Below are positions 1 through 64,000 of a stretch of 64,000 bases of DNA, one piece after another. This DNA comes from Microbacterium sp. (GTDB lineage Bacteria; Actinomycetota; Actinomycetes; Actinomycetales; Microbacteriaceae): the NCBI GenBank assembly GCA_031277945.1, contig JAITLK010000001.1, positions 279,217 through 343,216 of the forward strand, in the 5' to 3' direction. Within the stretch, counting starts at the first letter, position 1. Each line of letters starts with the position of its first letter. The position numbers and the translations under genes were made by a program. The notes under the pieces are model-generated. The model was not told the DNA's origin. It worked only from the letters and a program-made list of their open reading frames with translations, and ran no database searches.

Positions 1-2
1 CC

Positions 3-941
3 TTCGTGGAGTTCGAGACCGAACGGCATCAGGCACTTGAGGCGGGCGAGGAGCTTTGGCCGCAGGTCCGGAAGCTGTTCGAGTACTACCTCAACGGCAA
101 CACGAAGATGTTCACGCGCGTCGCCCAGGAACGCTTCGGTCTTGAGTGGGACCCGACGACGAGCCACGAGCGGACCAGCGTCGCTTACCAGGCGGTAGGC
201 GTCGCCGCCGCCATGATCACGGGCAGCACGGGCAACAGCAGCGCTCTCGTGTTCGACCGCTTCGCCCGGAAGCACACCGCGGCGATGGATCGGGATCCTC
301 GGCACCTTCACGCCTTCCGGAGTCGTGGTCAAGCGTCCGCGGCTTTAGAACGGGACGTCTTCACCGAGCTCAATCGCTTCGTCGAGCATCACGAGTCCTG
401 GGAGATGGGTCTCCTCGGACGATTCGTCGGGCCCGAGGAGAAGGCCGCTTTCGACGAGTTGGTCCTGTACCGCGACGAGTTCTCCATCATGCGCGACTTG
501 TATCAGCACGGCTTCGAGCTTGCGTGCAAGTGCCTGTGGCCGCTCGTCGCAGCTCAGAACACCGTCAAGCGCGGGGACCCCGACGACTTCGGCGACGTGC
601 ACCCGGACGTGACCGTCGTGCCGGTGAACAAGCGCCCCACGAGCCTGAAGAAGTTCGACGGTCTCGCCAACGCCTATAAGATCGCCTACGTCGCGCAGGT
701 ACCTGGATGGGAACCGCTCGGGAAGCTACTCGACAATCGCCGGCGCAACATGATCGGGCACGCGACGGCGCATCACGATCTCCAGACGGGGCGAGTAGTC
801 AGCGACAAGGATCCCGACGGGTTGACGTATCTCGATTTCCTCGGCGAAGCCCTCGGGGTCTTCGAAGCGCTCTCGACGCTTGCTCAGGTCCTCAGGGCGA
901 GCCGCGTTGCGGCGTCACCGGACTTCGGCCGACCAGAGTAG
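3..941 (+). CDS. Partial protein with a C-terminal HEPN-like RNxxxH motif
   Basis: The reading frame is open to the left window edge, so the gene may begin outside; the first in-window start is a GTG at 6 with no room to judge a ribosome binding site. From that GTG the protein has 311 residues and no signal peptide or membrane helix. I do not recognise the family. Near the C-terminus, residues 247-252 read RNMIGH and lie in an Arg/His-rich stretch. This fits the RNxxxH active-site pattern of HEPN ribonucleases, which are common in toxin and defence proteins. That assignment is inference from a short motif; the fold was not checked. The gene converges on the leftward vsr gene, overlapping its end by about 50 bases, and lies beside a restriction-modification locus. 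Confidence 0.5.
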   Translation, partial: FVEFETERHQALEAGEELWPQVRKLFEYYLNGNTKMFTRVAQERFGLEWDPTTSHERTSVAYQAVGVAAAMITGSTGNSSALVFDRFARKHTAAMDRDPRHLHAFRSRGQASAALERDVFTELNRFVEHHESWEMGLLGRFVGPEEKAAFDELVLYRDEFSIMRDLYQHGFELACKCLWPLVAAQNTVKRGDPDDFGDVHPDVTVVPVNKRPTSLKKFDGLANAYKIAYVAQVPGWEPLGKLLDNRRRNMIGHATAHHDLQTGRVVSDKDPDGLTYLDFLGEALGVFEALSTLAQVLRASRVAASPDFGRPE

Positions 942-1371
942 CCGCATTCTCGAGTCGTCTCTGAGTAACTGCGAGCTCTACGGCGTCGGCAGCGAGCTGC
1001 GCCGGAACGTGCTCCCAGAACCTGAGAACGGTCCATCCCGCGGCGGACAATCGCGCGTCCGTGTCGCGGTCGCGCTCGACGTTCCTGCGGAGCTTCTCGG
1101 CCCACCACGTGGCGTTCGACTTGGGCGAGGAGCCGTGTTCCGGGCATGCATGCCAAAAGCAACCGTCGACGAAGACTGCGATCTTCGTCGGGCCGAAGAC
1201 GAGGTCGGCACGACGGTTGAGACCCTTCAGCGGCCGAGCATCGACTCTGTATCGAAGCCCGCGCGCATGAAGGAGGCGGCGGATAGCAAGCTCAGGCGGA
1301 GTGTCCCGAGAGAGCGTGTTCCGCATCCGACGCGATGCGAGCTCGCTGGACGGCGGCGGACTGGGTTCCAT
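892..1371 (-). CDS. vsr: Very short patch repair (Vsr) mismatch endonuclease
   Basis: Vsr nicks next to T:G mismatches that arise when 5-methylcytosine deaminates, and so limits mutation at sites methylated by a partner C5 methyltransferase. The 159-residue length fits the family. The family core is visible: an N-terminal segment with MRNTLSRDTPPEL, then RADLVFGPTKIAVFVDG with conserved acidic residues near 56 and 69, then CFWHACPEHG with the conserved Trp-His at 73-74, and later a WTVLRFWEH segment. It is the third gene of a leftward operon after the methyltransferase and a nuclease-like gene, with a gap of only 3 bases after the latter. This arrangement supports a type II restriction-modification cassette making m5C. 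The last bases overlap the convergent partial gene. Confidence 0.93.
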   Translation of the reverse strand: MEPSPPPSSELASRRMRNTLSRDTPPELAIRRLLHARGLRYRVDARPLKGLNRRADLVFGPTKIAVFVDGCFWHACPEHGSSPKSNATWWAEKLRRNVERDRDTDARLSAAGWTVLRFWEHVPAQLAADAVELAVTQRRLENAATLVGRSPVTPQRGSP

Positions 1372-1374
1372 CGA

Positions 1375-2220
1375 TCAGGCGTCGTCGGGCCCGGCAGCGA
1401 GGTCGTAGCCCTGAAGATCTTCACGCGTGATGTCGTTGGCGGGCACGAGCTTGTAGTGCGCCTCGCGCCGAACACGGACCTGGTCGTCCTGCAGTGCGAG
1501 CTCGAAGAGGGCGATACGGCCATCGGCTGCGAACTGTGCGGAAATGGGCCGACACACCATGTGGGGCCATTTCTCCGCACAGACGGCAAAGTCCTGCTCG
1601 GTCTGGGTGATGCCGATCTCGTCGCTCCCGCCCTTCGCCTGGACCGGCAGGATGAACTGCCTGCCGTAACGGTCGACGGCGACGTATACCTCGTCGACCT
1701 CGACCTGACCGACTCCCTTGGCCGTCGTTCGAAGGTGGTTCTGCAGCGAGTACGAGGCAACGCCAAGGAAGATGTCGATCAGGCGGTTGTAGCGGACGAG
1801 CGCGAGCAGCGCCTGTTCATCACCGAGCGCCGACGACGCGATGATCTCGGGCGTCGCATCGGGGATCTTCGTCACGGTGAGAGCCAGATTGGGTTTGATT
1901 CGCACCTGGAAGGGGATGAGATCGAAGGTGTACTTCGAACGCCCAGTCGACCGGATGACCCACTCCATGCCCTCGGGAGCGGCGTCGATCATCACCTCGG
2001 GGAAACTGGTGCGATAACGAATCGCGTAGAGCACGTCACCAAGGTTCTTCGGCAAATCGATCCCCAACGCTGCGGCGGCCTCGACGAGCTCGTCACGAAC
2101 CCACGGCACCTTCGTTGCTCCCGGGACGTAGTGCTTCTCGAAGACCCAACCGGCCAGCTGCTTGTAGCGGTTCTCCTTGCTCTGCTCGGCGGCATTGTCG
2201 ACGGAGGCGTCCTCGGTCAT
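1375..2220 (-). CDS. Putative type II restriction endonuclease, PD-(D/E)XK-like
   Basis: This 281-residue protein lies between the cytosine methyltransferase and vsr, the usual place of the cognate restriction enzyme. Its ATG is 1 base after the methyltransferase stop. A PD-(D/E)XK-like active site can be read in the middle: an acidic strand VEVDEV (E174, D176) followed 18 residues later by QAK (Q194, K196) and GG. Gln in place of the usual acidic residue is known in some nucleases of the fold. The N-terminal 60 residues contain a WVFEKHYVPGAT segment resembling WIFNQRFDPAT in the divergent gene at 3638-4495, so the two may be homologous subunits. The recognition sequence cannot be told from sequence alone. 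Alternative: a regulatory or specificity subunit. Confidence 0.72.
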   Translation of the reverse strand: MTEDASVDNAAEQSKENRYKQLAGWVFEKHYVPGATKVPWVRDELVEAAAALGIDLPKNLGDVLYAIRYRTSFPEVMIDAAPEGMEWVIRSTGRSKYTFDLIPFQVRIKPNLALTVTKIPDATPEIIASSALGDEQALLALVRYNRLIDIFLGVASYSLQNHLRTTAKGVGQVEVDEVYVAVDRYGRQFILPVQAKGGSDEIGITQTEQDFAVCAEKWPHMVCRPISAQFAADGRIALFELALQDDQVRVRREAHYKLVPANDITREDLQGYDLAAGPDDA

Positions 2221-2221
2221 G

Positions 2222-3526
2222 TCAACCGACCTTGCGGTCGCGCTGAGGGATCACGCGCTCCGTGAGACCGAAGTGATCGTGCGCCTGCCCAGCCGTCATG
2301 TAGAGGAGATCGGTCGAGCCGAGCTTGACCGCCTTGCGGGTCGACTGCGGCTCCAGCCCGTCGGCGGCGATGATGGCTGCTCCGACGGCGCGACCGAGAC
2401 GAGCGGGAACGGAGTTGCCGATCTCTCGGAAGCCATTCCACTTCGTGACGTGGAAACGGAACCAGTCCGGATATCCGTGCAGACGCGCTGCCTCGCGCAC
2501 GGTGATGACCCGCGGGTAGATCGGGTGGATCGGGCGAGGAGCCGTATAGGCACCGCGGTCGGACGCCGTTCCTGCGCGGAGAGTGTTGCAGATGCCGTCC
2601 GGGTGCAGACGCAGGAAGCGGCTCACCGTCTCGGTCGTGCCAGGCTCCGCGTCGCGGAAGCGGTCGATGGACTTCTTGCTGTGTACCGTGCGAGCCGACG
2701 AGGTCAGCTCGTCCGCGACTCGCGGGCGCGGGTGGGAGAAGTCGCTCGGATCCCTCTTCGAGCCGCGCAGCATCGCTCCGTAGGCGCTGGCCTTGCCGTA
2801 CGTGACGCCACCGACGTTGTCGTCGTGGAGAAGCTCGTCGAAGTCGTCCGCGTCGGGCAGGTCCTTCAACGCTTCGAGGACGCTCGGGCCGAGCGGGAGT
2901 GAGCCTGCCTTGAGCGCCGGCACCGCGCCCTTGATCGTTCGCGAGGTGTGCGTCGCCTCGGGGTACACGGGGAGCGCAACGTCCTTGCGGCCGCCGAGGA
3001 GGATCATGCGTCGACGCGACTGGGGCGAGCCGTAGTCGGCGGCCTGTAGCACCTTGACCGGCGTCACGACGTCGTACTCGCCGCTAGCCTCGAACATCTC
3101 GACGACCTCGTCGAGCAGCTGACGGTGCTTGCCCACCATGAGGCCGGCGACGTTCTCCATGAGAAAGTAGCGCGGCTTCAGTTCGAGCACGACGCGGACG
3201 AACTCCTTGAGGAGCGCGTTCCGAGGGTCGTCGATGGCGCGCCGGCCGATCATGGAGATGCCCTGGCACGGCGGCCCTCCGGCGACCAGGTGGATCTCGC
3301 GGTCGCCAATCTCCGACTCGTCACGAATCGTCTGGCCGGTAATCTTCGAGACGTCCCAGCAGAACGTCTTCCCGTAGGGGAAGTTGAACTCGTGCACGGC
3401 TGCGTGGATCGGGTCGTACTCGACTGCGGCCGCGATGTCGTAACCCGCCTGCTCGAGGCCGAGGGAGAGGCCTCCTGCTCCAGCGAATAGGTCAACGGCG
3501 ATGGGTCTGCGCGGGTCGAGAGGCAT
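2222..3526 (-). CDS. dcm: DNA (cytosine-5-)-methyltransferase
   Basis: The enzyme transfers a methyl group from S-adenosylmethionine to C5 of cytosine in a specific DNA site and protects host DNA from the partner endonuclease. The ten-motif C5-MTase layout is visible in 434 residues: motif I AVDLFAGAGGLSLGLEQAG (10-28), motif IV GGPPCQGIS with catalytic Cys87, motif VI ENVAGL (124-129), motif VIII QSRRR (169-173), and near the end the LHGYPDWF and REIGNSVP segments of motifs IX and X. The region between motifs VIII and IX would be the target recognition domain. It heads a leftward operon with a PD-(D/E)XK-like gene and vsr, and is divergent from a second nuclease-like gene; the 111-base gap between them should hold both promoters. 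Confidence 0.96.
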   Translation of the reverse strand: MPLDPRRPIAVDLFAGAGGLSLGLEQAGYDIAAAVEYDPIHAAVHEFNFPYGKTFCWDVSKITGQTIRDESEIGDREIHLVAGGPPCQGISMIGRRAIDDPRNALLKEFVRVVLELKPRYFLMENVAGLMVGKHRQLLDEVVEMFEASGEYDVVTPVKVLQAADYGSPQSRRRMILLGGRKDVALPVYPEATHTSRTIKGAVPALKAGSLPLGPSVLEALKDLPDADDFDELLHDDNVGGVTYGKASAYGAMLRGSKRDPSDFSHPRPRVADELTSSARTVHSKKSIDRFRDAEPGTTETVSRFLRLHPDGICNTLRAGTASDRGAYTAPRPIHPIYPRVITVREAARLHGYPDWFRFHVTKWNGFREIGNSVPARLGRAVGAAIIAADGLEPQSTRKAVKLGSTDLLYMTAGQAHDHFGLTERVIPQRDRKVG

Positions 3527-3637
3527 GCTCTCAACCCTACATTTTTCGATCGATGTTCGCCTTCGACACGCGCAACACGATGTGCGTCAATCGCGATGGC
3601 AAGCGGCTCCTCACGACCTTGCCGATAGCCTGGCAAC

Positions 3638-4495
3638 GTGGCGAGCCAGAAGACTGACGTGATCGAGTGGATCTTCAACCAACGATTCGATCCGGCGACA
3701 AGGACCGTCTCTGACCCGGTCGTGACGATGGATCACATTGTCGAAGGGATCGTCCAGACCAAGAGCAACCTTTCGCAGAAGAACGCCGCCAACTTCTGGA
3801 AGGATCTCACGCGCACAGGCAAGAAAGGTCTCGACGCCAACTGGCCAAAGCCTGTCGCCAACCTCGGCTTCGGCGGGACTGACGGCATAGGCCGCGGAGG
3901 CCAGTTTGTGTTCGTGCCCGTACCAGTTGGACACTCGGCACCCGACTACGATTTCGCCGCGTATGATCCGTCGCTCCCGTCAACGCAGCTCCAATCCCTG
4001 TCTATGCCGTTGGCGATGCGAAGTCTCGGCCGCCCAAGCGAGAATTGGCAATCGCAAGTCGCGGCCCGCCTCGACGTCGTAGCCTCCTACTTCGCGTTCC
4101 ATTCCCCGCGCAACGTGCGCCCGCGCAGCGTCGAAGAAGTCAATTTCCTCCAAACAGGAGTGAAGGTCGGGGGTACCGGCGAGATCGACGCAACGTTCAG
4201 CTTGATCGCCCACGACGGGCAGTGGCTCGTCTCTGCCGAGGTGAAGGGGCGATCTGAACAGTTCTACCTACCGCAGATCAAGCGCGCAGCCATCAAGCTC
4301 GGCGAGATGGCACGATCCGGAAAGTCTCCCGCCTTGGCTGGCATCGCAGGGGTGATACCACTCGGAATCAAGGTCGTCGCAAAGTCAACGCTCTGGGTAG
4401 TCGAGTTTGAGCCAGTCGTTGACGCGAAATTGCCGTTGACGAAGGCCGCAGAAGGAGTCTTCCGGCTCGTACCGCATGTCCCAGGGATCCAATAG
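3638..4495 (+). CDS. Putative restriction endonuclease subunit, PD-(D/E)XK-like, divergent from the methyltransferase
   Basis: Starts at a GTG and encodes 285 residues without signal peptide or membrane helix. A clear nuclease-like core lies at residues 182-205: GEIDATF with E182 and D184, then EVKGR with E201 and K203, matching the PD-(D/E)XK spacing. The N-terminus (EWIFNQRFDPAT, about residues 10-21) resembles the corresponding part of the protein at 1375-2220, and both place the nuclease core at about residues 175-205. From this I infer two related subunits, possibly of a heteromeric restriction enzyme, or two successive endonucleases with one methyltransferase. It is the last gene before the tRNA-Pro scar, so it lies outside the 16-kb island. 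Confidence 0.65.
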   Translation: MASQKTDVIEWIFNQRFDPATRTVSDPVVTMDHIVEGIVQTKSNLSQKNAANFWKDLTRTGKKGLDANWPKPVANLGFGGTDGIGRGGQFVFVPVPVGHSAPDYDFAAYDPSLPSTQLQSLSMPLAMRSLGRPSENWQSQVAARLDVVASYFAFHSPRNVRPRSVEEVNFLQTGVKVGGTGEIDATFSLIAHDGQWLVSAEVKGRSEQFYLPQIKRAAIKLGEMARSGKSPALAGIAGVIPLGIKVVAKSTLWVVEFEPVVDAKLPLTKAAEGVFRLVPHVPGIQ

Positions 4496-4630
4496 GCCCA
4501 GGCGCTCGTGCTGTCGTCAAGGTCCACGCTAGACTCGCGTCATCAGGACCCTGCGGCCGACACCGACACGCAGGGTTTTCCCTTTTCCAGCGGTGACATT
4601 GGCCATTTCGTCATCCTACAGAAACGACGA

Positions 4631-4661
4631 AACCCCGGAAAATCGTTGATCTTCCGGGGTT
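4631..4661. terminator. Hairpin terminator downstream of the tRNA-Pro scar
   Basis: A 10-bp inverted repeat (AACCCCGGAA / TTCCGGGGTT) with an 11-base loop is followed by T residues on the plus strand. It sits 2 bases beyond the tRNA-Pro 3' repeat, where the original leftward tRNA gene would have ended. It probably was the chromosomal terminator of tRNA-Pro before the island inserted, and now may also end the gene at 3638-4495. Confidence 0.75.
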
Positions 4662-4663
4662 TT

Positions 4664-4701
4664 TCGGTCGGGCTGACAGGATTTGAACCTGCGACCCCTT
4701 G
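4664..4701 (-). repeat. attL: 38-bp direct repeat, 3' part of tRNA-Pro
   Basis: Identical to 20958-20995. In tRNA sense it runs from the 3' side of the anticodon stem through the T-arm and acceptor 3' strand, plus 4 bases past the discriminator base. The sequence beyond 4701 does not continue the tRNA, so this is a scar left by integration at the 3' end of the gene. Confidence 0.92.
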
Positions 4702-5265
4702 GAGGATCCGGTTGATTTCCGGTCCCCGCCGATCGTCTCGGGAACTCACGGATTCCCTTGTGTTTACAGGGAACCGGGCGGTTCGCTTGGTACGAGTGTA
4801 GCCGGTTGGTGGCGAGTGATGGCGGGTGATCTAGATGGGTTCCTGATGGGTCGGGCTTCGGACTCGCGCCAAGAACAATTGACGGGCTCGAGTGGGATCC
4901 GGGATGGAGTGGCGGATCACTGAGAGTCCGCGTGTTTTCGCGGTTCCCATGGCGGTCTTTCTACGGAATGAGTACCGACTGATGACAGCCTTTCGGAGGA
5001 CTTCCGGTCACCGTTGTGGCCAGCGCACGATGTCAAGCTGCGCGGAGTCGTTCGGGCATGGGAAGTTGACATACGGCGCAGCGAGTTCGGAAGCCTCGAC
5101 CCGGCGAAGCGTCGCTAGTCGTGCGCATAGGGAGCCGCTATCGCGCAAAGCATCGAGCGGCGTAGACGCGCACTGGACGCACCACGCACGCTCAGCCACC
5201 CTTCCCTAGCGATCGCTTGCTGGACGGATGGACTGGTCGTTCGCGGGCTGTGCAACAGGGTGCTG

Positions 5266-8200
5266 TCAGAGTTCGGAAAGCAAGTAGCCCTTTCCTCGAG
5301 CTGCGGCCACAAGCGGGGCGAGCGCTTCCGGGGAAAGGGACTCGCTGAGGCTCTCAATTAGCTCATGAAGCTGGTAGGCGAGCATCATGTTGCCAGGTTC
5401 AGAGTTCGCGACCCGCTCTGCCAAGAACGCAACTATTGCCGATCCGTGCGCGTTGAGCGCCTCGGTGGGAATGTCGATGCTCAGGTTGTCCGGGTTCATC
5501 GCTGGCGCGCGTCCGCGGAAGGTCGCGATCCCCTCGGGGATGCGCGTTCCGAGAAGGGGAACGACGTCGGCCCACGCAGCCAGTTCCGCAGCGTCGGGGT
5601 CCCGGGGGACACCGTTCAGGCGATTCTCCAGGTGACCGTGCAACCAGTTTTCCCAAGCGGTCTCTCCGTCTTCGGCACCAGAATCCAGATCCTGGGCGAC
5701 CTCCTCGGCGAAGCGCGGCGCATGCACGCCGCCCTGAGCGGTGACGCTGGTGAAGGACAACTGCCTGCGCTCAGCCTCTGTTATTCCCGCGTGTGTGGCG
5801 ATGGACGCCGCCAGCGACAGAAATCGCCGGATCAGCGGTTCATCGTCAAGGTCGGACAGCCGATCCCACATGCTCAAGAGGGCGTCGAACATGCCGTTCT
5901 GCAGCATCCGGTCGTTGATGCGCGGCCCGTAGAGATAGGCCTTCCAGACCCCCACCATGGTGGTTGAGTCGGTGAACAGCGGGATCACGCTATTGGTGGC
6001 GAATGCTTCGTCGGCGGCGAACAGGAAGAAAAGCTCGCGGGCTATGGCGGGAGCGGTAGCAGCTGCCAGGTTCGGAAGTGCGAGCAATGTCCGCAGTGCC
6101 GCGGCTTCGTCGGCGTTCAGCCCACCCCAGCCGTCGCGGTCGCTGCGCCAGCGTCGGTCGATCTCTGTCAGCCAATACGTCGCGAGTTCGCCAGGCCATG
6201 AGTTCAGAGCGAGCATCAACCCGTCGTATTCGGCGGGAAACCCGTTCTCGTCGCTCTCGCTGTTCGCGAGAAGGCGCTGCGCAAGCTCTCGCAAGCTGTC
6301 GGCGGAGGCTGATTCACCCGAGTCGACGATCTGGCGGATCTGGCCGAGCAAGAATTGTGCCACCGGCCGGGGAGAGCCAGCGACTGGTGCGTCCTCGGAG
6401 AGCGCCTCGATGATCCTAAGCCTCATCGCCTCATCTATGACCGCCTCGGCCCAGCCCGACACAATCGCGTTCCGAATCTGTTGATGCTTGTCGTCGTCGA
6501 TGGTGTGCAGCGCTTCTAGCAGTTCGAGACCGGATGCAGGGTCTTCGCGGGCCGCACGGCCGAACAAATCGAGGGCATCGTCCCAGGTTGGCTCGTTGAA
6601 GTTGCGCTCGGAATAGTCGCGAGCCAGCACTGAACTTAGAGCAGCGTCAGCCCCGTCCGATGTGACCATGCCTACGAAGTCGTTAGGTTCCATCGGGAGC
6701 ACCCCACCCCAGGTACCGGTGCTGATCGTGAAGTCTTGGTCGGGCGCTTCTCGTTCCGCGAAGTTGGGGTACTCGGCTCGGATCGCGGCGAGTTCGGCTG
6801 CCGCTTCAGCCCATTCCGGTGCCGCGCGAGTGATCCAGACCAGAACGTTGAACTTGCTGTAAGCGATGTGCCGTTCCACGTTTTCGACGTCGGCGGGAAA
6901 CTGCGGACCACAACGCACTTCTTCGAGTATGGCCGCCCGCTGAGCGGCGCTTGCCTCAGCAACCGTGTCGGCGAGGATTCGGAACACCTCGTGCTTCACG
7001 CCGCTGAGGAAAATCGTCCGTCTGTCCGTCAGCCAGGCGACCTTTTCGTCCGAGGAACGGTTGGTGTCCTCGGCGATGAGATGGAGCGCCAGTCTGCGGA
7101 ACAGGACGCGGTCGAACCGCCACCACCGATCTGGCAGATCAGGCATGTCGTGGTGCAAACGTTCTCCGACGATGCGGAGGCCGTCAATCATGGAGTCGAT
7201 GTGGTGGATGCGATGCTGCGGCTGGTCTTCTATCCGGCTTCTGCTGAAGCGGAAGCTGGCGTGTTCAGTCGCGCCGTTGTATGCGGCGACAAGGTCGTAG
7301 GCGCTGTGGAGCGCCTCTTCAAAAAAGCTGAGGGTTCGAGGATCGTGAGATTCCGCAGATGTCGCGTGCTCGGTGACGATCTTGTGCAGCTCCCGCGGTT
7401 TCGCGGGCAATCCGAGGTCGGCGCTCGGCGGATAGTTGTTGTCGCTATTCGGGAACCATCCTTGCTCCAGCACGAGGTAGGGGCGCAGCACGGATCGGAC
7501 GACGGCACGTGTGTTCGACATTCCTCCGCGTCCGAAACGGAGCGCGGAACCCGGATCGCCGGGGGCGGTACGCCCCTCGATAGAGGTCATTAGGAGCACT
7601 CGCCATCGTGAGCCGAGGTCGGGATTGACGCGAAAGAGTGCCTCCGTCGCGAGCGAAGCGGAGAAGAGGAGCTCATCGGAGAATCGTCGTCCGAGGCGCT
7701 GCACTGTGTGGAGCGCGAGATCGCTCGTTTCTGGGTTCTCGATGAAGGTGGAGTACCAGTGCGCGAGGACGCTACTCGAGGTGGCGGTGGGACCGCCTCG
7801 GAAGAGAGCCTTGAAGATGTCGGTGCCTTCGAGCCACCGCAACCAGCGATGCTCGGTCGTACTCGCGGCAAACCGACGGGCTCCTTCCTCGGTCTTGATC
7901 TGGGAGATCAGGTAGTCGCGCTCGGGCAGCGGGAGGGTCGTTGAGTCGCCGTTGATGATCTCCCGAACCCGAGCGTCATGCTCGAGCGCTCCCATTCTGG
8001 CGCGCTGCGCCCAGGTGGTCAGAGCGTCTTCGAGATTGCTGTGGTCGTTTTCACCGAGGAGCGTGTACGGAATGGCAGTGATCTCGAGATGTTCCCACTT
8101 CTGGTCGTCCGCGTCATTCGTGAAAGCGTATCGGCGGGTGTTTGAGGGGAGACCGAGCGCGAGGTACCGCATGATGGTGTCCTCGTGGCTGTAACCAACG

Positions 8201-8778
8201 AAAACCACCGTGCGCTTGTCGAACATCGGCAGCAGGAACCGTGTAGCCCATGCCTCCGTGATGTAGGCGCGGCCGAAATCACGATCCGTGACAATCAGCT
8301 CCTCGGGCGGGCGACGGACGGAACCATGCAAGTACACGAGGCCGGCATAGTCGGAACCGATGGGCAGTGCTGGGCTGTGCCAGACATCAACGGGGCTGAC
8401 GCCAGCGGCGGCGGCAGCAGTTTCGAGATGCAGGTCGAAGTTGGTCGTTACGACCCTGAACTTCCCACTCGTCGCCGCAAGCTGCGCGATAGCAGTGTGG
8501 GTGGGATTGAATTTTGGATTTCCGCTCATGATCTCGTCGCGCACGTGGCGTCGGGTGTCGAATCCCTCGGGAAGCGAACCGAGGAAAAAGTCGAGCCCTC
8601 CCTCCTTCGAGAACGGCACCGCCGCCTTCTCAGCCATGGCTTTCGCGAGGCCCTCGAACGAGGGCAGCTTCGACGGCGGGCCCATAGACGCTCCAGCCCC
8701 AACGAAGAAGACCAAGTCGCCCTCGGCATGCGCATCGACAACCGGCTGCGGGATCTCAACATCCCCCGTGATCCACAC
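5266..8778 (-). CDS. SIR2-domain protein, probable defence-associated sirtuin
   Basis: The frame extends to a TTG at 8793, but a GTG at 8778 has AGGGGG six bases upstream and is chosen, giving 1170 residues. The N-terminal 200 residues carry SIR2 NADase/deacetylase signatures: FFVGAGASMG (25-34) for NAD binding, TTNFD (111-115), YLHGS with the likely catalytic His151, and FVGYSHED (193-200). The remaining ~950 residues are a long, apparently helical region rich in short hydrophobic repeats without a motif I recognise. Large SIR2 proteins of this architecture (defence-associated sirtuins of the DSR and SIR2-DUF4020 kinds) abort phage infection by depleting NAD+. The function is inferred from the domain and the island setting. 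It is transcribed toward the left end of the island, alone. Confidence 0.82.
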   Translation of the reverse strand: MWITGDVEIPQPVVDAHAEGDLVFFVGAGASMGPPSKLPSFEGLAKAMAEKAAVPFSKEGGLDFFLGSLPEGFDTRRHVRDEIMSGNPKFNPTHTAIAQLAATSGKFRVVTTNFDLHLETAAAAAGVSPVDVWHSPALPIGSDYAGLVYLHGSVRRPPEELIVTDRDFGRAYITEAWATRFLLPMFDKRTVVFVGYSHEDTIMRYLALGLPSNTRRYAFTNDADDQKWEHLEITAIPYTLLGENDHSNLEDALTTWAQRARMGALEHDARVREIINGDSTTLPLPERDYLISQIKTEEGARRFAASTTEHRWLRWLEGTDIFKALFRGGPTATSSSVLAHWYSTFIENPETSDLALHTVQRLGRRFSDELLFSASLATEALFRVNPDLGSRWRVLLMTSIEGRTAPGDPGSALRFGRGGMSNTRAVVRSVLRPYLVLEQGWFPNSDNNYPPSADLGLPAKPRELHKIVTEHATSAESHDPRTLSFFEEALHSAYDLVAAYNGATEHASFRFSRSRIEDQPQHRIHHIDSMIDGLRIVGERLHHDMPDLPDRWWRFDRVLFRRLALHLIAEDTNRSSDEKVAWLTDRRTIFLSGVKHEVFRILADTVAEASAAQRAAILEEVRCGPQFPADVENVERHIAYSKFNVLVWITRAAPEWAEAAAELAAIRAEYPNFAEREAPDQDFTISTGTWGGVLPMEPNDFVGMVTSDGADAALSSVLARDYSERNFNEPTWDDALDLFGRAAREDPASGLELLEALHTIDDDKHQQIRNAIVSGWAEAVIDEAMRLRIIEALSEDAPVAGSPRPVAQFLLGQIRQIVDSGESASADSLRELAQRLLANSESDENGFPAEYDGLMLALNSWPGELATYWLTEIDRRWRSDRDGWGGLNADEAAALRTLLALPNLAAATAPAIARELFFLFAADEAFATNSVIPLFTDSTTMVGVWKAYLYGPRINDRMLQNGMFDALLSMWDRLSDLDDEPLIRRFLSLAASIATHAGITEAERRQLSFTSVTAQGGVHAPRFAEEVAQDLDSGAEDGETAWENWLHGHLENRLNGVPRDPDAAELAAWADVVPLLGTRIPEGIATFRGRAPAMNPDNLSIDIPTEALNAHGSAIVAFLAERVANSEPGNMMLAYQLHELIESLSESLSPEALAPLVAAARGKGYLLSEL

Positions 8779-9089
8779 TGAAAGCCCCCTCAAGATGTTG
8801 GCTCGCTCAACAACACTCTCCGCGAGGCGTCTGGGCCGAGGTGACGTCGGTTACCGCAGCGCCGAGCTCAATCGTAGCTACCCGCCCACGACACCCCAAG
8901 CCTCCGCCGCCGCGCACCAGTGTAGAGAAGGGCCGTCGGAAACTCGCGTCGCCCACGACTCTCTGGCCCGCACGTCCTGGGCGCCAGTAGCCATTCCGCA
9001 AGCAAGACCTAACGCGAGTCGAACCCGCGACGTCACGATCACCGACCGTTTCGCACAACGCGCACCAGGGGGACGTGTGAGGCAGATGC
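8779..9089. other. Intergenic gap between the SIR2 gene and the next leftward gene
   Basis: These 311 bases must contain the promoter of the SIR2 gene. The only visible oddity is at about 9005-9030: read leftward, the T-loop-like TTCGACT is flanked by CGCG on both sides, but a proper tRNA cannot be completed. I see no gene. Confidence 0.45.
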
Positions 9090-10076
9090 CTAAACGCTCT
9101 GGTAGATCGCCGAAAGAGACCTGGCACCAGTGCGAAGATCCGACTCTGCCTGCTCGATATCGCCGAGACTAATCAAACCCGAATACGTTAACTCCGCCTT
9201 GAAGCCCAGTTGCTGTCCCGCCTTTACGATGGTTGCCTGCAATCCTGCAAGTGCTGCGTGGCGGAATCGTAGTTGGAAGCGGCGGAATCGTAGTTCGCGC
9301 CATAACACGTAGGGTTCGAGCATCTCGTCGGTGAACAGGTTGCGGCCGGTCCACCCGATCTCTCTTGTTGCGGTCAGGAGCAGCCTTTGAGTCGCGGATC
9401 GGTGTTCTTCCACGCTGAAACTGGCGCCAGCTGCACCGGCGTTCGTAAGCATGTCAACAGACACGAACTGCTCGGCCGCAGCTGCGCGAAGGACGGTAGC
9501 GACACTGCTCACTAGCCTGCGCATTTCAGGATCGATGTCAATGTGGACGAGGTTCTCGCTCTCCAGGGGGAGGTAGTGCAGTCCATCCGGGGTCGTGAGC
9601 GCGCTAAGGGCAGCGGGAACGTACTGAATCGCTTTGCCCCCACGTTCAGAGAGTGTCCGCGGCTCGACTCGTTCGATCCTGAAGGCGACAGGTTGATCAC
9701 CGTTGTCCGCTGGGCAGAGGTAGTCGATCTCGTACGTGGCGGGACCAAACAGGAGCGTCCGAACGGCGTCCTCAACGAACGTGCGGACACCGTCCCGCAG
9801 GGTCCGCGCAGGGCCGTAAAGGGACGGCAGCGCCTGCCTGATCAGATCTTCAACCTGGGCGTCGTCTGCCTGGACGGTCACGGTGAAGCCGTTGTCGAGG
9901 TCCCTCCCGTAGGGAAGGACGTGGCTGAGGTCATCGGAGAGCATTCGCAGGTAAAAGCTCTCGTCTTCGTCGTCGTCCAGAAGCGCGGTCAGAGCGGGGT
10001 CATCTTCGACCGTCTCGTCGTACACGGCTCGCGACGACCGCGTGCTGATCAGCTGGTCATGCTCGTCATCATCCAC
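9090..10076 (-). CDS. Unrecognised protein coupled to an upstream membrane protein
   Basis: The frame is open further upstream, inside the preceding gene. The likely start is a GTG at 10076, which overlaps the upstream stop by 8 bases and is preceded by GGAGAGGGG at good spacing; this gives 328 residues. The N-terminus is very acidic (about residues 2-40). The middle has alternating strands with segments such as DAVRTLLFGPATYEIDY and AIQYVPAAL and a region ending ENLVHIDID. This faintly recalls phage portal or Mu gp29-like proteins, but I cannot claim homology. There is no signal peptide or membrane helix. The tight overlap with the 10069-12621 gene suggests equimolar production and a joint function, perhaps defence given the island. 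Confidence 0.7.
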   Translation of the reverse strand: MDDDEHDQLISTRSSRAVYDETVEDDPALTALLDDDEDESFYLRMLSDDLSHVLPYGRDLDNGFTVTVQADDAQVEDLIRQALPSLYGPARTLRDGVRTFVEDAVRTLLFGPATYEIDYLCPADNGDQPVAFRIERVEPRTLSERGGKAIQYVPAALSALTTPDGLHYLPLESENLVHIDIDPEMRRLVSSVATVLRAAAAEQFVSVDMLTNAGAAGASFSVEEHRSATQRLLLTATREIGWTGRNLFTDEMLEPYVLWRELRFRRFQLRFRHAALAGLQATIVKAGQQLGFKAELTYSGLISLGDIEQAESDLRTGARSLSAIYQSV

Positions 10077-12621
10077 GAGGGTTCCCCTCTCCACGGATTC
10101 GTTCGAGCTGATCGAGGAGCATCGTCGTGTTACGGGGCAACGTTGCATCTTCATCAAGGTGCCCTCGCAGATACTCGGCGATGAACAGGTCAGTCGCGTC
10201 CCACGAGAGTCTCGCTCGCTCCCGGGCGAACGCAGTGACGATCGCGCTGGCGTGTGCTCGAGGTATCGGGGCGCGTCGAGAGCGGAACAGGCCACGTTCT
10301 GGTGCCGCGATACCGCGTTCTGCGAAGAGATGACCGAGCCGTTGCTGTCGCGAGGTCCGAGCAAGTCCCCCTGCTATCGCCGACGGTGTGGACTCCAGAC
10401 CGATCATGATGTCGACGATGCTCTGCGCTAGCACTCCGGTGGTGCTGGCCGCGATCGACGCGTTCCAGATCTTCCGAACATCTTCCCAGATGCCGGTACC
10501 GTCCAGCTCCTGCATGAGAAGCGCATAGCCGCTAAGTTCTACCAGCGTCACCAGCGGTTCGACAATCCAGACGAACTTCATATCTCCCGACGCATCGTTC
10601 AAATCTGCGCGAAGCCGCTCCCGCACCGCATCAGTCTCGATGAAGACCACTCTGAACAGCTGCCGCGCTACATCCGCACGGCCGGTAAGGATGGTGTCGA
10701 ACGTTGAATCGACCAGGATCCGATAAGTCTGACCGAACAAGTCGGGCTGATCCGAGCTGTGCGAGGGCTCGTGCAAGTGTGGAATACATGCCGCGAGTTG
10801 GCGCAGAAGATCCTCATCGAGCTGCTGAGTGAACGCCGTGCCGTCAGGCGCCTCGGGCCAGGATTCGTCAGCGGTCTCCGCGTGCCGCAGTGTGCTGAGG
10901 CGAGTGAACGCAGAGTCAATCGAGGCATGATGTGACCGCATCTTCGAGACCAGCTCGCGCGCCGAGATGACCATAACCGCAGCATGGGCGAATCGGCCCT
11001 CGTCGATCTGATGTTGAATGAGCGACGTCAGCTGCGGTTCGATACCGCGGATGAGGGTGTGATAGCTACTGAGCACAGCTCTCGCGAACTCGCGAGCACA
11101 CACATGGTGTATCCACCACGTTGGCGTGATGAGCTGCCCTTCGGCCTCCCGCTCACGTACCAGACTGGCGGCGATCTTCGCGAGCTGGACGACGACAGGC
11201 CGCGGCAAGACCACTTCCGACGGCGGCGCGGGGTCGGCTACCGCGCGGTCGAAGGCGCTGGCGAGATCATCCTCGGCGAGAGTCCGCACCGCATGCACAT
11301 AGCCGAGCCAAAGATCGGTCATCGAGGAGATACTGCGCTCCGCAGCCGCAAGAGTATTCAGTTGTACCTGCTGGCCGCCGCCTGGCTGCTTCTTGTCGTC
11401 ATCCACGGCGTAGACCATTGCCTCCGTGAACGTTTTCGCGAACAGCAGTGCCTCCTCGATTTGCAGACGGGAGCCAAGTAGCTTCACGAGTGGACTGCCG
11501 CGATCGGCGAGTTCTACGGCGGTCGCATCATGCCCGTCTCGGATCAGTGAGGTGAGAAGCCGGTTCAGGGCATCTGTGATTCCTCGTTCCACCCAGAGCG
11601 GATCGGGCTCCAGCGCAGGTGTGACTCCGGTCGATGTCGCCAGCGCCATGCTCAGGCGATGGTGGTCCAGAGTGAGCCAGTTCGGGTGAGACGGTGTGAC
11701 TCCCCACCAGTCACCGGTTGTGGGAATCGAGCCCTTGGCGTTTGCATAGCGGGCTGAGATGCTGAGGAGCTGGTTGGCGACACGGCGCGAAGCGGAGGGT
11801 TCTGACGCCTGCTCCTGAGACAGCAACACCGTGATCTGTCGGTAGAGGCGAAGCACTTGGGATGCCTCATGGTGGGCTATCACCAGGTTGGCCTTGTCCG
11901 AGGCGGTTGCAGGCGTCGTCACGCGACGCAGTGCTCGATCGAATCGCGCAGGCAGGGCCTGGCTGAGTGTGGACGGGTCGAAGAAGTTGAAGAGCTTGTT
12001 GCCCAACAGCATCAGCCTAAGCACCGCGTTGAGTGACAGCAGTCCCAGGACAACTATGCTCACCACGCTGAGCTCTCGCACGAATGCACCGACCAGCAAG
12101 AGGAGCACCCCGAACACGAGGGCGCGCACCACGCCTCGGACGTAGATCACGCTGCTGCGTTCCTCGATGAAGAGCGTGCGGATTTCTGCGGGAACCGACC
12201 GGTAGGTAGTCGAGGCCACTACGCCGACCGTTGTGAAGAACAGCGCGAGGAAAGTGGCCGTGGCGGTGACCGACGCACCGATGAGAGTCTGGTATGAGTT
12301 GGGTTCAAAGCGTCGGCTGAGTTCGCCCAGGGGGCCGGGAAGGTATGCCGCGCCCCATGCGAGGACTTCGCACACCGCGACCAGAAGAGCAGCCGACAGT
12401 GCCGGCCACACCGACCGCTTGGCAAGAGTTGCTGCGATCCCGAGATCGCGCTGCTGGTCTTCCAGACCACCCCGAAGACGCTGCCCACGAATGGAGCGCT
12501 GTAACTCGCGGCGAGACCGATGTTGTCGTTTCGTCCAGTAGCGCAGGGTCCCGAGTTCTCGAAGCCGGGCAGCGGTGCGCTTGGCCGCTGGATCGCCGCG
12601 GCGACTCATCACGTCGTCCAT
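10069..12621 (-). CDS. Large membrane-anchored protein, four N-terminal helices, unknown function
   Basis: A frame of 865 residues runs from a GTG at 12666; the first ATG, at 12621 (850 residues), is used here, and neither start has a clear ribosome binding site. In the long numbering, hydrophobic helices lie at about 86-109, 127-151, 177-198 and 200-223, after an 85-residue very basic cytoplasmic segment. The ~640-residue remainder is soluble, helix-rich and lacks motifs I recognise. The first part resembles the general layout of DUF2254-like membrane proteins, but this is only a likeness. It is the first gene of a two-gene leftward unit with the 9090-10076 gene, overlapping by 8 bases. A membrane effector in a two-component defence system is one reading; a transporter-like role is not excluded. 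Confidence 0.75.
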   Translation of the reverse strand: MDDVMSRRGDPAAKRTAARLRELGTLRYWTKRQHRSRRELQRSIRGQRLRGGLEDQQRDLGIAATLAKRSVWPALSAALLVAVCEVLAWGAAYLPGPLGELSRRFEPNSYQTLIGASVTATATFLALFFTTVGVVASTTYRSVPAEIRTLFIEERSSVIYVRGVVRALVFGVLLLLVGAFVRELSVVSIVVLGLLSLNAVLRLMLLGNKLFNFFDPSTLSQALPARFDRALRRVTTPATASDKANLVIAHHEASQVLRLYRQITVLLSQEQASEPSASRRVANQLLSISARYANAKGSIPTTGDWWGVTPSHPNWLTLDHHRLSMALATSTGVTPALEPDPLWVERGITDALNRLLTSLIRDGHDATAVELADRGSPLVKLLGSRLQIEEALLFAKTFTEAMVYAVDDDKKQPGGGQQVQLNTLAAAERSISSMTDLWLGYVHAVRTLAEDDLASAFDRAVADPAPPSEVVLPRPVVVQLAKIAASLVREREAEGQLITPTWWIHHVCAREFARAVLSSYHTLIRGIEPQLTSLIQHQIDEGRFAHAAVMVISARELVSKMRSHHASIDSAFTRLSTLRHAETADESWPEAPDGTAFTQQLDEDLLRQLAACIPHLHEPSHSSDQPDLFGQTYRILVDSTFDTILTGRADVARQLFRVVFIETDAVRERLRADLNDASGDMKFVWIVEPLVTLVELSGYALLMQELDGTGIWEDVRKIWNASIAASTTGVLAQSIVDIMIGLESTPSAIAGGLARTSRQQRLGHLFAERGIAAPERGLFRSRRAPIPRAHASAIVTAFARERARLSWDATDLFIAEYLRGHLDEDATLPRNTTMLLDQLERIRGEGNPRG

Positions 12622-13175
12622 CGCACCGTCAGCGTGTGACTGACGCTTCCTGGCGGAGCGCAGCACCAGCTGCGCTCACACACCAGGATCGCCGTCATGA
12701 CCCAAATCTACGCGTGCGAGGACTCCCGACACCGCGGCGTAACGGCGTGGCGTCGACCCCCGGTCAGCGCCGGCAGCGATTCACCGGCTCAGCACATGGG
12801 TCCTCCGGAGCCGAGAACCTTGAAGCTCGACGCCCTACCCGCGGCTTGTCTCGCGACGAGCGCCCGGACTGACTTGGAGCGGTGGACGAAGCGCGACGCC
12901 GCTGCCACTCAATGGTCGACGGACGGTTGCCACCGACACGCCGCCCTCGGCACCGACCTGCGCCAACGTCATTCCCTCCAGGTACAACTCCGTCGCACGC
13001 TCCGCTCCCGCCATTCAGGCTGCTGCCCAAGGAAATCGATCCTGAGACTGGGGGCCGATCTTCATTCGGACCGTCCGCATTTGGTCTGCCCTCGACCACT
13101 CGCTTGAGCACACCTCAACTCCACTCGCCGCGTCTTTTCTCTTGCGATGACAGCGGCCCGTGATGAAATACGACT
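12622..13175. other. Intergenic stretch between divergent island genes
   Basis: About 550 bases separate the leftward membrane-protein gene from the rightward DUF4365 gene and should carry both promoters. It also holds a short leftward helix-turn-helix frame (12835-13014). Other frames here have no recognisable content. Confidence 0.5.
12835..13014 (-). pseudogene. 59-codon helix-turn-helix remnant or micro-gene
   Basis: Reading leftward from an ATG at 13014, immediately after an in-frame TGA, gives 59 residues ending at a TAG. The first 45 read as a resolvase/transposase-type helix-turn-helix: ELYLEGMTLAQVGAEGGVSV, then ATVRRPLSGSGVALRPP. The pattern of Glu-Leu-Tyr, Gly, Val, Gly-Val-Ser, Thr-Val-Arg and Arg-Pro-Pro is typical of the small DNA-binding domain at the C-terminus of serine recombinases and of tiny stand-alone HTH proteins of actinobacterial islands. 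No catalytic domain precedes it, so it is probably the leftover end of a recombinase or transposase gene. An intact small regulator cannot be excluded. Confidence 0.5.
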
Positions 13176-16100
13176 GTGGCCTCCCAGATTGCGACCGAGC
13201 TGACGAACCGGCGATCCGTCGCGCTCACCGAGACGGTCGTACTTGACAGCCTCGGGTGGCTGTTCCGCAGTCAGGAGACGAGCGACTTCGGCATTGACGC
13301 ACACGTCGAAATCACGACAGACGAACGGGCAACAGGGGAGCTCATAGCCCTGCAGATCAAGGGCGGGTCCAGCGCGTTCAAGACTCCGACCGAGGACGGC
13401 TGGTACTTTTCGGTCACCGCTAAGCACGCCGATTACTGGCTCAATCACTCGCTGCCTGTGCTGCTGGTGCTGGCGGATCTCGATTCGAGTCGATGCTTCT
13501 GGCAAGTCATCGATTCGAACACCTTGGAGTCAACGGGCAAGAACTACAAAGTCCTCGTACCGCGGGTGAATGACGTTTCCGCGGCGTCAGACGAGTGGCA
13601 AGGGCTCACTCGTAGATACCTTGAAAACACAGACCTGCTTTACGAGACGAACAGCCAACGGCTGCCGCCCGCCTCAGTCGTTCGACTTGACGAGCTTCGG
13701 AAGACGGACTCGCTCGCCGCGGCCTCCCTCGCTGCGGACCTTGCAGCCGGGCGGGGCAATCCCCGGGAGGCGATAGCGGAGCTCGTGCGATCTCGGCGTA
13801 CGTGGCTAGACCGGCATGGTGTGGTCGCATGGGCAGTGGTCGCGCTCTACGCGCGCGACCATGGCCTTTTCCGGGAGGCTGCGGACGCCTTCGTCCATCT
13901 CGCCGATCTTCGTCCGGAGAGGCGCGCGACCAATCTCGGCGATGCGGCTCTCATGCTGTTAAACATCGACGACGCTAAGGCACTCAAGCTCGCCGAGTCC
14001 GCGTACGCTCATGACCCATCCGACTCTGCCGCGCTCGTCGCGATGGCGTTCCTCCGACCTGACGATGCGCACTTTGCAGAGGAGCTCGAAGGGAGGGTCG
14101 ATCTGCGTTCGATCGCCTACTTCGCCAACATGGCCTCCCGTCGTGGAGAAGACTCCGACGCCATCCGCTTGTTCACGTCGGTCTTGGATGGGTCCAACGA
14201 GCAGAGTGGGGTGCGCGTTGAGCTGTCCAGGCTCTATTGCCGACGGTATATCTCCGCCCACTCCAACCCGGGCGATTTGAAGGCAGCCCGCGACTTCGCC
14301 TTCGAGGCGCTGACAGCCCGACGGCGGTGGACGAACGCGACAGACGGCGCACTTGCCGCGTACGCGCGTACGCTGGCTCTCGACTCGAGATATGACGAAG
14401 CACTGCAGACAGTCACGCGGCCACCAACCGGAACCGCGTCCAAGACTGAAGCCGAGTCGGCGGAGGTCGCGCTCATCGCCCTTGACGTAGCACGCCGTCT
14501 TGAGCGGTTCGACCTACTTCCGGGGATCGTCGAAATCATCGCCGACCCGACCGATCGTGAGCTAGCAGCTGAGGAGGCGCGGCTCTCACAGGGTGCCACG
14601 CGCGAGGAGCTCATCGCTCACGAACGAATGATGCTCAGCCGCGCCCTTGACGCCCGCGACGCGCAGATGGCTTTTCGAGCCGCGCTGAATCTCGCACTGT
14701 ATGGGATAGACGAGAGCGTCCAGATGACCGAGTTGGAGCCGCTGAAGGCATACGTCCAACTGGTCAGAGTCATTGCAGCCACCCGCGAGGATCCCACTGG
14801 CAACCTCCCCAAGCTCCGCTCGCTTGCAAAGACCGAGATCACCGCCGCCGAGCTAGTCATCCAGGTCCTCATCGACCTTGACCGTTATCAGGATGCCGCC
14901 GAAGCCTGCGACCTGTACTTCGCGATCTTCGCGAACGCCTCGTTCATCTCGAGCAAGGTGAAGGCGCTGTTCCTCAATGATGACAAGGAGGGCGCGCTGG
15001 CGCTGCTCAACGATGCCCTCGCCAAGAACTTGCTCGCGGGCCAGCCCCAGTACGAGGCGCACCGGCTGCTGGGCCAGCACTATGCCGACCTCCGGCAGTG
15101 GGAGCTAGCAGTCCATCACTTCCGTGAGCTCATCGCACAGTCGCCCGTCCTCCCTCGTGACGGATTCTGGAATCTGCTGCAGTGCCTGGTCGCAACGGGA
15201 GACCCCGTGGGCGCCCGTGGGCTTCTCGACGAGCTTCGCGTGGATCCGGAGACGGAACCCGAGATCATTATCTGGTTACGAGTCGTGGCTGCGACGGGCT
15301 GGACGGAATCCACCGCCAGCTTCGCGGTAACGCTCTCCCTCTCGGAAGGGATCACTCCGCAGCTGGCCACGTCTTTAGTAGGAACGGTCATCCTCGATAC
15401 CCAAGGGACGCCTCCGTCTGGCGAGGATGATGGTTCTCGGCCTGGCGATGCTCGTCCCCTCGTGAACGGAGACATTCATCGCCAGGCGTTCGAGGTGATG
15501 CAGGATCTCATCGACGAACATAGGGGCCACCTCGCCATCCGCAGCATCGATGCGGACGTAGGCACTCTCATCGACGAGCTGAAGCAGACGTTTCCGCCGG
15601 AGAGAGTGAAACCGCTGCGCGCGCTCGCTCGTCAAGTTGCCGCCGGCACTATTCCTATCGGCTTCATCAGCGAGGTTCGAAACGACCCGTATGGGCTTCT
15701 GCTGGCGGGGAGATACCGTCAGGCGCGGATCGCGTCCTCACCGGATTCTGCCGACCACGCGAGCGAGACCGACGCCGCGCTCGCCGCTCTCAACGGGCGC
15801 GTCGTCGTCGATCTGTCGGCAGTGGAACTCGCCATCCACCTGGATGCGTGGAGCGAGTGCGAGGGCCAGTTCAACGTCGTCGCAATCTCCACCGCGCAGC
15901 GCACCGATGCTCAGACGTCGGTGGCCACGGCTCGGAGCGCGACCGGTTCGGGCGGAACCCTCGGAGTCGACGCCGATGGAAACCCGTACATGACCGAGTT
16001 CGACCCGGCCGCGCAGATGGCGACGCTTCGTCGATGCCAGGACGTCGAACAGGCCACCCGCGGTCTGCATACGATCGACGTCGGAGATGAGCTTACCTTC

Positions 16101-16823
16101 GCGAACGCGTTGAACGGTCTTGGCCTGTCAACCTGGGTGACGTCTCTCGAAGCAGCCGGCAGACAAGGGGTTGCGCTATGGTCGGACGACCTGGCGCAGC
16201 GACAGCTTGCGAAGGATCTCGGCATCCCAACCTTCGGCACCGTCAACCTACTCGAAGGTCTTCGCTTCTCTCGCCTCGATGAGCCAGCCACCGGCGACTC
16301 CGCGGACGAAGTCTACGAAGAACAGCACGCGTTCGTTCGGCGTCTTCTGGAAATGCGCGTTGTCGACCAGCCCGTGACGGTGGACGACCTCATCGAGAAC
16401 ATTGCTCAACATCCCGGCAACCTAGCGCCAGCGTCCGACGTCATCGCTCGAGCCGCGTGGTGGCGGACGGAGGCACCGGCTGAAGGATGGACCCGGGTCC
16501 TCCAGGCGGTGCGGCTCCACGCTCCGGACTACCTCCGCGTCTGGCAGGCGCGTGCAATGAGCGGGATCCTGATTGCGGCGCCGGCTGAAGCCGCGCCTCG
16601 CCTCGTTGCCGCCTTGGCGGTCCAGGGGACCTTGGCGCAAGTTTCCGTCGCTGACGTTGTCGAAGGCTTCCGCGTTGGCGACCAGGTGTGCACTCACCAT
16701 GAGCTATCCCCGGCATCAGCGCACATCGCCTGGGCGGTCACCGCGGTCGCGAGCAAGCGGGACGGGCTCGATCTCGAGGAGTTCACGGCGCAGATTCTCG
16801 CGGGGCTCCCGTCGCCTGACTGA
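13176..16823 (+). CDS. DUF4365 nuclease-like domain, TPR-like middle, PIN-like C-terminal segment
   Basis: The 1215-residue protein starts at a GTG. Residues 1-150 match the DUF4365 layout, a PD-(D/E)XK-like fold: E19 in the first helix, DFGID (37-41), ALQIKGGS with Q60 and K62, then YWLNHSLPVLLVL. Residues ~180-780 are helix pairs with TPR-like spacing (repeated A/L/G/Y patterns). A PIN-like segment follows at about 876-1030: it begins VVVDLSAVEL with D879 and contains WSDDLAQRQLAKDLGIPTFGT with D1004 and D1005, very like the second acidic cluster of PIN nucleases. The last ~180 residues are helical. Two nuclease-type modules on one repeat scaffold suggest a defence effector, by inference. 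It converges on the serine recombinase gene. Confidence 0.78.
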   Translation: MASQIATELTNRRSVALTETVVLDSLGWLFRSQETSDFGIDAHVEITTDERATGELIALQIKGGSSAFKTPTEDGWYFSVTAKHADYWLNHSLPVLLVLADLDSSRCFWQVIDSNTLESTGKNYKVLVPRVNDVSAASDEWQGLTRRYLENTDLLYETNSQRLPPASVVRLDELRKTDSLAAASLAADLAAGRGNPREAIAELVRSRRTWLDRHGVVAWAVVALYARDHGLFREAADAFVHLADLRPERRATNLGDAALMLLNIDDAKALKLAESAYAHDPSDSAALVAMAFLRPDDAHFAEELEGRVDLRSIAYFANMASRRGEDSDAIRLFTSVLDGSNEQSGVRVELSRLYCRRYISAHSNPGDLKAARDFAFEALTARRRWTNATDGALAAYARTLALDSRYDEALQTVTRPPTGTASKTEAESAEVALIALDVARRLERFDLLPGIVEIIADPTDRELAAEEARLSQGATREELIAHERMMLSRALDARDAQMAFRAALNLALYGIDESVQMTELEPLKAYVQLVRVIAATREDPTGNLPKLRSLAKTEITAAELVIQVLIDLDRYQDAAEACDLYFAIFANASFISSKVKALFLNDDKEGALALLNDALAKNLLAGQPQYEAHRLLGQHYADLRQWELAVHHFRELIAQSPVLPRDGFWNLLQCLVATGDPVGARGLLDELRVDPETEPEIIIWLRVVAATGWTESTASFAVTLSLSEGITPQLATSLVGTVILDTQGTPPSGEDDGSRPGDARPLVNGDIHRQAFEVMQDLIDEHRGHLAIRSIDADVGTLIDELKQTFPPERVKPLRALARQVAAGTIPIGFISEVRNDPYGLLLAGRYRQARIASSPDSADHASETDAALAALNGRVVVDLSAVELAIHLDAWSECEGQFNVVAISTAQRTDAQTSVATARSATGSGGTLGVDADGNPYMTEFDPAAQMATLRRCQDVEQATRGLHTIDVGDELTFANALNGLGLSTWVTSLEAAGRQGVALWSDDLAQRQLAKDLGIPTFGTVNLLEGLRFSRLDEPATGDSADEVYEEQHAFVRRLLEMRVVDQPVTVDDLIENIAQHPGNLAPASDVIARAAWWRTEAPAEGWTRVLQAVRLHAPDYLRVWQARAMSGILIAAPAEAAPRLVAALAVQGTLAQVSVADVVEGFRVGDQVCTHHELSPASAHIAWAVTAVASKRDGLDLEEFTAQILAGLPSPD

Positions 16824-16950
16824 TCGACCCTATCCAAAGAACATGAGCCCACTCGTGAGGCGATCAGCACTGCGCAGGCAGAAGAGGCAGGTTCTGGTGG
16901 CTGCGTGAGGCCGTGAAGATATTCACGGCGGCGCTCGATTTCGGACATAG

Positions 16951-18537
16951 TCACCGGGATTCCGCGAATGGAGGGAGAACATCTCCGCTGACCGTGGCAT
17001 CGGCCTGGACGTTGATCTCGTCGAAGAGGGTTCGGCAGAGCGTACGTTTCTCGTCCTCAGTGCCGGTGTTGAAGCGTTGGTCAACGTTCTCGAGCTGGTC
17101 CAGCGCCTCCGTGATCTGTGAAGCCACGTGCCGCGTCTGCTGCGCGATGACGGTGAGCTGTTGCGCGATGCCGAGGAGTTCCCGGCGGATGCGGCCTTGC
17201 TCACGCTTGAGCATGTCGGTGCTAATCGCATCGACGTAGTAGGCGCGGAGCACACGCTCCTGTTCCCCACGCAACTCCTGCTCGCGCTCCTGGAGTCCCG
17301 CCCGTCCAGCGTCGGCCTCATCCAGGCCCGCATTGGATCCAGCGAGAAGCCGCTCCTCCACGCCCTGCCGATCCTCCGGGGTGAGGCTAATCTGTTCGAT
17401 CAATCGATGCACGGCCTTCTCGATCAGATGCACCTGCTGCGCTCTCAATGTGCAGGTAGTGCGGCCGCTGTGTCGGCCGAGGCACACGAAGTAGAAGTAC
17501 AGCGTCCCCCGGTTGTTACGCGTCCGGTTGTACATCATCGACGACCCGCACTCCCCGCACTTGAGCAGCCCCTTGAGGTAGTGGGTGTGCACGTCGCGGG
17601 TGCTCGTGTTCCGCCTTGCGGTGAGCGCATCCTGCACCCGCTGCCACAACGCCGGCTCCACGAGCGGTTCGTGCGTACCGGGGTACTCGACACCGACATA
17701 GGTAACGACCCCGCAGTAGTACGGGTTCCGGAGCATCTTCTGCAGCGAACTCACCGTCAATGTCCGGGGCGGCTTCCCTGCTCTGGATGCGAGGGTAAAC
17801 CCGAGCTGAGTCATACCGCGGGCGAGGCGATCAAGGCTCCACTCCCCTGTCGCGTACATCGTGAACGCCCACCGGATGATCTGCGCACGCTCCTCATCCA
17901 CTTCCACGATCCGCACCTCACGACCCTGCGCGTCGAAGGTGCGCACGTTCCGGTATCCGACCGGCGCGCGGTTCGGGGTGCCGCCGCGCATGGCCTTCTG
18001 CCGGAGCCCCTTGCTGACCTCGGTGGCGAGGTTGCGGGAGTAGAACTCCGCGATCGACGCCATGATCCCGTGCACCAGCCTTCCCGACGGCGACTCATCG
18101 ATCGCCTCGGTACTCGACACCAAACGGGCACCCGCGTCGGCGATCGCCTGCGTGATCTGCACGTCATCAGCACGGTTCCGGGCGAGCCGGTCGAGCTTGT
18201 GCACGACCACGATGTCGACCCGGTTGGCACGGATCCACTCGAGCATCTCCGTCAGCGCCGGACGCGCAGCAGAGCGCGCTGACTCACCGGCATCGACGAA
18301 CTCCTTCACCACCCACGCACCGAGTCCGTACGCGGTCTTCCGGTTCGCCTGCCGCTGCGCCGGGATCGAGAACCCCTCCCGCTCCCCCGCACGCTCCGCC
18401 TGCTCCCGGGTAGACACCCGCAGATACGACACCGCCCGCAACACCAGATCCGGCGAACCAGACGGCCCATCGACGTAATCGAGAAGGACCACGGATGAGG
18501 GCGAAGGAGCGGACGGAGCGACGGCAAGCAGCGACAT
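16951..18537 (-). CDS. Large serine recombinase
   Basis: The frame opens at 18675; an ATG at 18537 is preferred (528 residues), preceded by GGAGAA at rather long spacing. The resolvase catalytic domain begins AVSYLRVSTREQ, with the nucleophile Ser42, and contains the HKLDRLARN helix and the SGRLVHGIMASIAEF segment. A recombinase domain follows, then a zinc ribbon CGECGSSM with a later Cys pair, and a coiled-coil tail rich in Glu, Gln and Arg. This is the architecture of site-specific integrases and transposon resolvases that cut and rejoin DNA through a 5'-phosphoserine link. It sits inside an island that already has a tyrosine integrase, next to an internal tRNA-Ala scar. It may come from a second element that merged with this one. 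Confidence 0.92.
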   Translation of the reverse strand: MSLLAVAPSAPSPSSVVLLDYVDGPSGSPDLVLRAVSYLRVSTREQAERAGEREGFSIPAQRQANRKTAYGLGAWVVKEFVDAGESARSAARPALTEMLEWIRANRVDIVVVHKLDRLARNRADDVQITQAIADAGARLVSSTEAIDESPSGRLVHGIMASIAEFYSRNLATEVSKGLRQKAMRGGTPNRAPVGYRNVRTFDAQGREVRIVEVDEERAQIIRWAFTMYATGEWSLDRLARGMTQLGFTLASRAGKPPRTLTVSSLQKMLRNPYYCGVVTYVGVEYPGTHEPLVEPALWQRVQDALTARRNTSTRDVHTHYLKGLLKCGECGSSMMYNRTRNNRGTLYFYFVCLGRHSGRTTCTLRAQQVHLIEKAVHRLIEQISLTPEDRQGVEERLLAGSNAGLDEADAGRAGLQEREQELRGEQERVLRAYYVDAISTDMLKREQGRIRRELLGIAQQLTVIAQQTRHVASQITEALDQLENVDQRFNTGTEDEKRTLCRTLFDEINVQADATVSGDVLPPFAESR

Positions 18538-18760
18538 GCGGGATGGGAACTTTCTCCGGCGCACCGGCCGGGCACGAGAAAGGCCCCGCAGATGCGGAGC
18601 CCCACCCAGCATGCCCACCACGCGCCCGAGCCCCGGTTGAGCGTCCCCGTTAAATCCAATGCGCAAGGCTGTCACTCACGTCCGAAACGCGAGAAAACTG
18701 CCAGAAACAACGCGAAACGGCCAAGAATCGGCGTGAGACAGCACCCAAACAGGCCGAAAG

Positions 18761-18784
18761 CCTCCAACTCTAAAGAGTTGGAGG
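18761..18784. terminator. Hairpin next to the tRNA-Ala scar
   Basis: A perfect 10-bp inverted repeat (CCTCCAACTC / GAGTTGGAGG) with a 4-base loop is followed by CTTT on the plus strand. Its place just past the 3' end of the tRNA-Ala fragment mirrors the hairpins beside both tRNA-Pro copies, so it probably was a tRNA terminator. Confidence 0.7.
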
Positions 18785-18795
18785 CTTTCCATGGG

Positions 18796-18837
18796 TGGAC
18801 CTAAGGGGAGTCGAACCCCTGACCTTCTCACTGCGAG
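18796..18837 (-). pseudogene. 3' half of tRNA-Ala(CGC), probable fossil attachment site
   Basis: Read leftward, the segment gives the end of an anticodon loop consistent with CGC, a TGAGA stem strand, an AGGTC variable loop, a T-arm AGGGG-TTCGACT-CCCCT with all five pairs, an acceptor strand TAGGTCC and discriminator A. The U at position 70 is the tRNA-Ala identity mark (G3:U70). Upstream of the anticodon loop the sequence does not pair to make a stem or D-arm, so the 5' half is absent. A cut in the anticodon loop with the 3' half retained is what tRNA-targeting integrases leave behind. No other copy is seen in this window. Confidence 0.75.
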
Positions 18838-19018
18838 CACGGCCTGCCAAGCTCACCGCCCATCGCTACCTGGCACCACTCGCCAGTCATCAGCCTCGCT
18901 CGTCCCGAGCGGCGGACCGTGGGCCCTTCACCGCTTCCATCAGAGCCTTGGGATGGCGGCCCGCACCTGTCGTTAAGGGCATGAACAAGACTCGCCCGAT
19001 GATCTAAGGAGAAGCAAC

Positions 19019-19285
19019 ATGCGTTTCGACAATGATGAGGCCCGGCTCCACACGGTGCGAGGATTCGCGTATCTCCTCGAGGACCGCGATCGCTGGGCGG
19101 ACTTCCTCACCGCAGCCGCACAGGAGGCCCCTGCGCTCTGGAGCTTCCTGAAGTTCGCGGCGGAGGCGTACGACCGGTTCTGGGAGAGCTTCAATAGCGC
19201 AGACGAGTTCACGCCTGAGCAGATCGTCGCCGAGTTGCAGGCAGTGCTCACTCATATGGCGAGTCTTGAGCGTTCCGAGCAGTGA
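19019..19285 (+). CDS. Small island protein of unknown function
   Basis: This 88-residue frame has an ATG preceded by AAGGAGAAG at ideal spacing, strong support for a real gene. The product is acidic and helix-rich with many aromatic residues (FLTAAAQEAPALWSFLKFAAEAYDRFWESF), no membrane helix and no motif I know. It lies between the tRNA-Ala scar and the convergent integrase gene, with 68 bases between their ends. Small acidic proteins near integrases may be anti-restriction, regulatory or toxin-neutralising, but nothing here decides this. Confidence 0.65.
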   Translation: MRFDNDEARLHTVRGFAYLLEDRDRWADFLTAAAQEAPALWSFLKFAAEAYDRFWESFNSADEFTPEQIVAELQAVLTHMASLERSEQ

Positions 19286-19353
19286 CATCCGACCCTCCGG
19301 CCAATCTCCCCTATGGGGTTCTCCGCTCTGAGCACCGCGGTGGAGAGCGGTCC

Positions 19354-20535
19354 TCACTCTTCCTTCAAGAAGACGCGATCCAGCATCACCGCGGTCGCCG
19401 GATTCACCATCTCGTTGCGGCGGATATAGTGCTGGATTGTGATCTTCGGATCAGTGTGCCCGAGTAGCTCGGCAGCAAGTTCCACGCCACCCTGGTCATT
19501 GATCGCGGTCGCAACGGTCCGACGGAACATGTGCGGGGTGACGCCGGTGATACCTGCGAGGTCGAGCACGTGCCGGAGCTGACGGCGCACGTTGTTGGTC
19601 GTCAGCGGAGTTCCTTCGCGGCTACAGAACAGCAGCGCGTCCAGCGATGAATTCTCCAGCCGTGTCATCCGGCGCCTCACAGCTTCTGCGGTAAAAGACG
19701 GGATCGCGACGGTGCGCCGAGACTTCGCGGTCTTCGGATGGTCCTGTCGCATCGTCGGCTCACCACGGTGGCTGACGATGGTCCCATTGATCCGAATCGA
19801 CGGCGTCGCGCTCGTGATGTCGACGTCGCGGCGACGGATGGCGAGCACCTCTCCGATGCGTGCCGAGGTGCCGAGCATGACCTCGATGATCGCGCTGAGT
19901 TGCCCGTCCGGGCGCGGCCCCGACGCAGAGTTCCCCGTCTCCCAGTAAGCGATCGCGGCGCGGATCGCGTTCACCTCGGCAGGTGTCAGCGCGTTCGGTG
20001 TCGAGGCGGGACGGCGGAGCCGCGAGACGTGGTCCATCGGGTTGCGTGGCAGTACTTCGTGCCGGACGGCGAGGCCGAGCGCGAGACGCAGGACCACGCG
20101 GGCCTGCTTGGCACGGTTGTAGCTCTGCTTCGCGAGCTGCTTGAGGAAGTGGTCGCAGCGGGCGACGCCGATCTCTCGCAAGGTGAGGTTCCCGAAGGCG
20201 GGCATGACGAGGGTCTGCATGTTCCGCTCATACAGCTCCAGCGTGCGCTTGGAGAGCCGGTCTTCCAGCTCCAGGTCTTCGAGCCAGTACGCGACCAGGT
20301 CCGGGAACGGGCTGTCCGGCGTGAGCGCCGAGGAGGACGGCTGGAAGAGGCTCCGGTCGGCGAGCTTCGCCTTCAACGCCCGCTCCGCGGACTTCCGCGT
20401 ATCCCCGGTCGCTTGGACGAGCCGCGTCTTCCCGTCCCAGTCGCGGTAGCGGGCGCGCGCGACAACACGACCGTTGGGACTCGCAAGGTAGCCGATCTCC
20501 CCGAAGGTCCCGATGGTCAAACGCTCTCGGCTCAT
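19354..20535 (-). CDS. int: Tyrosine site-specific integrase
   Basis: A 393-residue phage-type integrase. An arm-binding N-terminal domain (about 1-70) is followed by a SAM-like core-binding domain (75-175) and the catalytic domain, in which the active residues are visible: R226 (SARIGEVL), K271, HMFRRT with H335 and R338, H360 (LLGHTDPK) and the nucleophile Y370 (IQHY). It lies 426 bases from the intact tRNA-Pro and points away from it. With the flanking 38-bp repeats this identifies it as the enzyme that inserts and excises the island at the tRNA-Pro 3' end. It is 4 bases downstream of the excisionase-like gene and surely co-transcribed with it. Confidence 0.96.
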   Translation of the reverse strand: MSRERLTIGTFGEIGYLASPNGRVVARARYRDWDGKTRLVQATGDTRKSAERALKAKLADRSLFQPSSSALTPDSPFPDLVAYWLEDLELEDRLSKRTLELYERNMQTLVMPAFGNLTLREIGVARCDHFLKQLAKQSYNRAKQARVVLRLALGLAVRHEVLPRNPMDHVSRLRRPASTPNALTPAEVNAIRAAIAYWETGNSASGPRPDGQLSAIIEVMLGTSARIGEVLAIRRRDVDITSATPSIRINGTIVSHRGEPTMRQDHPKTAKSRRTVAIPSFTAEAVRRRMTRLENSSLDALLFCSREGTPLTTNNVRRQLRHVLDLAGITGVTPHMFRRTVATAINDQGGVELAAELLGHTDPKITIQHYIRRNEMVNPATAVMLDRVFLKEE

Positions 20536-20539
20536 CGGG

Positions 20540-20779
20540 TCACCGCCCGTCCGCCAGCGCGGGCGGCTCGGGGTCGCGTTGCTGCTCGATCCAGGTCCGC
20601 ACGTCCGAGAGCGCGAACTTCAGATGCTTGCCGAAGCGGTACGCGCGCGGACCGAGGCCGCGGGTGCGCCAGTCGTAGACCGTCGATACGGGAACGCCCA
20701 GGTAGGAGGCGAGCTCGCCGACGTCGAGCAGCGGCTCCAAGCCCCAGGGGGTGCTGGCCGGGCTGTGTTCGGTGTCCAT
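20540..20779 (-). CDS. Excisionase-like helix-turn-helix protein
   Basis: A MerR/AlpA-type winged helix is plain: LLDVGELASYLGVPVSTVYD, then WRTRGLGPRAYRFGKHLKF and LSDVRTWIEQQ. Such proteins bind element ends and steer the integrase toward excision, and often repress their own operon. The frame could begin at a GTG at 20809 (89 residues); I use the ATG at 20779 (79 residues), which lies inside a TTCGGT-N6-ACCGAA inverted repeat that may be an autoregulatory operator. The stop is 4 bases before the integrase ATG. Confidence 0.85.
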   Translation of the reverse strand: MDTEHSPASTPWGLEPLLDVGELASYLGVPVSTVYDWRTRGLGPRAYRFGKHLKFALSDVRTWIEQQRDPEPPALADGR

Positions 20780-20785
20780 ACCGAA
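20768..20785. promoter_or_regulatory. Inverted repeat over the excisionase start codon
   Basis: TTCGGT, six bases, ACCGAA: a perfect 6-bp dyad that overlaps the chosen ATG. With the stronger dyad at 20815-20839 it makes a plausible operator pair for control of the xis-int operon. This is inferred from symmetry and position only. Confidence 0.4.
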
Positions 20786-20814
20786 CAGGTGCGTCCTGCT
20801 CCCACCCACGAATC

Positions 20815-20839
20815 GGGAGCGACCGGCACGGTCGCTCCC
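20815..20839. promoter_or_regulatory. 10-bp inverted repeat upstream of the excisionase gene
   Basis: GGGAGCGACC and GGTCGCTCCC are separated by 5 bases, about 35 bases upstream of the excisionase start, without a T-run on the minus strand. It may be an operator or a site for the recombination proteins rather than a terminator. Confidence 0.4.
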
Positions 20840-20924
20840 CTACCGGAGCGCGGCGGCCCGAGCGGGCCGCGAGGGCGTCAAAGTGATGGGTTTTCGATGA
20901 CCGGATCACATCTCACCAACTAAA

Positions 20925-20956
20925 AGGTCCCGGAAACCCTTGAGTTTCCGGGACCT
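20925..20956 (-). terminator. Terminator of tRNA-Pro, brought in by the island
   Basis: A 13-bp perfect inverted repeat (AGGTCCCGGAAAC / GTTTCCGGGACCT) with a 6-base loop, followed on the minus strand by TTTT. It is 6 bases past the tRNA 3' end. Its sequence differs from the hairpin at 4631-4661, so the integrated element replaced the original terminator with its own. Confidence 0.8.
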
Positions 20957-20957
20957 C

Positions 20958-21035
<78 letters not shown>

Positions 21036-21148
21036 TTGTTCAGTTTTCTCACCTCCGCGGAGGCAACTCATTCATCCTACCCGGTCCGGACGGCAGTCGC
21101 GAACCGGGGCAGTCGCGCGTGTCGGAGGGGCGGCGTAGGGTGCAGATC

Positions 21149-21742
21149 ATGGCGAACATCACGATCGAACCGGCAAGCGCGGAGCGATTCGCGGACGTGC
21201 AACATGCCATCACCGGAGGCGGGGATGGACCGAGCTGCCAGTGCCAGTGGTGGACCATGCCGAATGCGGAGTTTCGCGGCACAACCCGCGCCGACAAGGA
21301 AGTCCGCTTCGAGGAGGAGCTTGGGGCGCCGGTCTCCCCCGGGCTCATCGCTTACGTCGACAATGTACCAGCAGGGTGGGTGCGGGTCGGACCGCGGACT
21401 CTGCAGGCGCGCATCGCTCGCACGCGGCTCGTCACGTCCGCGAGCGCCGAGCCGCTCGACGATCCGACGGTCTGGGCGGTCACCTGCTTCGTCATCCGTC
21501 GCGACCACCGCGGGATCGGACTGGCGCACCTCCTGCTGGACGCCGCCGTCGAGTACGCACGCGACCACGGCGCCCGCGTGATCGAGGGATATCCGGTGGA
21601 CACAGCGGAGGTGAAGCGCTCCGCCAACGAACTCTTCCACGGCACGCTCGCGATGTTCGAGGAGAGCGGTTTCTCGGTCTCCAGCCGCCCGTCGAACGGA
21701 CGCGCGGTGATGACCTTGTCGTTCCCAGTCGCCGCCGGATGA
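21149..21742 (+). CDS. GNAT family N-acetyltransferase
   Basis: The frame extends upstream into the tRNA; the ATG at 21149 follows a purine-rich GGAGGGGCGGCG and gives 197 residues. The acetyl-CoA binding motif A is visible as VTCFVIRRDHRGIGLAHLLL followed by a helix and GARVIEGYPVD. The N-terminus has a CQCQWW motif found in a subgroup of actinobacterial GNAT proteins. It would transfer an acetyl group to an amine substrate that cannot be named. It is the first chromosomal gene right of the island. Confidence 0.85.
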   Translation: MANITIEPASAERFADVQHAITGGGDGPSCQCQWWTMPNAEFRGTTRADKEVRFEEELGAPVSPGLIAYVDNVPAGWVRVGPRTLQARIARTRLVTSASAEPLDDPTVWAVTCFVIRRDHRGIGLAHLLLDAAVEYARDHGARVIEGYPVDTAEVKRSANELFHGTLAMFEESGFSVSSRPSNGRAVMTLSFPVAAG

Positions 21743-21783
21743 CGACCCTACGATGAGGGGACATCCACAACGAGGAGGTCACC

Positions 21784-22716
21784 GTGGACAGCCGCTCCCC
21801 CGACGCCGAGCAGACTGACGAGCAGCAGACCCCGGACGCAGCCGGCGAAAGCACGCCAGTCGAAGCGAGCACGGACACGGAAGCGCCTGATGACGCCGCT
21901 GTAGAAGGCGGCGCGGCCGCCCTCGCGCACGACGGCGAGGCCTCGCAAGCGGGCCACACCGCAACGGACGCGAGATCTCCCGTCGCGCTGCAGCACCACT
22001 CCGCGCCCAGCACAGCGAAGCGCCGAGCATCCCCGCGCTCGGACACCACCCGGCGAGTCCCCCGCTGGGCGTTCCTCCCCTTCATCACGCTCTCCGCCGT
22101 CCATGTGGTCGCCCTCGCCTTCCACAACGACGCGCTCGCCGCGCCGACGAAGCTCGGGCTCATGCCCCTGCTTGCGTTCGCTGTGCTCGTCGGCGCCAGA
22201 GGACTCCGCGCCACCGCACCCATCGCCCTCTTGCTCACCGCGATCCTCTTCTCCTGGCTCGGCGATGGCGCGGGCACCTTCGTCCCGTTCCTCCCGACGC
22301 TGCCGATGATGCTGGCGTTCTTCGGCATCGCGCACCTCGCCTACATCGCCCTCTTCTGGCGTCACCTGCGCGTACGGAAGTTCCCGCTCGCAGCCGCACT
22401 TCTCATCGTGTGGTGGGCGGCGATGGTCATCGTGGTCGCGCCAGCCGCGAAGGAGCTCGCCGTCGCGATCGCCGCCTACGGCGTCGTGCTGGGGCTCACC
22501 GCCGCGTTCGCCACACGATGCTCGCCGATGGTGCTGGTCGGGGCGCTGTTCTTCCTCGCATCTGACACGATCCTCGCGTTCATGCTGTTTCTACCGGACC
22601 TCACCCCGCCGATCACCGACGCGGCCGTCATGTTCACCTACACGCTCGGGCAGGGCCTCATCGCGGCGGGTGCCCTCGCCACGCTCCGCCGCCGACAGAA
22701 TGAGACCGCCGCGTGA
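21784..22716 (+). CDS. YhhN-family membrane protein (lysoplasmalogenase-like)
   Basis: The GTG start has GAGGAGG upstream. The first ~95 of 310 residues are a low-complexity acidic, Ala/Thr/Ser-rich cytoplasmic tail. About eight membrane helices follow (100-300). The YhhN signatures are present: FSWLGDGAG in one helix and FFLASDTILAF in a later one, whose Asp residues are the likely active site. Characterised members hydrolyse the vinyl-ether bond of lysoplasmalogens; whether this member does is unknown. The long tail is unusual for the family. The gene overlaps the next by 4 bases. Confidence 0.85.
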   Translation: MDSRSPDAEQTDEQQTPDAAGESTPVEASTDTEAPDDAAVEGGAAALAHDGEASQAGHTATDARSPVALQHHSAPSTAKRRASPRSDTTRRVPRWAFLPFITLSAVHVVALAFHNDALAAPTKLGLMPLLAFAVLVGARGLRATAPIALLLTAILFSWLGDGAGTFVPFLPTLPMMLAFFGIAHLAYIALFWRHLRVRKFPLAAALLIVWWAAMVIVVAPAAKELAVAIAAYGVVLGLTAAFATRCSPMVLVGALFFLASDTILAFMLFLPDLTPPITDAAVMFTYTLGQGLIAAGALATLRRRQNETAA

Positions 22717-23102
22717 GCGACAGCGCACGCGTCGACAGCTGGCTATGGGCCGTCCGCGTCTACAAGACCCGCTCCGCCGCAACGGCGGGGTGCCGCGCGG
22801 GACACGTCCGCGTCAACGGCGAACGTGCCAAAGCAGCGCAACCGGTGCGGATCGGTGACGAGATCCGCATCCGCATCGAAGGATTCGACCGGATTCTCGC
22901 GGTCCGCCAGCTCATCACGAAACGCGTCGGCGCACCGCTCGCGGCCCTCGCGGCGGAAGACCGCACGCCTCCGCGCCCCAGCGCGAGCGAGCTCGGCGTC
23001 TTCGCGAAGCGCGACCGCGGCGCGGGACGACCCACGAAACGCGAGCGCCGCGACATCGACCGGCTGCGCGGTCGAGACCTCGACGGTTACGACGACGAGT
23101 AG
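22713..23102 (+). CDS. S4-domain RNA-binding protein, HslR-like
   Basis: 129 residues beginning at a GTG within a 4-base overlap (GTGA) with the preceding gene. Residues 5-60 form an S4 domain: RVDSWLWAVRVYKTRSAATAG, then CRAGHVRVNGERAKAAQPVRIGDEI. The C-terminal half is basic and charged (GRPTKRERRDIDRLRG), as in the Hsp15/HslR family, which binds 50S subunits carrying stalled nascent chains. The exact role is inferred from that family. Confidence 0.9.
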   Translation: MSDSARVDSWLWAVRVYKTRSAATAGCRAGHVRVNGERAKAAQPVRIGDEIRIRIEGFDRILAVRQLITKRVGAPLAALAAEDRTPPRPSASELGVFAKRDRGAGRPTKRERRDIDRLRGRDLDGYDDE

Positions 23103-23318
23103 GGCTCGGGAGAAGCCTGGCCGGGCAAACAGACACGTCATCTGCTCCGGCAGACATGCATCGGTCGGCTCACCCCAAGAACCTCGAGAGGTTGCGCCGC
23201 TCGGTGATTCGCACGCTCCGCGTCGGTCGACCACCCGTAACGCCGCTCGCGGTCGACGCCAACTGGCCGCGAAGTGTGCCAATGACGAGACAGGACTCCG
23301 CGGTGACGCTCCTGCCGC

Positions 23319-24221
23319 CTACTCCCCCAGCAGCTCCGTAATCCAGTGCGCGCCACGCGGCGTCGCGCCCAGCGCCGACACCCGATTCTGCAACTCACGA
23401 TCACTCGTCACCACGGTCACCCGCGGAGCGAGATCCTCCTCGTGACCGGCGAGCGCAACGGCCGCGACGATGGCCTCGTCGCCCAGCCCATCGGCACGCA
23501 TCACGGTGATGCCGTCCACATCCTCCGCGGCACGGGCCTCGCCTTCGAGCACCGCGACGATCCACGGGAACCACCGCACGTTCGGCTCGCCGAAGCGATC
23601 ACCCGCGATGCCGTCGGACGCGAGCCGGGCCAGCCGCTCCAGCACACGGGCCGATGCTCCGGCGCGGTCCTTCCACCAACCGTTCGGGACGGAACCGACG
23701 ACATTCGCGACATCGACCACGATCACCGGACGCAGATCCAGCAGCCGACGAAGCTCGGGCCAAGCGGCGCCGAAACCAGGATGCAGCGGAAGGTCCTCGA
23801 CCTCATCCAGCCGCACCCAGCGCAGTTCGAGGCTCTCGGGATCCGAGATCTCGGGGACGAAAGGCTCCTCGACCGTCGCGACCAGCGTGGTGTACTGCCA
23901 GATGTCCAGATCCAGCACGCGCGTCAGGAGCGGGCGGACGGCCCCGGGCGGCACGGCGGCCTCTTCCTCGGACTCTCGCAGCGCGCCCGTGACAGCATCT
24001 TCACCCTGGTGCAGGGCACCACCGGGGATTCCCCAGGTGCCGCCGAAGTGACTCCACTCGACACGCTTCTGCAGCAGCACACCACGCACCTCGTCGACCG
24101 CCAGCAGACCGGCCGCACCGAAGGCGCCCCAGTACTTCGTGCCGTCCTCGGCGATCACCCACGCATCGCCCGGATCACGCGGCCCCTGCGGTCGACGCGG
24201 TTCACCGGGAGTAGGGGGCAC
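23319..24221 (-). CDS. NUDIX hydrolase fused to a NYN/PIN-like domain
   Basis: The frame opens at 24293; the GTG at 24221 has GGAAGG eight bases upstream and gives 300 residues. The NUDIX box is visible as GGALHQGEDAVTGALRESEEEA. From about residue 165 a second domain begins PVIVVDVANVVGS and ends VTVVTSDRELQNRVSALGA, the first and last acidic strands of a NYN/PIN-like RNase fold. A nucleotide-cleaning enzyme joined to a possible RNase suggests a role in RNA or NAD-cap metabolism, but this is inference. Its end converges on the S4 gene across 216 bases in which I see nothing. Confidence 0.82.
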   Translation of the reverse strand: MPPTPGEPRRPQGPRDPGDAWVIAEDGTKYWGAFGAAGLLAVDEVRGVLLQKRVEWSHFGGTWGIPGGALHQGEDAVTGALRESEEEAAVPPGAVRPLLTRVLDLDIWQYTTLVATVEEPFVPEISDPESLELRWVRLDEVEDLPLHPGFGAAWPELRRLLDLRPVIVVDVANVVGSVPNGWWKDRAGASARVLERLARLASDGIAGDRFGEPNVRWFPWIVAVLEGEARAAEDVDGITVMRADGLGDEAIVAAVALAGHEEDLAPRVTVVTSDRELQNRVSALGATPRGAHWITELLGE

Positions 24222-24466
24222 GATCGTCACCCTTCCAGACTCCCACACCCCACGAGGGGTGGGACCGTGAATACCCCGCGCGTTGCGCCCCATGACGCGC
24301 GCGGACGACGGTCAGGGCCCGGTGAAGCACCGAGTCCGTCCCGCGGAGCGTGGGTTAAGAAGGGAAGGGTGCGGCATCACCGAGAATGCCGCGACCGAAT
24401 GTCCGTGATCGACAACGTCACGCGCCAGGCTCAGCGTCCGACCCGAACACCTTCCCCGCAAACACA

Positions 24467-24494
24467 GAACCGCCCCGGTCCCCCGGGGCGGTTC
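24467..24494 (-). terminator. Terminator of the parA-der gene run
   Basis: A 12-bp perfect inverted repeat (GAACCGCCCCGG / CCGGGGCGGTTC) with a 4-base loop, 9 bases past the der stop. It would end leftward transcription of the der block. Confidence 0.8.
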
Positions 24495-24503
24495 CGTACC
24501 AAC

Positions 24504-26006
24504 TCAGCGCTGGCGGCGTTCGCGCACGCGCATGTTGATGACGATGGGCGAGCCCTCGAAGCCGTACAGCTCGCGAAGGCGGCGCTGGATGTAGCGGCGG
24601 TAACCGGGGTCCAGGAAGCCCGTCGTGAAGAGCACGAATGTCGGCGGACGCGTGGCCACCTGCGTACCGAAGAGGATGCGCGGCTGCTTGCCGCCACGCA
24701 GCGGGTGCGGGTGCTCGGCCACGAGCTCCGACAGGAACGCGTTGAACTTTCCGGTCGGGATGCGGGTGTCCCAGGAGTCCAGCGCCAGCTCCAGCGCGGG
24801 AACCAGCTTCTCCAGGTGACGACCGGTACGGGCCGAGATGTTCACGCGCGGAGCCCAGGCGACGTGCGCCAGGTCCTGCTCGATCTCGCGCTCCAGGTAG
24901 CGGCGACGCTCGTCGTCCAGGAGGTCCCACTTGTTGTAGGCCAGCACCAGGGCGCGACCAGACTCCAGCACCAGGTCGATGATGCGGACGTCCTGCTCGC
25001 TGATCGGCTCGGAGACGTCGAGGACGACCACCGCGACCTCCGCCTTCTCCAGCGCGGCGGAGGTGCGAAGCGAGGCGTAGAAGTCGGCGCCCTGCGACAG
25101 GTGGACGCGGCGGCGGATACCGGCGGTGTCGACGAAGCGCCACAGCTTGCCGCCGAGCTCGACGATCTCATCCACCGGGTCACGCGTGGTACCGGCGAGG
25201 TCGTTGACGACGACGCGCTCTTCGCCGGCCGCCTTGTTCAGCAGCGACGACTTGCCCACGTTGGGGCGGCCGAGGATCGCGACACGACGCGGGCCGCCGA
25301 TCTCCTGCTTGGCGACCGCGGACACCTCCGGAAGCTTCTCCATGACCTCGTCGAGCAAGTCGGCGACGCCACGACCGTGGATGGCCGACACCGGGTGCGG
25401 CTCCCCCAGACCGAGGTTCCAGAGCACCGCGGCTTCGGGCTCCTGACGCGCATCGTCGATCTTGTTCGCAACGAGGAACACCGGCTTGCCGGACTTGCGG
25501 AGCAGCTTCACGACGTGCTCGTCGGTGGACGTGGCGCCCACCATCGCGTCGACCACGAACAGCACCAGGTCGGCGAGGTCGATGGCGATCTCCGCCTGCG
25601 CGGCGACCGACGCATCGATACCGCGGGCATCCGGCTCCCACCCGCCGGTGTCCACCAGCGAGAAACGACGCCCCAGCCACTCGGCCTTGTACGTGACGCG
25701 GTCACGGGTGACACCGGGGGTGTCCTCCACGACGGCCTCGCGACGGCCGAGGATGCGGTTCACGAGCGCGGACTTGCCCACGTTCGGACGGCCCACGATG
25801 GCGACCACCGGCAGCGCCGGCGAGTACTCCATCCCGTTCTCGTCGACGAAGACGGTCTGCAGCAGCGCCGCATCCTCCTCGTCGAGGTCGTACTCCTCGA
25901 GGCTGGAGCGCAGTGTGGCTGCGCGCGCCTCGATGAGCTCCTCGTCCATGCTCGCGAGCTTCTCCTCGAGCTGGTCGGGCCCGCCTTCATATTCTTCAGT
26001 CGACAT
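24504..26006 (-). CDS. der: GTPase Der (ribosome biogenesis)
   Basis: An essential double GTPase needed for 50S subunit maturation. The ATG at 26006 gives 500 residues; the longer frame is antisense-like within cmk. Two tandem G domains are seen, each with a GRPNVGKS P-loop: [16 protein letters not shown] near residue 67 and [15 protein letters not shown] near residue 240, with [20 protein letters not shown] and NKWD motifs. A KH-like C-terminal domain ends with Arg-rich residues. The acidic extension before the first G domain is typical of actinobacterial Der. It overlaps the end of cmk by 11 bases. Confidence 0.97.
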
Positions 26007-26700
26007 ATGTCTCTCCGCTCCTGCGGTCCACCACGGAAAGCACCGCGGCGATGGTCTGTTCGAAGTCGAGGTCGCTGGAATCGACCACCTCGACACCGGG
26101 AGCCGCCTCGAAGAAGTCCACGACGGCAGCATCCGACGCGTCCCGCTTGTGCAGGGCGGCGGCCACCGAAGCGGCATCCTCGCCCACCAGCTCCTTGCTC
26201 CGGCGCGCGGCGCGCACCTCGGGCGACGCCGTGAGGAGAATCCTCACCGGCGCATCGGGCGCGACCACCGTGGTGATGTCGCGCCCCTCGATCGTCACGG
26301 CCGTGCGCCCGGACGATGCCACGATGTCGTGGAACATCGCGTTCAGATATGTGCGGACCTCGGGGATCCGTGCCACGCCGCTCACAGCCGCGGAGACCCG
26401 CGGCTCACGGATGGCGGCAGTGACATCGGCGCCCTCCACGACCACCCGGCGCACGTCCGGGTCGAGGCCGATCACCGGCGCGAAGCCGTCAGCGGCGGCG
26501 AGCACGGCCGACGCATCGTCGGTGTCGCCACCGCGTTCCAGGACGAGCCAGGCCAGCGCGCGGTACGCGGCACCCGTGTCGAGGTACCCATATCCGCGAC
26601 GCCGGGCGATCTCCTTGGAGACGCTCGACTTTCCGGATCCGGCGGGTCCGTCGATCGCGATGATGAACGGTCCGGCCGTGCCTGTCATGTCCTCAGTCAT
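25996..26700 (-). CDS. cmk: (d)CMP kinase
   Basis: Phosphorylates CMP and dCMP with ATP in pyrimidine nucleotide salvage and synthesis. The 234 residues show the P-loop [15 protein letters not shown] (14-28), [13 protein letters not shown] for nucleotide monophosphate binding, EGRDITTVV and the lid arginines in [11 protein letters not shown]. Its ATG overlaps the tyrA stop (ATGACTGA), and it overlaps der by 11 bases. The order tyrA-cmk-der is a common actinobacterial operon. Confidence 0.96.
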
Positions 26701-27802
26701 TCATGCTCGCAATCCGCCAGCCCCGCTCTTCGAGCCCGGCCGTCGCACGCAGCACGATGGACGGGTCCACGCTGATCTCCGCGAGACCGAACTGCGCGCC
26801 GGGCGAATGCTCCAGCCGCAGGTCCTCCACGTTGATGTCCAGGTCACCGAGATCGCCGAACAGGCGCCCCAGCTGACCGGCGGTGTCGTCGACCATGACC
26901 ACCAGCTTCTCGAACTGGCGGAACTGTCCGTGCTTGCCCGGAAGGCGCTCGACGCCTTCATTGCCGCGGCGGATGGTCTCGGCGATCTCCCGGCGAGCGC
27001 CGGGGACGTCGGGAGCGCGCAGCGCATCAGCCACCGCGGTGAGGTCGCCCGCGAGCTGGTCGAGAACGTCGACCACCTCGGCGGCGTTGGCGCTCAGGAT
27101 CTGCACCCACAGCTCCGGCGCGGAGGCGGCGATGCGCGTGGTGTCGCGGACACCCTGTCCAGCCAGCTGCAGCAGTCCCTCATCGACGGTGCGGAAGCGA
27201 CCCGCCAGCAGCGATGCCACCAGCTGCGGCACGTGGGAGGTGAGCGCGATGGCGCGGTCATGCTCTTCCGGCGTCATCTCGAGCGGCATCGCGCCGAGCT
27301 CCAGAGCCAGGGATTCGACCAGGACGAGGTCGTCGCGGGAGGTCTCGCCGTCACGGCACACCACCCACGGACGCCCCGTGAAGATGTCGGCGCGGGCGGA
27401 GATCGCTCCCCCGCGCTCTCGTCCGGCCAGCGGATGCGAGCCGATGTAGCGCGACAGGTCGACGCCGCGCGAACGCAGTTCGAGGTATGGCTGCAGCTTC
27501 ACGCTCGCGACGTCCGTGACCACGGCCCGCGGGTAGGCCGCAAGCTCGGCTTGAATCACGTCGGCCACGACGTCCGGCGGCACGGCGACCACGACGAGCA
27601 CGGGCTCATCCTGGTCGGTGGCGGCCCGGCCGGCGCCGTAGTCCACCGCGAGACGCAGCTGCGCGGGCGAGGTGTCCGTCAGCGCGACGTCCACGCCCTT
27701 CAGGCGCAGCGCATGACCGATGCTCGCACCGAGCAGGCCAGCACCGACGATGCGGACGGTGCCCGACAGGCGCGATGCGACGCGGGTCGCGGGATCGGTC
27801 AC
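26693..27802 (-). CDS. tyrA: Prephenate dehydrogenase with ACT domain
   Basis: Converts prephenate to 4-hydroxyphenylpyruvate with NAD(P)+ in tyrosine synthesis. A GTG start with GGAG six bases upstream gives 369 residues. The Rossmann motif VRIVGAGLLGASIGHAL is at about 16-32; YIGSHPLAGRERGG and ALTSHVPQL hold family residues for substrate binding. The last ~75 residues, from KLVVMVDDTAGQLGRL, form an ACT domain that likely senses tyrosine. It is followed without a gap by cmk. Confidence 0.94.
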   Translation of the reverse strand: MTDPATRVASRLSGTVRIVGAGLLGASIGHALRLKGVDVALTDTSPAQLRLAVDYGAGRAATDQDEPVLVVVAVPPDVVADVIQAELAAYPRAVVTDVASVKLQPYLELRSRGVDLSRYIGSHPLAGRERGGAISARADIFTGRPWVVCRDGETSRDDLVLVESLALELGAMPLEMTPEEHDRAIALTSHVPQLVASLLAGRFRTVDEGLLQLAGQGVRDTTRIAASAPELWVQILSANAAEVVDVLDQLAGDLTAVADALRAPDVPGARREIAETIRRGNEGVERLPGKHGQFRQFEKLVVMVDDTAGQLGRLFGDLGDLDINVEDLRLEHSPGAQFGLAEISVDPSIVLRATAGLEERGWRIASMND

Positions 27803-28010
27803 GATAACTCCAGTTCAGCGGCGGGACGGCGCGGGGCACACCGACGCACCAGTCTACCGGGCGACCGCGTCACCGCCTGAGAACTTCAGGTTCCGCCCCG
27901 GTCGCGAATGCAGGAGCATTCACTCAGTCCATGAGCGAATCGGCGAATGCGTCATGGATTCGCGGCATCCTCATGCGCCCAGGACCCGGTGCCGAGCCCC
28001 CTCGATGCCG

Positions 28011-28772
28011 TCAGCTCTTCGCCTCGCGAGCGATGGTGAGCAGCGCGCCGCGCTCGGCGGCGGTGAGCTCACGGGCCTTGCCGATGGGGAGCGGACCCAG
28101 GTGCAGCGGTCCGAACTGGCGACGCACGAGCTCGGTGACCGGGTGCCCCACCGCCGCCATCATCCGACGCACGATGCGGTTCTTGCCGGAGTGCAGGGTC
28201 AGCTCTACCAGGCTGGAGCCGCGGGACGAGTCCAGCAGCCGCGCCTTGTCGGCCTGGATGAACCCGTCCTCCAGTTCGATGCCCTTGGTCAGCTGCGCGA
28301 TCGTGCGCGGGAGCACCTCGCCGCGCACCTTGGCGATGTAGACCTTGGTGACGCCGAAGGAGGGGTGCGCCAGCACATGCGCCAGGTCGCCGTCGTTGGT
28401 GAGCACGAGGAGACCGCTGGTCTCCGCATCCAGCCGGCCCACGTTGTAGAGGCGTTCCTCCCAGTCGGCGGTGAAAGCGCGGAGGTCCGTGCGCCCCTGC
28501 TCGTCCTTCATCGAGCTGACCACGCCGGTGGGCTTGTTCAGCATGACGTACCGCTTCGTGGTGTCCAGCTGGATGGCGGTGCCGTCCACGTCGATGAGGT
28601 CGTTCTCGGGGTCGACCCGCGAACCCAGCTCGGTGACGACCTCTCCGTTCACGCGGATTCGCCCGGCGACGATCATGTCCTCCACCACGCGCCGTGACGC
28701 CACCCCGGCGTGCGCCAGCGCCTTCTGCAGCCGCACCCGGTCGTCGTCACTCGTGTCGTCGGTCATGTTCAT
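28011..28772 (-). CDS. rluB: 23S rRNA pseudouridine synthase, RluB/RsuA family
   Basis: 253 residues with an N-terminal S4 domain (RLQKALAHAGVASRRVVEDMI, 13-33) and a pseudouridine synthase domain with the catalytic Asp in YNVGRLDAETSGLLVLT, plus KTYxA-like KVYIAKV and SGKNRIVRRM. It isomerises a specific uridine of 23S rRNA. It follows scpB after 65 bases that contain a hairpin, and precedes tyrA by 208 bases in which I see no gene. Confidence 0.93.
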   Translation of the reverse strand: MNMTDDTSDDDRVRLQKALAHAGVASRRVVEDMIVAGRIRVNGEVVTELGSRVDPENDLIDVDGTAIQLDTTKRYVMLNKPTGVVSSMKDEQGRTDLRAFTADWEERLYNVGRLDAETSGLLVLTNDGDLAHVLAHPSFGVTKVYIAKVRGEVLPRTIAQLTKGIELEDGFIQADKARLLDSSRGSSLVELTLHSGKNRIVRRMMAAVGHPVTELVRRQFGPLHLGPLPIGKARELTAAERGALLTIAREAKS

Positions 28773-28800
28773 TCGTCAGTCTTCTCATTCACATCAGCGA

Positions 28801-28822
28801 GCCGTCCTCGCGCGAGGACGGC
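28801..28822. terminator. Palindromic hairpin between scpB and rluB
   Basis: A perfect 22-bp palindrome (GCCGTCCTCGC and its complement) without a T-run. It could weaken read-through from scp genes into rluB, or simply be an RNA processing hairpin. Confidence 0.45.
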
Positions 28823-28837
28823 ATATCCATTCTCGGC

Positions 28838-29455
28838 CTACGCGATCACGCCGTCGAATCCGTCGGCACCGTCATCGAGCAGCGGCGAGATCGGGGGCAG
28901 CTCGTCGAGGGAATTGATGCCCAGGTAGGTGAGCAGCGCATCCGTCGTGCCGTAGTTGATCGCTCCGGTCTCGGAATCGGTGAACAGCTCGGTGATCAAC
29001 CCGCGCGCCACGAGCGTGCGCACCACGCCATCGACGTTCACGGCGCGGATCGACGCCACCTGGCTGCGGGTGACCGGCTGCTTGTAGGCGATCACGGCGA
29101 GGGTCTCCAGCGCGGCCTGCGAGAGTCTCGACGGCGCCTGGGCGTTGACGTAGTCGGAGACCATGTCGTCGTGCTCGGCACGGACGTAGAAGCGCCAGCC
29201 GCCTCCCACTTCGCGCAGTTCGAACCCCCGGCGAGGCCCACCGCTCTCCCCGTCGTAGTCAGCGGCCAGCGCCCGGACCATGCGACGGACCGCCGCGGTG
29301 GGAGCCTGAACGGCGGCGGCAAGACTCACGATCGACTGCGGCTCCTCCACGATGAGCAGAATCGCCTCGACGCGCTGCGCGATCTCCGCATCGGTCAGCG
29401 GCCGGTCCTCTGGCTCGACGGCAGCGGTCGCATCGGTGGCGAGGTCATCGGTCAT
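28838..29455 (-). CDS. scpB: Segregation and condensation protein ScpB
   Basis: Part of the SMC-ScpA-ScpB condensin that organises the chromosome. The ATG at 29455 gives 205 residues. Tandem winged helices are evident (RVEAILLIVEEPQSIVSLAA near 25 and LSQAALETLAVIAYKQPVTR near 110, the most conserved stretch). It overlaps the end of scpA by 11 bases. Confidence 0.95.
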   Translation of the reverse strand: MTDDLATDATAAVEPEDRPLTDAEIAQRVEAILLIVEEPQSIVSLAAAVQAPTAAVRRMVRALAADYDGESGGPRRGFELREVGGGWRFYVRAEHDDMVSDYVNAQAPSRLSQAALETLAVIAYKQPVTRSQVASIRAVNVDGVVRTLVARGLITELFTDSETGAINYGTTDALLTYLGINSLDELPPISPLLDDGADGFDGVIA

Positions 29456-30455
29456 AGTCGGCTCCCAGTGCGGCAAGGGTCTCATCGGACCAGGTCTCGG
29501 CCACCCATCGCAGGGTGAGCTCGCCCAGCGGTTCGAGCTGTTCGAAGGTGATGGCCGCGTGGCGATACAGCTCGAGGATGGAGATGAAGCGTGCCACCAC
29601 CACGCCCGGACCGTCGGCGTCGGCCACCAGTTCACGGAACGACATCTGCTCGCGACTGCGCAGCTGCATCACCACGATGGCGGCCTGCTCACGGATGGAG
29701 ATGAGCGGGGCATGGAGGTGGTCGAGGCCCACGGTGGGCAGGGTCCGCGGTGCGAAGGCGATGAGCGCGGTGGCCACGAAGTCGTCGAGGGTCGCTGTCC
29801 AGATCAGCTCGGGAACGCGCGCGCGGTACTTCTCGTCCAGTCGCACGGCCCGGGTATGGCGGCGCGCTTCACGATCCAGGTGGGCCGCGAACCACTGGGA
29901 TGCCTCTTTGAACGCGCGGTACTGCAGGAGCCGGGCGAACAGCAGGTCCCGCGCTTCGAGCAGGGCGACGGATTCAGCATCCACCAGCTCGCCCTGCGGC
30001 AGCAGGCCCGCCACCTTCATATCCAGCAGCGTCGCCGCCACCACCAGGAACTCGCTCGCCTGATCCAGCTCGGACGGGTCATCGAGGTCCCGGAGGTAGG
30101 CGATGAACTCGTCGGTGACGGTGCTGAGCGACACCTCGGTGATGTCCACCTCGTGTGCCGAGATCAGGCTCAGCAGCAGGTCGAACGGGCCGTCGAAGTT
30201 CGACAGCGAAACGCGGAACCCCGATCCGGCATCGGCGGGTACCTCATCCGTGGGCACGAGATCCGTGAGCGCGAGATCCGTGAGCGCGAGATCCGCAGCC
30301 GCAACGTCTGCCGTCGCGACGTCAGCAGACACCGCGGGTCCGGCCTCCGCCGGAGCCCCGAGGCCTCCGCTCACCTCCGCCGGGTGCGCAGCCCTAACGG
30401 CCGCAGCCACCTCGTCCGAGGTGGCGAGCTCACTGTGCTCAGGCGACGGCGCCAC
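29445..30455 (-). CDS. scpA: Segregation and condensation protein ScpA
   Basis: The kleisin subunit of bacterial condensin. The conserved protein begins at FRVSLSNFDGPFDLLLSLI, and the C-terminal winged helix holds MSFRELVADADG. The start is uncertain: a GTG at 30455, used here (336 residues), overlaps the parA end by 17 bases, but the frame runs to 30548. The region before the kleisin domain is a low-complexity Ala/Asp/Thr-rich tail with a short repeat (DLALT twice) from 15-base DNA repeats near 30260-30290. Confidence 0.92.
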   Translation of the reverse strand: MAPSPEHSELATSDEVAAAVRAAHPAEVSGGLGAPAEAGPAVSADVATADVAAADLALTDLALTDLVPTDEVPADAGSGFRVSLSNFDGPFDLLLSLISAHEVDITEVSLSTVTDEFIAYLRDLDDPSELDQASEFLVVAATLLDMKVAGLLPQGELVDAESVALLEARDLLFARLLQYRAFKEASQWFAAHLDREARRHTRAVRLDEKYRARVPELIWTATLDDFVATALIAFAPRTLPTVGLDHLHAPLISIREQAAIVVMQLRSREQMSFRELVADADGPGVVVARFISILELYRHAAITFEQLEPLGELTLRWVAETWSDETLAALGADYDR

Positions 30456-31323
30456 GATCGACCAGCTCACGCGCCAGTCGGAGGTATGCCTGTGCTGCGG
30501 GGTGCTCCGGCGCGAACTCGGTGATGGGCATCCCCGCCACCGATGCATCCGGGAACTTCACCGTGCGGCCGATGACCGTCTCCAGCACATCGTCTCCGAA
30601 CGCCTCCACCACACGCTCCAGAACCTCGCGCGAGTGCAGCGTGCGCGGGTCGTACATGGTCGCCAGCACGCCGTCGAGCTTGATGTCGGGGTTCAGGCGG
30701 TCGCGCACCTTGTCGATGGTCTCGATGAGCAGCGCCACACCGCGCAGCGCGAAGAACTCGCACTCCAGCGGGATGAGCACGCCGTGACTCGCCGTCAGCG
30801 CGTTCACGGTGAGCAGGCCGAGCGACGGCTGGCAGTCCACCAGGATCACGTCGTACTCGCGCGACACCTGGCGCAGCACGCGCGACAGGATCATCTCGCG
30901 CGCCACCTCGTTCACGAGGTGCACCTCCGCGGCCGACAGGTCGATGTTCGCCGGCATCAGGTCGAGGTTCTCGACCTGCGTCGCGGTGATGACATCGTGC
31001 GCGTCGCGCTTCGGATCCAGCAGCAGGTCGTAGATGGTGGGGATGTCGTGCGTCGAAACGCCGAGACCCGCCGACAGCGCACCCTGGGGGTCGAAGTCCA
31101 CGACCAGCACCTTGCGGCCGTATCCGGCAAGCGCTGCGGCCAGGCTGATGGTGGTGGTCGTCTTACCGACGCCGCCCTTCTGGTTGCACAGGGCGATGAT
31201 GCGGGCGGGACCGTGCTGGTCCAGCTTGGGAGGAGTCGGGAAGCCGTGATAGGGACGCCCCGTGGGCCCCATCGGCACATCGCCGTTCTGCTGGCTCTTG
31301 CCCGTCATCGCCTTGTTCGCCAC
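30439..31323 (-). CDS. parA: Chromosome partitioning ATPase ParA/Soj
   Basis: A MinD/ParA-type ATPase. The GTG at 31323 with GGGAG upstream gives 294 residues; the frame runs further but into unrelated residues. Deviant Walker A NQKGGVGKTTTT (about 45-56), VVDFDPQGALS, and ILVDCQPSLG are clear. This copy sits with scpA/scpB rather than parB, so it is the 'ParA beside scp' type common in actinobacteria, and may act on SMC loading or another cargo rather than parS. It lies downstream of an inserted transporter block. Confidence 0.93.
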   Translation of the reverse strand: MANKAMTGKSQQNGDVPMGPTGRPYHGFPTPPKLDQHGPARIIALCNQKGGVGKTTTTISLAAALAGYGRKVLVVDFDPQGALSAGLGVSTHDIPTIYDLLLDPKRDAHDVITATQVENLDLMPANIDLSAAEVHLVNEVAREMILSRVLRQVSREYDVILVDCQPSLGLLTVNALTASHGVLIPLECEFFALRGVALLIETIDKVRDRLNPDIKLDGVLATMYDPRTLHSREVLERVVEAFGDDVLETVIGRTVKFPDASVAGMPITEFAPEHPAAQAYLRLARELVDRGAVA

Positions 31324-31433
31324 CGAATCTCCCGTGCTCGCGCCTGAATCGCGCTCAGGAAAGTCTAGCGGCGCTCTCCCCGCGGCTTTCGCCCCGCGCC
31401 GAACGGCGGGACATCCGTTTCGCCGGAACGATC

Positions 31434-31465
31434 GTGTGCGCCGGTCCGTGGGGACCGGCGCACAC
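31434..31465 (-). terminator. Terminator of the MacB-type exporter operon
   Basis: A perfect 14-bp inverted repeat (GTGTGCGCCGGTCC / GGACCGGCGCACAC) with a 4-base loop, just past the ABC permease stop. It separates this operon from parA. Confidence 0.8.
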
Positions 31466-31468
31466 GAG

Positions 31469-32833
31469 TCAGGATCCGCGCAGTGCCGCGACGGGTTCGA
31501 TCCGTGCGGCGCGGCCGGCCGGATACGCACCGGCGAGCCATCCCACCACCGCGCCCAGCAGCGCGCCACCGATCGCGACCCAGGGTTGCACCACCGGTGT
31601 CCACCCCTGCGTCAGCGAGACGATGACGATGGCGAAGACGCCGACGCTCGCACCGATCAGTCCACCGAGCAGGCCGATGATCACCGACTCCACCATGAAC
31701 TGCGTGGCGATCTGCCGCCTCGTCGCACCCACCGCCCGGCGAAGACCGATCTCCCCCACCCGCTCCATCACGTTCAGCAGCGTGACGTTGGCGATGCCGA
31801 GCGCACCCGCCAGCAGCACGATGCCGCCGAGGATCAGGAAGACGAAGTTCACGTCGGCCTGCACATTGCTGGCCAGCGACGAGCGCGACGGCGGCGCGGC
31901 GGCCTCCAGCGTCTCGGGCGCGTTCGGGGCCAGCACCAGCGGGGCCTGCTTCGCCACCTGCTGACCGGCACCGACGGCGATGCGGATCTGCAATTCGCTC
32001 GGGGCCCCGAGGCGGAAGTCCGCCGAAGCCGACTGCGAAGGGATGATCACGGCGTCTCGGAGATCCGAGCGACGTTGGAAGTCGTCCACGATACCGATGA
32101 CGGCATACGGGATCCCGGAGATGAAGATCGCGGGCTGACGGTCGATGCGCAGTACCCCGAGGCTCTCCGCCGCGCCCGCTCCGAGCACGGCGACCCGGTC
32201 CGCCCGCTGATCGTGGCCCGCGTCGAACATCCGCCCGCTGGTGATGGTCGCGTGCAGCGTCGCGAGAACGTCACCAGAGGCGGCGACGAGACTCGGCGGC
32301 GCCTTCTGCGGTGCTGACGGATCCACGATGGGCACGGCGGTGATCGGCTCCGAGCCGAGGTTCACGTCGCTGATCAGAGCGGCGCCCTCCACCCCGACCA
32401 GGGTCATCACACGTTCCGGCGCATCCCATGGAATGCGTCCGGCCGCGGCGGTGGTGTCCCCACCGGTGCGAGCCTTGGCGGGCGTGACCTGAACGGTGGT
32501 CTGGGCGACCGCATCGAACTGGCTCGCGATCTGGCCCGCCGTGGTCTCCGCGAATCCGATCGTGGCGACCAGGGCACCGATGCCGAGCACCGTTCCCAGC
32601 GTCGTCATGATGAGTCGGCCGGGCCGGGCACCGATGTCCGCGGTCGCTTCGGCGACGAGATCCTGCAGCGTGAAACGGTCGGCATGGGGCACGGGTCGCA
32701 GGAGCGCGGCGACACCGGTCGGCGCCGACTCCGCACCTGCGGCGTCCGCTTCCTCCGGCGCGATCTTCGGTCGACGACGGAAGGGGTTGCGCCACGTCCG
32801 CGAGCCTCGCTCGCGCCGTCCGGAGCGCGCCAT
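31469..32833 (-). CDS. MacB/FtsX-type ABC transporter permease
   Basis: 454 residues. After a basic cytoplasmic N-terminus comes helix 1 (MTTLGTVLGIGALVATIGF, about 76-94), a large extracytoplasmic MacB-PCD-like domain, and three C-terminal helices with the FtsX signature NVTLLNVMERVGEIGLRRAVGATRR. Such permeases work in mechanotransmission or export rather than import. It overlaps the ATPase stop by 1 base. The lipoprotein and adaptor encoded upstream complete a MacAB-like four-gene export unit of unknown substrate. Confidence 0.92.
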   Translation of the reverse strand: MARSGRRERGSRTWRNPFRRRPKIAPEEADAAGAESAPTGVAALLRPVPHADRFTLQDLVAEATADIGARPGRLIMTTLGTVLGIGALVATIGFAETTAGQIASQFDAVAQTTVQVTPAKARTGGDTTAAAGRIPWDAPERVMTLVGVEGAALISDVNLGSEPITAVPIVDPSAPQKAPPSLVAASGDVLATLHATITSGRMFDAGHDQRADRVAVLGAGAAESLGVLRIDRQPAIFISGIPYAVIGIVDDFQRRSDLRDAVIIPSQSASADFRLGAPSELQIRIAVGAGQQVAKQAPLVLAPNAPETLEAAAPPSRSSLASNVQADVNFVFLILGGIVLLAGALGIANVTLLNVMERVGEIGLRRAVGATRRQIATQFMVESVIIGLLGGLIGASVGVFAIVIVSLTQGWTPVVQPWVAIGGALLGAVVGWLAGAYPAGRAARIEPVAALRGS

Positions 32834-33510
32834 CAGGCCACCTCGGTCAGTCGGCCGTCGGCGATGCGCACACGACGGTGGGCACGGCGGGCGACGTTGT
32901 CGTCGTGCGTGATGAGCACGAGAGTGAGGCCCTCGGCGTTCAGTTCCTCGAACAGGCTCATCACCTCCCCCGTGGTGGTCTGGTCCAGGTTTCCGGTCGG
33001 CTCATCCGCCAGCAGCATCCGCGGGCTCCCGGCCACCGCACGGGCGACCGCCACGCGCTGACGTTCACCACCGGACAGTGACGGCGGCAGGAAGTCGAGG
33101 CGATGCCCCAGGCCCACGCGCTCCAGAGCGTCGCGAGCACGCTGCTCGCGCTCGGCCCGGGGAATGCCGTTGTACTGCATCGGCATGAGCACGTTGTCGA
33201 GGACGGAGCGCCGCGGCATGAGGTGGAACGCCTGGAAGACGAAGCCGATGAGGCGCGCACGCACCGCGGCACGTTCGTCCTCATCGAGCGTGGACGTGCT
33301 CGTTCCCGCGAGGAGGTACTCCCCCACCGTGGGGCGGTCGAGCAGACCCAGCAGGTTCAGCATCGTGGACTTGCCGGATCCCGACGGACCGATGATCGAG
33401 ACGTACTCGCCCTCGCCCACCGTGAAGTTCACGCCCTTGAGGGCCTGTACTTCGGGCGGTCCGGGAAAGGAACGGGTGAGATCGCGCAGCTGTACGAGCG
33501 GGACGGTCAC
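32833..33510 (-). CDS. MacB/LolD-type ABC transporter ATPase
   Basis: 225 residues with Walker A GPSGSGKST (about 43-51), signature LSGGERQRVAVARA, Walker B MLLADEPTGNLD and the H-loop ITHDD. The EPTGNLD sequence is typical of the MacB/LolD/FtsE subfamily. GTG start. It energises the permease encoded immediately downstream. Confidence 0.95.
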   Translation of the reverse strand: MTVPLVQLRDLTRSFPGPPEVQALKGVNFTVGEGEYVSIIGPSGSGKSTMLNLLGLLDRPTVGEYLLAGTSTSTLDEDERAAVRARLIGFVFQAFHLMPRRSVLDNVLMPMQYNGIPRAEREQRARDALERVGLGHRLDFLPPSLSGGERQRVAVARAVAGSPRMLLADEPTGNLDQTTTGEVMSLFEELNAEGLTLVLITHDDNVARRAHRRVRIADGRLTEVA

Positions 33511-33547
33511 GGGGCCCCCGCCGACACGGGCGCGCTGATGACGGTGG

Positions 33548-35416
33548 TCATTCGCCGATCACCACCAGGTCGCCCTCTTCGAGCTTGCCCTCGGTGGGCG
33601 TGACCTCCACGAACCCGCCGGCAGACAGACCCAGCTTCACCTCGACGAGGTGCGTCTTGGCCGATTCTCCCTCACGCGGATCGCCGTCGACGACCTCGAT
33701 GCGAGATTCACCGCCGGCACCCGCGGTGAGCGCGGCGAGCGGGACGGAGAGCACCTCGCCCTCGGTGGCGCCGACCGGAATGGTCACGCGGACGTTCGTT
33801 CCCTGCACGCTGGCCAGCTGCTCCGGGGTCAGCCCCTCGGGGTCCAGCTGGATGCTCCAGCGCTGCGCATCCGCCTTGCCCTGATCGATGGCACTGATCT
33901 TGGCGTTGACCTGCGTGCCGTCCGGCAGCGCGAAGGTGCCGGCGGTTCCGACGGCGAGCAGCTTGGCATCGGCCACCGCGGCCGAGCCGTTCAGGCGCAC
34001 CGTGGCACCCGACACACTGAGCGCCGCGCCCTCGAGCTTGCTTCCGCGCTTCACCTTCACATCGTCCACACGACGCGGGAGGTCGGTGAGGAAAAGCACC
34101 TCACTCGACGGGAGCGAAGCCTGCACGCCCTGACGGGCGGTCTCCAGGTCCGCGTATGCGCGGGTGAGCTGCTCCTGCGCCGCGTCGACGGCGCCCTGCT
34201 CGCCCTCGGTGCTGACTCCGGCCCACAGCGCATCACGCTGCGCGATGGCCAGGTTGACCGCGTCCTGGAGGTTCGGAACGTTGGCCTTGTCCACAGGATC
34301 TGCGCTGTTCTTCGCCCGGTCCAGCTCCCGCAGTGCTTGGTCGACCGCCTGGTTGGCCTGCAGGACCTCGACGTTCGATGGCCCCTGGCCCGCCTTGTCC
34401 AGCGATGCCTGTGCCTGCGCGACTCCCTGCTCGGCCGCGGTCACGCTCTCCTGAGCGGACTTGTAGGCCGTGTTGGCCGCTTCGTCTCCCGTGGGAGCGG
34501 CGTATCCCGCTGCGGTGTAGAGCGCGGCGACGGCGTCGGCCGTCTGCTGGGTGAACGAACTGTCGGCGGGGTCGCCGCCGTCGATGCCCACGGCCTGCAG
34601 CGCCTGCTTCAGCTGAACCACGTCCGGACCGTTCACGCCGATGCGCAGCGTGCGGTACGAGGGGAGGTCTCCAGGCAGCACGATGACGGGCCGACCGGCC
34701 ACCTCCATCGCCACCGAGAGCTTGTCGAGCGTGTCGCCCACCGCCGGGACACGGCCGGTGACGATGGCGGCACCGCTGACATCGGAGGCGTCGATGCTCA
34801 CGTCGACGGCATCCGCATACGCCACATCCGCACGGATCGTGACGTCGTTGCTCAGCTCGCCGAACTCGACGGGCGCCGTCACGAGCCCCGGGGCATCCGG
34901 CTTCTTGTCTGCCGCCGCCTCCGCCGGAGAGATGATGAACCGCTGCACCGCGAGGCCTGCCACCAGCGACAGGATGGCGATCACGACCGTGATCCACAGC
35001 ATCCGGTTGCCGCGGAAGACACGCTTCCAGCCCTTCACGCGCGAGGTGTCGGGCTTCTCCTCGACCTCTTCCTCGGCAAGCGGGGCGCCGAGGATCGTCT
35101 CGAAGCCGTCCGAGGCGGGCGCTTCGCCGGTGGTGCCGGAATCGGTGTCGAGCGCCGAGGCGCGTGCTGCCACGTCGGGATCTCCGGCGGACCCGGCGAT
35201 GTACCCGAACGTCTCCGTCGGGCCCGTCGCCGCGGGGTCGGCCGGCGCCACGACCTCGGAAGCCTCTGTCGAGACACCGTCGTGCTCCGTCGATACACCG
35301 TCGTGCTCCGTCGAAACACTGTCTCCCGCGACGCTGCCCTGGTCGGGCGTCTGGTCGGGCTGTTCGCTGCTCCCCTCGGTTCCCTCGTTCTTGCCTCGTC
35401 CGCGTCGTCCGATCAC
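33548..35416 (-). CDS. Membrane fusion (adaptor) protein with peptidoglycan-binding domain
   Basis: The GTG at 35416 overlaps the lipoprotein stop (GTGA), giving 622 residues. It has a long charged cytoplasmic N-terminus with a short tandem repeat (VSTEHDG, twice, then VSTEA), one membrane helix (MLWITVVIAILSLVAGLAVQ), a peptidoglycan-binding type 1 domain (GVNGPDVVQLKQALQAVG and following), a coiled-coil rich in Gln and Ala, and a beta-rich end as in HlyD/MacA adaptors. In Gram-positives such proteins span the wall and couple an ABC exporter to the surface. The longer open frame upstream is a shadow of the lipoprotein gene. Confidence 0.88.
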   Translation of the reverse strand: MIGRRGRGKNEGTEGSSEQPDQTPDQGSVAGDSVSTEHDGVSTEHDGVSTEASEVVAPADPAATGPTETFGYIAGSAGDPDVAARASALDTDSGTTGEAPASDGFETILGAPLAEEEVEEKPDTSRVKGWKRVFRGNRMLWITVVIAILSLVAGLAVQRFIISPAEAAADKKPDAPGLVTAPVEFGELSNDVTIRADVAYADAVDVSIDASDVSGAAIVTGRVPAVGDTLDKLSVAMEVAGRPVIVLPGDLPSYRTLRIGVNGPDVVQLKQALQAVGIDGGDPADSSFTQQTADAVAALYTAAGYAAPTGDEAANTAYKSAQESVTAAEQGVAQAQASLDKAGQGPSNVEVLQANQAVDQALRELDRAKNSADPVDKANVPNLQDAVNLAIAQRDALWAGVSTEGEQGAVDAAQEQLTRAYADLETARQGVQASLPSSEVLFLTDLPRRVDDVKVKRGSKLEGAALSVSGATVRLNGSAAVADAKLLAVGTAGTFALPDGTQVNAKISAIDQGKADAQRWSIQLDPEGLTPEQLASVQGTNVRVTIPVGATEGEVLSVPLAALTAGAGGESRIEVVDGDPREGESAKTHLVEVKLGLSAGGFVEVTPTEGKLEEGDLVVIGE

Positions 35417-36471
35417 TTGGACTTCTCCGCGGCCTGCTCCATCGCGGTCTTGTACGCCTCGAGCTCGGCCTTGTGCTCGTCGACGAACTTCTGCTCGGCG
35501 GCGAACATCGCTTCCTGCTGCTTCTTGGTGTAGTCGGTCTTCTGACGGCATTCGAGGTCCGCGAGCGCGGTCTCGATCTCCTCCTCGGCGGCCTGCTTCC
35601 ACTCCGGGGTCTTCGACGGGTCCACGTAGTCCTCCGGGTCCGCGGTCGCGGTGGTGGATTCGGACATCGAGCCGTCGGCGTCCTCGTAGAACTTGTTGCT
35701 GCGCTCGTAGAAGCTCTGGATCACGGCCTGTTGACGGTCGAAGCCGCTGTACCCGGCCTCGGCGAAGCAGTCCGCCCACGCCTTGTCCGCCTCGGAGGGC
35801 TTGGCCCCCTCGCCGTAGAACTGGTCGTAGAACTTGCTGACCGCGTCCATCAGCGGCTGGAACTCATCGGTCTGGCCGATGTTCTGCTGACCCCAGACCT
35901 CTTCCTGCGCCTTGCCCTGACAGCTGTTGGAGCTGTCCCACTCGTACTCGGGGTCGTTCATCTCCTCTTCGGTGGGCTGCGGGCCGTAGAGGACCTCGTA
36001 GTAGGAGGTCCTCTCGCTCTCGGTGAGGGAATCGACATACTCCTGGTTGGGATCCACCCAGGTGTTCTCGTCGGTGGGCTCCTGGGGCTCCGACGGGTAG
36101 GGGTTGTTGAACACGCCGTACCCGTACTGCGCGACCCACTCCTTCTTGTCCGGCTCCCACTCGACATCGCCTCCGCCGACCATGCCGGACTGCGAGGAGT
36201 AATCCACCGGCTGGTACTCGAAGCCCTCCTTCGCCATGCACTCGGCGACGAGCTCCTCCACCTTCTTCTGCTTCTTGTCCGACTCCGCCTGCTGCTCCTC
36301 GGGAGACGCGTCGAAGTCGTAGCCGGCGTTCATGTACTGGGCAAGCGGCGAGTTCTTCCAGGCGTCTTCCGGGGAGAGCGCCTCGCCGGAGCCTCCGTTG
36401 GTGCAACCGGTGATCCCGGCGAGCAGAGCGCCCGCGGCCGTCACAACCAACAGCGTCTTCGCTACGTTCAT
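35413..36471 (-). CDS. Secreted lipoprotein of unknown function
   Basis: The ATG at 36471 gives 352 residues with a lipoprotein signal peptide: a basic MNVAK start, a hydrophobic core and the lipobox ITGC, with Cys at about 23. The mature protein is very acidic, rich in Glu, Gln, Tyr and Trp, with several Cys (AECMAKEGF, DCFAEAGY, DLECRQK) in repeated 'C-x(3-4)-EG/AG-[FY]' settings that suggest disulphide-linked repeats. It leads the MacB-type operon and is co-translated with the adaptor, so it probably captures or shields the exported substrate. Confidence 0.85.
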   Translation of the reverse strand: MNVAKTLLVVTAAGALLAGITGCTNGGSGEALSPEDAWKNSPLAQYMNAGYDFDASPEEQQAESDKKQKKVEELVAECMAKEGFEYQPVDYSSQSGMVGGGDVEWEPDKKEWVAQYGYGVFNNPYPSEPQEPTDENTWVDPNQEYVDSLTESERTSYYEVLYGPQPTEEEMNDPEYEWDSSNSCQGKAQEEVWGQQNIGQTDEFQPLMDAVSKFYDQFYGEGAKPSEADKAWADCFAEAGYSGFDRQQAVIQSFYERSNKFYEDADGSMSESTTATADPEDYVDPSKTPEWKQAAEEEIETALADLECRQKTDYTKKQQEAMFAAEQKFVDEHKAELEAYKTAMEQAAEKSK

Positions 36472-36660
36472 GTTCTTCTCCCCTTTTCGGGCCCGAGGCC
36501 GCCTGGTCCGCACAGGCTATCCAAAGCTGCGCGGCGGCGGCATCCATCGCGGGATGGATATGCAGATGCTGTACAGGTATGTCCGCTCGGAGGGATAAAG
36601 TCTCAAACTCTCGCTGAAGACATCCATCCGGGTCTCTCCAGCCTAGGAAGCGCACGAAGC

Positions 36661-36692
36661 GGGGCGAGTCAGGGACTCCCCTGACTCGCCCC
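36661..36692 (-). terminator. Terminator of the polyamine catabolic operon
   Basis: A perfect 14-bp inverted repeat (GGGGCGAGTCAGGG / CCCTGACTCGCCCC) with a 4-base loop, 26 bases past the PuuD stop. It ends the leftward puu-like transcript. Confidence 0.8.
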
Positions 36693-36717
36693 TGATTCTG
36701 GGTGAGACGTGCCGATG

Positions 36718-37434
36718 TCAGCGCATGCGAGCCCGTGCGGCAGCGACCAGCGCGGCGAACAGGTCGAGGTCGGCGCCTTCTTCGGGATGCCACTGCACCC
36801 CCACCACGAAGCGGTCGCCGGGGCGCTCCATCGCGTGCGGGATGCCGTCGTCGCCGATCGCGGTGACGACGAATCCAGGATGCTCGCCCACGCCCTGGTG
36901 GTGATGGCATTCCACCTCGACCCGCTCGCCGAGGATCTCCCCGGTCCGCGTGCCGTTCTCGAGCGTCACCGCGACGTGACCGTAGACGCCGTCGCCTCCC
37001 GCGTGCACCTCGTCACCTCCGACGTCAGGCAGGTGCTGGATCAGCGTCCCGCCCGCAGCCACCGCCATGAGCTGCATCCCGCGGCAGATGCCGAGCACGG
37101 GCAGTTCGTCTGCGTCGGCCGCGGCGAGGTATGCGAGTTCGGATGCATCGCGGTCGTCGTACCAGACCGTGACGGTGGGATCCGGCTCCTGCCCGTACCG
37201 GTAGGGCGAGACGTCAGCGCCGCCCGCGACGATGATCCCATCCAGCCGGTCCGCCACCGCGGCCGCCATCGTCGCGTCCGCCACCGGCGGCAGCAGCACG
37301 GGGGCACCGCCGGCCGATTCGACCGCGCGCGCGTACGTCGCAGGGAGGAGGTCGGCGTGCACGCCGGGCCAGGTCCCCCAGGTCGCACTCTGGCGGTAGG
37401 TGGTGATCCCGATCACCGGGATGCGTTCACTCAA
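36718..37434 (-). CDS. puuD: Gamma-glutamyl-gamma-aminobutyrate hydrolase (class I amidotransferase-like)
   Basis: Would release GABA and glutamate from gamma-glutamyl-GABA, the last step of the Puu polyamine route. The 238 residues carry the PuuD-type triad: nucleophile Cys in LGICRGMQLM, and the His-Glu pair in VQWHPEEG. VIGITTYRQ at the N-terminus and GGADVSPYRYG for the substrate pocket are also typical. The neighbouring glutamine-synthetase-like and aldehyde dehydrogenase genes support the assignment. It overlaps the upstream SDR gene by 8 bases. Confidence 0.9.
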   Translation of the reverse strand: MSERIPVIGITTYRQSATWGTWPGVHADLLPATYARAVESAGGAPVLLPPVADATMAAAVADRLDGIIVAGGADVSPYRYGQEPDPTVTVWYDDRDASELAYLAAADADELPVLGICRGMQLMAVAAGGTLIQHLPDVGGDEVHAGGDGVYGHVAVTLENGTRTGEILGERVEVECHHHQGVGEHPGFVVTAIGDDGIPHAMERPGDRFVVGVQWHPEEGADLDLFAALVAAARARMR

Positions 37435-38206
37435 AGTCGCTCTCCAGCGGAGTCACGTACGCGTGCGACAGACCGCCGTCCACGAGGAACTCGGTCGCGG
37501 TGATGAAGCTGGACTCGTCGCTTCCGAGGAAGGCCACTGCGTTGGCGATCTCCTCCGGTTCGGCGAAACGTCCCATCGGGATGTGGATGAGGCGACGCGC
37601 GGCGCGCTCGGGATCCTTCGCGAAGAGCTCCTGCAGCAGCGGAGTGTTCACCGGGCCGGGGCACAGCGCGTTGACACGGATGCCCTTCCCCGCGAACTGC
37701 ACGCCCAGCTCGCGCGTCATGGCGAGGACGCCGCCCTTGGAGGCGGTGTAGGAGATCTGGGAGGTCGCCGCCCCCATGAGCGCGACGAACGATGCGGTGT
37801 TGATGATCGAGCCGCCACCCTGCTCCAGCATGTACGGGATCACGGCCTTGCAGCAGAGGTAGACGCTGGTGAGGTTGACGTTCTGCACCAAGTCCCACGC
37901 CTCGATGCCGGTCTTGAGGATCGAGTCGTCGGAGGCAGGCGAGATTCCGGCATTGTTGAATGCCACGTCGATGCGGCCGTACTTCTCCTTCGCGAGGGCG
38001 AACATCGCCTCCACCTGCTCGGCGTTGGTCACATCGACCGCAGCGAACGCGCCGCCGAGTTCTTCCGCCACGGCGATGCCGTTGCTGCTGGGCAGGTCTC
38101 CGATGACGACGGTCGCCCCCTCCGCGGCGAACTTCCGCGCCGTGGCGAGGCCGATTCCGCTGGCGCCGCCGGTGATGACGGCGACCTTCCCCTCGAGCTT
38201 TCCCAT
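37427..38206 (-). CDS. Short-chain dehydrogenase/reductase
   Basis: A classical SDR of 259 residues: GGASGIGLATARKFA for cofactor (about 12-26), NNAGISP, the catalytic Tyr-Lys in YTASKGG, and CPGPVNTPLL. The acidic position after strand 2 (VVIGD) favours NAD(H). In this operon it may oxidise or reduce an intermediate of polyamine or amino-alcohol breakdown; the substrate cannot be told. Confidence 0.9.
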   Translation of the reverse strand: MGKLEGKVAVITGGASGIGLATARKFAAEGATVVIGDLPSSNGIAVAEELGGAFAAVDVTNAEQVEAMFALAKEKYGRIDVAFNNAGISPASDDSILKTGIEAWDLVQNVNLTSVYLCCKAVIPYMLEQGGGSIINTASFVALMGAATSQISYTASKGGVLAMTRELGVQFAGKGIRVNALCPGPVNTPLLQELFAKDPERAARRLIHIPMGRFAEPEEIANAVAFLGSDESSFITATEFLVDGGLSHAYVTPLESDFE

Positions 38207-38251
38207 GTGATGCCTTTCGTGTTGCGAGATGTGAGATCTGTGGTCGAGATG

Positions 38252-39646
38252 TCAGGAGTCGGTGGAGATGAAGACGTTCTTCACCTCGCTGAACGAGTTC
38301 GGTGCGTCCGGACCGAGCTCACGCCCGAGGCCCGACTGCTTGAACCCGCCGAACGGGGTCCAGTACCGCACCGATGAGTGCGAGTTGATGGAGAGGTTTC
38401 CGGAGTCCACGGCACGGGCCATCCGCAGCCCCCGTCCGAGATCCCGGGTGAAGATCGACCCGCTGAGGCCGTACTCGGTGTCGTTCGCCTTGGCGATCGC
38501 GTCCGCCTCGTCGCGGAAGGGCATGACCGCAACCACGGGGCCGAAGATCTCCTGCGTCCACACCGGATCCGTCAGGGTGCGCGGCAGCACCACGCTCGGT
38601 GCCACCCAGAAACCATCGCCATCGGTACCGGACTGACCCGAGAACGCGATGTCGGCATCGGCCAGATAGGACTCGACGCTCGCCTTCTGGTGTGCCGAGA
38701 TGAGGGGGCCCATCTGCGCGCCGTCATCGTTCGGATCCGTCACCCGGAAGTCGGCCACCGCCGGACGCAGCAGGTCGAGGAACCGCTCGTACACGCTCTC
38801 CTGCACGAGGATCCGCGAGCGCGCGCAGCAGTCCTGACCGGCGTTGTCGAACGCGCTGCCCGGAGCCGTCGCGGCCGCGAGTTCGAGATCGGCGTCGTCG
38901 AACACGATGTTCGCGCTCTTGCCGCCGAGTTCCAGGGTGACGCGCTTGACCTGGTCCGCGCAGCCGCGCATGATGCCCTTGCCCACGTCGGTGGAGCCGG
39001 TGAAGCAGACCTTGCGCACCAGCGGGTTCGTCACGAACCGCTCACCCACCACGCGTCCCTTCCCGGGGATCACCGTGAAGACACCGTCGGGCAGGCCGGC
39101 ATCGCGGGCCAGCTCGCCGATGCGCATCGCCGTGAGCGGGGTGAGCTCGGCGGGCTTCAGCACCACGGTGTTGCCTGCCGCGAGCGCGGGGGCGAAGCCC
39201 CAGCCGGCGATCGGCATCGGGAAGTTCCAGGGCACGATCACACCGACCACGCCCAGCGGTTCGTGGAAGGTGACGTCGACGCCTCCCGGCACGGGGATCT
39301 GCAGCCCGAAGTGACGTTCGGGTGCTGCGGAGTAGTAGGTCAGCACGTTGCGGACGTTCTCGGCCTCCCACACCGCGTTGCCGATGGTGTGACCCGAGTT
39401 CGCCACTTCCAGGGCGGCGAGTTCGTCCACGTGCGCGTCGATCGCCGCGGCGAACTCGCGCAGCAGTCGTGCCCGCTCGCCGGGGGCGACCGCCCGCCAT
39501 GCCGGGAACGCGGCGTGCGCTCGTGCGATGGCGTCGTCGGTCTCGGCGAGATCCGCGAGCCCCACCGAGCCGATCGACTGCCCGGTGGCGGGGTTGATCA
39601 CGACGGACTCGCCGCCGCCGTGGAAGGGAGATGCGGGGATGCGCAT
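38252..39646 (-). CDS. puuC: Aldehyde dehydrogenase, gamma-glutamyl-aminobutyraldehyde type
   Basis: 464 residues with the NAD-ALDH hallmarks: VPWNFPMPI, LKPAELTPL, FTGSTDVGKGI, the glutamate in LELGGKSANIVF, the catalytic Cys in NAGQDCCARSRI, and EIFGPVV. It probably oxidises gamma-glutamyl-gamma-aminobutyraldehyde to gamma-glutamyl-GABA. It follows the glutamine-synthetase-like gene by 3 bases. The substrate is inferred from the context. Confidence 0.9.
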   Translation of the reverse strand: MRIPASPFHGGGESVVINPATGQSIGSVGLADLAETDDAIARAHAAFPAWRAVAPGERARLLREFAAAIDAHVDELAALEVANSGHTIGNAVWEAENVRNVLTYYSAAPERHFGLQIPVPGGVDVTFHEPLGVVGVIVPWNFPMPIAGWGFAPALAAGNTVVLKPAELTPLTAMRIGELARDAGLPDGVFTVIPGKGRVVGERFVTNPLVRKVCFTGSTDVGKGIMRGCADQVKRVTLELGGKSANIVFDDADLELAAATAPGSAFDNAGQDCCARSRILVQESVYERFLDLLRPAVADFRVTDPNDDGAQMGPLISAHQKASVESYLADADIAFSGQSGTDGDGFWVAPSVVLPRTLTDPVWTQEIFGPVVAVMPFRDEADAIAKANDTEYGLSGSIFTRDLGRGLRMARAVDSGNLSINSHSSVRYWTPFGGFKQSGLGRELGPDAPNSFSEVKNVFISTDS

Positions 39647-39649
39647 GAG

Positions 39650-41026
39650 TCAGAGCCTTTCGAAACCGCGGCGGAGTTCCCAGTCGGTGACCGCCGCGTC
39701 GAAGGCGGCGATCTCCACGTCAGCGTAATTCGTGTAGTGGCGGACGACGTCCTCGCCGAAGGCCGCGCGGGCGAGTTCGGACCCCGCCCACTCCTCACGT
39801 GCCTCTGCGAGCGTCTTCGGCACCACGGGCGCGTCCGACGAGTAGGCGTTGCCGACGAGTTCGGGCTCGAGCTCCAGCTCGTTCTCGATGCCGTACAGCC
39901 CACCGGCCAGCATTGCGGCGAGAGCGAGGTAGGGGTTCACGTCGCCGCCGGGCAGCCGGTTCTCCATCCGGGCGCTCGCGCCCTCGCCCACCAGCCGGAC
40001 CGCACACGTGCGGTTGTCCATGCCCCAGGCGATGGCCGTCGGGGCGAAGGAGCCGAGCGCGAAGCGCTTGTAGGAGTTGATGTTCGGCGCGTAGAGCAGC
40101 GTGAACTCGCGCATGGTGGCGAGCACCCCGGCGATGAAGTGGTCGTACAGCTTGGTGCGCGATTGGGTGGCCTCGTCCCAGAAGACGAGCGCTCCGTCCT
40201 CCGCGCCCCGCAGCGACATGTGGATGTGACAGGAGTTGCCCTCGCGCTGGTTGGGCTTCGCCATGAAGGTGATGGACCCACCAGCCGAGCGCACCACGTC
40301 CTTCGCGATGGTCTTGTAGACGGAGTGGTTGTCGGCCGTGGTCATGACCTCGGCGTATTTGAAAGCGATCTCGTGCTGGCCGAGGTTGCACTCCCCCTTC
40401 GCCGATTCCACGTTCATCCCCGCCGCATAGGTGACTCGGCGGATCTCGCGCAGCAGCGGCTCCACCAGCAGCGAGCCCAGCACCGAGTAGTCCACGTTGT
40501 ACTGGTTCATCGGCACGAGGTCGCGGTAGCCGTTGTTCCAGCCCTGTTCGAAGGAGGTCTGGAACATGACGAACTCCAGTTCCGTGCCCGCGAATGCCGT
40601 GAACCCCAGCTCCGCGGCGCGCTCGATCTGGCGGCGAAGGATCTGGCGGGGCGACACGTCCACGGGGCTGCCGTCGGCGAGGGTCAGATCGCACTGGATC
40701 ATCGCGGTTCCCTCGCGCTGGGGCAGCAACCGGATGGTGTCGAGGTCCAGCACGAACATCATGTCGCCGTACCCCTTCTCCCAGCTGGTCAGGTCGTAGC
40801 CGTCCACCGTGTTCATCTCCACGTCGACGGTGAGCAGGTAGTTGCATCCCTCCGTGCCGTGTCCCAGCACGCTCTCCACGAAGAACTCGCCGTGGATGAA
40901 CTTCCCCTGCAGGCGCCCCTGCATATCGGTGAAGGCCAGCAGGACGGTGTCGATCGTGCCATCGCTGATGGCGGAGCGGAGCTGCTCGGCGGTGAGCATT
41001 CGGTCGTTGCGGGTTGCGCTTGTCAT
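39650..41026 (-). CDS. Glutamine synthetase family protein, probable gamma-glutamylpolyamine synthetase
   Basis: 458 residues of class I GS fold without the adenylylation loop of GlnA. The metal-binding glutamates lie in GTELEFVMF, the His in NSCHIHMSLRG, and the C-terminal ADVEIAAFDAAVTDWE is typical of GlnA3/GlnA4/PuuA-like enzymes that ligate glutamate to polyamines or monoamines. It begins the catabolic set after the regulator. Whether putrescine, spermidine or ethanolamine is the substrate is open. Confidence 0.9.
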   Translation of the reverse strand: MTSATRNDRMLTAEQLRSAISDGTIDTVLLAFTDMQGRLQGKFIHGEFFVESVLGHGTEGCNYLLTVDVEMNTVDGYDLTSWEKGYGDMMFVLDLDTIRLLPQREGTAMIQCDLTLADGSPVDVSPRQILRRQIERAAELGFTAFAGTELEFVMFQTSFEQGWNNGYRDLVPMNQYNVDYSVLGSLLVEPLLREIRRVTYAAGMNVESAKGECNLGQHEIAFKYAEVMTTADNHSVYKTIAKDVVRSAGGSITFMAKPNQREGNSCHIHMSLRGAEDGALVFWDEATQSRTKLYDHFIAGVLATMREFTLLYAPNINSYKRFALGSFAPTAIAWGMDNRTCAVRLVGEGASARMENRLPGGDVNPYLALAAMLAGGLYGIENELELEPELVGNAYSSDAPVVPKTLAEAREEWAGSELARAAFGEDVVRHYTNYADVEIAAFDAAVTDWELRRGFERL

Positions 41027-41078
41027 GAAGGAGACCTCGGATCTTGCGTGATGTGAGGGATGAGCGGGAGACGAGGGG

Positions 41079-41813
41079 CTAGGTGACCAGGCCGCGAAGC
41101 AGCGCCGCGGTGGCCTCGCAGTGCTCGCGCATCACGGCACTGGCCGTGGCGGGATCGCGATCCAGGATCGCCTGGACCACAGCGCGGTGCTGCTCGTCGG
41201 AATGATGGATGTTGGGCTGCAGGAACGGGATCCGCGCGAGCAGCCGGTGCACGCGGATGAGGGTCTCACCGCAGGAGGCGGCGAGGGTGGGTGAGCCGGA
41301 TGCGGTGGCGATCGCGAGGTGCAACCGGGCATCCGCCTGCCGGTAGTCGGCTGGCTCGTGAGTCTGTTCGACGTCGGCGAGGCTGCGCAGCAGCAGCTCC
41401 CGCTCCGGCGCAGACAGGTCGCGTGAGGCGCCGGCGGCGGCTGCGCCCGGCTCCACGACGGAGCGCAGCACGATCACGTCGGTGAGTTCGGCCTCCAGCT
41501 CCGCCCGGCTGAGCGCGTCCGGTGCCGCCGGGCTGGGGCGGCTCTCCACCACGGTGCCTCCGCCGCGGCCGCGCCGCGTGGACACGAGCCCGGCGGCGCG
41601 CAAAGCGCTGATCGCCTCGCGCAAGGTGGCACGGGAGACGTCGAGCCGCGCCGCCAGGTCACGCTCGGGGGGAAGGCGATCACCCGGACGGAGGATCCCG
41701 AGCTGGATCGCGGATCCGAGCTGCTCGACGCACGATTCGAACGTCATCTGCGAGCGCACCGGCCGCAGCACGAGTCCGATGAGCGGCGAGGGATCCTCCG
41801 TCATGGTGTTCAC
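41079..41813 (-). CDS. FadR/GntR-type transcriptional regulator
   Basis: The GTG at 41813 is preceded by GGAGGAG at 7 bases, inside the end of the permease gene, giving 244 residues. The winged helix is clear (GDRLPPERDLAARLDVSRATLREAISAL), followed by an FCD ligand-binding domain whose metal ligands include DARLHLAI and a later His pair in FLQPNIHHSDEQHRAV. It lies inside the operon it probably controls, responding to a polyamine metabolite. Confidence 0.93.
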   Translation of the reverse strand: MNTMTEDPSPLIGLVLRPVRSQMTFESCVEQLGSAIQLGILRPGDRLPPERDLAARLDVSRATLREAISALRAAGLVSTRRGRGGGTVVESRPSPAAPDALSRAELEAELTDVIVLRSVVEPGAAAAGASRDLSAPERELLLRSLADVEQTHEPADYRQADARLHLAIATASGSPTLAASCGETLIRVHRLLARIPFLQPNIHHSDEQHRAVVQAILDRDPATASAVMREHCEATAALLRGLVT

Positions 41814-41817
41814 GCTC

Positions 41818-43362
41818 TCACTCCTCCAGGAGCAGGTCGGCGTCCTTGGTCAGGTGCGGCGCTTCGTCGTGCGACATGAAGGTGCGCTTGCCGTAGGCGA
41901 ACCACAGCGCCACGGCGAGGATCGCCACGACGGCCACCGCGACCGGTGCGTAGTTGAAGGTGTCGATCGTGATCTCGGCCACCGGCGGCAGCACGAACAG
42001 GATCACGATGAAGATCACCCACACCACGGCGATCCAGCCGACCACCGCGCTCCACCTGCCCAGGTTCCACGGGCCGGGCTTCCACGACGTGTCCAGCCGG
42101 CGAAGCAACACGGGAGTGACGTAGGCGATGTACAGGCCGATCACCGCAACCGAGGTGACGGCGGCATAAGCCGTGTAGTTGAACAGGGCAGGGATCGTGA
42201 GGATCACCGACAGCACGACGCACAGCCAGATGGAGTTGGTGGGCGTTCCGGTGCGCTTGTTGACCTGCGCCCAGATGCGCGAGCCGGGGATCGCGTTGTC
42301 GCGGGAGAACGCGTAGCTCATGCGGGAGTTCGCCGTGACCGACGCCATGCCGCAGAAGAACTGGGCACCGCAGACGATGAACAGCAGGAACTTCGCGACA
42401 TCGGGGTTGTTCAGCGCATCGATGAAGATCTGTGCCGGACCGGAGCCCAGCGAGGTGCCCACGATGGCCGAGAGGCCCTCTTCGCTCCCGTCCTGGATCG
42501 CCGCGACGATCGTGTAGAGCAGGATCCAGCCACCGATGATCGAGATCAGCACGCTCATCACGATGCCGCGAGGGGCCGCGCGGGAGGCGTTCTTGGTCTC
42601 CTCGGCCACGTGCGCCGAGGCGTCGTATCCGGTGTAGGTGTACTGGGCCATCAGCAGACCCATGAGGAAGACGTAGGGCCCGAAGGTCCAGCCGGTCTCG
42701 TTGTGCCAGGTGGTGAACGTCCACGCCACGTCCTGGTGCTGCGACGGCATGATCCACAACACGGCGACGATGATCACCACGCCCACGATGTGCCACCAGG
42801 CCGACACCGTCGACAGCAGGCTGACGAGGTTGACGCCGAAGGTGTTCAGCAGACCGTGGATCACGATCAGCACGATGAACAGTCCGAACGTATTGAGGGC
42901 GGTCACCTCCACGCCCCACATGAGGTTGGCGAACGCCATCATGGTTGCCGCGGCGCCGTAGTCGATGGCTGCCGTCACGGCCACCTCGCCGAGGAAGTTG
43001 AACCAGCCGACGAACCACGCCCACTGGCGCTTGTTCTTCTTCGCCAGGCGACCGGCCCAGAAGTAGAGACCGCCCGCGGTCGGATACCGCGAACACACCT
43101 CGGCCATCGCGAGAGCGACGCACAGCACGAAAACGCCGACCAGGGGCCAGCCGATCGTGATGGCGGACGGTCCGCCCGACTTCAGCGCGATGTTGAACGA
43201 GGTGATACACCCCGCCAGGATCGAGATGATCGAGAACGACACCGCAAAGTTGGAGAAGCCGGACATTCCCCGGTGGAGCTCTTGTTTGTAGCCGAGTTCG
43301 GCGAGGGCCGCCGCATCATCGTCCACGTGATTCACCGGCGTCTTTGACGATTCTTCACTCAT
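41818..43362 (-). CDS. APC superfamily amino acid/polyamine permease
   Basis: The ATG at 43362 has GGGAAG upstream and gives 514 residues with about 12 membrane helices. FSNFAVSFSIISILAG in helix 1, the YPTAGGLYFW loop and YTGYDASAHVAEETKNASRAAPRGI match the GABA/amino acid permease (BAT1-like) branch. It is the first gene of the polyamine cluster and probably imports putrescine, GABA or a related amine. Its stop is 4 bases before the regulator start. Confidence 0.92.
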   Translation of the reverse strand: MSEESSKTPVNHVDDDAAALAELGYKQELHRGMSGFSNFAVSFSIISILAGCITSFNIALKSGGPSAITIGWPLVGVFVLCVALAMAEVCSRYPTAGGLYFWAGRLAKKNKRQWAWFVGWFNFLGEVAVTAAIDYGAAATMMAFANLMWGVEVTALNTFGLFIVLIVIHGLLNTFGVNLVSLLSTVSAWWHIVGVVIIVAVLWIMPSQHQDVAWTFTTWHNETGWTFGPYVFLMGLLMAQYTYTGYDASAHVAEETKNASRAAPRGIVMSVLISIIGGWILLYTIVAAIQDGSEEGLSAIVGTSLGSGPAQIFIDALNNPDVAKFLLFIVCGAQFFCGMASVTANSRMSYAFSRDNAIPGSRIWAQVNKRTGTPTNSIWLCVVLSVILTIPALFNYTAYAAVTSVAVIGLYIAYVTPVLLRRLDTSWKPGPWNLGRWSAVVGWIAVVWVIFIVILFVLPPVAEITIDTFNYAPVAVAVVAILAVALWFAYGKRTFMSHDEAPHLTKDADLLLEE

Positions 43363-43402
43363 TGCACTTCCCATCGGAATCACAGAAAGAAACAGTTGAG
43401 CG

Positions 43403-43455
43403 ATTCTCTTGCCCCGGGGAGCTGAATGTCAATGGCCTGACTTCAGACCGATAGA
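43403..43455 (-). promoter_or_regulatory. Promoter and candidate FadR-family operator of the puu-like operon
   Basis: On the minus strand a TTGACA (43427-43432) is followed after 18 bases by GAGAAT (43403-43408), about 40 bases before the permease ATG. Immediately upstream, 43433-43449, lies the imperfect dyad GGTCTGAAGTCAGGCC, which resembles TGGTC-type FadR/FCD operators. The promoter is judged by eye; the operator assignment is inference. Confidence 0.45.
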
Positions 43456-43489
43456 ACTTTTCGGAGCTCCGGGCCGCAGTGAGAGAGGG

Positions 43490-43523
43490 AATCGCACCTC
43501 CGAAGCGCTTCGGAGGTGCGATT
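43490..43523. terminator. Terminator of xerD
   Basis: A 34-bp perfect palindrome (17-bp arms, AATCGCACCTCCGAAGC and complement) flanked by A- and T-rich bases, 15 bases beyond the xerD stop. It isolates the housekeeping xerD unit from the puu operon promoter. Confidence 0.85.
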
Positions 43524-43538
43524 TCCCTCTTCCAGGTG

Positions 43539-44441
43539 TCAGCGGGCGCGGGGGTGTGCCAGCGTGTACACGTCTCGAAGGGCGTCGACCGAGACGTGCG
43601 TGTAGATCTGCGTCGTGGTGACCGATGCGTGCCCGAGCAGTTCCTGCACCACGCGCACATCCGCCCCGCCCTGCAACAGGTGCGTGGCGAAGGAGTGGCG
43701 CAGAGTGTGCGGTGAGACATGGGCGCTCAGATGTGCCCGCTCGGCGGCCGACTGGATCACCAGCCAGGCGCTCTGTCGCGACAACGGCGCTCCGCGCGCG
43801 CCGAGGAACAGCTTCGGCGTGGCGCTCCCCCGCGCCGCGAGCGCCGGGCGCACCCGGGTGAGGTAGGCGTCCACGGCAGCGCGCGCGAACGATCCGACGG
43901 GCACGATGCGCTCCTTCGAGCCCTTGCCCCGGAGCCGGATCACGTCCCCGTGCGCGAGGTCGTCGACGTCCAGGCCGATCGCCTCGGACACGCGCGCACC
44001 GGTGGCGTACATCAGCTCCAGCAGCGCGCGATCGCGCAGCCCGATCGGATCATCCGACGGCGGCGCGTTCAGCAGCGACTCGACCTGCGCGATCGTCAGC
44101 GCCTTCGGCAGCCGCCGCGGCGGCTTGGGCGGGCGAAGCCGCCCGGTGGGGTCGTCGGTGTCGATTCCCTCGCGCACCAGGAAGCGATGAAGCCCGCGTA
44201 CCGAAGACTGCATGCGCGCGAGGCTGGTGGCCGCGGGAGGCGGATCGAGGCTGGCTCGCTGCGCAGCGAACTCCGCCACGATCGCCGGGGTGATCGCTGC
44301 GGTGTCCTCCGTACCGGAATCCGTGAGCCACTGGGCGTACACGGTGAGGTCGCGGCGGTACGCGGCCACGGTGTGCTCGGCGAGACCGCGTTCGATAGTG
44401 ACGTGGCGCAGATACCGATCCACAGCACGATCGATGAGCAT
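43539..44441 (-). CDS. xerD: Site-specific tyrosine recombinase XerD
   Basis: Resolves chromosome dimers at dif with XerC. The ATG at 44441 gives 300 residues, the usual length. Catalytic residues: Arg in [22 protein letters not shown] (His and Arg), and [16 protein letters not shown] (His and nucleophile Tyr). Its place next to NUDIX and pyrG and before scp/parA genes in relatives marks it as the housekeeping enzyme, unlike the island integrase. The NUDIX gene ends 4 bases upstream. Confidence 0.95.
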
Positions 44442-44445
44442 GGGA

Positions 44446-45060
44446 TCAGGCGCCGCGGCGCAGGACCTCGGCGGCAGCGAGCGCACCGAAGGCCAGGATG
44501 CCGTTCTGGAACCGTCCCGCCAGCACGCCGTCGATCACGTCATTCAGCGCCACCCATTCACGACGCATGTCTGCTTCTTCGCCTTCGCGAACGAAGTCGG
44601 TGGTGACGCTGGAGAGGCCGCGAGCCAGGTAGATGTGAATGATCTCGTCGTTGCCGCCGGGGGTGGTGTGGATCGATCCGAGCAGCTGCCAGCGGTCGGC
44701 CTGCAGGTCGGCCTCCTCGGCGAGCTCGCGTGCTGCGGCCGCCTGGGTGTCCTCCCCCGGCACATCCAGCAGGCCCGCCGGGATCTCCCAGTCGCGGGAG
44801 CGGATCGGGTGGCGGTACTGCTGGATCAGGATCATCCGGTCCGCGTCGTCCAGGGCGACGACGGCGGCCGCTCCCGGGTGGTGCACGAAGTCGCGCGTCA
44901 GGGTCTCGTCACCGTAGGCGAACGTCTCCGTGACCACGTCCCAGACGTACCCGTGGAAGGACGTGCGCCGTTCGATTCCGTCGCCGAGCGCGACGGGCTC
45001 GTCGCGCAACACCTCGGTGCCGGCGCCGGACGCCTCGACCGGAGAGACGATGTGAGTCAT
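44446..45060 (-). CDS. NUDIX hydrolase, ADP-ribose pyrophosphatase-like
   Basis: The ATG at 45060 gives 204 residues. The N-terminal beta domain ([13 protein letters not shown]) and the NUDIX box following [13 protein letters not shown], namely [12 protein letters not shown], match ADP-ribose pyrophosphatases, which split ADP-ribose to AMP and ribose-5-phosphate. It lies between pyrG and xerD, as in many actinobacteria. Confidence 0.92.
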
Positions 45061-45084
45061 GTGATCCCTTTCGAACGGTGACAA

Positions 45085-45116
45085 GAGGCGGCCGGGCCGA
45101 TCGGCCCGGCCGCCTC
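45085..45116 (-). terminator. Terminator after pyrG
   Basis: A perfect 32-bp palindrome (GAGGCGGCCGGGCCGA and complement) between the pyrG stop and the NUDIX start. It could end or attenuate pyrG transcription. Confidence 0.75.
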
Positions 45117-45133
45117 TCACGCGGTGATCGCCG

Positions 45134-46849
<1,716 letters not shown>

Positions 46850-46904
46850 GGACTTCCACCCTATCAGCGGTTGCAGCCTTTCGGCTGAGAATCCGATTCG
46901 TGCC

Positions 46905-47825
46905 TCAGTGGTCGACCGCGAGCGCCGCGGTGAGCTCCGCAGCGGAGGGCGGGTTGGCACCGATGCGCGACACCGTGATCGCCGCGGACGCGAGGGCACA
47001 ATCCAAGGCGGTGACGACCGCGTCGACCGTGATGGGCATGTCCGTCACGAGCGCACGATCGGTGTCCTCGCGCAGCAGCCCGAAGAGGAGCCCCGACATG
47101 AAGGCGTCGCCCGCTCCGATGGTGTCTGCCACGGTGGTGGTGCGCGCGGGCCGATGATGCACCTCATCATCCACTCGCGCGACACAGCCCCGCGCGCCGC
47201 GCGTGATGACGCCGAAGCGCACACCTGCGGCAGCCAGTTCCGCCAGCACGTCTTCGAGCGGGACATCGGGCCGAAGCCACTGCGCGTCCTCGTCGCTCAG
47301 CTTCACCACGTGAGTGGAGGCCGCGAGGGCGAAGGCGCGCTCCCGTGCCTGCTGGCCCATGACCGCGGCGCGGATGTTCGGATCGAAGCTGAGCATCGCG
47401 CCGAGACTCGCCGCGGCGAAGGCCTCTCGCACATCGGCGGCCTCGGCGTCACGCAGAGCACCGATCGATCCGGTGTGCACGAGCCTCAAGCCCTCCAGCG
47501 GGGGCACCGGGATGCGCCCGTCCAGATCGAACTCGTAGGTGGCACTGCCATCGGCATCCAGCGTCGCTCGGGCCGACCAGGTGCGCGTGGCACCCACGGA
47601 TTCCGCCCCGAGCGTCACACCGGCGGCTGCGAGATGCGCGCGGACGAGATCGCCGTGCTGGTCAGCGCCGACGAGGGTGTGCAGCATCGTCGGCTCCCCC
47701 AGCCTCGCGAGCCCCACCGCCACGTTCATCGGGGAGCCGCCCGGGTGGGCGACGCCCGCGACGATGTCGACGAGGGCCTCGCCGATGACGGCGATCGCCG
47801 GTGCGGCAGGGGTGTGCGGGGTCAT
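46905..47825 (-). CDS. Fructokinase, PfkB/ribokinase family
   Basis: 306 residues with the N-terminal [27 protein letters not shown] and the C-terminal signature [16 protein letters not shown], whose Asp is the catalytic base. It phosphorylates a sugar, most likely fructose released by the adjacent GH32 enzyme. It is the last gene of the leftward fructan operon and lies 55 bases upstream of pyrG. Confidence 0.92.
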
Positions 47826-47889
47826 GGCTGATCCTCGTCTCTCCGGAGAACGTCTACGGCGGTCAGCACGAGGGCCGACGTCGTCGGCA

Positions 47890-49398
47890 TCATGCGCCGC
47901 TCATCGACGTTACCGCCGCAGCCTGCTGCTGCGTATCCCGTGCGTCGGGGGAGATCGTCTCCACGGCGAGACGGCGGAGCACGGCGTCGCCGCCCTCGGC
48001 GGAGACGAGGAGGGAAGATCCGCGCGGAGCGATCAGATCCGTGATCACGCGCGTGCCGTCATCCGCGAACAGCTCGACGGAATCGCGGTCGAGCCACAGC
48101 TCCAGTCGCACGAGCCCGGACACCGAGAGATCGACCGACTCCGCGCTCGCGAAGCCCGCGGGCATGCCGGCAGAGCCGGGGCGCCGATCAAGGCGCACCT
48201 CGCCGCGGGCGCCGTCCACCTCGATCAGCGCCGACCCGCCGAGATCCAGGCGCAGACACGCACCGGGTGCCACCTCGGCCGCCACCGCGATCCGGCAGCG
48301 TGCCGGAAGCTCGGCGCGAAGCTGCGCTCCCGGGCGCATCGGGGCATCGACGTAGGCCGCGACGGGTTCTGTCGGCGGTGCGATGGGCTGCTGCCGCAGC
48401 ACGATTCGGCCCTGTCGGCGCACGAGGGAGAGGCGACGGGCGAGCGTCATCGCACCGCGGCTGGGGGCTTCCTCGTCGACGGCCAGCTCACCGGCGTAGT
48501 CCCAGTTGCTCATCCAGGCGATGAGAGTGCGCTCCTCGTCCGGCATCCCGGAGAACGTCACGCCCGCGTAGCAGTCCCGGCCGTGGTCCAGCCAGTCGAG
48601 CTCGGCCAGCTCCGCTCGGGATGCGATCGCTCCCGGTGCGCGCTGCGCGGGTGCATCGTCGGGGACGAACCGCTCGCCGTCGAAGCGGCCGACGACGTAC
48701 TGCGTTCCCGATCCACCGGCGATACCGCCGGGGTTGATGCTGATCAGCAGCACCCAGCGCACCTCGTCGGGGTTTCCGTCGACGGCGAGCGGGAACAGGT
48801 CCGGGCACTCCCAGACTCCCTCTGTGGCGCCACGAGGACCGTAGTCCGAGAGGTAGTCCCAGCTGATCAGATCGTCCGACCGATACAGCACCACCCGGCG
48901 CTCCACCGCCTCGACGGCCACCATCACCCAGTACTCGCCGCCTTCCCCGCGGTAGCGGAAGACCTTCGGATCCCGGAAGTGGTCCGATCCCCGATCGAGC
49001 ACCGGGTTGGCCCCGAAGGGGATCCAGGTCATTCCGCCGTCGGTGCTGGACGCGATCCCCTGCGCCTGACGCCCGCCGGAGCGGTCCGCCAGGGTGAAGA
49101 TCGCGACCAGCGGTGACCCGTCCGACGTGCCGAGCCCACTCGTGTTCGCGTCGTCGAAGACGACGGAGCCGGAGAAGATCTCGTCATCCTCGGTGTACCC
49201 GATCGCCACGGGATGCTCCTCCCAGTCGATCAGGTCCGGGCTGGAGGCATGCCCCCAGCTCATGAAGCCGTGCGTCGTGCCGTGCGGGTTGTACTGGAAG
49301 AACAGGTGGTAGCGGCCGTCGTGGCGGACGAGGCCGTTCGGGTCGTTCATCCAGTTGCGGTGCGGGCGGAAGTGCAGGGAGCAGGTTCGCGGGGTCAT
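47890..49398 (-). CDS. Glycoside hydrolase family 32 (fructan/sucrose hydrolase)
   Basis: The ATG at 49398 gives 502 residues without a signal peptide, so the enzyme is intracellular. The GH32 triad is visible: nucleophile Asp in NWMNDPNG, FRDPK, and the acid-base Glu in WECPDLF. A C-terminal beta-sandwich follows from about residue 330. It would hydrolyse sucrose or imported fructo-oligosaccharides to fructose. The gene order permease-permease-GH32-kinase gives a complete uptake and entry route. Confidence 0.94.
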   Translation of the reverse strand: MTPRTCSLHFRPHRNWMNDPNGLVRHDGRYHLFFQYNPHGTTHGFMSWGHASSPDLIDWEEHPVAIGYTEDDEIFSGSVVFDDANTSGLGTSDGSPLVAIFTLADRSGGRQAQGIASSTDGGMTWIPFGANPVLDRGSDHFRDPKVFRYRGEGGEYWVMVAVEAVERRVVLYRSDDLISWDYLSDYGPRGATEGVWECPDLFPLAVDGNPDEVRWVLLISINPGGIAGGSGTQYVVGRFDGERFVPDDAPAQRAPGAIASRAELAELDWLDHGRDCYAGVTFSGMPDEERTLIAWMSNWDYAGELAVDEEAPSRGAMTLARRLSLVRRQGRIVLRQQPIAPPTEPVAAYVDAPMRPGAQLRAELPARCRIAVAAEVAPGACLRLDLGGSALIEVDGARGEVRLDRRPGSAGMPAGFASAESVDLSVSGLVRLELWLDRDSVELFADDGTRVITDLIAPRGSSLLVSAEGGDAVLRRLAVETISPDARDTQQQAAAVTSMSGA

Positions 49399-49482
49399 CG
49401 TCTCTCGTCGGGAAGGGGTGTGCGGTATCGGGTCGAGCACCATCGTGTCGCGGTCAGCGAGTCGGTCGGGCCGGCGAGCCGG

Positions 49483-50316
49483 TCACTTGCCGGCTCCCGC
49501 GGTCAGTCCCTCGCGCAGTGGCTTCTGTCCGAAGACGAAGACGATCAGAGCGGGGATCATCGAGATGACCACACCGGCGAGGACGGTCGAGACGCTCCCC
49601 GTGCCGAGGTTGCCCTGCAGGGTCACGAGGCCCAGCGGCAGGGTGAAGTTCTGCTCGCTGATGGTCATGATGAGCGGCCGGAAGAACTCGTTCCAGTGGT
49701 AGTTGAAGGCGAGGATGCCGACGATCGCCAGACCAGGGGTGGACAGCGGCAGATAGATCCGGAAGAAGGTACGCCACGGGCCGGCGCCGTCCAGCTCCGC
49801 CGCCTCCCCCAACTCGTCCGGCAGCCCCAGGAAGTACTGGCGCATCAGGAACGTACCGAATGCAGTGGGGAGGGCGGGGATGATCAGGGCGAGCAGGGTG
49901 TCTGCGAGACCCATCCCGCGCACCAGCATGAAGACCGGGACGATGATCACCTGCAGCGGCACCATCATCGTCGCGAGGATCATGCCGAACAGCACCTTCT
50001 TGCCGCGGAACTCGTACCGGGCGAAGACGTAGCCGGCCATCGCCGCGCTGAGCATCTGGCCGGCTGCGATGAGCCCGGTGACCAGAGCGCTGTTCCAGAC
50101 ATAGAGCCACACCGGGATCTTCGTGAAGACATCGCCGAATGCGGCAAGTCCGAAAGACGTGCTGTGCGTCACGGCGTCGGTGGGGGTGAGCGCCGTGAGC
50201 AGCGTCCACACGACAGGGGCGAGGGTGAGCGCTGCGGCCACGGTCAGCACGACGAAGGTGCCGACGCGGCCGAGCGCGGGAATGCCCGCCCGGGATCGGA
50301 GTGCAGGAGTGGACAT
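49483..50316 (-). CDS. Carbohydrate ABC transporter permease (MalG type)
   Basis: The ATG at 50316 gives 277 residues with six membrane helices. The EAA loop is present as EAAELDGAGPWRTFFRIYLPLSTPGL. It forms the channel with the other permease and works with a substrate-binding protein. No ATPase gene lies in the operon, so a shared MsiK-type ATPase elsewhere is probably used, as in many actinobacteria. Confidence 0.93.
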   Translation of the reverse strand: MSTPALRSRAGIPALGRVGTFVVLTVAAALTLAPVVWTLLTALTPTDAVTHSTSFGLAAFGDVFTKIPVWLYVWNSALVTGLIAAGQMLSAAMAGYVFARYEFRGKKVLFGMILATMMVPLQVIIVPVFMLVRGMGLADTLLALIIPALPTAFGTFLMRQYFLGLPDELGEAAELDGAGPWRTFFRIYLPLSTPGLAIVGILAFNYHWNEFFRPLIMTISEQNFTLPLGLVTLQGNLGTGSVSTVLAGVVISMIPALIVFVFGQKPLREGLTAGAGK

Positions 50317-50324
50317 GGTCGACC

Positions 50325-51266
50325 TCATCCGTAGAAGACGAAACGCTTGCTGAGCTGGAACTGGATGCCCGTGACGAGCATGATCAGCAGCGTCAGAGCG
50401 ATGCCGATCGCGGAGGCGCCGCCGAAATCGAGCTGACGGAATGCCGATTCGTAGATGACCATGACAGCCGTCCGGGTCTCATCCCCGGGGCCCCCGCGCA
50501 CCAGCACGTAGGGCTGGTCGAAGATCTGCAGGGCGTTGATGATCGCCATGACGGTCGCCACGAGCATCGTCGGACTGATCAGCGGGAGCGTGATGTGACG
50601 GAACTGCGACCAGCCCCGCGCCCCGTCGATCGACGACGCCTCATAGACCTCGCGCGGTACGGCGGCGAGTCCGCCGAGGAAGAGCAGGAAGGTGAATCCG
50701 AAGTTCTGCCACACGTACACCAGCAGCACCACGGTCTTCGCTCCCAGGCCCGTGGTCAGCCACCCGACCTTGCCCACGCCGAGCAGGCCGAGCAGCTGGT
50801 TGACAAGGCCGAACTCCTGGTTGAACAGGTACGACATCACCAACGAGACGGACGCGGCCGACAGGATCAGCGGGAAGAACAGGGTGGATCGGAAGAAGGT
50901 GCTGAGCCACCGCGGCATCCGGGCCTGCACGAGCACGGCCAGCAGGAGCGCGACCGCGAGCTGCAGGATCACCGCCACGATCACGAACCCGATGGTGTTG
51001 AGGAACGACACCCGGATGGTGGGGTTCGTCGCAGCGTTGACGAAGTTGTCGATGCCCACGAACTCGGGCGCCGTGATGATGTCCCAGCGGAAGAACGCGA
51101 GGACCACGGAGGCGAGGATCGGCAGGAAGCTGAAGAGGCCGAGTCCGATCACGGTGGGCGCGAGGAACAGGGTGATCAGCGAGCGGGTGCCCCGGCGTTG
51201 CGTGCCGGCGGGGCGTACGGAACCGGCGGCGATGGCCGAGGTGGCGGTGGAGACGGTCGCGGACAT
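50325..51266 (-). CDS. Carbohydrate ABC transporter permease (MalF type)
   Basis: The ATG at 51266 shares 1 base with the binding-protein stop and gives 313 residues with six helices. The EAA loop is YEASSIDGARGWSQFRHITLPLISPTML. The longer open frame upstream belongs to the antisense of the binding protein. It pairs with the MalG-type permease 8 bases downstream. Confidence 0.93.
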   Translation of the reverse strand: MSATVSTATSAIAAGSVRPAGTQRRGTRSLITLFLAPTVIGLGLFSFLPILASVVLAFFRWDIITAPEFVGIDNFVNAATNPTIRVSFLNTIGFVIVAVILQLAVALLLAVLVQARMPRWLSTFFRSTLFFPLILSAASVSLVMSYLFNQEFGLVNQLLGLLGVGKVGWLTTGLGAKTVVLLVYVWQNFGFTFLLFLGGLAAVPREVYEASSIDGARGWSQFRHITLPLISPTMLVATVMAIINALQIFDQPYVLVRGGPGDETRTAVMVIYESAFRQLDFGGASAIGIALTLLIMLVTGIQFQLSKRFVFYG

Positions 51267-52648
51267 CAGCGTCCCTTCAGTGCGAGCTCGAGGTCGCGCT
51301 GCATGGTGGACAGCCCGCGACGCACACCGGCGGAGCCGTTCGTGATGGTCGCCACGACGTTCTTGATGAGGGCCTGCTCGACGGCGGCCTGCTGCGGCGG
51401 CGCGGGGATGGGTCCGGTACTGGGGAAACGGTCGAGGGTGTCGTAGAAGACCTTCCAGTGCGCGGGACCGGTGCCTGCCCCGTAGAGCGCGTCGTTCAGC
51501 GATCGGCGGGTGAGCGAGGAGTCGGGCTGCGGATGGGCGATGGTCATCCCCTCCACCGAGACGCAGTACTTGAGCCATTCCCAGGCTTCGTCCTTGCGGC
51601 GCGAGGTCTCCATGATCGCGTAACCGGCTGCGCCGAACTGGTGGCGCTGGCCGCGCATCCGGGGGAAGAACGACACGTCGTAGTCGTCGTTGGCGAACCC
51701 GGCCTCCGCCAGTCCTTTCACCCAGAACCCGCCCGCCGGGGTCATGCCGACCGCGCCGGTGGAGAACAGCGAGACGAGCTCGTTGCCGCCGCCCTGGGCG
51801 GGGTTGGCCGCGATCCCCTCGGACACCATGCGCTCCAGGACTTCGAAACTCTCGATGGTGCGCTCGTTCAGGGCGTCCGCGTTCTCCCACAGGTACCCGC
51901 CGCCGCGCGGAGTCTCCCCCGGATAGAACTGCTTCCAGAACCACTCACCGCCCGGGGACTTCTCCTCGGTCACGATGCTCGTCTCGTTGATGTACAGCCA
52001 GGGCACCACTCCGCCCCACAGCCGGTTGTTCCAGAAGTAGGGCAGGAAGGATCCCTGTCCCGATTGGCGCATCGCACGCGCCACCGTGAAGAAGTCGTCG
52101 ACGCTCCAATTGTCCGCAGGTCGCTCGAGCCCAGCGCGCTGCAGCGCCTGGGTGCTGTAGTAGACGTTCGCGGCGTTGAAGTTGTCGGGAAGCTGGAAGA
52201 GGCTCCCCCGGTACAGGAACGCTTCGATGAGCGACGGATGGACGTCGTCGAAGTACTCCTGCATCTCGCTCGCATCACGGCGCACGTAGTCGTCGAGAGG
52301 GTGGGCCATGCGTGACGCGAACAGCTGCGCGCCTTCGGTGGCGACGGTGACGACGTCCGGAGACGTGCCCGCCGCCACCATCGTGAGGATCTTGGCGAAG
52401 TAGTCGCCCCAGTCGGTCCCCTGGATCGCGACGATGCGCACCGGGATGTCCGGGTGCTTGCGCTGGAAGCCCTCGACCAGGCTCTGGCGCGCAGCCGCGT
52501 CCTGGGCGGTTCCCAACAGTGCCACCGTGAGCGCTTCGTCGCCGCGCCCCGGGATGTCCAGGCCGGTCAGGCGCGGCCAGGAGATCGCCGTGCCCACCAG
52601 CCCCAGCCCCAGTACGCCGAGCATCGCCCTGCGTGAGATGTCAACCAC
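51266..52648 (-). CDS. Sugar-binding protein of the fructan ABC importer
   Basis: The GTG at 52648, with GAGGAGA nine bases upstream, gives 460 residues. The N-terminus has a Tat-like signal (DISRRAMLGVLGLGLVGTA). The mature domain shows type 1 extracellular solute-binding features, e.g. LVEGFQRKHPDIPVRIVAIQ and many aromatic residues for sugar stacking. It is the first gene of the operon, controlled by the operators 52701-52797. Confidence 0.9.
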   Translation of the reverse strand: MVDISRRAMLGVLGLGLVGTAISWPRLTGLDIPGRGDEALTVALLGTAQDAAARQSLVEGFQRKHPDIPVRIVAIQGTDWGDYFAKILTMVAAGTSPDVVTVATEGAQLFASRMAHPLDDYVRRDASEMQEYFDDVHPSLIEAFLYRGSLFQLPDNFNAANVYYSTQALQRAGLERPADNWSVDDFFTVARAMRQSGQGSFLPYFWNNRLWGGVVPWLYINETSIVTEEKSPGGEWFWKQFYPGETPRGGGYLWENADALNERTIESFEVLERMVSEGIAANPAQGGGNELVSLFSTGAVGMTPAGGFWVKGLAEAGFANDDYDVSFFPRMRGQRHQFGAAGYAIMETSRRKDEAWEWLKYCVSVEGMTIAHPQPDSSLTRRSLNDALYGAGTGPAHWKVFYDTLDRFPSTGPIPAPPQQAAVEQALIKNVVATITNGSAGVRRGLSTMQRDLELALKGR

Positions 52649-52700
52649 GTCGTCGTGTCTCCTCGTGCCGAAGTACAGATGTGCCGCCGGCATCCGGCGG

Positions 52701-52718
52701 TGCTGAATTGATTCAGCA
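52701..52718. promoter_or_regulatory. LacI-type operator 1
   Basis: TGCTGAAT, TG, ATTCAGCA: a perfect 8-bp dyad. It lies where transcription of the sugar-binding protein gene should start, 53 bases before its GTG, so repressor binding would block initiation. Confidence 0.8.
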
Positions 52719-52722
52719 CGCG

Positions 52723-52752
52723 ATGCTAACAAGTTCCGCGCCGGCGCCGCAA
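52723..52752 (-). promoter_or_regulatory. Promoter of the fructan operon
   Basis: On the minus strand, a TTGCGG -35 (52747-52752) and TAGCAT -10 (52723-52728) are 18 bases apart. Operator 1 covers the predicted start point and operator 2 lies just upstream of the -35 box. Judged by eye. Confidence 0.45.
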
Positions 52753-52758
52753 CCGTTG

Positions 52759-52776
52759 TGCTGAATTAATTCAGCA
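52759..52776. promoter_or_regulatory. LacI-type operator 2
   Basis: TGCTGAATTAATTCAGCA is a perfect 18-bp palindrome and the best match of the three sites. It is 97 bases before the lacI-type ATG and upstream of the fructan promoter, so it may serve both directions. Confidence 0.82.
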
Positions 52777-52779
52777 TTG

Positions 52780-52797
52780 TGCTTCATCAATTCAGCA
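52780..52797. promoter_or_regulatory. LacI-type operator 3 (one good half)
   Basis: TGCTTCATCAATTCAGCA keeps one full half-site and a degenerate other half, 3 bases after operator 2. Side-by-side sites suggest cooperative binding or autoregulation of the lacI-type gene. Confidence 0.65.
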
Positions 52798-52872
52798 CCG
52801 TGCTTCCCGGTTCCCCCGATTCGGGTCGCTATCGTGGGGAGGAGTCCATGCCGCACGATCGAGGGGAGCGCC

Positions 52873-53901
52873 ATGTCCGTGCCGCCGTCCGCGCGCCGTC
52901 CCACCCTCGCCGACGTGGCAGCGCGCTCCGGGATGTCCAAGGCCGCCGTGAGCATGATCCTCAACGATCGGCCGGGTACGAGGTTGTCGGCGGAGGCTGC
53001 CGAGAAGGTACGCGCGGCTGCGGCAGAACTCGGCTACCGTCCCAACCCCGCGGCGCAGAGTCTGCGGCTGGGCAAGACCCGCACGCTCGGCTTCATCTCC
53101 GATCAGGTGACGATCACCCGGTATGCGTCCGGGATGATCCGGGGCGTACTGGCAGCGGCCAAGGAGCGCGACCAGACGGTCCTCATCGCGGAGACCGGCG
53201 GCACAGAGGACCTCGCCCGCGTCATCCAGCAGATGACCGATCGCCGGGTGGACGGCCTCCTCATCGGATTGATGGCGGCACGCCAGATCGACATCCCGAA
53301 GGTGCCGCACGATGTGCCCGTTGTCGTGGTCAACGGCATGTCCTCCACCGACCACCCGAACATCCTGCCCGACGAACATGCGGCAGGCGTTCAGGTGGCC
53401 CAGCACCTCATCGAACGCGGCCATCGCAGCATCGGCGTCATCGGGCCTCTCCCCCGCATCGCCGGCGACCTGCGGCTGTCTGCCACCATCGGCGAGCGCT
53501 TCGCGGGCCTGGACCAGGTTCTGAACGCCTCGTCCGCCGACGTCATCCGCATCGACGTCGACGGGTGGCGACCGGATGTCGGCTACGACCAGACGCATCT
53601 GCTCCTGGAAGCGCATCCGGAGATCACGGCGATCATCGCGGGAAACGACAATGTGGCCTTCGGCGCATACCAGGCGATGAGTGAGCGCGGACTGCGCGTC
53701 GGCGCGGACGTCTCGGTGATCTCGTTCGATGACGAGGAGCTGGCCGAGTTCCAGCGGCCCGGGCTCACCACGGCACGCCTGCCGTACGAGGAGATGGCCC
53801 GGCGCGGTGTGGAGATGCTGCTGGGAGAGCGTGAGCTCTCGCACGAGCGAATCGCCATGCCGCTCATCGTGCGCGACTCCGTGCGTGCCCCGCGAGGGTG
53901 A
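52873..53901 (+). CDS. LacI-family transcriptional regulator of the fructan operon
   Basis: The ATG at 52873 follows GAGGGGAG and gives 342 residues. The LacI helix-turn-helix and hinge are clear: PTLADVAARSGMSKAAVSMI and AAQSLRLGKTRTLGF. A periplasmic-binding-protein-like effector domain follows. It is divergent from the fructan operon, whose three dyads lie in the shared 224-base gap. Release is probably triggered by fructose, sucrose or a phosphorylated form; this is inferred. Confidence 0.94.
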   Translation: MSVPPSARRPTLADVAARSGMSKAAVSMILNDRPGTRLSAEAAEKVRAAAAELGYRPNPAAQSLRLGKTRTLGFISDQVTITRYASGMIRGVLAAAKERDQTVLIAETGGTEDLARVIQQMTDRRVDGLLIGLMAARQIDIPKVPHDVPVVVVNGMSSTDHPNILPDEHAAGVQVAQHLIERGHRSIGVIGPLPRIAGDLRLSATIGERFAGLDQVLNASSADVIRIDVDGWRPDVGYDQTHLLLEAHPEITAIIAGNDNVAFGAYQAMSERGLRVGADVSVISFDDEELAEFQRPGLTTARLPYEEMARRGVEMLLGERELSHERIAMPLIVRDSVRAPRG

Positions 53902-53918
53902 TCTCGCGAGGCACGCAC
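53881..53918. terminator. Bidirectional terminator between lacI-type gene and metI
   Basis: A 16-bp near-perfect inverted repeat (one mismatch) with a 6-base loop, overlapping the lacI-type stop codon. It lies between two convergent genes only 20 bases apart and would stop both. Confidence 0.7.
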
Positions 53919-53921
53919 GTC

Positions 53922-54593
53922 TCAGCGTCGGACGATGCGTCCCGCCAGCCAGTTGCCGAACAGCTGACCCACCTGCACGATCACCACGATGATCGCGACC
54001 GTGACCCAGGTCGCGGCGGGGTCGAACTGCTGGTAGCCGTAGATGATGGCGAAGTTGCCCAGGCCGCCGCCGCCGATGTAGCCGGCCATCGCCGACATGT
54101 CGACCACGGCCACGAACATGAACACGTAGCCCAGCACCAGCTGTGCCAGCGCCTCCGGGATGACGACCCCGAACAGCACGGCGAGGCGCCGCGCCCCGGA
54201 TGCTCGCGCCGCTTCGACGATGCCCGGGTCGACGCTCACAAGGTTCTGCTCCACGACGCGCGCGATCACGACGGTTGCCATGATCGTCATCGGCACGATC
54301 GCGGCGGTGGTGCCGAGCGTGGTGCCGGCCACCACTTTGGTGAGCGGGCCGACAGCCGTCAGGAAGATGATGAACGGGATCGGCCGGATGATGTTCACGA
54401 GCACGTTCAGCACGCCGAACACGACCGCGTTCTCGAACAGGTTTCCCCGGCGCGTGGCGTACAGCGCCGCGCCGAGCACCAGGCCGGCCACGCCTCCGAT
54501 CAGCAGTGTGACCGCCGTCATCCAGACGGTCTCGACCACCGATTGGCCCAGAACGGGCCCGATGACATCCCAGTCCGCTGCGGGGGCGATCAT
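53922..54593 (-). CDS. metI: Methionine ABC transporter permease MetI
   Basis: The ATG at 54593 overlaps the metN stop by 4 bases and gives 223 residues with five helices. The EAA motif is EAARASGARRLAVLFGVVIPEAL, and the N-terminal VVETVWMTAVTLLIGG is typical of MetI. It forms the membrane channel of the MetNIQ importer. Confidence 0.94.
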   Translation of the reverse strand: MIAPAADWDVIGPVLGQSVVETVWMTAVTLLIGGVAGLVLGAALYATRRGNLFENAVVFGVLNVLVNIIRPIPFIIFLTAVGPLTKVVAGTTLGTTAAIVPMTIMATVVIARVVEQNLVSVDPGIVEAARASGARRLAVLFGVVIPEALAQLVLGYVFMFVAVVDMSAMAGYIGGGGLGNFAIIYGYQQFDPAATWVTVAIIVVIVQVGQLFGNWLAGRIVRR

Positions 54594-55705
54594 GATGCGG
54601 CCTCCTCTGCAGCGTCGGCATCCGACCACGCGTCGCGTTGCCGATCGGGGCGCACCACGCGCGTGCGCGCCGCAAGATCCGCGAACACGGCACCCACGGC
54701 GTCCTCGGTCGCGTTCACGCGGTAGGTGAGGGTTCCCAGCTGACGTCCCCGGATGTCGGTGACGCCGCCGAACACCACGACACCACGCACACCGTGCTGC
54801 GCGAACACGGTCTCCACGTCCTCGCTGGTGAACTCATTCACATCCACGCTGAGCAGTGCCCCGCCGCCACGGCTCAGAGCCTCGAGCACGTCACCACGCG
54901 GGACGCCCTGCGTGGCGTCGGAGACGAAACGGGACGTCAGCGACGCCGTCGGGTGTGCGAACACGCGATAGGTGTCCCCCTCGTCCACGATGCGCCCCTG
55001 TTCCATCACGATGACCTCGTCGCAGAGCTCGTGCACCACGCTGATCTGGTGGGTGATGACGACGATGGTGATGCCCAGCTCGCGGTTGGCGCGAGCGAGG
55101 AGATCGAGGATGTCGCGGGTGGTCTGCGGATCCAGTGCGCTGGTTGCCTCGTCGGCCAGCAGGATGTCCGGGTTCGTGGCCAGCGCACGTGCGATGCCCA
55201 CGCGCTGCTTCTGACCGCCGGAGAGCCGTCGTGGAAACTGATCCGCCTTGTCAGCGAGCCCCACGAAGTCCAGGAGCTCGGCGACCCGTGCCGCGATCCG
55301 CTCCTTCGGCCAGCCCGCGACCTTCAACGGGTAGGCGATGTTGCCGCGCACGGTCCGCGAGGAGAACAGGTTGAACTGCTGGAACACCATGCCGATCCGG
55401 CCACGCAGCGCACGCAGCGCCGCCTCGTCTGCGGCGCCCACGTCCACACCGAGCGTCGACACGGTTCCCGACGTGGGCTTCTCAAGCCCGTTGATCATCC
55501 GCACGAGCGTGGACTTTCCTGCGCCGGAGTAGCCGATCACACCCACGATGCGACCGCGGGGAACGCGGAGGGACACATCGTCGACGGCACGGATCGCGCC
55601 GCGACTGCGCCGCGCCGGAAACTCCTTGCCGACACTGTCGAAAACGACCGCGAAGTCCGCGGTGGAGGATTCCTCCACCGTGGACGCGGTCTTGCTGCGA
55701 ACCAC
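54590..55705 (-). CDS. metN: Methionine ABC transporter ATP-binding protein MetN
   Basis: 371 residues from a GTG. Walker [24 protein letters not shown], Walker [13 protein letters not shown] and ITHQ are all present. The last ~100 residues form a NIL domain (from LLSVDVNEF to the [10 protein letters not shown] strand), which senses methionine and shuts off transport. It lies 7 bases after metQ. Confidence 0.95.
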
Positions 55706-55712
55706 CGGCGCC

Positions 55713-56639
55713 TTACTTCGCCGCGGAGATGTCCGACTCGAGTCCGGTCAGCACCTCCGTGAGCTTCGCCTGGGTCCAGTCAGCCTTGAAGACGAGGTTG
55801 CCGTCGTTGAGCTTCGACACCGCTTCCTCCACCTCGGGGCTGTGGTACGCCTCGATCAGCTTGGCCCAGCGCGGGTCGTCAGCCAGCTCTGCGCGGGTGA
55901 CGAACGCGTTGATGTAGGGCGCGAGCTGCGGGTCGTTGATGTCTTCCTTGAAGATGATGTCCCCGTCGGTGAGCCCGCCGCGCTGCGCCTGCACGTTGTT
56001 GACCACTGCGGCATCGGCGCTGCCGTCCTTGAGCGCAGTCACCGTCTGGTTCGCGTCCACGGGCGTCACCTTCACCTTGGAGTCGACGACGTCTGCCGGG
56101 GTGGAGAGTGCGTTGCCGCCGTCCTTCAGGGTGAGCAGTCCCGCGGTCTGCAGGTTGAGGAGGGCACGGGCGAGGTTGGTCGGGTTGTTCGGGACGGCCA
56201 CCACGGCATCCGCCGGGAGCTTGTCGACCGCGTCGAACTCGGTGGAGTAGAGACCCAGCGGGTAGACGGCGGTCGCGCCGACAGGCACCAGGTCCGCGTT
56301 GTTGTCCACGTTGAACTGAGCGAGGAAGATCAGGTGCTGGAACAGGTTGATGTCCAGCGAACCGTCCTTGACACCCTGGTTGAGCTGGACGCCGTCGGTG
56401 ATCGTCTTCACTTCGAGGTCGATGCCCTCGTCAGCCAGCTTGTCCTTCAGGATCTGCCAGTGCGGCTCGTTGCCGTCATCCGCTCCCAGCACGATCGTGT
56501 CCTGCTTGGCGGCGGTGCTCGCACCGTCGGTCGTGGCACCGGCATCACTGGAGCAGCCGACAAGTCCGCTCACCATGAGCGCGACCGTGGCGAGTCCGAG
56601 GATGGAGGTGGCTCGTTTGGAGAGGGAGATCTTGGTCAT
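55713..56639 (-). CDS. metQ: Methionine-binding lipoprotein MetQ
   Basis: The ATG at 56639 gives 308 residues. The signal peptide ends with the lipobox LVGC. The NlpA/MetQ domain shows DGVQLNQGVKDGSLDINLFQH and VPNNPTNLARALLNLQ, which line the ligand pocket. It binds methionine (or a related amino acid) outside the membrane and delivers it to MetNI. It is the first gene of the operon. Confidence 0.94.
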   Translation of the reverse strand: MTKISLSKRATSILGLATVALMVSGLVGCSSDAGATTDGASTAAKQDTIVLGADDGNEPHWQILKDKLADEGIDLEVKTITDGVQLNQGVKDGSLDINLFQHLIFLAQFNVDNNADLVPVGATAVYPLGLYSTEFDAVDKLPADAVVAVPNNPTNLARALLNLQTAGLLTLKDGGNALSTPADVVDSKVKVTPVDANQTVTALKDGSADAAVVNNVQAQRGGLTDGDIIFKEDINDPQLAPYINAFVTRAELADDPRWAKLIEAYHSPEVEEAVSKLNDGNLVFKADWTQAKLTEVLTGLESDISAAK

Positions 56640-56704
56640 GGCTCCATGAAACAACCCCCGCTCGGCGCCGTCATCTGCGCCCGCAACACCTCGCCACGGA
56701 AGTT

Positions 56705-56740
56705 CTCATGACGTCACGGAACTACACGAAACGTCATGAG
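56705..56740. promoter_or_regulatory. Spaced inverted repeat upstream of metQ
   Basis: CTCATGACGT and ACGTCATGAG are 10-bp arms separated by 16 bases, 66-101 bases before the metQ ATG. The two arms look like paired binding sites of a dimeric regulator. No SAM riboswitch was seen in the 5' region, so this dyad is the best candidate for control of the operon. Confidence 0.5.
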
Positions 56741-56906
56741 ATTTTGACAGGGACGCGTGCCGCAGGTCGACCGCGCGCCTCTGGTCGCGGCCGGTTCGAG
56801 AGTGGCGCGTCACCGGGCGGAGTTCACTCAGCGATCGCGGCGGGCATCGCCGAGGGTCCGTCGCACGCAGCGCGAGAGGACCGACGTGCCCACAATACGG
56901 CGGGAG

Positions 56907-58598
56907 TCAGCCGCGCGGCTCCGCCAGGTACAGCAGCTCGCGCGCATGCGTGAGCGCGGCGTCCGAGTCGGTGAGGCCCGACAACAGCCGCGCCATCTCG
57001 GCTTCGCGTTCCTCCCCGGTGAGCTGGCGCACGCTCGATGCGGTGACGGAGCCGTCGTTGCTCTTCACCACGCTGAGGTGGTTGTTCGCGAAGGCGGCGA
57101 CCTGCGCCAGGTGGGTGACGGCGATGACCTGACTGGTGCGCGCCAGGGTGGCCAGGCGCCGGCCGACCTCGATGGCAGCGGCGCCTCCGATTCCCGCGTC
57201 CACCTCATCGAATACGAACGTCGGCACGGGATCGGTTCCGGCGATCACCACTTCGATGGCGAGCATCACCCGGCTGAGCTCACCCCCGGAGGCGCCCTTC
57301 GCCACCGAGCGCGGTGACGCACCGGGGTGAGGTGCGAGCAGGAGCGCCACGTCGTCCCGGCCGAAGTGAGACGCGGTTCCGGTGCCGACGGCGACCGTGA
57401 GCGTGGCGTCGGGCATCGCCAGGGCGTGGAGCTCCTCGGTGACGGCAGCGCCCAGGCGCACGGCAGCTTCCGTACGCCGCGCAGTCAGAAGGTCGGCTGC
57501 GGCATCCAGCTCCGCCCGCAACGAGTCGATGCGGGTGCTGAGCCGCTCGACTCGGTCGCCGTCGTCGTCCAGTTCCATGAGACGGGCGGAGCCGGTCTCC
57601 AACAGCGCGAGCGCGTCTTCCAGCGATCCGTGTTGGCGGATGAGACCGGCCAGCAGCGCGCGGCGCTCCTCGACCGCTTCGAGTTCGTGAGGGCCGGACT
57701 CATCGAGGTCGGCGAGGTATCCGGACAGCTGCGCCGCGATGTCGACCGCGCGATAGCCGATCTCCGCCAGCTGCTCGGTGAGTGCGGTCAGCACCGGATC
57801 CGTCGCGCGCTCCAGGGCTCTCCGGGCGTCGGCGATGAGCCCCGAGACGTCGGCGGCGTCCTCCTCGCTGGAGAGCGCCTCCCGCGCCGTGCTCGCCGCC
57901 ACGCGGAGCTCTTCGGCATTGCTCAGCCGCTCCGACTTCGCCGCGAGCTCGGTGTCCTCCCCCGGTTCCGGAGCGATGCCCTCGATCACCGCGATCGCCT
58001 CGCGCAGCTGCGCGGCCTCGGCCTGTCGCTCGTCGCGTCGGGTGGTCAGCTCGGTGAGCTCGGCCTCGGCCGCGAGGAACGCGTCGTACACCCGCCGGTA
58101 CTCGGCCAGCGCATACGCCACCGGCTCGCCCGCGAAACGGTCCAGCGCGTCGCGCTGTGCGGCAGCGGAGCGCAACCGCAGCTGATCCGACTGACCGTGG
58201 ACGACCACGAGTTCATCGGCGAGATCCGCGAGAACACCCGCCGGCGCGCTCCGTCCGCCAACGCTCGCCCGGCTGCGGCCTTCGGCCGTCAGCGTGCGCG
58301 AGACATAGAGCTCAGCGTGGCCATCGCCGATCGCTTCGACCTCTCCACCGGCGTCGGCGACCCGATCGGCCACCGCCCCCGCCTCGGGCACCACCCACAC
58401 GCCGGCGACCACCGCGGATTCGGCTCCCGCGCGCACCGCACCGGAATCCGCGCGGGCGCCGAGCAGCAGCCCGAGCCCGGTGACCACCATGGTCTTGCCC
58501 GCGCCCGTCTCACCCGTGATCGCTGTGAAGCCGGGGCCGATCGGCAGGGTCGCCTCGGAGATGACTCCGAGGTCTCGCATGCGCATCTCCTCGATCAT
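56907..58598 (-). CDS. recN: DNA repair protein RecN
   Basis: An SMC-like ATPase acting in double-strand break repair. The ATG at 58598 overlaps the nadK stop (ATGA) and gives 563 residues. Walker A is GETGAGKT (about 28-35), a long coiled-coil middle follows, then KGASGGELSRVMLAIE as signature and FVFDEVDAGIGG as Walker B. The 266-base gap to metQ downstream shows no gene. Confidence 0.96.
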   Translation of the reverse strand: MIEEMRMRDLGVISEATLPIGPGFTAITGETGAGKTMVVTGLGLLLGARADSGAVRAGAESAVVAGVWVVPEAGAVADRVADAGGEVEAIGDGHAELYVSRTLTAEGRSRASVGGRSAPAGVLADLADELVVVHGQSDQLRLRSAAAQRDALDRFAGEPVAYALAEYRRVYDAFLAAEAELTELTTRRDERQAEAAQLREAIAVIEGIAPEPGEDTELAAKSERLSNAEELRVAASTAREALSSEEDAADVSGLIADARRALERATDPVLTALTEQLAEIGYRAVDIAAQLSGYLADLDESGPHELEAVEERRALLAGLIRQHGSLEDALALLETGSARLMELDDDGDRVERLSTRIDSLRAELDAAADLLTARRTEAAVRLGAAVTEELHALAMPDATLTVAVGTGTASHFGRDDVALLLAPHPGASPRSVAKGASGGELSRVMLAIEVVIAGTDPVPTFVFDEVDAGIGGAAAIEVGRRLATLARTSQVIAVTHLAQVAAFANNHLSVVKSNDGSVTASSVRQLTGEEREAEMARLLSGLTDSDAALTHARELLYLAEPRG

Positions 58599-59551
58599 GC
58601 GGATCCTCCCTGAATGGGCAGCACGTCGGTGGCGGGGTCCGGTCCGCGCCAGCCGTCCACCGGCAGGCGGAATTTGCGCACCAGCCGGTCGGTGAACTTG
58701 GCCTCGTGGAGGCGCGCGAGTCGCACCGGAACCGCGGAACGTCGCACCACCACCCGTGCGCCGGGGGGCAGCTCGTGGGAGCGGCGGCCGTCCGCCCACA
58801 GCACGCCATTGCCGTTCGTCCGGCTCATCACCTCGATGGCGACGGACGAGGACGGATCCACCACGATCGGACGGGCGAAGAGGGCATGAGCCGACAGCGG
58901 CACCACGCTGATCGCCTGGACGGTGGGCCAGATCACCGGGCCGCCGGCGGAGAAGTTGTAGGCGGTGGAACCCGTGGGAGTCGAAACCACCATCCCGTCG
59001 CAACCGAAGCTGGTGAGCGGGCGGCCGTCCACTTCCAGGACAACCTCCAGCATCCGCTCTCGGCTGCCCTTCTCGATCGAGGCATCGTTCAGGGCGAAGG
59101 TGGAGTACACCACGTCTCCCTGTGCGTTCTTCACGCGGACGTCGACCGCCATGCGCTCTTCGACGGTGTAGTCGCGAGCGATCACGCGGCGGACGGCCTC
59201 GTCCATGTCGTCACGCTCGCTCTCGGCGAGGAAGCCGACGTGCCCCATGTTGATGCCGAGAACGGGCGCAGCGCTGCCGCGGACCAACTCCGCCGCGCGC
59301 AGGATCGTGCCGTCCCCGCCGAGCACGATGGCGAGTTCGAGATCGGCCGTGCTCAGCTCCTCGCCCAGCATACGGACGCGGTCCAGCACGCTGGGATCGG
59401 GCATCGCGTCGGCCAGGTCGTTGCGATCATCCGGCGACATCACCGGGATGGCGCCCGCCGCTGTGAGGGAATCGATCACCCGCATCGCCGCGGCGACCGT
59501 GTCATCGCGTCGCGCGTGCGCGACGACGAGGATGAAGCGTTCGTCCGTCAT
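58595..59551 (-). CDS. nadK: NAD kinase
   Basis: Phosphorylates NAD+ to NADP+. 318 residues with LGGDGTILRAAELVR (the GGDGT motif), GINMGHVGFLAE, and TGSTAYNFSAGGPV. It overlaps recN and tlyA by 4 bases each (ATGA), so the three are translationally coupled. Confidence 0.96.
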   Translation of the reverse strand: MTDERFILVVAHARRDDTVAAAMRVIDSLTAAGAIPVMSPDDRNDLADAMPDPSVLDRVRMLGEELSTADLELAIVLGGDGTILRAAELVRGSAAPVLGINMGHVGFLAESERDDMDEAVRRVIARDYTVEERMAVDVRVKNAQGDVVYSTFALNDASIEKGSRERMLEVVLEVDGRPLTSFGCDGMVVSTPTGSTAYNFSAGGPVIWPTVQAISVVPLSAHALFARPIVVDPSSSVAIEVMSRTNGNGVLWADGRRSHELPPGARVVVRRSAVPVRLARLHEAKFTDRLVRKFRLPVDGWRGPDPATDVLPIQGGSA

Positions 59552-60339
59552 GCTCCGGTCACCTCCAGGACTCGCTCACGAAAATCAGTGGGATTGGCTC
59601 CCTCACGCCGCAGATGTATCAGAAACTCGGCGTTGCCGTGGGTACCGAGAATCGGACTGGGGAGAATCCCCAGAGTGCCCAGCCCGCCATCCCACGCGCT
59701 CCACAGCACCGCGGACACGGCATCGGCGCGCAGCCCCGGATTCGTGACGAGACCGCCCTTCACAGCGGTACGTCCGACCTCGAACTGCGGCTTGACGAGC
59801 AGCACGATGTCCGCGTCCGCCGCCGCAACGGCGGCGACCGCGGGAATCACGTGTTCGAGCGAGATGAACGAGAGGTCACCGGTGATCACCTGGGGAGGAA
59901 CGGAGACGCCCGTGGCGGCGGTCAGACTCTCCGGGCTCATGTGACGCACATTGAACCCCTCGACGCTTCGCACGCCGGGATCAGCGGCGATCTCGGCCGC
60001 AAGCTGATCGTGGCCCACATCCACGGCGAGAACCGGCTCCGCCCCGCGTTCGCGCAACACCTGTGTGAAACCACCGGTGGATGCGCCCATGTCCAGAGCG
60101 ACGCGACCGTGCGGATCGATGCCGAACCCGTCGAGCGCAGCGATCAGCTTGTGTGCGGCACGGCTGACGTAGTGGTCGGCCCCCGCCACCTCGATCACCG
60201 AATCCTCAGCAACAGGGGCGGACGACTTCACGATGGTCGTGCCGTCGACGCTCACCAGGCCGTCGGCGATGAGACGCGCGGCCTGGGACCGGGAACGAGC
60301 GAGCCCGTGACTGGTGAGCGCCGCATCCAGACGTGTCAT
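59548..60339 (-). CDS. tlyA: TlyA family rRNA 2'-O-methyltransferase
   Basis: 263 residues: an N-terminal S4 domain (RLDAALTSHGLARSRSQAAR) and an FtsJ-like methyltransferase domain with VALDMGASTGGFTQVL for S-adenosylmethionine binding and VLLVKPQFEVGR near the active Lys. In mycobacteria it methylates 16S and 23S rRNA and affects capreomycin sensitivity. It overlaps nadK downstream and the small gene upstream by a few bases. Confidence 0.94.
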   Translation of the reverse strand: MTRLDAALTSHGLARSRSQAARLIADGLVSVDGTTIVKSSAPVAEDSVIEVAGADHYVSRAAHKLIAALDGFGIDPHGRVALDMGASTGGFTQVLRERGAEPVLAVDVGHDQLAAEIAADPGVRSVEGFNVRHMSPESLTAATGVSVPPQVITGDLSFISLEHVIPAVAAVAAADADIVLLVKPQFEVGRTAVKGGLVTNPGLRADAVSAVLWSAWDGGLGTLGILPSPILGTHGNAEFLIHLRREGANPTDFRERVLEVTGA

Positions 60340-60491
60340 CAGGCGGACTCTGCCCGCGGAACGCCGGAGTCCAGGCGCCGTGTCAGCTCGTCATGCAGAC
60401 CCGCATACGCCTCCGCTCGTGCGGCCAGGGGCTGCGCTTCGATGACGCGCAGGCGGCTCACGAGTCCCGGATCAGAGGTGAAGTCGGTCAC
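60339..60491 (-). CDS. Conserved-looking 50-residue protein upstream of tlyA
   Basis: A short GTG-started frame whose TGA overlaps the tlyA ATG by 1 base. It encodes 50 residues, mostly one amphipathic helix: PGLVSRLRVIEAQPLAARAE then AYAGLHDELTRRLD. The codon pattern is that of a real gene (G/C third positions) and the overlap with tlyA matches the coupling seen all along this operon. Function is unknown; it may be a small partner of the operon products. Confidence 0.7.
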   Translation of the reverse strand: MTDFTSDPGLVSRLRVIEAQPLAARAEAYAGLHDELTRRLDSGVPRAESA

Positions 60492-60635
60492 GACTCCACA
60501 ATACGCGCCGCCCCCGACACGGTCACGGAGCTCCCGCGGCCTGCCGCGGAGCCCGGCGGGCGTTCCCGCGCCCGCTCGGACGGCGCGCGTGCTCCGTGCG
60601 CCGCTACTCAGCGCTCCCCCGAGCGACCCGCTTCC

Positions 60636-61697
60636 TCAGGAGCGCCGGCCGGCGAACGGGTCCGCGTACAGCTGCTCCGGCACACGGAACCCGAAGATCG
60701 CGCGTCCGCTGCGCCAGATCGCCTGGGCACCGGCTCGGAGCAGGTTCAGCTGGTCGCCGGCTCGCTCGATGACGATGTCCGGACCATCGATGCGAACGGT
60801 CGCGTCTCCCACGCTCACCCGCTCCCCGTCGATCACGGTCTCCGGATAGGGCTCGAAGAGCCCACGCAGGTCCGCCACGATGAAGTCCGGACGTGAGTCC
60901 GGCGGCGCCGCGAGCACATGCTTCGGGCGATCGATTCCGGTCAGCACGTGCAGAGACGCGATCCCGGCACGGTTCGCGCCCAGGATGTCGGTGTCGAGCC
61001 GGTCACCGAGGAACAGGGCCTTCTTCGCGGCGAATCGCGAGACGGCCTCCTCGAAGATCGGCGTCTCCGGCTTACCCGCAACGGTGGACAGTCGCCCCAC
61101 GGCCGTGTGCACGGCCGAGACGAGCGTGCCGTTCCCGGGCGCGATTCCACGCTCCTTCGGAATGGTCCAGTCGGTGTTCGTGGCGATCCACGGAATCCCG
61201 CCCTCGTCCTCCGGAATCTGCAGCGCATAGGCCGCTTCCGCGAGCTGATTCCAGTCCACCTCGGGCGCGAACCCCTGCACCACCGCAGCGGGTGCGTCCT
61301 CGGCGCTGCGGGTGACGGTGAATCCGGCCTTGTGCAGTTCGTCCACGAGACCGTCACCGCCGACGACGAGGATCGTCGAGCCCGGCGCGACGCGCGACGA
61401 GAGCAGCCGCATCGCGGCCTGCGGGCTCGTCACGATCTCTTCCGGCCTCGTCGGCAGGCCGAGATCGCTCAGGTGCTCGGCAACCGCACGGTCCGTGCGC
61501 GAGGCGTTGTTGGTGATGTAGCCGACCCGAGCCGACTCGCGTGCACGGTTGATGCTCTCCACCGCGTGGGCGATCGCTCCCGCACCGGCGTAAACGACGC
61601 CATCAAGGTCTGCGAGAACGGTGTCAACGCCATCAAGCGGCGTCGGCACCGAATCGGCCGCCGAGGAGGAGCGGCGCGAGAACAAGCCCACGATCAC
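60636..61697 (-). CDS. HAD-IIA family sugar/nucleotide phosphatase
   Basis: 353 residues with the HAD nucleophile segment VLADLDGVVYAGAGAI, YITNNASRTD, and GDRLDTDILGANRAG. This is the NagD/phosphoglycolate phosphatase-like IIA group. The ~80 C-terminal residues beyond the HAD core (from DFIVADLRGLFE) are typical of actinobacterial members. The start overlaps the end of the repeat-protein gene by 4 bases. Substrate unknown. Confidence 0.9.
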   Translation of the reverse strand: MIVGLFSRRSSSAADSVPTPLDGVDTVLADLDGVVYAGAGAIAHAVESINRARESARVGYITNNASRTDRAVAEHLSDLGLPTRPEEIVTSPQAAMRLLSSRVAPGSTILVVGGDGLVDELHKAGFTVTRSAEDAPAAVVQGFAPEVDWNQLAEAAYALQIPEDEGGIPWIATNTDWTIPKERGIAPGNGTLVSAVHTAVGRLSTVAGKPETPIFEEAVSRFAAKKALFLGDRLDTDILGANRAGIASLHVLTGIDRPKHVLAAPPDSRPDFIVADLRGLFEPYPETVIDGERVSVGDATVRIDGPDIVIERAGDQLNLLRAGAQAIWRSGRAIFGFRVPEQLYADPFAGRRS

Positions 61698-63790
61698 TCC
61701 CCCGCGTCGGTGGCGTCGTCCGTGGGCTTTGCCGCACGCTTACGCTCCGGCTTCTCCTCGACGACCTTCACACGAACACGCGGCGGCGCTTCGTCCACAC
61801 TCGGACGCGACTTCTTCGGCTTCTCGGCGGCGTCAGTCGGGTCGGCCTTCTTCGCCTTCCTCGGCTTCTGCTCTGCCACGCCGTCCTCGGATGCGTCGGA
61901 CGAACGAGCCTTGCTCTTCTTCTCCGACTTGTCCTTCTTGGACTTGTCCTTCTTGGACTTGTCCTTCTTCGGCTTGTCCTTCTTCGGCTTCTCGGCCACC
62001 GGGGAGGACGAAATCGCGTCGCCGTCGACTTCCGCGCTGGGCTCCTCGTCATCGGCGTCGTTCTCACCGAGAAGGTCCGCGACCTCGTCCTCGACGGAGT
62101 AGTCGTGGGCGCTCGGCATCACGTCGGTGTCATCCGCGCCAGCTGCTGCCGGTGCCTCGCCAGCGTCGGAGGCATCCCCGGCGCTGCCGACGACGTCCTC
62201 CGCAGACTCGTCGCCTGCAGACTCGGCGCCTGCAGACTCGTCGGTGGACTCCTCGGCGTCAGACGCCTCGCTCGGCTCGTCGTGCGACGGTGCGTCGGAT
62301 ACGTCCTCGGCTTCGTCGAAAGCGTCCTCATCGAACGTATCCTCGACCACGAGGAACTCATCGCTCATACCGCCGGAGAGCGCCTCCTCGGCCACTGCGG
62401 CGCGGTGGTGCCACTGCGCAGCCTCGTCCTCGAGTCCGAGCTCCTCCAAGACGACGGCGCGCGCCTCGAACAGGGCCGGGCTCCAGTCGAATGCCCGGTC
62501 CGGATCCAGCTCGGGGATGTCAAGCTCACCGAGCGCTGCGGCCGTCTGCCCCAGGTCGAGACGGGCGCCGGACATCGCGATGGCGAGCTGCACGCGAACG
62601 TCGGTGGGCAGCTTGCTGCGGTCGACGGCGCGTCCTTCTTCCAGTCCCTTCTCCGGGCGGCCGAGGCCCCGCTCGCTGTCGACGATGAGGGCGATCTGGT
62701 CCTCCTTGCCGGAGATGCGGCGGTAGGTGCGCAGCTCACGCAAGGCCAGAGCAAAATCGCCGATACCGTACGCGGTGATCGCCAGAGTCTCGCGCACGAG
62801 GGCGATACGCCCGGCGCGGCGCGAGGCCGCGAGAGCGTGCTCGTGGGCCAGCGCAGGATCCTCCTCGATCAGACGTGCCGCCATCACCAGATGACGGGCC
62901 ACGCCCTCCGCGTTCTCCTTGCTCAGAGTCTTGAGCTCGTTGCGCGCAGCCGCGGGCAGGTCGCGTGCATCGATCGAATCGGGGATCTCGGGATCCCGCG
63001 GGCGATCCGCGCGCTCATCCTGGGTCGGGCGGCTCGAACGACGCTCGTCCTCGTTGCGGTGGTACGAGCGACGCTCGCCATCCCGCGGGCGGTCGTAGCC
63101 ATCGCGGTTGGGACGGTCGTAGGAGCGACGCTCACCGTCGCGCTGCGGACGATCGAAGGAGCGACGCTCACCGTCGCGCTGCGGACGACCAAAGGAGCGA
63201 CGCTCGCCGTCACGGTTGGGGCGATCGTAGGTGCGACGCTCGCCTTCGCGGTTAGGACGGTCGTAGGAGCGGCGCTCGCCGTCACGCTGCGGACGGTCAA
63301 ACGAGCGACGCTCGCCATCACGGTTAGGACGGTCGTAGGAACGACGCTCACCGTCACGCTGCGGACGGTCGAAGGAACGGCGCTCGCCATCACGCTGCGG
63401 ACGATCAAACGAACGACGCTCGCCATCGCGCTGCGGACGGTCGAAGGAACGACGCTCACCATCACGCTGCGGACGATCAAACGAACGACGCTCGCCGTCA
63501 CGCTGCGGACGGTCGAAGGAACGACGCTCACCATCGCGCTGCGGACGATCAAACGAACGACGCTCACCGTCACGGTTGGCGCGATCGTAGGAGCGGCGCT
63601 CGCCATCGCGCTGCGGACGGTCAAAGGAACGACGCTCACCGTCACGGTTGGGGCGATCGTAGGAACGACGCTCACCGTCACGCTGCGGACGATCAAACGA
63701 ACGACGCTCACCATCACGCTGCGGGGGTCGGGAGTCGGAGCGGCGACGCTCGTCGCGCCTGTCGTCGTTTCGGCCGTTGTTGTCTGCCAT
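61694..63790 (-). CDS. Long protein with 12-residue Arg-rich repeats, TPR-like centre and Lys-rich tail
   Basis: The ATG at 63790 gives 698 residues. Residues 25-228 are seventeen copies of a 12-residue unit, RDGERRS[FY]DRP[QN], nearly identical at DNA level. Residues ~270-460 are helix pairs with TPR-like spacing (e.g. AYGIGDFALALRELRTYRR). The rest is acidic, then a Lys/Asp tail (KKDKSKKDKS). The repeats are surely disordered, with Arg and aromatic residues as in RNA-binding RGG-type regions. The function is unknown; location next to rRNA and in a ribosome-related operon hints at RNA work. It is co-translated with the HAD gene. Confidence 0.85.
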   Translation of the reverse strand: MADNNGRNDDRRDERRRSDSRPPQRDGERRSFDRPQRDGERRSYDRPNRDGERRSFDRPQRDGERRSYDRANRDGERRSFDRPQRDGERRSFDRPQRDGERRSFDRPQRDGERRSFDRPQRDGERRSFDRPQRDGERRSFDRPQRDGERRSYDRPNRDGERRSFDRPQRDGERRSYDRPNREGERRTYDRPNRDGERRSFGRPQRDGERRSFDRPQRDGERRSYDRPNRDGYDRPRDGERRSYHRNEDERRSSRPTQDERADRPRDPEIPDSIDARDLPAAARNELKTLSKENAEGVARHLVMAARLIEEDPALAHEHALAASRRAGRIALVRETLAITAYGIGDFALALRELRTYRRISGKEDQIALIVDSERGLGRPEKGLEEGRAVDRSKLPTDVRVQLAIAMSGARLDLGQTAAALGELDIPELDPDRAFDWSPALFEARAVVLEELGLEDEAAQWHHRAAVAEEALSGGMSDEFLVVEDTFDEDAFDEAEDVSDAPSHDEPSEASDAEESTDESAGAESAGDESAEDVVGSAGDASDAGEAPAAAGADDTDVMPSAHDYSVEDEVADLLGENDADDEEPSAEVDGDAISSSPVAEKPKKDKPKKDKSKKDKSKKDKSEKKSKARSSDASEDGVAEQKPRKAKKADPTDAAEKPKKSRPSVDEAPPRVRVKVVEEKPERKRAAKPTDDATDAGE
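63107..63718 (-). repeat. 36-bp tandem repeat, 17 copies, in the repeat-protein gene
   Basis: Each unit encodes 12 residues; two versions alternate irregularly, one with SFDRPQ and one with SYDRPN, with single variants (RAN, SFGRPQ, a Thr form). Near identity of units in the middle (six SFDRPQ copies in a row) suggests recent slippage or recombination, so copy number likely varies among strains. Confidence 0.95.
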
Positions 63791-63839
63791 CGTCGCTCCT
63801 CTGTTGACCTTCCTCGGGTACATTCTCCCCCGAAACCAC

Positions 63840-63871
63840 GAAAGGCCCACCCAGCGTTGGGTGGGCCTTTC
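63840..63871 (-). terminator. Terminator of the 5S rRNA operon
   Basis: A perfect 14-bp inverted repeat (GAAAGGCCCACCCA / TGGGTGGGCCTTTC) with a 4-base loop, 11 bases past the 5S 3' end, with T-rich ends. It ends the rRNA operon transcribed leftward from outside the window. Confidence 0.88.
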
Positions 63872-63882
63872 GAACGAAAGAA

Positions 63883-64000
63883 GTCCGGCGGTGTCCTACT
63901 CTCCCACAGGGTCCCCCCTGCAGTACCATCGGCGCTGAGAGGCTTAGCTTCTGGGTTCGGAATGTAACCAGGCGTTTCCCTCTCGCTATGGCCGCCGAAA
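63883..64000 (-). rRNA. rrf: 5S ribosomal RNA (at window edge)
   Basis: Read leftward, the 118 bases match the actinobacterial 5S pattern: GGCGGCCATAGCG near the 5' end, GAACCCAGAAGCTAAGC in loop regions, GCCGATGGTACTGC, and GGGAGAGTAGGACACCGCC at the 3' end, which pairs with the 5' end. Only one or two 5' bases may be missing. The 16S and 23S genes would lie to the right. Confidence 0.95.

What the first reader, a model, noticed from the sequence alone, without database searches (positions are those of the whole stretch)
13176..16823. Single protein with DUF4365 nuclease-like, TPR-like and PIN-like parts
Seen: E19, DFGID (37-41) and QIK (60-62) at the N-terminus in DUF4365 order; TPR-like helices over ~600 residues; then VVVDLSAVEL (D879) and WSDDLAQRQLAKDLGIP (D1004, D1005) in PIN order. 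Known: DUF4365 is a PD-(D/E)XK relative found in defence genes; PIN domains are RNases. Inference: two nuclease modules on one sensor-like scaffold, in an island with SIR2, may be a single-gene anti-phage system not described before.
Basis: partly seen in the sequence, partly recalled or inferred. Interest (0 to 1): 0.72.

Follow-up and report, generated by a model that had tools for sequence, protein, structure and literature searches.

The report
Two-nuclease protein on mobile defence element
The gene encodes one large protein with a predicted DNA-cutting domain at the front, a helical scaffold in the middle and a predicted RNA-cutting domain near the end; it rides on a mobile DNA element and looks like a variant of an anti-virus system that has been predicted in print but, as far as I could find, not tested.

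Summary
The 1215-residue ORF has a DUF4365 PD-(D/E)XK nuclease domain (Pfam E 1e-31), weak TPR matches and a PIN domain (PF20698, E 3e-8). Catalytic-type residues are kept: D37, D41, Q60, K62 in 13 DUF4365 rows; D879, D911, D1004, D1005 in 11 PIN rows. PF20698 is named for the TPR-GreA/B-C-PIN conflict system predicted by Kaur et al. 2021 (PMC8195603), where variable N-terminal effectors, REase included, sit on a constant core; so the kind is not new. What differs: the GreA/B-C domain, proposed to engage RNA polymerase, is undetectable here and in the TPR-PIN genes of 12 other genomes. The gene is cargo of a 16.3-kb element in tRNA-Pro; the element's right part recurs at 96% DNA identity in Compostimonas beside different left cargo, and the gene alone in Microbacterium ureisolvens. 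Neighbours of relatives match many more defence models than control stretches. Best reading: a stand-alone, autoinhibited abortive-infection protein whose scaffold senses the invader and releases a DNase and an RNase. Structure prediction was off, so the folds rest on sequence.

The parts
13176..16823 (+). DUF4365-TPR-PIN gene, 1215 aa
   Evidence: ORF; Pfam domains; full-length homologues in two other species
13209..13589 (+). DUF4365 PD-(D/E)XK nuclease-like domain, residues 12-138; D37, D41, Q60, K62
   Evidence: PF14280 E 1e-31; residues invariant in 13 rows; match to SPARDA DREN-APAZ structure 9jsb, E 2.3e-5
13593..15275 (+). TPR-like scaffold, about residues 140-700
   Evidence: weak TPR matches below Pfam cut-offs; aligned with distant relatives
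15804..16214 (+). PIN domain, residues 877-1013; D879, D911, D1004, D1005
   Evidence: PF20698 34.4 bits over cut-off 27.8; four Asp invariant in 11 rows
13103..13175 (+). upstream stretch conserved with the gene (may hold its promoter)
   Evidence: blastn match of the M. ureisolvens copy runs from 13103 to 16824 only; no sigma-70-type promoter pattern was found in 12600-17000
4664..4701 (.). left att repeat, 38 bp identical to the right one
   Evidence: exact repeat found by script
20958..20995 (.). right att repeat, over the 3' end of tRNA-Pro
   Evidence: exact repeat found by script; tRNA
20960..21035 (-). tRNA-Pro(GGG), integration site
   Evidence: ARAGORN; same tRNA at the element end in L037
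19354..20535 (-). tyrosine integrase of the element
   Evidence: PF00589 E 1.7e-22; 86.7% nt match at the same tRNA site in congener L084
20540..20779 (-). small HTH/excisionase-like ORF (79 aa)
   Evidence: read by eye; the matching DNA on a Microbacterium plasmid is annotated as a helix-turn-helix protein next to a site-specific integrase
16951..18675 (-). serine recombinase
   Evidence: PF00239, PF07508, PF13408
5266..8793 (-). SIR2 protein, Dsr1-like, exchangeable cargo
   Evidence: PF13289 E 4.3e-17; PADLOC Dsr1 E 4.1e-46; no blastn match in L037
10069..12666 (-). unknown 865-aa ORF, exchangeable cargo
   Evidence: no significant Pfam or PADLOC family; no blastn match in L037

Best explanation
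A stand-alone anti-phage (abortive-infection type) protein carried as cargo on a tRNA-Pro integrative element. It belongs to a branch of TPR-PIN conflict proteins that share a constant TPR-PIN body and exchange their N-terminal effector; here the effector is a DUF4365 nuclease. Proposed working: the protein is made in uninfected cells and held inactive; the TPR-like coil binds an invader-derived trigger; a change of shape or assembly then frees the DUF4365 domain to cut DNA non-specifically (as DUF4365-APAZ does in a short-Argonaute system) and the PIN domain to cut RNA, so the cell stops or dies before phage is released. Because GreA/B-C is missing, recognition is expected to rest on the TPR part and not on engaging RNA polymerase in the published way. 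Shown: domains by profile, conserved catalytic-type residues, purifying selection, stand-alone mobility, defence neighbourhoods of relatives, absence of GreA/B-C at profile level. Inferred: nuclease activities, autoinhibition, trigger, cell death.
For: Both end domains over curated cut-offs. Catalytic-type residues invariant: 13 DUF4365 rows, 11 PIN rows; the Q-x-K motif is the one mutated in TmuRE (Q62A/K64A), whose complex then no longer cleaved DNA (PMC10810196, passages; matched by motif, TmuRE was not aligned). dN/dS 0.22 with every segment constrained. Single-gene unit: against the M. ureisolvens locus (10 kb held on each side) only 73 nt plus the ORF match. Same element with other left cargo in Compostimonas; related integrase at the same tRNA in a congener. 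Effectors change on the scaffold: DUF4365 (window, L037, L038), PNPase (L042), another REase-like N-terminus by eye in L061, whose scaffold groups with L059 (support 100). 75 ORFs around nine distant relatives match 43 PADLOC models at E<=1e-15, including a type IV methyl-directed restriction enzyme, JetA, JetB, AbiD, RmrA and PbeA, against 7 models for 74 control ORFs. AbiTii (E 6.8e-28) lies beside the M. ureisolvens copy. GreA/B-C not found: 13 genomes, own included, up to E 10; profile-profile probability 0.2%.
Against: I found no phage, growth or nuclease assay for any member. TPR matches are below Pfam cut-offs. No structure model could be made, and the PIN profile has no significant match among solved structures (best E 0.066). 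No promoter pattern was found before the gene. Controls are one stretch per contig chosen by me, 41,909 aa against 33,343 aa of neighbours, and the calls do not tell how many distinct ORFs matched. Trigger and autoinhibition have no data behind them.
Confidence: 0.5

Rival explanations
1. It works as Kaur et al. 2021 propose for the full system: it acts on RNA polymerase that transcribes viral DNA and the PIN domain cuts the transcript, with the N-terminal effector as a fallback; contact here would use some other surface or a GreA/B-C domain too diverged to see.
For: The PIN is of the same Pfam family and the published proposal is for this core. The stretch between the last TPR-like helices and the PIN (144-164 residues from the W665 to the P827 column in 12 members) is long enough to house a 77-residue domain.
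Against: No PF01272 match lies in a TPR-PIN ORF of 13 genomes up to E 10, while a GreA-type gene is found in each of them at E 1.8e-9 or better; profile-profile probability 0.2% against 99.9% for the positive control.
Confidence: 0.2
2. It protects the mobile element rather than the cell against phage: it attacks competing plasmids or elements, or kills cells that lose the element.
For: It is cargo of an integrative element with its own integrase; a relative sits on a mobilizable plasmid and another next to conjugation genes.
Against: The M. ureisolvens copy is not accompanied by this element's recombinases within the 10 kb held on each side, and no small partner gene is part of the shared unit; neighbours of relatives include general anti-phage genes.
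Confidence: 0.2
3. Only one of the two nuclease-like domains is catalytic and the other is a binding module.
For: Fused nuclease folds can serve as binders (general knowledge); the E19 position is not conserved.
Against: D37, D41, Q60, K62 and all four PIN aspartates are invariant in the rows aligned, and both segments are under purifying selection.
Confidence: 0.1
4. A housekeeping RNA-processing or DNA-repair protein.
For: PIN and PD-(D/E)XK folds also occur in housekeeping enzymes (general knowledge).
Against: Rare in the samples searched, own genome counted (3 of 396 phylum genomes; 5 of 396 order genomes; 6 of 394 class genomes), on mobile DNA here, with exchangeable N-termini.
Confidence: 0.03

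Closest known systems
TPR-GreA/B-C-PIN conflict system (Kaur et al. 2021, eLife 10:e70394, PMC8195603; Pfam PF20698)
   Same: PIN domain of the same Pfam family, TPR-like body before it, variable N-terminal effector (REase and PNPase are named there), stand-alone gene.
   Different: No GreA/B-C domain detectable here or in the TPR-PIN genes of 12 other genomes or in the 12-member family profile, so the published RNA-polymerase step has no visible part. DUF4365 is not named in the main text (0 occurrences); the supplement could not be read.
SPARDA / DUF4365-APAZ short Argonaute systems (9jsb, 9qbq; TmuRE-Ago, PMC10810196)
   Same: Same DUF4365 domain family with the Q-x-K motif whose mutation abolished cleavage in TmuRE (passages).
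   Different: PADLOC Aga_REase models match only residues 9-125 and Pfam shows TPR and PIN behind, no APAZ.
Single-protein PIN defence DS-3 (DefensePredictor, PMC13092281)
   Same: [quoted passage not shown] mutation of catalytic residues abolished defence (passages).
   Different: Its PIN is split between the N- and C-terminus; DUF4365 does not occur in that paper (count in the listing). Not compared by sequence.

Membership tests
TPR-GreA/B-C-PIN conflict system | C-terminal PIN domain of PF20698 | tested here: met
   34.4 bits over cut-off 27.8, residues 877-1013; four Asp invariant in 11 rows
TPR-GreA/B-C-PIN conflict system | TPR repeats before the PIN | tested here: inconclusive
   TPR_16 E 2.8e-4 and three other TPR models, all below curated cut-offs
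TPR-GreA/B-C-PIN conflict system | GreA/B-C domain in the constant core | tested here: not met
   no PF01272 match in the ORF at E<=1; none of 22 matches up to E 10 in 13 genomes lies in a TPR-PIN ORF, with a GreA-type gene found in all 13; hhalign probability 0.2%. A strongly diverged domain is not excluded
TPR-GreA/B-C-PIN conflict system | exchangeable N-terminal effector | tested here: met
   DUF4365 here, PNPase in L042, no Pfam effector match in eight others scanned; tree
TPR-GreA/B-C-PIN conflict system | stand-alone gene | tested here: met
   only 73 nt plus the ORF shared with the M. ureisolvens locus
DUF4365 (PD-(D/E)XK) nuclease | profile match with conserved D, D, Q-x-K | tested here: met
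   PF14280 110.3 bits over 24.3
DUF4365 (PD-(D/E)XK) nuclease | DNA cleavage | not testable with these tools
   needs the purified protein
SPARDA short Argonaute | APAZ domain and short Argonaute partner | tested here: not met
   no APAZ match in the ORF; PADLOC Aga_REase models match only residues 9-125; no Argonaute match among the eight window ORFs scanned
VapBC-type toxin-antitoxin | small antitoxin gene moving with the PIN gene | tested here: not met
   the unit shared with M. ureisolvens is 73 nt plus the ORF

The most novel reading that the evidence does not exclude
A GreA/B-C-free branch of TPR-PIN immunity in which one polypeptide holds sensor, DNase and RNase, recognises the invader through its TPR coil without RNA polymerase, and kills by cutting both DNA and RNA.
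Probability: 0.25. Interest if true: 0.62.

Novelty: new variant of a known kind. Interest (0 to 1): 0.42.

Why it matters
If true, it would be a very compact form of immunity: one gene, no partner, two different nuclease activities and a swappable effector. It would also show that the TPR-PIN core does not need the domain on which the published mechanism (the only one I found) rests, which makes that mechanism testable by comparing members with and without it. Copies in three genomes, two of them 99% identical in protein and one 87%, give ready test material.

Tried and rejected
Considered and rejected: (a) 'entirely new system': the core is in print. (b) SPARDA: no APAZ. (c) VapBC-like pair: no partner in the shared unit. 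(d) A hidden GreA/B-C domain: not found by Pfam, whole-genome profile search or profile-profile alignment. A positive control from a real GreA/B-C-containing TPR-PIN protein could not be obtained: plasmid searches gave one further full TPR-PIN protein (Arthrobacter plasmid) and a partial match to a 423-aa ORF on a Streptomyces plasmid (fetched, ORFs listed, not taken further); the other nine records match the PNPase part only, and two of them were fetched without use; 0 of 299 genomes in the phylum of Acetobacterium matched. (e) Helix and strand propensities between TPR and PIN were computed; the differences are small and I draw nothing from them. (f) An empty integration site was not shown: the left flank 1-4665 has no blastn match in four congener loci. 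(g) Literature: searches for the system's names found no paper; one search (EAD10) found Kaur et al. 2020 and 2021 and one unrelated paper; searches (15 of 31 listed) showed, in their listings, no experimental test of this architecture. The library holds open-licence papers only and supplements were not available, so whether DUF4365 forms or GreA/B-C-less forms are in Kaur et al.'s tables is unknown. (i) A scan of viral contigs found no relative; phage and plasmid records match the DUF4365 end only (2 and 42 records, none covering 80% of the protein).
Full report
What is there. The ORF at 13176-16823 (+) is open for 1215 residues from a GTG start. Pfam finds DUF4365 at 12-138 (E 1e-31) and the PIN domain 'PIN-TPR-GreABC' at 877-1013 (E 3.1e-8), both over their curated cut-offs, and weak TPR matches between them. 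The closest solved relatives of the first domain are DUF4365 proteins of short-Argonaute systems (9jsb DREN-APAZ, E 2.3e-5 for residues 1-150). A profile of the PIN region of 11 members has no significant match among solved structures: three weak ones, the best being 3ix7 (TTHA0540, E 0.066; recalled, not looked up, as a PIN protein), aligned over the C-terminal aspartate motif.

Are the sites real? In 13 DUF4365 rows D37, G39, D41, Q60 and K62 are invariant, while E19 is E in 6 of the 11 rows with a letter there (read by eye). In TmuRE, a DUF4365-APAZ protein, the Q62A/K64A mutant complex did not cleave DNA (PMC10810196, passages); I match this by the Q-x-K motif and did not align TmuRE. In 11 PIN-region rows, nine of them 12-25% identical to the window, six columns are invariant: P827, D879, D911, W987, D1004, D1005. 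Against the M. ureisolvens copy dN/dS is 0.22 overall and 0.16-0.29 in every segment, so the whole protein is being kept. Against L037 there are too few changes for the per-segment values (0 to 0.71) to mean much (same call).

Close relatives and the element. A scan of the genome collection (84,980 species, by the tool's description) with six 8-residue patterns gave 55 candidate stretches, of which three encode a relative: full-length copies in Compostimonas suwonensis (L037, 99% aa) and Microbacterium ureisolvens (L038, 87% aa), and a DUF4365-only match in Acetobacterium. Such a scan sees close relatives only. Window 13141-21039 matches L037 at 96% over 7.9 kb, and window 4668-4840 matches L037 3133-3305 at 93.6%; between 4841 and 13140 blastn finds nothing. 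These are the two ends of an element integrated in tRNA-Pro(GGG) in both genomes, flanked in the window by a 38-bp exact repeat (4664-4701 and 20958-20995). It carries a tyrosine integrase, a serine recombinase and a small HTH ORF (by eye). In the window the left cargo is a Dsr1-like SIR2 protein and unknown ORFs; in Compostimonas it is a Fic protein, a HEPN-like protein just below its cut-off, and unknown ORFs. A congener (L084) has a related integrase (86.7% over window 19348-20959) at the same tRNA, a weaker match (67.7%) to part of the serine recombinase on the other strand, and no match to the target gene in the 17 kb held. In the M. ureisolvens locus only the gene and 73 nt before it match the window; neighbours there include AbiTii and a TrwC-type relaxase. 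The gene is therefore a single-gene unit found in different mobile contexts.

Distant relatives. Searching the whole protein in 394 genomes of the class found 17 genomes with a match: the own one, 14 with the DUF4365 end only and 2 with the scaffold or PIN part only. Profile searches found the TPR-PIN core in 3 of 396 phylum genomes, 5 of 396 order genomes and 6 of 394 class genomes, the own genome counted each time, and in 0 of 299 genomes of the phylum of Acetobacterium. One more lies on an Arthrobacter plasmid. Of the 14 TPR-PIN proteins examined, only the window, L037 and L038 carry DUF4365. L042 carries a PNPase effector (PF01048, E 1.6e-13). Eight others have an N-terminus with no Pfam effector match (L012, L021, L022, L031, L040, L041, L058, L060). 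L061 has, by eye only, another PD-(D/E)XK-like N-terminus (no Pfam match) and a PIN region broken in two pieces. L059 was not scanned with Pfam. In a tree of the scaffold alone L061 pairs with L059 (support 100), whose N-terminus looks different by eye; deeper nodes are weakly supported (42-55 at three of them). So the N-terminal part is exchangeable on a constant body.

The known system. Kaur et al. 2021 (PMC8195603; [quoted passage not shown] They propose that GreA/B-C engages RNA polymerase so that the PIN cuts the transcript, with the N-terminal effector as the fallback. The window protein fits this plan except for GreA/B-C. I tested that in two ways. PF01272 was searched up to E 10 in 13 genomes that hold TPR-PIN genes (own included): a GreA-type gene was found in all 13 (E 1.8e-9 or better), and none of the 22 listed matches lies in a TPR-PIN ORF (the tool scores only candidates of a loose first look). 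A profile of 14 GreA-type C-terminal domains against 12 aligned family members gave probability 0.2%, while half of the GreA set against the other half gave 99.9%.

Defence context. 75 ORFs within 7 kb of the TPR-PIN gene in nine genomes, chosen mechanically (200 aa or longer), were scanned with PADLOC at E<=1e-15: 43 models were matched, of which 25 are shown, among them a type IV methyl-directed restriction enzyme (E printed as 0), JetA (1.7e-205), JetB, PDC-S19, AbiD, RmrA and PbeA. 74 ORFs from one stretch on each of the same nine contigs, placed by me, matched 7 models (mad3, subtilase, three DpdF, PsyrT, BrxHI), best E 3.8e-27. The calls do not tell how many distinct ORFs matched, and several models can match one ORF. 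Pfam adds an Mrr-type nuclease gene in L021, a ResIII/PLD/DUF3427 helicase next to L040 and a conjugation gene near L058, but also a LacI-type regulator near L060.

Mechanism. I commit to a stand-alone, autoinhibited abortive-infection protein: TPR sensor, DUF4365 DNase and PIN RNase released on recognition of the invader. Shown: parts by profile, residues, selection, mobility, context of relatives, absence of GreA/B-C at profile level. Inferred: activities, trigger, autoinhibition, cell death. My confidence is about 0.8 for a defence or conflict role and about 0.5 for the stated mechanism.

Verdict. The interest lies in the loss of the docking domain and in the two-nuclease single-gene format with closely related mobile copies to test.

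Noticed in passing
window 4664-20995: A 16.3-kb tRNA-Pro integrative element whose right part (target gene, serine recombinase, tyrosine integrase) is shared at 96% with Compostimonas while the left cargo has no blastn match; related integrase at the same tRNA in congener L084.
   Followed up: yes
window 5266-8793 (-): 1175-aa SIR2 protein, Dsr1-like by PADLOC (E 4.1e-46).
   Followed up: partly
window 9090-12666 (-): Two overlapping ORFs (865 aa with hydrophobic N-terminal stretches by eye, and 424 aa) without any significant Pfam family; possibly further unknown cargo.
   Followed up: no
L012, L021, L022, L031, L040, L041, L058, L060, residues about 1-165: TPR-PIN relatives have an N-terminus that looks helical and partly hydrophobic by eye and has no Pfam match; possibly an uncharacterised effector or adaptor domain.
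   Followed up: no
L042:8791-13407 (-): 1538-aa protein with an HTH, a PNPase effector, the TPR-like body and the PIN domain.
   Followed up: partly
L059:670-4491 (-): Large helicase-like ORF near a TPR-PIN gene that by eye resembles Cas3; not tested.
   Followed up: no
L061:10385-13765 (-): TPR-PIN relative with another PD-(D/E)XK-like N-terminus by eye and a PIN region in two pieces about 1.4 kb apart, probably a decaying or interrupted copy.
   Followed up: partly
L037:3805-9945: Alternative cargo of the same element: Fic and HEPN-like proteins and three unknown ORFs (714, 442, 217 aa), candidates for further defence genes.
   Followed up: partly
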